A DNA stretch of 34,376 bases from Clostridia bacterium (GTDB taxonomy: Bacteria > Bacillota > Clostridia > Christensenellales > Borkfalkiaceae): the NCBI GenBank assembly GCA_029061465.1, contig JAIDRY010000120.1, positions 1 through 34,376 on the forward strand, given 5' to 3'. The notes beneath the pieces were generated by a model. It was not told the origin of the DNA. It made no database searches and saw nothing but the letters and a program-made list of their open reading frames with translations. This document shows, in pieces, positions 1-34,376 of the stretch. Numbering within the stretch: the first letter of the stretch is position 1; each line of letters opens with the position of its first letter. A program made the translations under genes and the position numbers.

Positions 1-1450
1 TCTCAAAGTCGTACACGGGGTTTAAATGCACGTAGTTGATGCCCAAATCTTTAAGATAGCTGATGCCCGTCTTTAACGTGTCGTCGCCCTTTACGTGGGT
101 GTTTTCCTCGGTGAACGCTAAATACTTGCCCTTGTAAGTGATGCCGCTATCTGCGGAAACAGAGAAGTCACGGACGTGAATTTCCCAAATAACCGCTTTA
201 TTGGAATTTGTGCTGCGCAGATTTTGCGCTACGTTAAGGTCGTCCGTCCAGCCGTCCGGAGCGGTTGCTTCCATATCGCAAACCATTGCCCTGTTACCGT
301 TGACGCCAGCTGCCTTAGCGTACACGTCTACAACTTCGTTGCACGCGCCCTCAACGTAGTTGGCGTAAGTATAATAAATTCCGTGCAGGTCTCCTTTGAG
401 TTCCGCTTCCCAAACGCCCTTTTCAGTCAAAGCCATCGTTGCGGTCGTTCTCGCAATAGTGTCGTCAAGCTCGTCGCCGTTTCTGTAAAATTTAATTTTT
501 ACGTTGGTGGAGACGGGCGCCCACAGGCGGAAAGTAGTTTTTTCGGGCGTATAGATTGCACCAAGCTCTACGTCCGAATTCGGTACGCACTCGCGCGCGA
601 ACTTGTCAGATAGATACAATCTAGTCTTCGTACAGCTCGTTTTTACTGTGGTAACGTCACTGATAAGCACCTTGTAGTCGGCGTTCCAATCGAATGTGGA
701 CTCTAAATTTAAGCCGTTAATCGTGGCGGTTTTGCCGTCCTCAGATACTACGCTTGCATGCAAACTGTCTTTAATCAATTCGCCGTCGTCTTCGTCCGTC
801 AAATCGTCGTCCTTGTAAAGCTGAATGAGAGTATCCTTTGTGATAGCTTTACTCGTGCTTACGATAAGACTGTCGAAGGTGTCGAAATTAGCCGACTGAA
901 CCTTTTCAAACACCATCATGGCATCTTCAAGAGTTTCGTAGTTGTTTTTGTCGCCAGCAACAATCCATAGATGAAATTCGTTGTTGCTGTCAAGTTTAAT
1001 GTTAATCTTTCTGTCCGCGGGCAAATCTTTACCGTCACTGCCGTGCCAATAAGGTGTAAGCTTGCCTGTCGATGCGTTTACGTATGAGCGCACCATAATG
1101 AGACCCATTTTCTTGCCCTGTTTGGCGGCGTTGGTTTCGCTTTCATTCAAATCAATGCGGAAAATTCTGCCGTTGTTAATAACGCCTTCGTCCTCGTGAA
1201 AGAACTCCTCGTCAATTTCGGGATTCTCATAATTGCCGCTTTCAACGATTTTTCCCGCGTCTAGCCAGTAGTATGCACCCCAGCGGACGTTGGGTTGACC
1301 GTTCCAGTCGGAATAAGTGTATTGATTATCAGCCGAATAGAAATGGATAATTATTTTGCCGTTATCGTCACCCGCGGCAACGCCGAATGCGGGAAAGACC
1401 ATTATAGCAAAGGCGAGAACCAATACAAAAGATAATACTTTTTTCTTCAT
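1..1450 (-). CDS. pulA: Type I pullulanase (GH13), N-terminal part, truncated by the window edge; SPase I-type signal peptide, N-terminal accessory domains, CBM48-like domain, start of catalytic domain
   Basis: Absent from the ORF track because it has no stop inside the window. Reverse translation from ATG at 1450 gives MKKKVLSFVLVLAFAIMVFPAFGVAAGDDNGKIIIHFYSADNQYTYSDWN..., LGAIYTPEKTTFRLWAPVSTNVKIKFY (CBM48-like), AVIWEIHVRDFS and GISYLKDLGINYVHLNPVYDFE (pullulanase motifs). Confidence 0.87.
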   Translation of the reverse strand, partial: MKKKVLSFVLVLAFAIMVFPAFGVAAGDDNGKIIIHFYSADNQYTYSDWNGQPNVRWGAYYWLDAGKIVESGNYENPEIDEEFFHEDEGVINNGRIFRIDLNESETNAAKQGKKMGLIMVRSYVNASTGKLTPYWHGSDGKDLPADRKINIKLDSNNEFHLWIVAGDKNNYETLEDAMMVFEKVQSANFDTFDSLIVSTSKAITKDTLIQLYKDDDLTDEDDGELIKDSLHASVVSEDGKTATINGLNLESTFDWNADYKVLISDVTTVKTSCTKTRLYLSDKFARECVPNSDVELGAIYTPEKTTFRLWAPVSTNVKIKFYRNGDELDDTIARTTATMALTEKGVWEAELKGDLHGIYYTYANYVEGACNEVVDVYAKAAGVNGNRAMVCDMEATAPDGWTDDLNVAQNLRSTNSNKAVIWEIHVRDFSVSADSGITYKGKYLAFTEENTHVKGDDTLKTGISYLKDLGINYVHLNPVYDFE

Positions 1451-1467
1451 ATTTACTCCTGTGCTAC

Positions 1468-3843
1468 TTACTGCGGTCTTGCGTCCGTTACGCCGTTAAA
1501 GTTGTAATATGCTTTACCGTCGGTTACTTCAAGAGTTAAATTACCAGTTTGATTACCTTCGCCACCAGTACCCTTATTGAATATAACCTTATCGTAACCG
1601 GGTTCAATTTCCAACATGAACCAACCGTTACCCACAGCCGTCATTTTTACACCGGGCCAGTCTTCAGGTCTTTCCTCAGTCTTATTGTTCCAGCAATACA
1701 GATAAACGTTAGCCCATCCTTCACTGTTATAGTAGTACACCGTCGTAGCAGTCGTAGGCACTACTGTAGGAACTATTGTCCAAATGAGAAGCCTGCCGTC
1801 CGTCATAATCTTTGCATAGAAAGTATATTCTCCTTCAAGAGTTACGGAACCGCCGAATTCGTCTTTATTTTGGAATTCGAATTCCTTGTCGCCGTTCTTG
1901 ATTACAACAGTAGCGCCCTCTGCCAAAGTAACGGTTACCATATATTGCACCGTGACGCCCGGTTCATCGGTAGGATGTTCCTTCCACGCAGTCGAATCTG
2001 CTGTGCCGTTGATAATTAAAACGACCTTACTGTCACCGACAACCGGCGTTTCGAAACCTTCGGGAACGGTTACCCAAACGGACGTACCGCCGTCTTCCCA
2101 CAACTTTGCATAGAATGTGTATGAACCTTCAACGGTTGCCTTTCCGTTAAAAGGGCAACCTTTTTCGTAGTTTGAATACTCTACGTCGCCGTCCTTAATA
2201 ACGACAGTGTCGTCTTTATTCAAAGTAATAACTAAACGTGCCTGCTTCGCAACACCAGCGTCGGCTGCTGCCGTTTCAAAATGAACTGCTTTATCGGTTT
2301 CACCGTTGATAATCAAAACGACGCTGCTGTCGCCTTCGGGCGGTACGAAATCTGCGGGAACGGTTACCCAAACGGAATTACCGCCGTCTTTCCACAACTT
2401 TGCATAGAAAGTATATTCGCCGTCAACGGTTGCCTTACCTCTGAATTTGCAATCCGGTTCATAATACTTATACTCTAAGTCACCGTCCTTAATAACGACT
2501 GTGTCGTCTTTGTTTAAAGTAACGGTTATGGTAACTTCCTGCTCAATGTTTTCGTCGTCATTTTCATTTACCACAAACTTTTGCGCGGTTGCCGTATTGC
2601 CGTTGATAATCAAAACGACGGTAGATTCTACAGCGGGTGCTTCGGGTGCTTCTACGTCAATCTGAGTTTTTGTTACATAGAACGTATGCGCGCCTTCAAC
2701 AGTTGCCGTACCGGTGAAACTGCAACCTGCCTTGTAGGTGGATAATGTTTCGCCGTTGAATTTAATAGTTACCGTATCACCTACATTTAAAGTGAGCGTA
2801 ATAGTATATTCGCCGTCCACGTCCTCACTTGCCTTAAGCTGTTGAGGAGTGCCGCTTCCTACTGTAATAGTAACTACGTCATCGGTAACCACAGGCGTAT
2901 CGGTGGGCATAGTTGCCGTCCACGCGCCATCCTTGCAGTAAGGTTTGGTCTTGTCGAAGGTTAAGCTTTGGTTTGCGTTTTCACCGTCGGTGAAGATTAC
3001 GCTCGTTGCCGTTTCGTCAATATCAGCTTTGAACCAGTTATTCTTGCCCGGGACGGAAGTCATCGCAATTCCCTTGCCATTGAAAAGTTCGGCTTCGCCT
3101 TTGTAGGGTTTAACCGTTACGCTTGCGCTTTCACTGTAGTAATAGATTGAAGTAGTTTTTACAGATTGGTCTACCGACCACTTTGCATATAGAGTCATGT
3201 TTCCCGTAACGTCAAAAATGCCCTGCCCTGCCGCGTTGAAGCTAACGGAAATGAGACATTCCTTGTCACGGCACCAGCCTTCAAACTTCCAACCGTTTCT
3301 CTGAGGATTTTCGGGTTTGACGACCTTTTCACCGCTCATAACGGGAACCACCTCCGCTTTCGGAGCGCCGTCATAATTGAGATTGAACGTCACTTTCCAC
3401 TCTTTCAAGACGGGAGCCACATAGTCAAACTCGTAACTTACTTTCTCGGAGCTGGTTATAACATTGCCATCCTCGTCTACCGTAACAGCCCTTACATAAA
3501 GCACGTTGAGTTCCTTATCGATAAGGTTGCCCGTTATCCTGGAGTCGCTCATTGATAATGAAGTTTCAGTAATATAAAACTCGTCCGCTTCATTTACGCT
3601 GACCATATATCCGTCCGCGCCGTCCACAGCTTCCCAGGTGAACGTTTCTTCGCTGTTGCTGTAACTTAATCCCTTCGGAGTTCCAAATCCTGCCGCGTCG
3701 CACCTTATCAAAGTCGCGCAAAGAGTTACGACGACTATGAGTATGACTGCGCCTATGCAACCTGCAATGATTCCGATACGCTGGTTTTTGTTGAGTCCGG
3801 TAATTTTATTTTTGATATTACCGAAAAATTCTTTTGTTTTCAT
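1468..3843 (-). CDS. Surface starch-binding protein: N-terminal TM anchor, InlB-type repeat, two CBM26-like domains flanking four tandem FxGTA-type modules
   Basis: 791 aa. TM helix IGIIAGCIGAVILIVVVTLCATLI; InlB/Listeria-Bacteroides-like WKVTFNLNYDGAPKAEVVPVMSGEKVVKPENPQRNGWKFEGW; CBM26-like TTVYYYNSEGWANVYLYCW...WPGVKMTAVGNGWFMLEIEPGYDKVIFNKGTGGEGNQTGNLTL at the C terminus. Start codon lies 1 bp after the upstream gene stop. Confidence 0.85.
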   Translation of the reverse strand: MKTKEFFGNIKNKITGLNKNQRIGIIAGCIGAVILIVVVTLCATLIRCDAAGFGTPKGLSYSNSEETFTWEAVDGADGYMVSVNEADEFYITETSLSMSDSRITGNLIDKELNVLYVRAVTVDEDGNVITSSEKVSYEFDYVAPVLKEWKVTFNLNYDGAPKAEVVPVMSGEKVVKPENPQRNGWKFEGWCRDKECLISVSFNAAGQGIFDVTGNMTLYAKWSVDQSVKTTSIYYYSESASVTVKPYKGEAELFNGKGIAMTSVPGKNNWFKADIDETATSVIFTDGENANQSLTFDKTKPYCKDGAWTATMPTDTPVVTDDVVTITVGSGTPQQLKASEDVDGEYTITLTLNVGDTVTIKFNGETLSTYKAGCSFTGTATVEGAHTFYVTKTQIDVEAPEAPAVESTVVLIINGNTATAQKFVVNENDDENIEQEVTITVTLNKDDTVVIKDGDLEYKYYEPDCKFRGKATVDGEYTFYAKLWKDGGNSVWVTVPADFVPPEGDSSVVLIINGETDKAVHFETAAADAGVAKQARLVITLNKDDTVVIKDGDVEYSNYEKGCPFNGKATVEGSYTFYAKLWEDGGTSVWVTVPEGFETPVVGDSKVVLIINGTADSTAWKEHPTDEPGVTVQYMVTVTLAEGATVVIKNGDKEFEFQNKDEFGGSVTLEGEYTFYAKIMTDGRLLIWTIVPTVVPTTATTVYYYNSEGWANVYLYCWNNKTEERPEDWPGVKMTAVGNGWFMLEIEPGYDKVIFNKGTGGEGNQTGNLTLEVTDGKAYYNFNGVTDARPQ
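1471..1750 (-). other. CBM26-like starch-binding domain, C-terminal, in the 791-aa protein
   Basis: YYYNSEGWANVYLYCWNNKTEERPEDWPGVKMTAVGNGWFMLEIEPGYDKVIFNKGTGGEGNQTGNLTL: aromatic Y..W...YAYCW / WPGVKM / VIFN..GG.NQT pattern of the CBM25/26 group. Confidence 0.75.
2905..3165 (-). other. CBM26-like domain, N-proximal (divergent), in the 791-aa protein
   Basis: SIYYYSESASVTVKPYKGEAELFNGKGIAMTSVPGKNNWFKADIDETATSVIFTDGENANQSLTFD. Confidence 0.55.
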
Positions 3844-3844
3844 T

Positions 3845-6325
3845 TTAATTTTCCCCCTGCCATTTTAATACGGGCCCGTTAGCACCGTTTTGCCATACGT
3901 CTGCGTAAGCGTTTAACGTAGACGCAAATGTTGTTAGCGCGGAAGCAGAAATCTGACACGCGCTGCTTTGTACCTCGGTTCCACCGATATAAATTATATT
4001 ATTTTGTTCTCCCTTGGCAGCGCCCGCCGCAAGTGGTTTGCCCGCTACGGTTGCCGTAAGGTAGTAACAATCGTTAATCATATTGCTGTATCCCGCAATA
4101 CCGCCCGCAGAAAGAGTCATACTCTCGATAAGATTCTTGGAATCCGATTTGTCCGCTGTGGTCCAACCGCTGTTAATTTTGAATAACAGGTTGCCGGGAG
4201 TCATTCTGCCGATGATGTCTTTGGTTTTGCCCCAGCTCTCATCATTTAAATTTGCGGGGTTACATCTGTTGAAGATAACTCCCGTCAGTTGTTCGGCTTT
4301 TATACTCATATCTGCGTAGTAGTATGTCATACCGTTTATTTCGGTCGCCGTCATGCGAACACCGGGCCAAGAAGGTCCTCCAGCCGCACCCCAGTAATAC
4401 ACGTAGAACAGCGCGCCGTCCATAGTAGGGTCCCAGTTGCAATTTTCAAAACTGAGGAAAATTCGCGTTGACCTGAGCGCACGTACATCTACGTTTATCG
4501 CGCCGGAATTGTAACAGTTGACGACGCCCAAGTCGGTTCCGGCTTCGTAATAGCCGTAGTTGTCGCCGACAATACCGCCCAACGATTCTGACCCGATTAT
4601 CGCGCCCGTATTGTAGCAAGAGATTATTCCCGCATTGGCGTAACTTACTTTACCTACTTCGTTTATGCCGTCGCCGCCGTTTTTGCCGGCTATGCCGCCG
4701 CCGTAGCTGACGACGCTTATCTCACCGTAGTTGTAGCACTGTGAAATTGTGCTATCAAACAACAGCTTTTCGTCGAAAATATTGAAGTTATATCCTACGA
4801 TACCGCCGCCGTAAGTATTGGCAGTAATCTTAGCTTCGTTGCCGCACTTAGTAACTATTCCGTTGTTGCGCCCGACTATTCCACCGACCGTCGTTTCGCC
4901 CGAGATATCGGCGCGGTTGATACAGCCCTCTATCGTTCCCGAATTGAAGATTGCAATTCCGCCCGCTTCGTTTGCACCGTAGACGGTGGTAGAGCTTTCG
5001 ATATTGCAGTTGGAAACAGTGCCCTTGTTAATGGATACAAGCGCCGCCGCGCCGTCCTTTACCGCGCAAATATAACTGTCGATTACTGTTACATTATCTA
5101 TCGTGCCGCGGTTGGTATACGCTAATAACGCACACTCGCCGCCCTTTTCGTGCATTATTCCGTCGTTTGACAAATTAGTCCATGTACGGAAGTTTGCGTT
5201 GTCTATCACTAAATTTTTGATAACTCCGCTCGGCGCAATCGAATCAAACATTGAAGAATAACCATCGCAGAAATACTTTACTGCATTAGACAGCTTGTGT
5301 CCGTCGCCGTCGATAACGCCGCTTAACGAACCGAAGCTGTAAAAGTTGTTATATACTTCTTCGTCGTCAGGAACGTAAGACGGAAGCGCGACGTCGTTAT
5401 TAAACTTGTAATACTTAGCCTCGTTTATGCCTTCATAATAATCCACGAACCTTAATTCTTCGGGAGAGGATATCATGAAAGGGTCTTGCTCCGTACCTGC
5501 GCCTTCGGCGTAGTACTTTATGCCGGCACGTTCGCTGTCTTCGAAATATCCGCGGGAATCTCCAGCCCAAACAGCTTTAACAAGGTATTGATTGGTTAAA
5601 TCGCAACGGTTTTTCGTTATCGCGGTTATTTTGTCGTTGACATCTAACAGATAGTATGTATTCGCTCCGTACACGGCTTCAAACGTCAATTCGTAGCCGT
5701 TCATATGAACGTTTTGCGGAACCGTCAGACTGCACGTTTTCAAAGCGGCGTTGTAGATAACTTCCGCTACCCCGCTGTCCGCTATCGACAAGCCGTCGCC
5801 TATGAACTGTACGCCGACAACACTGTCTGTTTTAAGCGTTTTAAGGTCGAACTGCAGAGTTTCTGCGGAAAGCTCCGTCTTGTCGCCGTTGAACGTAACG
5901 ACGGTTTTAGAAGCGTTAGCAACTGCCGTCCACGACAGCACGCCGTCTTTTGCCGTCAGCTTAGGCGTCGCAAGCACCAGCGTTTTGGGCGTGTAGGTCA
6001 AAAGCTCGCTCCATTCGGAACTCGCACCGCCGTTTACCGCGCGGACGCGCACCGTAAACTGTTTATCCGAGGGTATCTCGGGTATTTCCGACAAGTAGAA
6101 CTGCGTTTCCGAAGAGGGAAAAATTACGTTGTTTACACGCAATTCATAGCTTGCCGCGCCCTCGACGGGTTGCCACGTTACGATACCCTTGCTATCGACG
6201 GCAAGCTCCGTAGGCGTCGGAAGCGTCTGTCCTACGCCGCCGTCGTTGCAGGCTGTGATACACAGCGCTGCAAGCGCGACGGTCATTATAATTAATAATA
6301 TTGATAATAATTTTTTACGCATCAC
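3845..6325 (-). CDS. Lipoprotein with FN3-like N-terminal domains and GLUG repeats, with an internal CBM26-like starch-binding domain
   Basis: 826 aa. Lipobox ...ALCITACNDGG; repeated GGIVGRNNGIVTKCGNEAKIT / GGGIVGYN.. / GGIVGDNYG (GLUG-type); internal LFYVYYWGAAGGPSWPGVRMTATEINGMTYYYADMSIKAEQLTGVIFNRC. Confidence 0.82.
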   Translation of the reverse strand: MMRKKLLSILLIIMTVALAALCITACNDGGVGQTLPTPTELAVDSKGIVTWQPVEGAASYELRVNNVIFPSSETQFYLSEIPEIPSDKQFTVRVRAVNGGASSEWSELLTYTPKTLVLATPKLTAKDGVLSWTAVANASKTVVTFNGDKTELSAETLQFDLKTLKTDSVVGVQFIGDGLSIADSGVAEVIYNAALKTCSLTVPQNVHMNGYELTFEAVYGANTYYLLDVNDKITAITKNRCDLTNQYLVKAVWAGDSRGYFEDSERAGIKYYAEGAGTEQDPFMISSPEELRFVDYYEGINEAKYYKFNNDVALPSYVPDDEEVYNNFYSFGSLSGVIDGDGHKLSNAVKYFCDGYSSMFDSIAPSGVIKNLVIDNANFRTWTNLSNDGIMHEKGGECALLAYTNRGTIDNVTVIDSYICAVKDGAAALVSINKGTVSNCNIESSTTVYGANEAGGIAIFNSGTIEGCINRADISGETTVGGIVGRNNGIVTKCGNEAKITANTYGGGIVGYNFNIFDEKLLFDSTISQCYNYGEISVVSYGGGIAGKNGGDGINEVGKVSYANAGIISCYNTGAIIGSESLGGIVGDNYGYYEAGTDLGVVNCYNSGAINVDVRALRSTRIFLSFENCNWDPTMDGALFYVYYWGAAGGPSWPGVRMTATEINGMTYYYADMSIKAEQLTGVIFNRCNPANLNDESWGKTKDIIGRMTPGNLLFKINSGWTTADKSDSKNLIESMTLSAGGIAGYSNMINDCYYLTATVAGKPLAAGAAKGEQNNIIYIGGTEVQSSACQISASALTTFASTLNAYADVWQNGANGPVLKWQGEN
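4160..4470 (-). other. CBM26-like domain inserted within the GLUG-repeat region
   Basis: NCNWDPTMDGALFYVYYWGAAGGPSWPGVRMTATEINGMTYYYADMS..LTGVIFNRCNPAN, flanked by GLUG-type GGIVGDNYGYYEAGTDLGVVNCYNSGAI on the N side and GGIAGYSNMINDCYYLT on the C side. Confidence 0.68.
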
Positions 6326-6335
6326 TACTTACCCC

Positions 6336-9023
6336 TTAAATCTCAACAACCATGCTGCCGCCGACAGGTAAATAGCTCAGGCTTGCGCCGTTGGAAGCGT
6401 GGATGAGCTTAGCTCTGCTTCCAAATACTCGACCGGGATTTCCGTACTCGGACCTGCCGAAGTTGCAGATAACCCAGTACGTTTTACCCTCGTACGAACG
6501 CTTAAACGACATTATATCGCCGTTGTTGTCGAACGAACAGTAAGTATAGTCACCGTAACGAATAACAGGGTCTTCGGACTTCAATTTCGTCCAGCCCATT
6601 ACTTCTTTGAGGAACGAACCGTTAGTAGCTTTCTGCTCGGCTACACCGGGAAGAGTCTTGTTGTAGCTATCCCATTCAACGTAGTAGGTCTTGTCACCGG
6701 GGATAGAATAGCTCGTCGTGTACTTGCCCGCCGACTTGCTCCACTTGAAGGGCTGACGGTACTGTCTGTCGACATGGGGTGAAGTCTTGCTCTCGCCCGT
6801 GCCGTAGTTACTGCTCATACCAAGCTCGTCGCCGTAGTAAATCCAGCTAATGCCGGGCAACGTCATCATTGCCGCTATGGTAGTCAAAGCGCGTTGCTTT
6901 GCCTCGTTTGCAGTCGCCGCCGTAACCACATCAGCCGCCGTCAAGCCACCGGCAACGTTATTCAACAGTCTGTGTACGTCGTGGTTACTTGTGAACAGCG
7001 AATTGGTGACTTGGTTACCGTACTTCGCGTTAGTTTTCATAACGTCGTTGAGGTTCCAATAGTTTGTCAAAAGCTTGTTAGTATTGGTACCAGTTATCTC
7101 TGCAATTTTTTCTTGGTCACCACCCGGTTCGCCCGCTCTCTTCTGTCCGGCGAAACCTTGTGCCCAGCCCATATGTCCCGCAATCTGAGCAAGGTTGTAA
7201 TAACTATAGAAGTCCAACATTCCGTCGAACGCCTTGTAGTAAGGTGCAACGTTGTATGCGTGACCGTCGAAGTTTTCACCTACGACGTAAGCGTTGGGAT
7301 TAATTTTCTTGATGCCGTCGATGAGCCAGCAGAAGAAATCCATATTTTTGGTTACGTTGGTGCTGTAATCGGTCTTGGTAGCTTCGTCGTAGTCCGAAAT
7401 GATAATATCACTCGGTGACGGCGTTACCTCGTCTTGCATATAGATATGTTTAACCGCGTCCATACGGAATCCGTCAACGCCCATATCCAACCAGAACTTG
7501 GTTACGTCTAAGACTGCGTTACGCGTGCCCGTATAGTCGTAGTTAAGCTCCGGCATTGACGTGCCGAATTTAGCGTAGTAGGAATAAGCGTATTCACTGT
7601 AAGCATACCAGGTTGAGGTAAGCTTTTCTGTCTCGTGGTTGCGCCAGTGGTAGAAGTTGCGGTAATCAACGACTTTGCCGTCCTCGCCTGTCTCTTTTAC
7701 CATTTTAGCCGATTTCTGGAACCAGACGTTATTCATGGAAGTGTGGTTTAAAACCAAATCCATTATTACCTTCATACCCCTCTTGTGGCACTCGTCAAGT
7801 AATTCCTGATATTGTTCCATAGTGCCGAATTTGGGGTCTACTGAGCAGTAGTCAATTATGTCATAGCCGTGGTAGGAGTCGGATTCCTGAATTGGCGTAA
7901 GCCAAAGTACGTCTACGTTCAAATCCTTGTCTAAATAGTCGAGGTTGTCGAGAATACCCTGAATATCGCCCAAACCGTCGCCGTCGCTGTCTGCAAAGGA
8001 CGAAACCATTATCTGATATCCTACGCCGCTGACCGTATCGAAAAGATTTTTAGGGTCTGCGGTTGCTTGAAGGCTGTTCCAATCCTTGGTAACGACGTCT
8101 GATTTGGAAACGTGCGAGCCGTCATCGTTTTCGTAAGGGTTGCTTATTTCACCCTTGTTGGCAATATAGAATACGAATTGCTTCACGTTGTCCTGCGTAG
8201 CGAATACGTGAATCGAACCGTTCACACGCACGTTGCCGTCGATTTCGAAATACTGGTTTCCGCAGTCCGACTTCCAGTGACTACCGCTGTTCTTGCTGTC
8301 GTCGTATACTATGAGGAAGCCTATCTTGGGGTCGTTATACTTGGTTTTGTCCTTTATGTATTCCGGCTTATAGTTATCGTCGCACGCATCGTCGATAAAA
8401 TATTGCTGGGTTTCGGTTCCGCTGTTGCCCGCGCCCGTGTATTTTTTGGTTAAGTCGATATCGCAGACCGCACCGCCGATTTCGTCCACTATGACTTTAC
8501 CGGAGGAATCCTTTTCCCAGTTGAACGTTTTGCCGGTCTTTTGGCTGGGCCAGACCCAAAGGCTCATGTTCTCGTACGATTTGGGGGTGTTGTCGAATCG
8601 CATATAGTGGATATACAAGTGACCATTTTCGCTTTTTGCGTTCAGTTCGTCCTCGTACGCCTGCAGCTCGCTGTCCGCTACGTTCGATTTCCAGTTTGCA
8701 TACAGCACAACGTCGTGGTCGGGCATCGTATCCCAAACAAATTTGTCTTGCCAAACGCCGTAGTCGGTATACCAACCCAAAAATTCATAATTCGGATATG
8801 TCAGTCCTTCCGGCTCAGTAATTTTGCTCCCCGCTTTGATATCAAGCATGGGGTTTCCCGCCTTACCTTTGTCCGTATAGAAATAAATTCCGTACGAGGC
8901 CGTAACCTCGCCTCCTCCTACCGTAGGTTTTTCACCTTCGGGCGGCTTTTGTTCGTTGCCGCACGCCGACATGGTGAAAAGCATACAAACTGCCATTACA
9001 AAAAATAAAATCTTTTTACCCAT
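6336..9023 (-). CDS. Lipoprotein alpha-amylase (GH13) with InlB-type repeat and pullulanase-associated-like N-terminal domain
   Basis: 895 aa. Lipobox LFTMSACGN; GH13 motifs VMDLVLNHTS, DGFRMDAVKHI (nucleophile D), YVVGENFDG (acid/base E), LFTSNHDVHR. SD AGGAAAG upstream of ATG. Confidence 0.92.
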   Translation of the reverse strand: MGKKILFFVMAVCMLFTMSACGNEQKPPEGEKPTVGGGEVTASYGIYFYTDKGKAGNPMLDIKAGSKITEPEGLTYPNYEFLGWYTDYGVWQDKFVWDTMPDHDVVLYANWKSNVADSELQAYEDELNAKSENGHLYIHYMRFDNTPKSYENMSLWVWPSQKTGKTFNWEKDSSGKVIVDEIGGAVCDIDLTKKYTGAGNSGTETQQYFIDDACDDNYKPEYIKDKTKYNDPKIGFLIVYDDSKNSGSHWKSDCGNQYFEIDGNVRVNGSIHVFATQDNVKQFVFYIANKGEISNPYENDDGSHVSKSDVVTKDWNSLQATADPKNLFDTVSGVGYQIMVSSFADSDGDGLGDIQGILDNLDYLDKDLNVDVLWLTPIQESDSYHGYDIIDYCSVDPKFGTMEQYQELLDECHKRGMKVIMDLVLNHTSMNNVWFQKSAKMVKETGEDGKVVDYRNFYHWRNHETEKLTSTWYAYSEYAYSYYAKFGTSMPELNYDYTGTRNAVLDVTKFWLDMGVDGFRMDAVKHIYMQDEVTPSPSDIIISDYDEATKTDYSTNVTKNMDFFCWLIDGIKKINPNAYVVGENFDGHAYNVAPYYKAFDGMLDFYSYYNLAQIAGHMGWAQGFAGQKRAGEPGGDQEKIAEITGTNTNKLLTNYWNLNDVMKTNAKYGNQVTNSLFTSNHDVHRLLNNVAGGLTAADVVTAATANEAKQRALTTIAAMMTLPGISWIYYGDELGMSSNYGTGESKTSPHVDRQYRQPFKWSKSAGKYTTSYSIPGDKTYYVEWDSYNKTLPGVAEQKATNGSFLKEVMGWTKLKSEDPVIRYGDYTYCSFDNNGDIMSFKRSYEGKTYWVICNFGRSEYGNPGRVFGSRAKLIHASNGASLSYLPVGGSMVVEI

Positions 9024-9110
9024 ATTCTTTCCTGTCTTTTTCCGTTTATATTATTCGCCCCGCAGATAGCCCTGCGTTGCGGATTTTTTGCCGCTTGTCA
9101 TAAACCCGCC

Positions 9111-9145
9111 GTAAGAGTAGTCGGAAAAAGCCCGACTACTCTTAC
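9111..9145 (-). promoter_or_regulatory. Strong intergenic RNA hairpin without an adjacent U-tract (possible mRNA stabiliser or processing element)
   Basis: GTAAGAGTAGTCGG (9111-9124) pairs perfectly with CCGACTACTCTTAC (9132-9145), 7-nt loop, between giant gene stop (9170) and amylase start (9023). Confidence 0.6.
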
Positions 9146-9169
9146 CGTATTGAGGTTTATTTAGTTGTT

Positions 9170-12100
9170 TTAAGGTCTGTCGGTCGTTGTTACGCCGCTA
9201 GTAGTGTAGTAAATGCATAAATCATCATCAACCGAATCAACATTGAACGTGAAGGTGCCCGACTGATTAGTACCGCCACCGCTACCGTTATTGAATATAA
9301 TAGAGGTGTAATTTTTGTAAGCCTCTTTCGAAATATCCAAATAGTACCAGTTGTTGCCAGCCCACTTCATCTGCACTCCGGGCCACGTCGCATTTTTATT
9401 GTCATCATTCAAATAACAATATGCGTAAACGTCAAACCACCAATCTATATCGCTATCCTTATGGAAGTAAATCCTTATGGGTTCGGCAGTAAGTTGAACC
9501 CAAATATTATTGCCTGCCGAACCAACGTAGAAGTCATAATAGCCCTTTTCCTCTGACGTTCCTTTGAAAGGAGAATTAGACTGATAAGCACTTTGTGTAA
9601 CGGCAACGCCCTCATTCTCAATTATGAACGCCGTATTTGCCGGTAGCTTAACACGCGTAATAAAGTATTCGTTTTTATTCGTGTCTAACGTAAGGTTATA
9701 AGTTACGTCTCCGACGGTAAGCGTTATCTTGGAGGGAACTGTTACCCAAATACTGTTTTTAGTGCTGTCCGTATAAATTTTAACGTAGAACGCGTAGTTT
9801 CTACCGCCTATGGACGCTTTGCCACTGAAACCGCAGTCTTCGTCATATGCGGAATACGTATTGCCTTCGTTATCGGTAATCGTAACAGTATCGTTCTTTT
9901 GCAAGGTTACGCCCGTTGCGAAATACTCGGTTCCGTTTTGAATATCGGACGCAGTATTTACTTCTAACGCTATCGTTTTTCCGCCGGTAATCGTCAAGGT
10001 TACCGCGTATTCGGGCTGGGTTGCCGTAGCAGTTGCCACTGCGTTGTCAGCGCCGGGAGTAACGGTAATTACGTGGTCGCCAGAGCGCGTTGCCTTATAC
10101 GATGTCTTTCCGTTGATTGTCGGCGTACCGGGTTTATTATCTGCAAGGGTAACGATGTCGTTAATTTTAAGCGTAACCGTAAACTTGTAAACGCCGTCTT
10201 CTTTTACAGGCTGTTGTTCAGACGCAACGCCACCCACGCTAAGGGTTACCTTGTATTCGGGTACCGTAGTTACAACGCTTGCGTTAGTACCGTCAACAGT
10301 TACCGCAAAGGTATACGTACCTTCAAATACTGCAGTGCCGTTGAAGTTGTCGCCAAGCGAAACTGCCGCGCCGTTGTACCTGATTTCAACCGTTTGATTG
10401 GATTTAAGTTCGACGTCTCCGCTGAGATACCTGTTTTCGTTGTCGGGGTCAACGGTCATAAACTTAGCCGCACCGTTGTTTACGATTATCTTGGGAACGG
10501 ATTTTACCGTAACCTGAATCGTAATATCCTCTACGCCGGGGTAGGAAATGGTAACCGTCTGCGCGGTAAACTTGCTTGCGCTGAAACCTTCGAAGTCTAC
10601 TGTATAGGTGGAAACGTTAGCCGTCGAATCGTCCGTATAGGTGAGCGTAATTTTAAGTCCCGCGTCTTTTAACGCCTGAAGTCTTGCATCTTCACCCGCA
10701 ACGGTTTCGGAAATGGTAAATGTGCTTTGGTTAGGAGCAATGCTCTTAGCCGCCTTTATCAGCTGTACGGGAAGCGTTGCGGTAAGCGGACTGCCCTCGT
10801 ACGTGTACCCTATAGTTACGTCTTGCGCCGTGGTGAAGTTGTGGTAATCGAACTCGCCGAGCGTTACGGTGCAATTTGCCTTTATAGCGGTTACTTTTTC
10901 GCCGTCGTCCATTACGACCTTGACGGAAGTAATTGCTGCTTTGATAGCGTTGATAACTTCGGTTTCATTCGCACCCTTTACCTCTACGGTCGCAGGCAGT
11001 ACTTCAAGGCTTGAAGGAGTTGCCTTTATAACCGTTACCTTGACGGCAGTAGTCTTTCCGCCGAAGCTGATAGTAACCGTCTGCTCGCCGTAAGTCGTAG
11101 CGCTGAACGACGCCGGTACAACCGTGGCTGCCACGTTCTGGACGGTCGTGCCGTCGTTATACGTTGCCGTTACGGTGATTGCAGCTAAAATATTTGCTGC
11201 CGTAGCGTTTACACCGGTAAGGTTGATTGACGTAGCGCCTTCTGCTTTATAAGCTGCGGAAATTGCGGTAACCTTTGCCGCAAGAACCTTGACGGATATC
11301 TCGGTGTCCTCTCCGCCGCAAGCAACCGTAACAGTCTGTACTGTATTGAGTGTGTCTTTATCGAAGCCCTCAACCGTATAGTTGGTTACTTCGCCGTCCG
11401 CGCCTACGTCATACTTCGCCGTAACGGTGAGCGCCGCATTTAAGTTGTCGGCTTGCGTGCCGTACAGAATAAGCGTACCGTCTTCCGCGACTTCGTAAGT
11501 ATTCTTAAAGCTTACGGTAATCTCGGTTACCTGAGGCTCCGTATATTCGACGGAAATTATATCGTTAGCTTTGTCTTTGCCGAGCTTGATATATATCGTG
11601 TAAGTTCCGTCCGCAGTAACGGTGCCGTTGCCGAATTCGCTTGCGGTATCATTATCGTAGCCTAACGTTTTGCCGCTGATATCCTTGACGGTAATTTTGT
11701 CGCCTGCAACTGCCTTCACAACTGCCTTATACTGCTGTTTGAAGTTTGCGCCCAAATTATCGGGGTTGTCAAGCTCGAACCCGACTACGGTAGGTTCGCC
11801 GCCGTGTTCAACCGTAGCCTGCGCGAAGTAGGTTACCATAATGCCGTCCTGAGCGCTACCGTCTACGATTACGGAGATGTTATACTTGCCGGTCAGGTAA
11901 ACAGTACCGTTGAACCTGCAGTCCGCCTTGTAGTTTGACTTCACGTCGCCGTCTACCTTTACGACAACCGTCTGACCTGCGGTGAGCGTTACGCCCGTCG
12001 CCGTATTGGTCCTGTACTCTACGTTCTGTTTGTTGCCCTCATTGCGTCTGAGATTTACGGTTGTTTCGCCGTAGGTAATGGAAACGACCATATCGGGAAC

Positions 12101-15100
12101 GTCTACCGCAATGAGGTGGCTACTGCTGTAAATTGTTAAGCTGAAATCATAGTTGCCGTTTCTGGGTGCAGTGCCCTTGAATTCGCCGTCCGTTGCGTAG
12201 GAGGTAAACTTCTTGCCCTCGTTGTCGGTAATTGCAACCGTGTCGCCCTTGTTCAAGGTAACGCTTGCAGTGTACTTCGACAGAGCGCCCGAAGGTTTAT
12301 TTGCGTTATCGAGAGTAAGCGTTTCCGAAGTTTCCGTTTCACCGCTTGTAATCGTCATCGTTATGCTGTATGCGGGTGCGGTTACTGCAACTTCGGACTT
12401 CGTGTCGTCAGTCGTAACGGTGAAGGTGTATTCGCCCGTGCGGGTTGCAACGTACTCGTCTTCTCCCTCTATTGTCAAATCGCCGAATTTATTATCGGAA
12501 ACGGTAACCTTGTCGCCTTTGCTAAGCGTAAGCGTCCAGGTATTTGCCGAGGTGGGTTGCTTAACGTCGTTGCCTACCTTTAAGGTTGCCGCATAAGCGG
12601 GCGCCTTGGTGCAGGCTACCGTCGCGGTTGCGCCGTCAACCGTAACAGTGAACGCATACGTGCCGTTGAGCTTAGCCGTGCCGTTAACTATAGCGCCGTT
12701 AGCGTCGGAAACCGTCAATTCACTGCCCTTATAGGTAATAACGACTTTTTGTCCGCGCGTAAGCTGGATATCTCCGCTGGGGTATTTGTTCGCGCTGTCA
12801 GCATCGGCGGTCATAAACGTTGCCGCCGCGCCCTTTGCGGAAATCTTGGGAACGGGAACTATAGTTACTTCAACCGTCGCACTTTCTACTCCCGTGTAGG
12901 AAATAGTTGCGGTTTGCTTATAAGTAGTTGTGTCTAATGCGCCGAACGTTACGGTGTAGCCATCGGTTTCCACCGGCTCGCCAGCCGAGTAATTAAGCGT
13001 AACGGTAATTAAATTGCGCAAAGCAGTTATTTTATTGCTTTCAGCTTCGGAAATTGAAATCTCCGCACCTGCACCCGCTTTTGCGGTTACCGTAATGCTC
13101 TCTGCCTTTCTCGTCATGCGCACCGTGAGAGTTGCGGTAAGTCCGTTACTCTCGATAGTTACGCTTTGATTTTCACCGAATTTTTCAACGTCAAAGTTAT
13201 TGGGAAGCTTAACTTCGTAGTCCGTGCGGGTAGTTCCGTCGTTCATTGTAACGGTAACGGTAAGCCTTTCCTCAATATAGTCAGAAACGTCTTTTGCTTC
13301 TGATATAGTGTTGTCGTTTACGACGTCTATGGAGTTTTGACTGAGTTCAATCGAAACTGCCGTGGGCGCTACAACTTTCACGTTGACTTTCGTAGTCTTT
13401 CCGCCGAAGCTTATCTCAACTTCCTGCGTTTGTCCGTACTTCGCCTCGCTTGCGTCGAACGTTGACGTGGTAACTTCGGCTGCCGTGGTTTGTTTGGTGG
13501 TTCCGTCGTTGTACGTTGCCGTAACCGAAATTGCGTCTAAAATATTTGCTACCGTTGCATTTGCGCCGATAAGCTCGATTGACGTAGCGCCTTCTGCTTT
13601 ATACGCCGCGGTAATTCCGGTAACTGTTGCCGCCAGAACCTTGACGGATATAGTAGCGCTCTCTCCGCCGTAAGCAACCGTAACGGTCTGAACCGTGTCA
13701 CGTTTTGACTTGTCGTAGCCGCTAACTGTATAGTCCGTCTTGTCAACTACGGTGTCGCTTGTTTGAACGTCATAAGTAGCCTTAACGGTGAGCGCCGCGT
13801 CTAAGTCATTGGCTTGCACACCGTAAAGGTTAAGCACTTTGTCAACAACGGTAAATCCATTCTTAAAGCTTACGGTAACTTTCTCTACCTGAGGCGCCCT
13901 ATAATCGACGGAAATTATATCGTCATCGTTGTTTTTGCCGAGATTAATCCTGAACGTGTAGGTTCCGTCATTTGCGGCAGTGCCGTTAAAGACGGTTGCA
14001 TTCTCGTAATTTAATACGTTGTTGCCGATATCCCTGACTGTAACCTGGTCGCCTGCAAACAGCTTTTCAACCGCTATGAAGCGCGAACGATACTTTTCAG
14101 CCAAGCCGTTTACGTTGTACTCGGTTGATGCATCTCTCGTGGATGCGCCGCTCTGTACTGTAACCTGTACCCAGTCGGTTACCCAGATGCCCTGGTCATC
14201 ACCGTCAAGCTGAATGTAGAAGTCGTAATTACCCGTAAGGTAAACGTTGCCGTCGAACTTGCAGTTCGCCTTGTAGTTTGACTTCACGTCGCCGTCTACC
14301 TTGACGACAACCGTCTGACCTGCGGTAAGCGCCAAACCGCCCGCCGCGGTCTTATACTCTTCGATTTGAGGTTTGGCGGCGTTACGGTCAAGGTTGACTG
14401 TCGTTGAGCCGTAGGTAATGGAAACTACCTTGGCGGGAACGGTTACTGCAATGCTGTGTCCGTCTCCGTCAATTATTACGCGGAACGTGTACGTGCCGTC
14501 TCTGGGCGCAGTGCCCTTGAATTCGCCGTTTGCCGCGTAAGCGTTAAACGTGGTGCCCTCGTTGTCGGTAATTGCAACCGTGTCGCCCTTTAATAAGTTA
14601 ACGCTTACTGTATATTCAGACTCGCCTTCGACCTTAGTTAACGTTTTCGTCGTTTCCGTTTCACCGCTTGTAATCTTCATCGTTACCGTGTATTCGGGTG
14701 CGGATTGTACCGTTACGGCGGACTTGGTATCGCCGTTAGTGAATGTAAACGTATACTGTCCGTTATACGGTGCTTTATATTGCGATGAAGTGCCAATGTT
14801 CAAATTGCCGAATTTATTATCCGAAACGGTAATTATATTATCTTTGCTAAGCGTAAGCGTCCAGGTGTAGCTGTTGCCTGTAACGGCGGGTGCCTGCGTT
14901 GCCGCAGTGCCGTCTACTTTAAGGGTTACCGCGTAAGTGGGCGCCTTGGTGCAGGTTACCGTTGCGTTAAGTCCGTCAGGCGTAACTTCGAACGCATACG
15001 TGCCGTTGAGCTTAGCCGTGCCGTTCTCGATAGCGCCGTTGCCGCCGGAAACGGTGAGCGTTTTGCCCGCATAGGTAATTGCAACCTGTTCTCCGCGCTT

Positions 15101-18100
15101 AAGCTCGATATCCCCGCTGGGATACTTGCCCTCGTTGGCGGTCATAGGCGTTGCCGTAGCTCCCTTTATGGAAATTCTGGGAACGGGAACTATAGTTAAA
15201 GTAAGCGTCTTGCTCTCTTCTACGCCCTCGTAGGAAATAGTTGCGGTTTGCTTGTAGTCCGCCGTTAACGCTCCGAATTCTACCTCGTAGCCCTCGGTTG
15301 TTTTCGGATTGCCCGCCGAGTAACTAAGCGTAACCGTAATACGCGTGCGCAAAGCGGCTTCTTTATCAACTACGTTTAACGTATCGAAGAATTCAAGCGT
15401 TGCGCCGTCGTTTACTTTATAGGCAATGCTCTCCGCCTTTCTCGTCATCTGCACTGTAAGAGTTGCGTTAAGTCCGTGAGCCGTAATAGTAACTTGTTGA
15501 CCGCTCTCAAAGTTCAAAATGTCAAAGCCGGCGGGAATAGTTACTTCGTAGTGGTCGAAGCTCTCGCATACATATCCGTCATCCATTGTAACGGTAGTTT
15601 TAAGCGTTTTCCTGATGACCGGAATAATGTCGTCGGGTTCTGATACAGTGTTGTCGTTTAAGACGTCTACTGTGTTCTTATTAAGTGTAATCGTAAGTGC
15701 CGTAGGCGCTATAACTTTTACGTTGACGGTAGTAGTTTTTCCGCCGAAGCTGATTGTAACTTCCTGCGTCTGTCCGTACTTCGCCCCGGTTGCGTCGAAC
15801 GACGACGCTACAACCGTAGCTTCCACGTCTTGTTCAGTGGTTCCGTCGTTGTACGTTGCCGTAACCGAAATTGCAGCTAAAATATTTGCTTCCGTTGCCT
15901 GTATACCGACAAGCTCAATTGACGTAGCGCCGGTCTCATTATAAGCCGCGGTAATTTCCGTTACGTACGCATCTAAAACCTTAACTTTTATAGTATCGGT
16001 CTTTGCAACTTTATTAACGGTGTAAGAAACGGTAACGGTCTGTACGCCTTCGGTATCCTTGTCGTAGCCTGAAACCGTATAGTTGGCGATTACGGTGTCA
16101 GCGGCTTGAACGTCATAAGTAGCCTTAACGGTGAGCGCCGCCTTTAAGTTGTCGGCCTGCACGCCGTATAAAGTGAGCACTTCGTTATCGTCAACTTCAA
16201 ATCCGTCTTTAGCTGTTACGGTAATTTTTTGTAAAGCCGCCGCTGCGTAACCGACGTAAACGATATCGTCTTTACTGTCTTTGCCGAGTTTTATATAGAA
16301 CGTATAAGTGCCGTTTGTTGCTGCGGTGCCGTTAAAGAAGTCTTTATTCTCGTACTTAAATACGTTGCCGCCGATATCTTTAATGGAGACTTTATCTCCT
16401 ACAAGCAACTGCGCGGTTGCTTTGTACTGCTGCTTGAACTGTGTGCCCAAATCAGTAGGTTTGTCAAGCTCGGGCGTAATGGGGTCTAAATTCTTGCCGT
16501 TTCTTTCAATTAAAACTTGCCTTTCAACGTCGGCAGCTACCCAAATGCCTTTATCACCGTCGTCAAGCCTTACGTAGAAGTTGTAATTACCGGTAAGATA
16601 AACCGTACCGTTGAACTTGCAAGCCGGCTTGTAGTTCGTCTGTTTTACACCCTCTACTTTGATTTCAACCGTTTGACCAGCAGTCAAAGCCAAACCGGTA
16701 ATCATATATTCATCTTTGGTAGGCTCATTTTCGTCATAATTGCGGACAAGGTTTACGAACTCTGAGCCATAGGTAAGCGTAACCTTGGCGGGAACCTCTA
16801 CTTCAACGCTGTGTCCGCTACCGCTGATTATTACGCGGAATTTGTAGACGCCGTTTCTGGGCGCAGTGCCCTTGAATTCGCCCGCTGCTGCGTAACCGTC
16901 AAAGGTTTTGCCCGCGTTGTCGGTAATTGCAACCGTGTCGTTCTTTTGCAAAGTAACGTTTACGGAATACGTCTGACCTTCGCCCTTTGTAAGCGTTTTA
17001 GTATCGACAACCGCACCGCCGCGCGTTACCTTCATCGTTACCGTGTACTCGGGTGCCTCTACGACAAAGTTTCTATCGTCGGCGTCGGGGTTAACGGTGA
17101 ACGTATAGTCGCCGTTGTAGGGCGCAATGTACTCCTCTTCTCCGTCGAATTTGTTATCGGAAACGGTAACCTTGTTGCCGACTTTAAGCGCAAGCGTCCA
17201 GGTGTTTTCTTCCGTGGCGGTCTTTTCAACGCCGTTCACTTTTAAAGTCGCCTTGTACTCGGGCACCGTGGTAACGACGCTTGCCGTATTTCCGGCAACC
17301 GATACCGTAAATGTATATACGCCGTCAAGTGCCGCCGTGCCGTTGAAGTTGTTGCCAAACGCAACCTGCGCGCCTCTGTACGTAATTACAACAGTATCGC
17401 CGCGGCTAAGCTCGACGTTGCCGCTGAGATACCTGTTGGCGTCGGCGGAGTCTGCCGTCATAAACTTCGTGTCGTCCCCTACCGTAATTTTAGGAACGGC
17501 AAGTATGGTTACTTCCACCGTCTGACTGTCTAATCCCGTGTAGGAAATAGTTGCGGTTTGCTTATAAGTTGTTGTATTTAATTCGCCGAACGTTACGCCG
17601 TAGCCGGTAGTTGTGTCAGTCGACTCGTCCGAATAAGTGAGCGTAACGGTAATTTTTTCCTTCAACGCGGTTATTTTAGCGTTGCCCGTCAACCTTTCCG
17701 AAATAGAAACTGCACTGCCTTTCAAGGTTACAGCCATGCTCACGGGCTGCTTTTTCAACTGCACTTCTATTTCTACGGTCTTTCCGCGACTAGTTATTTT
17801 AGCCGTCTGTGCATTGTCAAAATCCGTAACGTCAAAGTCGTCTGCAAGCTCCACTTCGTAGTTCTTGTCATTCTCGAAAACGGTGTCGTCGTTCATCGTT
17901 ACGGTAACGGTAAGCGTATTCTTAATGGCTTCGATTATTTCCGCCTTAGTTTCGTTTTCGTGCGTTATAATAACGTCTACGGATTGCATATCCGCTTCGA
18001 GCTTAACAGCCGTAGGCGCTATAACTTTTACGTTGACGGTAGCGTTTTTTTCGCCGAAGCTTATCTCAACTTCCTGCGTCTGTCCGTATTTAGCAGAGGT

Positions 18101-21100
18101 TGAATCGAAAGTTGACTCCGTAACCGTATAGTTTTGCTTATTAACTTCTTTGGTTGTACCGTCGTTATAAGCCGCCGTTACGGTGATTTTATCTTTAATA
18201 TTGGCTATCGTAGCTTTTTTGCCGACAAGCTCGACCTGCGTCGCGCCGTCCTTATACTCAACGGTAATTCCGGTAACCTTTGCCGCCACAGCCTTGACGG
18301 ATATATTTTCGCTCTTTCCGCCGTACGTAATTTTAACGGTCTGCACCTCATTGAGCGTGGTCGACGAGAAGTTAGTCGTATAGTCGGCGTTGGCGATTAC
18401 TTTGTCCGCGCCTACGTCAAACTTAGCCGTAACGGTAAGCGCCGCCTTTAAGCTGTCTTTTTGCGCGCCGTATAAAACGAGCACGCCGTTATCAACTTCA
18501 AATCCGGTTTTGAAAGTTACGGATAAGGACTCTACTGCCGGAGCCGCATATTTGGTGGAAACGACGTCGGTCGCATCATGCCAGCCGGCGAGCTTAATAT
18601 TGAACGTGTAAGTACCGTCCTTTGTCGCAGTGCCGTTAAATACCGTTGTGTTTCCGTATGCTATTACGTTGCCGCCGATATCCATGACGGTAACTATGTC
18701 GCCGACAAGCAGCTTTGCAACCGCTATGAATTGCGACTCGTAATTCTTATCCAAACCGGTGAGGTCATAGTCGATTTCTTCGACTATTCTCGTAGTTTCA
18801 CCGCTCTTTACCGAAACCTGTACCCAGTCGGTTACCCAAACGCCCTTGCTTGCGCCCGAGGGTGTAACGTAGAAGTCATAGTTACCCGTCAGATAAACGG
18901 TGCCGTCGAACTTGCAGTCCGCTTTGTATGCAACGGGCTTGCCGTCATACGTGAATGCAACCGTATCACCTGCTTCAAGCGGCTGTCCCTGAAGCATATA
19001 TTCGGTTGTGTTGCCGGGGTTAACCTCTAACTCGACAGGTTCGCCGCCGTTTATAATAATGTATGCGCCCTTATCGGGTGTAGGAGTGGGATTGTCGGGT
19101 TTGAATTTGACGGAAACGATATCGTCCGTGCTTACATAACCGAGCTTAATGGTGAACGTGTAAGTGCCGTTATTTAAGGCAGTGCCGTTAAATACGGTTT
19201 TGTCCTCGTATTTTAACGTGTTGCCGCCGATATCCTTTACGGTAACTTTGTCGCCGGCAATCAGCTTTTCAACCGCTATGAATTGCGACTGATACTTTTC
19301 CTCCATACCGGTGGCGTCGTAGTTGATTTCTTTGACTATTCTGGTATCTCCACCGCTAAGCACTGAAACCTGTACCCAGTCGGTTACCCAGATACCCAGG
19401 TCGTCCCCTGCAACCTTAACGTAGAAATCATAATTGCCGGATAAATGAACGGTACCCTTGAATTTGCAGGCTTTCTTGTACTCGACGACTTCTCCGTCAT
19501 GCTTGAATACAACCGTATCACCCGCGGTAAGCGAGTAACCCTGAAGCATATATTCGCCGGGGGTTGCTGCGTTTTCCGGTAATTTGACGGGAGCGCGGTC
19601 GTTTATAATAATGTATACGCCGTTGGTATCAGGTTCGGACTCGTCCTTGATAAATACGGTAACGTACGTTTTTATATCATCGCCGTACTTAATCGTAACC
19701 GTCTGGTCGTCGTCTACTAATTCAAGGTCTAAGCCTTCGATTTCGTAATCGGTAATTTCTTTTTTGGAGCCGTCGCTCATTACGGCTTTAACGGTCAAAA
19801 GACCTCTGAGCGTTTGCTCGGAAGCATCTTCTTTTTCCATCGTTAAGACGTCGCCCTCAAAGATGGCTTCAAGTGAAACGACGTGCGGAACGACGGGAGT
19901 TTCTTCCGTTACGAATACCGTAACCGTATCGGAAAACTCGCCGTATTTAATGGTAACGGTCTGGTCGACGTTGACTTTCGCCGCGTCGAAGTCCACTACC
20001 GTCAAGCCCTCGGTTACGGGCTTGGTGGTGTTATTGTCATACTTGGCGGTAACGGTTACTTGCGCTAAAATAGCCGCTTCCGTTGCGTTTGCCTTTTGAA
20101 GGGTGATTTTATCTCCGTCAATGCTGACTTCGATTGAAACGATTTGAGGAACTACGGGAGTTTCTTCCGTTACGAATACCGTAACCGTATCGGAAAACTC
20201 GCCGTATTTAATTGTAACGGTCTGGTCGACGTTTACTTTCGCCGCGTCGAAGTCCACTACCGTCAAGCCCTCGGTTACGGGCTTGGTGGTGTTATTGTCA
20301 TACTTGGCGGTAACGGTTACTTTTGCTAAAATAGCCGCATCCGTTGCGTTTGCCTTTTCAAGCGTGATTTTATCTCCGTCAATGCTGACTTCGATTGAAG
20401 TGATTTGAGGAGGAATGACAGGAGTACTTTTTACTATTACAGAAACGTTTGCGGAAAACTCACCGTACTTGATATTTACAGTCTGAACCTCGTCCAGCTT
20501 AGCCGCGTCGAAGCCCACTACCGTCAAGCCTTCGGTAACAATCTTGGTGGTTTTATCGTCATAGGTTGCGGTAACGGTTACTTTCGCCAGGATTGCCGCT
20601 TCCGTTGCGTTGTCCTCGGTCAACGTGATTTTGCCGCCGGACACGGTTGCCTTAATCGAAACGACCTGCGGAACTACGGGAGTTTCTTCCGTAATCAACA
20701 CTTTAACGGTCGCGGTAAACTTGCCGTTCTCTCCGTACTTAATAGTTACGGTTTGGTCTGCGTTCGTTTTGACAAGGTCTAAACCTTCGATTATGTAGTC
20801 GGTAATAACGGCTTTGCTGTTATCGCTTTTTACCGCTTTGACGGTCAAAGCGCTTCTGAGCGCCTGCTCGGAAGCTTCCGCCTTTTTCATCGTTACCTTA
20901 GCTTCGCCGCTGTTCACGGTTACTTCTATCTTGGTAACCTGGGGAACGGGAGTTTCTTCCGTAACCTGTACCTTAACCGTCTTCGAGAACGTGCCGTACT
21001 TAATAGTAACGGTCTGGTCTACGTTTACTTTCGATGCGTCGAAGCCCGTTACGGTGTAATTCGTAACAGTCTCTTTCGAATTGTCGCTCTTTACGGCTTT

Positions 21101-21550
21101 AACGGTCAAAAGTTTTCTGAGCGCTTGCTCTGAAGCCTCAGCCTTTTTCATCGTTACTTTATTGCCCGTATAGGTTACCTCAATCGAAGTAACCTGCGGC
21201 GTTACCGTTGCGCCATTCACTTTTACCGGAACGGTCGCGGTAAATTCACCGTACTTTACCGTTACAGTCTGAACAACGTCCAGCTTGGTAGCGTCGAAAT
21301 CTTCGACGGTATAATCCGTAATTGTCTGCGTGGTCTCGTCGTTGAGCTCCGCAATAACGGTTATCCCGTCCATAATATTTTCTATAGTGGCGTCTTTCTG
21401 TGCTAACTCCACCACTTCGCCGCCGCCGTTAATTTCGACGGTTATTCTTTCCACCTCGGAATTGTACCTGCAGGCGGGAACGGCGAAAATAGCGGCGATT
21501 GCAAGCACGACTATTGCGCATAACGCCAGTATCTTCTTAAAACGTTTCAT
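9170..21550 (-). CDS. Giant multidomain surface protein (4126 aa from the proposed start): putative lipoprotein, ~23 Big_3-like Ig domains, ~23 FxGTA-type modules, C-terminal CBM26-like domain
   Basis: Single uninterrupted ORF. Signal MKRFKKILALCAIVVLAIAAIFAVPAC|RYN; repeated ...DQTVTIKYGEFSDTVTVFVTEETPVVPQ units; C-terminal IYFHKDSDIDWWFDVYAYCYLNDDNKNATWPGVQMKWAGNNWYYLDIS..SIIFNNGSGGGTNQSGTFTF. ATG at 21550 preceded by AGGAGG (ORF track start at 21565 is upstream of the SD). Confidence 0.9.
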   Translation of the reverse strand: MKRFKKILALCAIVVLAIAAIFAVPACRYNSEVERITVEINGGGEVVELAQKDATIENIMDGITVIAELNDETTQTITDYTVEDFDATKLDVVQTVTVKYGEFTATVPVKVNGATVTPQVTSIEVTYTGNKVTMKKAEASEQALRKLLTVKAVKSDNSKETVTNYTVTGFDASKVNVDQTVTIKYGTFSKTVKVQVTEETPVPQVTKIEVTVNSGEAKVTMKKAEASEQALRSALTVKAVKSDNSKAVITDYIIEGLDLVKTNADQTVTIKYGENGKFTATVKVLITEETPVVPQVVSIKATVSGGKITLTEDNATEAAILAKVTVTATYDDKTTKIVTEGLTVVGFDAAKLDEVQTVNIKYGEFSANVSVIVKSTPVIPPQITSIEVSIDGDKITLEKANATDAAILAKVTVTAKYDNNTTKPVTEGLTVVDFDAAKVNVDQTVTIKYGEFSDTVTVFVTEETPVVPQIVSIEVSIDGDKITLQKANATEAAILAQVTVTAKYDNNTTKPVTEGLTVVDFDAAKVNVDQTVTIKYGEFSDTVTVFVTEETPVVPHVVSLEAIFEGDVLTMEKEDASEQTLRGLLTVKAVMSDGSKKEITDYEIEGLDLELVDDDQTVTIKYGDDIKTYVTVFIKDESEPDTNGVYIIINDRAPVKLPENAATPGEYMLQGYSLTAGDTVVFKHDGEVVEYKKACKFKGTVHLSGNYDFYVKVAGDDLGIWVTDWVQVSVLSGGDTRIVKEINYDATGMEEKYQSQFIAVEKLIAGDKVTVKDIGGNTLKYEDKTVFNGTALNNGTYTFTIKLGYVSTDDIVSVKFKPDNPTPTPDKGAYIIINGGEPVELEVNPGNTTEYMLQGQPLEAGDTVAFTYDGKPVAYKADCKFDGTVYLTGNYDFYVTPSGASKGVWVTDWVQVSVKSGETTRIVEEIDYDLTGLDKNYESQFIAVAKLLVGDIVTVMDIGGNVIAYGNTTVFNGTATKDGTYTFNIKLAGWHDATDVVSTKYAAPAVESLSVTFKTGFEVDNGVLVLYGAQKDSLKAALTVTAKFDVGADKVIANADYTTNFSSTTLNEVQTVKITYGGKSENISVKAVAAKVTGITVEYKDGATQVELVGKKATIANIKDKITVTAAYNDGTTKEVNKQNYTVTESTFDSTSAKYGQTQEVEISFGEKNATVNVKVIAPTAVKLEADMQSVDVIITHENETKAEIIEAIKNTLTVTVTMNDDTVFENDKNYEVELADDFDVTDFDNAQTAKITSRGKTVEIEVQLKKQPVSMAVTLKGSAVSISERLTGNAKITALKEKITVTLTYSDESTDTTTGYGVTFGELNTTTYKQTATISYTGLDSQTVEVTILAVPKITVGDDTKFMTADSADANRYLSGNVELSRGDTVVITYRGAQVAFGNNFNGTAALDGVYTFTVSVAGNTASVVTTVPEYKATLKVNGVEKTATEENTWTLALKVGNKVTVSDNKFDGEEEYIAPYNGDYTFTVNPDADDRNFVVEAPEYTVTMKVTRGGAVVDTKTLTKGEGQTYSVNVTLQKNDTVAITDNAGKTFDGYAAAGEFKGTAPRNGVYKFRVIISGSGHSVEVEVPAKVTLTYGSEFVNLVRNYDENEPTKDEYMITGLALTAGQTVEIKVEGVKQTNYKPACKFNGTVYLTGNYNFYVRLDDGDKGIWVAADVERQVLIERNGKNLDPITPELDKPTDLGTQFKQQYKATAQLLVGDKVSIKDIGGNVFKYENKDFFNGTAATNGTYTFYIKLGKDSKDDIVYVGYAAAALQKITVTAKDGFEVDDNEVLTLYGVQADNLKAALTVKATYDVQAADTVIANYTVSGYDKDTEGVQTVTVSYTVNKVAKTDTIKVKVLDAYVTEITAAYNETGATSIELVGIQATEANILAAISVTATYNDGTTEQDVEATVVASSFDATGAKYGQTQEVTISFGGKTTTVNVKVIAPTALTITLNKNTVDVLNDNTVSEPDDIIPVIRKTLKTTVTMDDGYVCESFDHYEVTIPAGFDILNFESGQQVTITAHGLNATLTVQMTRKAESIAYKVNDGATLEFFDTLNVVDKEAALRTRITVTLSYSAGNPKTTEGYEVEFGALTADYKQTATISYEGVEESKTLTLTIVPVPRISIKGATATPMTANEGKYPSGDIELKRGEQVAITYAGKTLTVSGGNGAIENGTAKLNGTYAFEVTPDGLNATVTCTKAPTYAVTLKVDGTAATQAPAVTGNSYTWTLTLSKDNIITVSDNKFGNLNIGTSSQYKAPYNGQYTFTFTNGDTKSAVTVQSAPEYTVTMKITSGETETTKTLTKVEGESEYTVSVNLLKGDTVAITDNEGTTFNAYAANGEFKGTAPRDGTYTFRVIIDGDGHSIAVTVPAKVVSITYGSTTVNLDRNAAKPQIEEYKTAAGGLALTAGQTVVVKVDGDVKSNYKANCKFDGNVYLTGNYDFYIQLDGDDQGIWVTDWVQVTVQSGASTRDASTEYNVNGLAEKYRSRFIAVEKLFAGDQVTVRDIGNNVLNYENATVFNGTAANDGTYTFRINLGKNNDDDIISVDYRAPQVEKVTVSFKNGFTVVDKVLNLYGVQANDLDAALTVKATYDVQTSDTVVDKTDYTVSGYDKSKRDTVQTVTVAYGGESATISVKVLAATVTGITAAYKAEGATSIELIGANATVANILDAISVTATYNDGTTKQTTAAEVTTSTFDASEAKYGQTQEVEISFGGKTTKVNVKVVAPTAVSIELSQNSIDVVNDNTISEAKDVSDYIEERLTVTVTMNDGTTRTDYEVKLPNNFDVEKFGENQSVTIESNGLTATLTVRMTRKAESITVTAKAGAGAEISISEAESNKITALRNLITVTLNYSAGEPVETDGYTVTFGALDTTTYKQTATISYTGVESATVEVTIVPVPKISAKGAAATFMTADADSANKYPSGDIQLTRGQKVVITYKGSELTVSDANGAIVNGTAKLNGTYAFTVTVDGATATVACTKAPAYAATLKVGNDVKQPTSANTWTLTLSKGDKVTVSDNKFGDLTIEGEDEYVATRTGEYTFTVTTDDTKSEVAVTAPAYSITMTITSGETETSETLTLDNANKPSGALSKYTASVTLNKGDTVAITDNEGKKFTSYATDGEFKGTAPRNGNYDFSLTIYSSSHLIAVDVPDMVVSITYGETTVNLRRNEGNKQNVEYRTNTATGVTLTAGQTVVVKVDGDVKSNYKADCRFNGTVYLTGKYNISVIVDGSAQDGIMVTYFAQATVEHGGEPTVVGFELDNPDNLGANFKQQYKAVVKAVAGDKITVKDISGKTLGYDNDTASEFGNGTVTADGTYTIYIKLGKDKANDIISVEYTEPQVTEITVSFKNTYEVAEDGTLILYGTQADNLNAALTVTAKYDVGADGEVTNYTVEGFDKDTLNTVQTVTVACGGEDTEISVKVLAAKVTAISAAYKAEGATSINLTGVNATAANILAAITVTATYNDGTTVQNVAATVVPASFSATTYGEQTVTISFGGKTTAVKVTVIKATPSSLEVLPATVEVKGANETEVINAIKAAITSVKVVMDDGEKVTAIKANCTVTLGEFDYHNFTTAQDVTIGYTYEGSPLTATLPVQLIKAAKSIAPNQSTFTISETVAGEDARLQALKDAGLKITLTYTDDSTANVSTYTVDFEGFSASKFTAQTVTISYPGVEDITIQVTVKSVPKIIVNNGAAKFMTVDPDNENRYLSGDVELKSNQTVEIRYNGAAVSLGDNFNGTAVFEGTYTFAVTVDGTNASVVTTVPEYKVTLSVGGVASEQQPVKEDGVYKFTVTLKINDIVTLADNKPGTPTINGKTSYKATRSGDHVITVTPGADNAVATATATQPEYAVTLTITGGKTIALEVNTASDIQNGTEYFATGVTLQKNDTVTITDNEGNTYSAYDEDCGFSGKASIGGRNYAFYVKIYTDSTKNSIWVTVPSKITLTVGDVTYNLTLDTNKNEYFITRVKLPANTAFIIENEGVAVTQSAYQSNSPFKGTSEEKGYYDFYVGSAGNNIWVQLTAEPIRIYFHKDSDIDWWFDVYAYCYLNDDNKNATWPGVQMKWAGNNWYYLDISKEAYKNYTSIIFNNGSGGGTNQSGTFTFNVDSVDDDLCIYYTTSGVTTTDRP
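9173..9482 (-). other. C-terminal CBM26-like starch-binding domain of the giant protein
   Basis: WWFDVYAYCYLNDDNKNATWPGVQMKWAGNNWYYLDISKEAYKNYTSIIFNNGSGGGTNQSGTFTFNV. Confidence 0.75.
9480..11540 (-). repeat. Super-repeat copy 4 (terminal, divergent; lacks the fifth FxGTA module and runs into CBM26)
   Basis: Begins TEPQVTEITVSFKNTYEVAEDGTLILYGTQADNLNAALTV; four Big-like domains then PKIIVNNG... and FxGTA-type modules. Confidence 0.75.
11541..13890 (-). repeat. Super-repeat copy 3 (~2.35 kb)
   Basis: Begins RAPQVEKVTVSFKNGFTVVDKVLNLYGVQANDLDAALTVKATYDV; same domain order as copies 1 and 2. Confidence 0.8.
13891..16235 (-). repeat. Super-repeat copy 2 (~2.35 kb)
   Basis: Begins AAALQKITVTAKDGFEVDDNEVLTLYGVQADNLKAALTVKATYDV. 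Confidence 0.8.
16236..18540 (-). repeat. Super-repeat copy 1 (~2.3 kb)
   Basis: Begins APAVESLSVTFKTGFEVDNGVLVLYGAQKDSLKAALTVTAKFDV. Confidence 0.8.
19640..21480 (-). repeat. N-terminal tandem array of seven Big_3-like domains (~87 aa each)
   Basis: Units end with QTVTIKYGxFSxTVxVxVTEETPVxPQ and start with V(T/V)SIEV...; seven counted by eye. Confidence 0.8.
19888..20409 (-). repeat. Two near-identical tandem 261-bp units (87 codons each)
   Basis: Shadow ORFs at 19883 and 20144 start 261 bp apart and are almost identical; I count roughly 10 mismatches per 261 bp by eye. Confidence 0.85.
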
Positions 21551-21618
21551 CTTTCCTCCTATCATATTTCACTTTTAAAAAGAGAAATAGGTATGCTCGT
21601 GGGCATACATCATTTAAT

Positions 21619-21647
21619 AGTTTAACACTTTAAATCTTTATCGTCAA
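21619..21647 (-). promoter_or_regulatory. Predicted sigma-A-type promoter of the starch operon
   Basis: Minus strand TTGACG - 17 bp - TAAACT; leader of ~60 nt with small hairpin GTATGC-N6-GCATAC (21591-21608) and SD AGGAGG before ATG 21550. Confidence 0.6.
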
Positions 21648-21800
21648 TAGTTAATTTAAAAAAGCTTTCATTTTTTAGTGTTTTTTTTGCATTTTACGTT
21701 AAAAAATTACATATTGACACAATATATTAAATTAATTTATTATATATAATAAGAAAACTACCAAAAATTTACAGTAAATTTTTATTTCATAATAAAAAAT

Positions 21801-21832
21801 GCCCGCTATCTTCACTTGTGAAGATAGCGGGC
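21801..21832 (-). terminator. Intrinsic terminator (possibly bidirectional) for the 277-aa lipoprotein gene
   Basis: 15-bp perfect stem GCCCGCTATCTTCAC-TT-GTGAAGATAGCGGGC; minus-strand U-tract ATTTTTTATT follows. Confidence 0.85.
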
Positions 21833-21856
21833 TATATTTTTATTGTATGCATAAGT

Positions 21857-22690
21857 CTATTTTGATGAAATTAAATACACGTTTTTTATTGCGCCGTATT
21901 CATTGCTTAATTCAACAAAAGAATACCAATATGCCATATCACACGTTACAGCCGCATCACCCGTAGGCAAAACAATTTCATAATTAATAGTCAGTCTGTC
22001 GCCGGTTATATAAGCATTGTTGACCATGAAACCGTACGAACCGCTGCTTGCCGCTCTCATAAAAATTACTAAGAAAGAATTTTCAAAATATTCGTCGTTG
22101 TACTTTGCAATTACTTCGTCTTTGAACAGTACGATATTTGGCAAATTTATATTTTGCGTCTGGGTTGCGATATAATTATTAAGTTCGTTAACGCTTTTAA
22201 TTATTTGACAGTTTTCCCCCGCATCTACGGTTGATTTTACGTATTGAACTCCGAAAGAAACACTTTCAGGAATAATATCGGGACAGTATTCAGTTAAATA
22301 AGATTTTAAAAAATCGAATTTCTCTTCCGATTTGTATAATTGCCCGTTAAAATGAAAGTATCCACCGTATTTCATTATAAAACCGACGTCGTACAACTCA
22401 AGGTTATTGTTTCCGATAATGATTCTCAAACGGTCGTATGAAGGACCGAAAACAATATGTTCTTTTACTTCGACATAAGCAATTTTGTTTAAAGAAAGTA
22501 TGAATTTATGCGACTGCTCGGCATTAAGCTCCGTATCAAAATCATTTTCTTCATCCGCACAGGTATACGTTAATTTTACAGTACTGTTTTCATCAAAATT
22601 AAAGTTTACGCTTTTTGAGCAAGCCGAAAAAATTAAACCGAAACAAACCAGCAATGAAAGAACTATCAGAAAAAAAGATTTCTTTTTCAT
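21857..22690 (-). CDS. Lipoprotein of unknown function (C-terminal part possibly PrcB_C-like)
   Basis: 277 aa, lipobox LIFSACSKS, SD TAAGGAGG upstream; FLVIFMRAASSGSYGFMVNNAYITGDRLTINYEI resembles the PrcB_C pattern only weakly. Confidence 0.7.
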   Translation of the reverse strand: MKKKSFFLIVLSLLVCFGLIFSACSKSVNFNFDENSTVKLTYTCADEENDFDTELNAEQSHKFILSLNKIAYVEVKEHIVFGPSYDRLRIIIGNNNLELYDVGFIMKYGGYFHFNGQLYKSEEKFDFLKSYLTEYCPDIIPESVSFGVQYVKSTVDAGENCQIIKSVNELNNYIATQTQNINLPNIVLFKDEVIAKYNDEYFENSFLVIFMRAASSGSYGFMVNNAYITGDRLTINYEIVLPTGDAAVTCDMAYWYSFVELSNEYGAIKNVYLISSK

Positions 22691-22796
22691 ATAAGGACCT
22701 CCTTAATAATGCGGCAAAATTACTTGCACCGTTATCTATAAAACGGCATAAGAAGGAATTTTACTCACTTTTCGGTAAAAATTTTTAATATACTTT

Positions 22797-22824
22797 AAAA
22801 TCCACCCGAACGGGTGGATTTTTT
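22797..22824 (-). terminator. Intrinsic terminator of the transglutaminase-like gene (possibly bidirectional)
   Basis: AAAATCCACCCG-AA-CGGGTGGATTTTTT. Confidence 0.85.
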
Positions 22825-22828
22825 AGTA

Positions 22829-25573
22829 TTAAGCTTTGCTTTTTCTTTTTCTTATAATCAGCCATGCCGCAACGCCTGCGCCGGCAAGCACTACTACTGC
22901 GCCGACAACCCCTATTACTATTGCGGTAACGTTGGGTCCGACGTCATCCGCATTAGCAGCAAGGATTACGTGATTTGTTGCGCCGTATACGGGAGTAAAG
23001 CCTTTTTCCGCATACTTCTCCGCGGAAACCTTCGTAACGAAAGATACTTCCAAGGTGTTGCTTGCGTCAAGGTCGCTCTTGTTAAGCGTAAGCTTGCCGT
23101 CGGCGTATTCCGACGCGTCGACAACCTTTCCGTTTAAAAGAACCGTACCGACGGTGAAGCCTTCCTCAGCCGTCAAGTCGTAAGTTATGGTATCGCCCGT
23201 AACTTCAACTATACCGCTCTTGCCGTCCGTCGTAACCTTGCCGCCCGCACCGCCGTTGACGCTTGCGTAAACGTTGACGGTATTGCTGTTTGTAACGGCA
23301 GCGCTGGTGTTCTTAACCTGCACGATTGTGAAAGGGCTGAAGCTCTGTACCTGTGCGATAAGACCGTAAGAAGTAACTATTACGGGGATTTCCTCAACAC
23401 CGACGATTTTACCGTTCTCGCGCTTATAGTGGTAAATCTTATAAGTCGTTCCCTCGTCGTCGGGTTTGTAACCTTCGGGGAAGCCGAACGAAACCTGCAA
23501 GAAGCTGCCCTGTGGAATTTGTTTAACGTTACGGCAGAGTGCAAGTTCGATTTCGAAAGTAGACGACGCTACTATATCGTTATCCGTTACGCCCGTCTCG
23601 TTCTTTAATGCGTCGGTCATTTCCTTTTCACGCGATGCGGCGGGCTTAGTTGCAACGAGCATAAGCTGACTGCGCTGACTTTCGGAGTAATACTTTCCGT
23701 TTTCGTCCTTGAAATCGGTAACCGACAGGTCGCAGTCGTCTACAAGCTTAGGCGAACCGAAAGATTTTACGCAATATCTTCCGCCGGGAAGCATCTTATT
23801 GCACATTATGTTTTCGCCCGCAAAAACGTACTTGGTGCTTATGGGCATCAGATTATTTTCGGCGTCAATAAGGTTATCGGGCGTAAAGAAATACGTTGCC
23901 TTATAGTGCTCGTACTGAAGACTGGGAGTGAAGTCAAAGGAAATAGTTTTATCTCCGTCCCAGCTGAAATTTTCGAGTTTAAAGTATTTATCGATGTCGG
24001 GGTAATTTTCGAATGTGGTAACAGTAATTCCCGCAGGCTTTGATTGGTCTGCAAGAGCAAGCTTTCTGTCGTAATTTATAGTTATATGAACTTTGTTGAG
24101 GCTCAGCGTCGCAGTGTTGCCGGGAGTAACTTTTATGGGAAAAGGCTCGCGGTCGACGTGTATATAACCGTCGTTAATGTACTGTGTCGAGGGTGCAACT
24201 ATGAAATCGCTGTCCTTAACGTCCGAGTACGCGCCGAACGCCATATCCGAAGTACGGTTTAATATTGCAAACTGCACGTATTTAGCGGCACTGTCGACGG
24301 GAACTATAGTTTCCGTATCGGTAATGGTATAGTAATCATCATCCGTAGTTTCAACGTAATCTTTGTTAGCGGCGACGATATTGAACCATTGGCTCCATTT
24401 ATCCTGTCCCTGCTCCACGTCGTAGGTTTGACGGTACACGAGGTATAAGCCCTCTTCTTCGAGCTTTAACGCGCCCTTGCCGTTATACGAAACGGTAAGC
24501 GACAAATCCTTTCCGCCTTCTTCGTTGTCGGTATATTTGCCGACGATAACCATACCGTTCGCGTCGGTATCGATACCGTAAGCGTACGGCTTGATTGCAG
24601 GACAGGGAAGCACGTACTCCGATGCGGAAACGATATTTTCGACTACGTAATCGCCTACCATGTCGTCGCCTCCGCAGAGCAGATATTTGTTGTCCGACCA
24701 GTCGTTGTTGGTTACGTCCACGCCGTACCACATATCGTCAATCTGAACGTAGTTCCACATATGGGGTTGATAGCCGTCGTTATAGACGTAGCCCGCGACC
24801 AGCACGCAGGGAATTTCAAGCCTGTCTAATACAGCCTTAAAAGATTTTGCATAGCCTTCGCAGACGGACTCGTAATTTACAAGCGCGCCGTAGGAAGTCT
24901 GTATGAACGCGGCTTTTTCGGTATCGACGTTTTTATCGCCTACCACCTGCGTTCCGTAGCCGTATGTGTTGTGTGTTTTTATGTAATCGTTAACGTATTC
25001 GATTTTCTCTGCAACGGAAACTTTTTTATTTGCTTCGGTAACGATTGCATTGACGGCGTTTTCATATGCGGTAATTGCCGTATCAATCTTTGCCGCGCTG
25101 TTTAAATTGCCGACGTAAGTATTCAAAGCTCTGCTCGAATCGAGGTAGCCCACGTATTCGCCGTCCTCGGTCGTGCCCGCGCTTATCGAAGTGGAAAATA
25201 CGTCTGCGTAAAACAAGTCGGGGTGGTCCATATAGAACGCGTCGCGCCCTGCACCGTAAGATAAGACGAGCTGCGAGTCTCCGCTTACGTATGAAGCAAT
25301 CTGTTCTCTAGTTGCAACGCCCTCTGCGATTAAATCGTACTCTACCGTACCTTTCTTAAATTCACCGCTGCTTACAAGCGCGTCAAAAGCTTTGTAAAAA
25401 TTTTGCGCTAACTTATCGTCGGAAAGACGGTTATAATAATAGTTGCCTGAATAATCTTTGCTTTCTTCTGCAAAAACGACTTTATCAGTAATCAAGCCCG
25501 TACCGACAATGATTGAGAGCGACATTGCGCCCGCCGCCGCAAACGCACCGATGCGTTTAGTTAATGACTTCAT
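22829..25573 (-). CDS. Secreted transglutaminase-like (papain-fold) domain protein with C-terminal TM anchor
   Basis: 914 aa. ESVCEGYAKSFKAVLDRLEIPCVLVAGYV...HMWNYVQIDDMWYGVDVTNND gives C-H-D triad of the transglut_core group; C-terminal TM ...NVTAIVIGVVGAVVVLAGAGVAAWLIIRKRKSKA; SD CGGAGG. Confidence 0.85.
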   Translation of the reverse strand: MKSLTKRIGAFAAAGAMSLSIIVGTGLITDKVVFAEESKDYSGNYYYNRLSDDKLAQNFYKAFDALVSSGEFKKGTVEYDLIAEGVATREQIASYVSGDSQLVLSYGAGRDAFYMDHPDLFYADVFSTSISAGTTEDGEYVGYLDSSRALNTYVGNLNSAAKIDTAITAYENAVNAIVTEANKKVSVAEKIEYVNDYIKTHNTYGYGTQVVGDKNVDTEKAAFIQTSYGALVNYESVCEGYAKSFKAVLDRLEIPCVLVAGYVYNDGYQPHMWNYVQIDDMWYGVDVTNNDWSDNKYLLCGGDDMVGDYVVENIVSASEYVLPCPAIKPYAYGIDTDANGMVIVGKYTDNEEGGKDLSLTVSYNGKGALKLEEEGLYLVYRQTYDVEQGQDKWSQWFNIVAANKDYVETTDDDYYTITDTETIVPVDSAAKYVQFAILNRTSDMAFGAYSDVKDSDFIVAPSTQYINDGYIHVDREPFPIKVTPGNTATLSLNKVHITINYDRKLALADQSKPAGITVTTFENYPDIDKYFKLENFSWDGDKTISFDFTPSLQYEHYKATYFFTPDNLIDAENNLMPISTKYVFAGENIMCNKMLPGGRYCVKSFGSPKLVDDCDLSVTDFKDENGKYYSESQRSQLMLVATKPAASREKEMTDALKNETGVTDNDIVASSTFEIELALCRNVKQIPQGSFLQVSFGFPEGYKPDDEGTTYKIYHYKRENGKIVGVEEIPVIVTSYGLIAQVQSFSPFTIVQVKNTSAAVTNSNTVNVYASVNGGAGGKVTTDGKSGIVEVTGDTITYDLTAEEGFTVGTVLLNGKVVDASEYADGKLTLNKSDLDASNTLEVSFVTKVSAEKYAEKGFTPVYGATNHVILAANADDVGPNVTAIVIGVVGAVVVLAGAGVAAWLIIRKRKSKA

Positions 25574-25604
25574 AAAACCTCCGAGTTTTAATTAATACTT
25601 AAAT

Positions 25605-25633
25605 ATTATACACGTCTAAATGTTCCGGCGCAA
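25605..25633 (-). promoter_or_regulatory. Predicted promoter for the transglutaminase-like gene
   Basis: Minus strand TTGCGC - 17 bp - TATAAT. Confidence 0.55.
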
Positions 25634-25663
25634 CTTTTTTAATATCGTATTTTTGCGTAAATT

Positions 25664-25691
25664 AAAGCCCCCGAAGCAACCCGGGGGCTTT
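25664..25691 (-). terminator. Intrinsic terminator downstream of the M60-like gene
   Basis: AAAGCCCCCG-N8-CGGGGGCTTT; T-rich on the minus-strand 3' side. Confidence 0.8.
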
Positions 25692-25706
25692 ATAATCAGA
25701 ATTTAA

Positions 25707-28700
25707 TTATGCGTTGCGCTTTCTTTTTGCAACCTTGGTTACAGCCATGAGCAATGCAACCGCTAAGAACGTGAAGCCCGAAGTCATACCCACGCCCCCG
25801 ATTGAGCCGAAGCAACCGGGATTGACTGGCGCAGCATCTTCAAATACTGCGGTTATGACCGTGTCTTTGGTTATGCGGACGCTATCCCCTGCTTTATAAT
25901 TAGTTCCGTTGACGTCCCAGTGCGAGAACACTTTCCCCTCGGGCGCGGAACATTCTTCAAGAACAATACTCTCATTAGGTTTAACGTATTGCGTCGCAGT
26001 TTTGTTACCGTCATATTTCAGCGTTACGGTAAATTTATTTCCGATAACGGCTTTAATGCTGCAATTGTCGGTAATTTCCACTTTCGCTCCTACAGCGTAT
26101 GATTTACCGTCAATTTCCCACGAAGCTACGTACTGTTTCCCGTCAAGGACATTCACCGTATCGGGTAAAATGTAGCTGCGGGGCGTAACTTGCACCGTAC
26201 CTTCACTTCCGTTTACGCTATACGTAACCGTAGGCCAAGACTTAAACAAGACGGTTTTATTGCCTTCGCCGAGACGTACGCCGGCAAGCTCCACCTTCAG
26301 CCCCTTTGCAAAAGCTTCAGCAAACGTCAGATTTCCCGTCGCCGTCAAAAGCACCGTTTCCGCAGATACGGAAGGCGTACGGAAAATAACTTCGGAGAAG
26401 TCGGGCGTTGCCGTATTTATATTTATTGAACCGCTGTTTTTATAAATATCCCCTGATATTTTCACTCCCGTATCGCCGCCGACAAGCGTCAATATTCCCT
26501 TATCGAGATATATTGCACTGCCGCCTTTGCCCGCAGTGTTTCCTCTTATTACGCCGCCTTCGATGTAAACGGACCTTGCGTCGTTGCCGCACAGCATATA
26601 CATTGCGCCGCCTATGTTCGACGCGGAGTTGCCTGTAACCGTAACCCTTGTCAACGTGGTTTTACCGTCGAGCGTAAGCGCGCCGCCGTTGCCCTTTGCA
26701 ACATTGCCGCTCAGCGTGCAATCGGTAAGAGTAATTATACCGCCGCTGAAATTTGCAATAGCGCCGCCGTTTATCGACGTAACGTTATTCTTCATAGTAA
26801 CGTTTGTGAACGTCGAGTTACCCGTATTGAATACCGCGCCGCCGTGGTCGGTGTTGCGGTTGTTGCGAAGCTCTGCGTTGTTGACGCGCAGAGTGCCGCC
26901 GTTTACTTTAATCAGCGCGCCGTTCTGCGAGAATGAATTTCCGTCAAGAACAATCTTTGCGCCGTCATTATCACCAAGCGTAAACGTTACTCCGCCGTTT
27001 ACCGTAAACATTACGCCTATTAAACATTTTGTTATTACTACGCTTCCCTTAACCGAGGGGTCTGGAAGTATCGTCAGATTTTTATTTATAGTTATTGCTC
27101 CGTCATACAGGTCGGCGCAGATATAAATAGTATCGTTTGCGTTAGCCGCCGCAACCGCCTCGGATATCGAGTTGTAATAAACGTCGCCTATTCTACACGT
27201 ACGGGATTGACTGATTTCTTTAAAAGTTACCGCGGCGCTTTCCTTGGAAGCACTCATCTCCCTGTCGTACGCGCGTATTTTATACTGCGGAGCGTAGCCC
27301 TCATTATACGCCGTAGTATCGATATAACTGCCCGAATACGTAAAACCTATAACGTACCAGTTGCCGTTCCTGTATTCCATAATCTCATAGCCGAGGTGTG
27401 CAGAACCTTCCGCAGGCTCGGGCAAAATCAGCATATAGCCCGCATCGGTTTTCCATACTTCGCGGATTTCCACACTGCTTGTAGGACTGTAATCCGCGTT
27501 GCCTGTAAACTCGTAGAAATATTGATTTGCGTCGATGTACCAGTACTTGAAACCTCTGTATACGATTTGCTTGTCGTCAAGCGCTTTTTTAATAAGCTTT
27601 TTGTATGCGGCCGAAGCTGTTTCCTCTCTGAACGGAGCATAGTTATCGCCCGTAGAGAACGAGAAGCCGTAGCGCTCGTAATAGTATCCCAAATCTTCGC
27701 CTACAACCAGCGAGGAATAATATACCATACGCTCGGTAGTAGACAACTGTCCGTCCTCTGCCGTTACGCCCGCTTTGTTGCGCGCGGCGGCTTCGTCAAA
27801 GTAGCGATACATATTGTCGAGCTTGCCCCAGAACCCATGATAGCAGGCTTCGAGATTCCACCAAATCTGATAGCTGTAAGTGTTGGTATTGAAATATCCC
27901 GCCGACAGCGCAGTTTCATCGGGAGTTAAAACCCTCGTCATTTCATCGTTGAAGTTTCTTGAAACGTTATGGCTTAAATATGCAAGCTCGTATTTTGCCC
28001 ACATATTGTTAGTGGTTTCGCCAATTGTACGTCCGTTGACGTCGAGCGCATGACCTATTTCGTGCGCAACGCCCCAACCGGGAACGCCGAAGTTTGTCAT
28101 TCCGTCCTCGCCGAAGCTTATAAACCCGATATGGTCGCCTGCGGCAAACGCGCCGGCGCCGCCCCAGGGCTGAACCACACGGAAGTTTGTATATAAGTGC
28201 AGATTTTTTTCGTTAAAGTGCTCGCCGTCGGAACTGAGTGAAATGCCGTCGAATTCTAACAGAGCGCTTATATAATCGTCCCAACGCTCGGCGTTTTTCT
28301 GCGGGCTGACCTTGCGGGTAACAAAATCGTTATAGGCGCGTTTTGCGCTTACCGTATGCAGGAAGTGGTCGCCGACAAGCTCCGCAACGTCGCTCATACC
28401 TTCCGTGCTCTGCAGCTTCTCGTTATATGAAGTCAGCTCCTGAAGGAAAGCGTTTTCGTCGCCTCCCTTACGGAAAACGGGATAGAGATATCCGCCTTCG
28501 ACGTAAACCTTGACTTTGGAAGACTGCTGTGAAGGCTCGTAGGGGTTAATTATATGTATAGGTCCGCCGGGAGTAACATTCCAGGAATAATTGTCGGTAA
28601 TGAAGTCGGGGAAGGTTAAAACGTTTTTACCTAACGACAGTCGGTATGTAGACTGCCAGCTTCGCCAATCCCCCTTGACCTGAGTAAACGCTATGGTGGG

Positions 28701-29684
28701 TAACGGGTCGCCCGCTTCCGCCTCTACGTAAATTGTAATTGTCTGACCTTTAAGTCCGCCTACGCCGAGAACCTGACGGTTTATACCGAAGCTTGACATT
28801 TTAAGCGTATTGCCCGCATACGAACGGAGGTCGCCGTAACGGTTTATAACGTTCGCCGCATTGGGGTCGGTAGAAAATTCGCGGCGGCTGTCCTTCTTTA
28901 ACTGTCCGCTGACAATTAATTCCGCTCTGTCAAGCAGGGGCTTTAACGCGTTTTCATAGCTCAATAAACCGGTTACTCCGCTGCGTATTTGGCTTAAATC
29001 CGCTTTGTATTGATTTTTAACGGAACACTGCGCATAGTCGTCAAACAAGTCTAAGACCTTATTAGCGTTTGCGTTGTCGGGCTGCAAAAACTGAATTTCT
29101 TTTGCGGTAGCCGTCCAGTTATGCATAGTATTAACTTTTCTGAATTCGAATTTTACCTGTGTTACGGTTACGGCTTTATTCAAGCTGAACACAACTCTGT
29201 CATCCGTGGCGGAGCTGTTGCACGTGCCGTAAAGCGCAAGCGCACCGCCGTTTGCCGTGTAGACGTTAAGAGTTATAGGATAACCGTGCCCAAGCCGCGC
29301 ACTCGACGAAGCATAAACAATGCTTTCTATCGTAACGGCTTTACTGAACGTTACGGTTATCGCATTTAAAAATGCGGGATTTTCGGAGCCCTGACCGTTA
29401 TTTTCGGTAGCCGTTTGCCAAAACGTATTCCAGTTTCCGTCAAACGCGTTAGCAAGCGTGTTGCCGCCGGAAGCTCCGCCGTTCGCCTCGTACGTCATTA
29501 AATTTGCAGGTACTCTGTATACGGCAAGGTAATCATCGTTGAGATAATTGCCGGAAGCGGTTTCACAGGTTATATTACCCGTATCCGCAGATGCGGACGT
29601 TACGGGAGCAACAGCCCAAATTGCGGCGGCAAGAAATACCGCCGATAAAAATGCAATAAGCCAGTGTTTTACAGTTAATTTCAT
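25707..29684 (-). CDS. M60-like (enhancin-type) metallopeptidase with N-terminal F5/8C-like domain, right-handed beta-helix, InlB-like repeats and C-terminal Cys/TM/basic tail
   Basis: 1325 aa. GWGVAHEIGHALDVNGRTIGETTNN fits HExxHx(8,28)E; HEIGH at 28050-28064; GGAVFNTGNSTFTNVTMKNNVTSINGGAIANFSGGIITLTDCTLSGN beta-helix repeats; C terminus PGCFGSIGGVGMTSGFTFLAVALLMAVTKVAKRKRNA. Confidence 0.87.
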   Translation of the reverse strand: MKLTVKHWLIAFLSAVFLAAAIWAVAPVTSASADTGNITCETASGNYLNDDYLAVYRVPANLMTYEANGGASGGNTLANAFDGNWNTFWQTATENNGQGSENPAFLNAITVTFSKAVTIESIVYASSSARLGHGYPITLNVYTANGGALALYGTCNSSATDDRVVFSLNKAVTVTQVKFEFRKVNTMHNWTATAKEIQFLQPDNANANKVLDLFDDYAQCSVKNQYKADLSQIRSGVTGLLSYENALKPLLDRAELIVSGQLKKDSRREFSTDPNAANVINRYGDLRSYAGNTLKMSSFGINRQVLGVGGLKGQTITIYVEAEAGDPLPTIAFTQVKGDWRSWQSTYRLSLGKNVLTFPDFITDNYSWNVTPGGPIHIINPYEPSQQSSKVKVYVEGGYLYPVFRKGGDENAFLQELTSYNEKLQSTEGMSDVAELVGDHFLHTVSAKRAYNDFVTRKVSPQKNAERWDDYISALLEFDGISLSSDGEHFNEKNLHLYTNFRVVQPWGGAGAFAAGDHIGFISFGEDGMTNFGVPGWGVAHEIGHALDVNGRTIGETTNNMWAKYELAYLSHNVSRNFNDEMTRVLTPDETALSAGYFNTNTYSYQIWWNLEACYHGFWGKLDNMYRYFDEAAARNKAGVTAEDGQLSTTERMVYYSSLVVGEDLGYYYERYGFSFSTGDNYAPFREETASAAYKKLIKKALDDKQIVYRGFKYWYIDANQYFYEFTGNADYSPTSSVEIREVWKTDAGYMLILPEPAEGSAHLGYEIMEYRNGNWYVIGFTYSGSYIDTTAYNEGYAPQYKIRAYDREMSASKESAAVTFKEISQSRTCRIGDVYYNSISEAVAAANANDTIYICADLYDGAITINKNLTILPDPSVKGSVVITKCLIGVMFTVNGGVTFTLGDNDGAKIVLDGNSFSQNGALIKVNGGTLRVNNAELRNNRNTDHGGAVFNTGNSTFTNVTMKNNVTSINGGAIANFSGGIITLTDCTLSGNVAKGNGGALTLDGKTTLTRVTVTGNSASNIGGAMYMLCGNDARSVYIEGGVIRGNTAGKGGSAIYLDKGILTLVGGDTGVKISGDIYKNSGSININTATPDFSEVIFRTPSVSAETVLLTATGNLTFAEAFAKGLKVELAGVRLGEGNKTVLFKSWPTVTYSVNGSEGTVQVTPRSYILPDTVNVLDGKQYVASWEIDGKSYAVGAKVEITDNCSIKAVIGNKFTVTLKYDGNKTATQYVKPNESIVLEECSAPEGKVFSHWDVNGTNYKAGDSVRITKDTVITAVFEDAAPVNPGCFGSIGGVGMTSGFTFLAVALLMAVTKVAKRKRNA

Positions 29685-29724
29685 AACGCTCCTTAATGTA
29701 TTCTAAAAAAATAAATACTATTAA

Positions 29725-29753
29725 ATTATAAAAAACAAGAATAATTATGTCAA
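29725..29753 (-). promoter_or_regulatory. Consensus promoter for the M60-like gene
   Basis: Minus strand TTGACA - 17 bp - TATAAT. Confidence 0.75.
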
Positions 29754-29804
29754 CGTTTTTGCAGGAAAAAGATATCTGCTATTTAGTCAAGCTCATAAAA
29801 AAAC

Positions 29805-29826
29805 GCCGCTCCCTCGCGGGAACGGC
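29805..29826 (-). terminator. Intrinsic terminator of the acetyltransferase-hydrolase-flavodoxin operon
   Basis: Minus strand GCCGTTCCC-GCGA-GGGAGCGGC (one mismatch) followed by GTTTTTTT. Confidence 0.8.
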
Positions 29827-29867
29827 TATATTAACGCTTATTCAATTTTACTTCGACACAAAGCGCG

Positions 29868-30452
29868 TTATTCGCTTATATCAAGTCCTTTTATCCAATC
29901 GGCAACAGTATTTAAAGAAGTGCCTGACGAAAACCTTTTTCCCGATACCCATTCCGCAGACGGAGCAAGCGGGTGCAGGTTTGTGTCGCTTGAGCCTATA
30001 CCGCTGCTTTGCGAGGTGCAGAACGGAATAACCATCTTGCCGGAAAAGTCGTAGCTTTCCAAAAACGTATAAATTATTTTCGGCGCCTGACCGTGCCATA
30101 TGGGATATCCCAAAAACACAACGTCGTAATTTCCCATATCCTCTACGCTTCCGCTTATTGCAGGGCGGGCGGTGCTGTCGGCTTGTTCCCTGTCCGCTCT
30201 GCAATCCGTGTAATACTTCAAATCGTCTTCGGTATAAGGCACTTCGGGAATGATTTTGTAAAGCGTTCCCGTCGTTTCCGCCTGGATATGTTCGGCTATT
30301 GCCTCGGTTGTGTTCGTGCAGGAAAAGTATACGATAAGGACTTTTTTCTCACTTCCTTCGGTTGGCGGTATTTCGTTGTCGTGATTGCCGCAGGCGGGCA
30401 ATGCGAACAACGCCATTATGATTACTAAAATTACTCCCAAAAGTTTTTTCAT
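29868..30452 (-). CDS. Flavodoxin family lipoprotein
   Basis: 194 aa. Lipobox ALFALPACGN; flavodoxin signature KVLIVYFSCTNTTEAIAEHIQ, DVVFLGYPIWHGQAPKIIYTFLE. Confidence 0.88.
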   Translation of the reverse strand: MKKLLGVILVIIMALFALPACGNHDNEIPPTEGSEKKVLIVYFSCTNTTEAIAEHIQAETTGTLYKIIPEVPYTEDDLKYYTDCRADREQADSTARPAISGSVEDMGNYDVVFLGYPIWHGQAPKIIYTFLESYDFSGKMVIPFCTSQSSGIGSSDTNLHPLAPSAEWVSGKRFSSGTSLNTVADWIKGLDISE

Positions 30453-30455
30453 ATA

Positions 30456-31433
30456 TTACTCCGCATCAAAGTTCTTTTTGAAAAATTTATCCAGTTTGTC
30501 AAAAGGTATAATATCCGTTCTGTCATATAAATCTGTATGGACGGCGTCTGGAATAATAAGCAGTTCCTTATTATCCCCCTTTAAGCTTTTAAACGCGTCT
30601 TTACTGAAATAGCACGAGTGCGCTTTTTCTCCGTGCATAATAAGTACCGCGCTTCTTATCTCGCTGCTGTAAGAAAGTATCGGCATATTGATAAACGAAA
30701 GCGCGCTCGTTTTGTTCCAGCCTCCGTTTGAATTTAACGAACGCTTGTGATAGCCGCGTTGGGTTTTATAATAATCGTAATAGTCCTTAACATAGAACGG
30801 CGCATCGGCAGGAAGCGGGTCTACTACCCCTCCGCCCAATTCGTAGTTTCCTTTTTTATAGTCGACTATCCTTTGTGCGTTCAACGCTCTCTTCGTTTCG
30901 TAGCGTGCCTGTTCGCTGTCCGCGCAGTCGAAGTAGCCTTTTGCGTTTACCCTCGTCATATCGTACATTGTGGAGGCAACCGTTGCTTTAATTCTGGTAT
31001 CGATAGCCGCCGCGTTGAGCGCCATACCGCCCCAGCCGCAAATTCCTATAATTCCTATTTTTTCGGGGTCGACGTCATTTCGGCAGGAAAGATAATCCAC
31101 CGCCGCACAAAAATCCTCGGTGTTAATATCGGGGGAAGCAACATATCTCGGCTGTCCTCCGCTTTCGCCCGTGAAAGAGGGGTCGAAAGCAATTGTAAGA
31201 AAACCGCGTTCCGCCATTTCCTGCGCGTAAAGCCCCGACGACTGTTCCTTTACCGCACCGAAAGGACCGCAAACCGCAATAGCCGGAAGCTTGCCTTTTG
31301 CGTTCTTGGGACTATACAAATCCGCCGCAAGGGTTATACCGTAACGGTTGTGAAAAGTTACTTTTTCGTGGTCAACCTTTTCGCTTTTCTTAAAAACTTT
31401 ATCCCATTCTTTTGTTAATTTTAATTTTTCCAT
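30456..31433 (-). CDS. Alpha/beta hydrolase (dienelactone hydrolase/acetyl-xylan-esterase-like)
   Basis: 325 aa. IGIIGICGWGGMALNAAAIDTRIKA nucleophile-elbow-like region (GxCGWGG), VLIMHGEKAHSC, IIPDAVHTDLYD (His). Confidence 0.82.
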   Translation of the reverse strand: MEKLKLTKEWDKVFKKSEKVDHEKVTFHNRYGITLAADLYSPKNAKGKLPAIAVCGPFGAVKEQSSGLYAQEMAERGFLTIAFDPSFTGESGGQPRYVASPDINTEDFCAAVDYLSCRNDVDPEKIGIIGICGWGGMALNAAAIDTRIKATVASTMYDMTRVNAKGYFDCADSEQARYETKRALNAQRIVDYKKGNYELGGGVVDPLPADAPFYVKDYYDYYKTQRGYHKRSLNSNGGWNKTSALSFINMPILSYSSEIRSAVLIMHGEKAHSCYFSKDAFKSLKGDNKELLIIPDAVHTDLYDRTDIIPFDKLDKFFKKNFDAE

Positions 31434-31434
31434 C

Positions 31435-32010
31435 TTAATTGCTCTCCTTGACAGTTTTTATTATCTTTGCAGGTACTCCGCCGACGACGGTGTTTTCAGG
31501 CACGTCCTTCGTTACAACCGCTCCCGCCGCTATAACCGCACCGTTGCCGATTGTTACTCCCGCAAGGATTGTTGCGTGAGCGCCTATCCAGACTCCGTTG
31601 CCTATCTTTACCGGTGCAGGAAACATATTCGCGCGCTGCTGAGGATTTAAGTCGTGGTTTAAAGTAGCTATTACTACCTGTTGCCCGATTAATACGTTAT
31701 CTCCGATTTCAATTCCGCCCTGGTCCTGAAAACAGCAACCCGAATTTATAAATACGTTTTTGCCCACCTTTATATTTTGACCGTAATCCGCATTGAACGG
31801 CGGAAACAGCCCGAAGCCCTCGTCAACCTTTTGCCCGATAAGCTCGGAAAACAGCTGCCGTATCTCGTCGGGAGTTCTGTATTCGTTGTTCATTTCAGCC
31901 GTGATTTTCCTCGCCCGCTGCGCCATCTCGTGCATATGCAGGTGCATTTCGGAATTTGCAACTATATACGCTTGTTTTGCCATCTCTTCTTTGAATTGTT
32001 CGGTATTCAT
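31435..32010 (-). CDS. Sugar O-acetyltransferase, left-handed beta-helix (maltose/galactoside acetyltransferase-like)
   Basis: 191 aa. [109 protein letters not shown]. Confidence 0.92.
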
Positions 32011-32016
32011 ACCAAT

Positions 32017-32045
32017 ATTTTATTTTGACTTTAAATATATGTCAA
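32017..32045 (-). promoter_or_regulatory. Promoter for the acetyltransferase operon; predicted +1 coincides with ATG (32010)
   Basis: Minus strand TTGACA - 17 bp - TAAAAT - 6 bp (ATTGGT) - ATG. Confidence 0.75.
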
Positions 32046-32073
32046 ATGCTTATATTTTATATTTAACCTATAA

Positions 32074-32102
32074 TTGACAAGCATAGTTTTAATTGTTATA
32101 AT
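32074..32102 (+). promoter_or_regulatory. Promoter for the LysR gene; predicted +1 coincides with ATG (32109)
   Basis: TTGACA - 17 bp - TATAAT (perfect hexamers) - 6 bp (TCGGAT) - ATG. Confidence 0.8.
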
Positions 32103-32108
32103 TCGGAT

Positions 32109-32981
32109 ATGGAAATAAGAGAACTAAAATATTTTTTGGCGGTTGCCAGAGAGCAGAGCATTTCAAAAGCGGCTTTAAGGTTGTTTGTTACGCAACCGAA
32201 TTTATCACGGCAAATGCAAAACCTCGAAAAAGAAATAGGACAACAGCTGTTTATCCGCGGAACAAGAAAAATCACGCTTACGGAAGCAGGACAACTGCTT
32301 TTAAAGCGTGCGGAAGAAATTATCGAGCTATATAATAAAACCGAAAACGAACTCAACGCACCCATTACGGACATAAGCGGTGATATTCATATCGGCGGCG
32401 GGGAAAGCTACATTATGGGACTTATAGCAAAGGCGGCGAGGGCAGTACAGAGTGAATACCCCGACGTCAAATTTCATTTGTTCAGCGGAGACAGCGGTAC
32501 TGTTTCGGAAAGACTTGACAAAGGACTTATCGATTTCGGAATATTTATCGAGCCGTTCGACGCAAGTAAATATGATTATATCCGCTTGCCGCTCTTTGAT
32601 ACCTGGGGCGTGCTTATGCGCAAAGACAGTCCTCTTGCAGAAAAAGAAAATATATCGCCCGAAGATTTATGGGATAAACCTCTTATTCTTTCAAGGCAAT
32701 CGCACGGGAAAAATATGATAAGCGACTGGTTCAGAAAAGATATTAATGAACTCAATGTAGTTGCAACGGGTAATTTGCTTTACAATATGTCGCTACTCGT
32801 TGAGGAAAACTTGGGTTATGCCGTTTGCCTCGATAAGATAATACATACGGACGGAAACAGTAAACTTTGTTTCAGACCGCTGTATCCGAAACTGATATCA
32901 CATCTCGATTTTGCGTGGAAGAAGTATCAGGTGTTTCCCAAATGTGCGGAAATCTTTTTGAAGTACTTACAGGAAAATTAA
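32109..32981 (+). CDS. LysR-family transcriptional regulator
   Basis: 290 aa. MEIRELKYFLAVAREQSISKAALRLFVTQPNLSRQMQNLEKEIGQQLFIRGTRKITLTEAGQLLL is the canonical LysR wHTH. Confidence 0.95.
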   Translation: MEIRELKYFLAVAREQSISKAALRLFVTQPNLSRQMQNLEKEIGQQLFIRGTRKITLTEAGQLLLKRAEEIIELYNKTENELNAPITDISGDIHIGGGESYIMGLIAKAARAVQSEYPDVKFHLFSGDSGTVSERLDKGLIDFGIFIEPFDASKYDYIRLPLFDTWGVLMRKDSPLAEKENISPEDLWDKPLILSRQSHGKNMISDWFRKDINELNVVATGNLLYNMSLLVEENLGYAVCLDKIIHTDGNSKLCFRPLYPKLISHLDFAWKKYQVFPKCAEIFLKYLQEN

Positions 32982-32988
32982 AATATTA

Positions 32989-33015
32989 CCGCCGCGGTAT
33001 AAAACCGCGGCGGTT
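32989..33015. terminator. Bidirectional intrinsic terminator between LysR and pyrophosphatase genes
   Basis: ACCGCCGCGGT-ATAAA-ACCGCGGCGGT followed by TGTTTTT. Confidence 0.85.
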
Positions 33016-33033
33016 GTTTTTAAAATGGAATTT

Positions 33034-33567
33034 TTATTGCTTGGCGCATTTTTCTTTATATGCGGCAATACATTTTCTTATAATTTCAATAGCCTCGTAT
33101 TTGTGGCATATCTCTTTGACGGCAGTCGTCTTATGTTCGAGCATTTTATACACCTCGAAGAAGTGCATCATCTCCTCGAAAATATGCTTCGGCAATTCTT
33201 TTATATCGTAATAATGCTTGTAATTAGGGTCGTTAGTCGGCACGGCGATAATTTTCTCGTCAAGCTCTCCGCCGTCAACCATCTTAATGACTCCTATCGG
33301 CATACAGGTTACGAGCGTCATGGGGAATATCGGCTCGTTGCAAAGAACAAGCACATCCAAAGGGTCACCGTCGTCGGCAAGCGTTCTGGGAATGAAGCCG
33401 TAATTTGCAGGATATACCGTCGAGGTATACAAAACGCGGTCAAGCCTTAAAAGCCCCGTTTCCTTGTCTAGCTCGTATTTAGCCTTGCTCCCCTTGGGTA
33501 TTTCGATAAGCGCTTCAAAATTGTTTTCGCTTACCCTCTTTTCATCTATATCGTGCCAAATATTCAT
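33034..33567 (-). CDS. ppa: Inorganic pyrophosphatase (family I)
   Basis: 177 aa. EIPKGSKAKYELDKETGLLRLDRVLYTSTVYPANYGFIPRTLADDGDPLDVLVL is the diagnostic family I core. Confidence 0.95.
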   Translation of the reverse strand: MNIWHDIDEKRVSENNFEALIEIPKGSKAKYELDKETGLLRLDRVLYTSTVYPANYGFIPRTLADDGDPLDVLVLCNEPIFPMTLVTCMPIGVIKMVDGGELDEKIIAVPTNDPNYKHYYDIKELPKHIFEEMMHFFEVYKMLEHKTTAVKEICHKYEAIEIIRKCIAAYKEKCAKQ

Positions 33568-33651
33568 TTTTACCTCTTTATAAATTTTCGCTAATTATAT
33601 CATCTGCAAATTATTCTGTCAATAATAACAAATTAAAAGGTATTCTAATGT

Positions 33652-33849
33652 TTAATTACCTAAAAGATAATCAGTCGTAACGTTTAAACTCTTGGCAAGT
33701 TTTTTAACATAGCTTGCCTTTGGCTCGTTAACGTTATTTTCCCAAAATGATATAACGGCATTCGTAACGCCAACCATTTTTGCTAATTGCGGTTGAGTTA
33801 GTCCTCTTTCTATTCTTAATTCTCTTATTCTTGTTCCCAAATCATTCAT
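33652..33849 (-). CDS. XRE-family HTH transcriptional regulator
   Basis: 65 aa. LGTRIRELRIERGLTQPQLAKMVGVTNAVISFWENNVNEPKASYVKKLAKSLNVTTDYLLGN. Confidence 0.92.
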   Translation of the reverse strand: MNDLGTRIRELRIERGLTQPQLAKMVGVTNAVISFWENNVNEPKASYVKKLAKSLNVTTDYLLGN

Positions 33850-33872
33850 ACTAAAACAATTATATAAGAAAA

Positions 33873-33926
33873 CTAAGAAAAAGTCTTGACATCTTAGTAA
33901 TCTAAGAATATAATATCATTACTAAG
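33873..33926. promoter_or_regulatory. Consensus promoter of the 85-aa gene overlapped by CTTAG/CTAAG half-sites (putative XRE operator)
   Basis: TTGACA (33886-33891) - 17 bp - TATAAT (33909-33914); CTTAGTAAT (33893-33901) and ATTACTAAG (33918-33926) form a 9-bp perfect inverted repeat flanking the -10; further CTAAG at 33873-33877 and 33902-33906. Confidence 0.7.
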
Positions 33927-33942
33927 CAGATACGAGGTATAT

Positions 33943-34200
33943 ATGAAAAGCGCAATCGACGAGCTGATTTTAAAAAACAGTACATTTATGGAAAACGTTA
34001 CACTCAACGAAACGTACTGGCAGTTAATAAATAATTGCAATGAAATATATTGTAAACTTAAAGAAACTTTAAATGAAAAGCAAGTCGAGCTTCTTGATAA
34101 ACTTATATATAACCACGAGGGCTTAGAAGCCGAGGCAAGCGAACTTAATTTACTACACGGTTTCAAAGCTGGAATAAGACTTATGATTGAGTGCTTATAA
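33943..34200 (+). CDS. Small protein of unknown function, 85 aa (C-terminal GFKAGIRLMIECL resembles DUF6809-type proteins)
   Basis: SD GAGGT upstream, own promoter and terminator; ...LDKLIYNHEGLEAEASELNLLHGFKAGIRLMIECL. Confidence 0.75.
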   Translation: MKSAIDELILKNSTFMENVTLNETYWQLINNCNEIYCKLKETLNEKQVELLDKLIYNHEGLEAEASELNLLHGFKAGIRLMIECL

Positions 34201-34217
34201 TTCTTCAAATATAAAAT

Positions 34218-34245
34218 AAAAGGTATAGCGTTTGCTATACCTTTT
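34218..34245. terminator. Bidirectional intrinsic terminator between the 85-aa gene and 5S rRNA
   Basis: AAAAGGTATAGC-GTTT-GCTATACCTTTT perfect stem, T-rich on both sides. Confidence 0.85.
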
Positions 34246-34257
34246 ACTTTTTTTGAA

Positions 34258-34373
<116 letters not shown>

Positions 34374-34376
34374 TGG

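Follow-up and report, generated by a model that had tools for sequence, protein, structure and literature searches.

A putatively lipid-anchored protein of 46 modules with a C-terminal CBM26 at the head of a starch-utilisation operon in an uncultured Clostridia bacterium

Gene organisation of the locus

The window, meaning the whole stretch of 34,376 nucleotides that was analysed, has the same extent as the contig. Five genes, all on the minus strand, run from position 21550 down to position 2 and encode a giant protein, a GH13 amylase, the marker protein orf3, a protein with CBM26 and B modules and a pullulanase (Table 1). The pullulanase gene is cut at the left end of the window; contig C137, which overlaps by 16 nt, carries its in-frame continuation, followed by a GntR-like gene. 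No malto-oligosaccharide transporter was recognised next to the operon in this genome; maltodextrin-type ABC transporter genes are found, together with GH13 matches, on contig C76.

The mechanical open reading frame of the giant gene spans 21565..9170 on the minus strand and has 4,131 codons for amino acids. The second ATG, at 21550, is the likely start because AGGAGG is located immediately upstream, which gives a protein of 4,126 aa. A preliminary description of this DNA, made from the letters alone, had reported an uninterrupted ORF of ~12.4 kb; the frame is fully open and the coordinates agree. The super-repeats of the gene share 57-71% DNA identity and still keep frame and module motifs, and no exact repeat in the gene is longer than 88 bp (modules A5/A6), so the assembly is credible and collapsed or invented repeats are unlikely. 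One module could have been gained or lost at the 88-bp repeat in a short-read assembly. Between the giant and GH13 genes (approximately 9095-9130) lies a perfect 12-bp inverted repeat, AAGAGTAGTCGG/CCGACTACTCTT, which has no T run and is perhaps an mRNA-processing or stabilising hairpin.

Misbinning of the contig was considered and is unlikely: the inorganic pyrophosphatase at its right end shares up to 93% identity with those of congeners, and its gene lies beside a LysR gene as it does there. Upstream of the giant gene, positions 22829-25573 and 25707-29684 encode a transglutaminase-like protein and an M60-type peptidase with an F5/8 type C domain, each with a C-terminal membrane helix. A homologue of the transglutaminase-like protein (32%) is found near the pyrophosphatase gene of one congener (L049), and in congener G006 (L045:3-7914) a lipoprotein with GH13 (35% identical) and an LRR_5 lipoprotein of 1,435 aa are encoded near that gene, as if this neighbourhood were variable.

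Table 1. Features of the operon and of the giant gene, in order of decreasing window position
Feature	Position	Strand	Basis or remark
Terminator-like hairpin between giant gene and upstream gene	21801..21832	-	sequence
Promoter-like TTGACG-17-TAAACT, TG preceding second hexamer, 5' of giant gene	21619..21647	-	consensus match only
Ribosome-binding site AGGAGG, 4 nt 5' of ATG 21550	21555..21560	-	sequence reading
Giant gene, 4,126 aa, 442 kDa, pI 4.6	9170..21550	-	ORF reading
Signal peptide, residues 1-27, ending in lipobox-like AVPA-C27	21470..21550	-	sequence
Seven A (Big_3-type Ig) modules, residues 33-634, with 8-9-aa TEETPVVPQ-type linkers	19649..21454	-	HMM/Pfam
Four B modules, residues 644-1000	18551..19621	-	HMM
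Four A modules, residues 1006-1349	17504..18535	-	HMM
Five B modules, residues 1352-1767	16250..17497	-	HMM
Four A modules, residues 1773-2120	15191..16234	-	HMM
Five B modules, residues 2123-2549	13904..15184	-	HMM
Four A modules, residues 2555-2897	12860..13888	-	HMM
Five B modules, residues 2900-3335	11546..12853	-	HMM
Four A modules, residues 3341-3682	10505..11530	-	HMM
Four B modules, residues 3685-4021	9488..10498	-	HMM
CBM26 starch-binding module, residues 4025-4103, aromatic positions Y-x-Y ... W-P-G	9242..9478	-	Pfam/HMM
GH13 alpha-amylase lipoprotein (TMSAC) with Flg_new and PUD-like domain	6336..9023	-	
orf3 lipoprotein (ITAC) with FN3-like and GLUG-like repeats and divergent CBM26; operon marker	3845..6325	-	
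Protein with N-terminal membrane helix, Flg_new, CBM26, four B modules and CBM26	1468..3843	-	
Pullulanase, N-terminal half (CBM48, PUD-like)	2..1450	-	continues in frame on contig C137

Architecture and probable anchoring of the giant protein

HMMs built from the giant protein itself resolve 23 A and 23 B modules followed by one CBM26, in the order A7-B4-(A4-B5)x3-A4-B4-CBM26 with a super-repeat of ~780 aa; the total is exactly 46, where the preliminary description had counted about 46 by eye. That description had also recognised no catalytic domain, and none was found with Pfam or NCBIfam. The modules occupy 3,898 of the 4,126 residues and leave no gap larger than 12, so an enzyme hidden in the repeats is excluded at the domain level. 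The A modules are of the Big_3 Ig type (25.4 bits against a cut-off of 21.2, five stretches), and their profile matches 4fd0/4fdw at 1e-4. Linkers within the N-terminal A7 block have 8-9 residues, those elsewhere being mostly of 0-5 residues. Tryptophan is absent from the A modules and occurs 13 times in the B modules, in many cases in motifs of the GIWVTDW type, and five times in the CBM26. Apart from CBM26 and Big_3, the Pfam search of the giant protein returned nothing and the NCBIfam search nothing meaningful. Judged by these searches, half of the stalk is built of a module type (B) absent from protein-family databases.

The single CBM26 that had been placed at the extreme C terminus scores 44.3 bits in Pfam against a cut-off of 28.1. 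It keeps the aromatic platform, VYAYCY ... TWPG, at columns conserved across 51 aligned copies. A Lactobacillus CBM26 carrying W32L fails to bind starch (PMC6260227). The lone CBM26 of the giant protein may bind weakly by itself. A B-B-B-B-CBM26 tail is common to the giant protein and the protein encoded at 1468-3843.

The N terminus, MKRFKKILALCAIVVLAIAAIFAVPAC, has a positively charged n-region, a hydrophobic h-region and a Cys after a small residue, so that the signal and lipobox-like element (FAVPAC) noted earlier is present. Its Pro at position -2 departs from the usual lipobox pattern and is found in two of the 26 genes with a lipobox-like signal across 415 kb of the genome, both of them in the window. 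This rarity would fit a protein that is secreted without a lipid anchor, AVPAC being left unprocessed by Lsp. Against this, the signal of the second case, a flavodoxin gene at 29868-30452, ends in LPAC, and four homologues of the giant protein have orthodox lipoboxes (VGC, AAC, VAC and FGC). Because of these homologues, lipid anchoring of the family is likely; the giant protein itself is probably secreted and lipid-anchored, and an unanchored form is improbable.

The B module

The B module is ~80 aa long with a G-x-Y-x-F core. It matched no Pfam family, X25 and SusE included, and nothing significant in the PDB by sequence, and it was not detected at 1e-6 in the other 398 genomes of the phylum sample or in 92 congeners. 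In hhalign comparisons, B as an X25 module at the sequence level is unsupported (probability 5-14% against PF22058 X25 relatives), and B as a divergent CBM26 was rejected at a probability of 2%.

The predicted structure gives a different picture. An AlphaFold model of B that used the 27 copies in the window has a pLDDT of 90.8, and a Foldseek search of the PDB places SusF first and SusE second (probability 1.00, query TM 0.71 and 0.63), with modest E-values of 0.018 and 0.026. For a separate model of the C-terminal B-B-B-CBM26 segment, which is poor over the CBM26, the top matches are Sca5 X25-2, SusE and the N domain of the amylase Amy703, all at probability 1.00, and the E-values with this four-domain model are 0.0018 and 0.0026. 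The modules of SusE, SusF and Sca5 are grouped together as X25 (PMC9112005). On these models, an X25-like fold of B is likely.

All B-bearing proteins that are not truncated by a contig end carry CBM26, including two putative esterases (PF00756; L055:9760-11634 and L058:9853-11421), whose B and CBM26 modules suggest an acylated starch or alpha-glucan substrate. Since the predicted fold of B resembles X25/SusE/SusF and B is found with CBM26, part of the stalk may bind too, the B modules adding weak sites along it. B is a candidate new starch-binding family, seen so far only in starch-associated proteins. In the strongest form of this idea, B would be an undescribed X25/SusE-like starch-binding family and the giant protein a ribbon, tethered by its lipid, that offers as many as 24 alpha-glucan sites over ~150 nm, many of them weak and the CBM26 being just the last. 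A Trp or Tyr is kept in the last strand of some B modules (GIWVTDW), and the X25 modules of SusF bind malto-oligosaccharides at ~300 uM (PMC9112005). Other observations point the other way: B does not conserve the Trp pair of X25, there being no invariant Trp column; just 6 of the 23 B modules of the giant protein have Trp at the last-strand position, and many have none at all; and isolated single X25 lobes of Sca5 showed no binding (PMC9112005). We regard the ribbon as a tentative reading, on balance doubtful. If it were true, the protein would be a single-polypeptide, convergent answer to SusE/SusF and the amylosome. The single starch-binding tip of the preliminary description consequently holds for CBM26, of which there is one copy, and possibly does not hold for starch binding as a whole, given the 23 B modules.

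The operon in related genomes

An alignment of orf3 served as the marker with which the operon was located across genomes. Of the 396 genomes examined in the order, 18 have the operon, and of the 93 in the genus, 1. Those relatives whose records carry names are MAGs, among them Clostridiales RUG14300, Acholeplasmatales RGIG3708 (goat rumen) and Christensenella UBA1252. The common gene order is a CBM26 surface protein, GH13, orf3 and a CBM26 protein, often followed by a solute-binding protein and permeases, and pullulanase; the solute-binding protein and permease genes lie within the relatives' operons.

Where the upstream region is covered, a secreted CBM26 protein precedes GH13 in the related operons, except in the distant operon of the f173 type, in which no CBM26 protein was recognised at that place. 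The occupants of the slot include a lipoprotein of 2,006 aa (A3, then alternating B and CBM26; 11 CBM26), one of 1,847 aa (A and B4 followed by B and CBM26; 11 CBM26) and one of 979 aa with 5 CBM26. In family f160 (L233:3902-8395 and L234:11055-13085) the slot encodes proteins that carry 8 or 1 CBM26 behind a prepilin-like N terminus, FTITELVIVIAVIAILAAVLIPTFSNV, and are candidate starch-binding pilin-like proteins. A further relative, in genome G750, has A-B6 and then B/BB-CBM26 units with 5 CBM26 over 1,714 aa before the contig ends, its neighbourhood not being matched to the operon. The theme of the slot, a secreted CBM26 carrier, is constant, and reach and copy number are very variable. 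With one CBM26 on a stalk longer than any other seen, the window copy is the extreme of the series.

In the GH13 tree the window copy pairs with that of G574, a genome of another family (100/100), and most genes of the surrounding group belong to that family. The amylase shares 64% identity with its G574 counterpart and 35% with a congener's. Agreement of the orf3 tree with this placement is weak, and the pullulanase tree gives no resolution. The GH13 tree suggests lateral acquisition, which is the simplest reading. G574 also encodes a lipoprotein (L056:5130-8162) that has three A modules, two CBM26 and five or more closely similar B modules (DNA identity up to 96%) and is cut off by the contig end, the assembly having probably broken within the repeats.

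The contrast between one CBM26 here and 5-11 in relatives could also mark a degenerate version, in which a CBM26 array was lost and the stalk grew without selection for starch reach. A possible parallel is the nearest operon, that of G574, where a stop-interrupted CBM26 remnant lies just 5' of GH13 at the contig end. In the window, by contrast, the 12.4-kb frame is open throughout, the aromatic positions of CBM26 are kept, and the super-repeats have intact frame and motifs despite their divergence in DNA, which leaves degeneration little chance.

Proposed function

The giant gene heads an operon for amylase, pullulanase and CBM26 proteins, which supports a role in starch use. The preferred reading, with a probability of about 0.75, is that it encodes a cell-surface starch tether as the first product of a starch-utilisation operon. 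Lgt and Lsp would process the protein to a lipoprotein held at the membrane via Cys27. The seven N-terminal A modules would span the wall, with the A/B blocks that follow extending outward, perhaps as a filament. With the general figure of ~4 nm per Ig module, 46 modules would give a total reach of perhaps 150-200 nm. The terminal CBM26 would grip granular or soluble alpha-glucan and keep it close to the surface amylase and pullulanase, and the products would enter via an ABC transporter such as that on C76. Of the starch-grappling fibre proposed earlier, the secreted, non-enzymatic, modular CBM26 protein stands; the lipid anchor is probable, the filament form conjectural and the sole binding tip in doubt.

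A different partner is conceivable for such a rod. Giant Ig-repeat rods are usually adhesins, as exemplified by the Mobiluncus adhesin of 7,651 residues and 51 Ig-like domains (PMC10619420), and the M60 peptidase and transglutaminase-like protein are encoded upstream. The giant protein could accordingly be a structural or adhesive rod whose main partner is host mucus, other cells or a surface layer, with CBM26 incidental. This is unlikely in view of the first place of the gene in the starch operon, the CBM26 protein in the same slot across other families and B modules known only from starch-associated proteins; moreover, a terminator-like hairpin parts the giant gene from the upstream genes.

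Comparison with known systems

Insoluble starch is reached via Sus proteins in Bacteroides, via amylosomes in R. bromii and via CBM-bearing surface amylases. Anchored multi-modular starch-binding proteins are already known, and the giant protein is an extreme long-stalked version of them. It adds a further layout, an operon-leading, probably anchored stalk in uncultured small-genome Clostridia-like bacteria, the host being an uncultured gut-type bacterium. The slot before GH13 also provides a natural series, with 5-11 CBM26 on a short stalk at one end and a lone CBM26 on 46 modules at the other, in which reach can be compared with the number of binding sites.

The terminal module belongs to CBM26 (PF16738), and its closest solved relatives are those of R. 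bromii Amy16 and Amy10; the giant protein differs from these carriers in having a single copy on a non-enzymatic stalk of 46 modules. SusE and SusF of Bacteroides thetaiotaomicron are likewise non-enzymatic surface starch binders of tandem beta modules and have the closest folds to the B model, but they comprise two and three X25 modules (PMC9112005), belong to the outer membrane of a different phylum and have no sequence link to B. The R. bromii amylosome proteins Sas20 and Sca5, surface starch binders from Clostridia, have X25 folds together with CBM26 partners (PMC9112005); attachment there is by sortase or dockerin, whereas a lipobox is found here and Pfam matched no dockerin or cohesin in the window proteins. 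The giant Ig-repeat adhesins (Mobiluncus adhesin, BAP) share a stalk of dozens of tandem Ig-like modules and differ from the giant protein, which has a starch operon context and a CBM26 tip. Finally, a gpPUL brings together a polysaccharide-degrading enzyme, a transport system and a regulator (PMC5320581). The present operon is similar in clustering amylase and pullulanase with binding proteins, to which relatives add an ABC transporter; in this genome no gene is assigned as the regulator, the enzymes are in the operon and the transporter is on another contig (C76).
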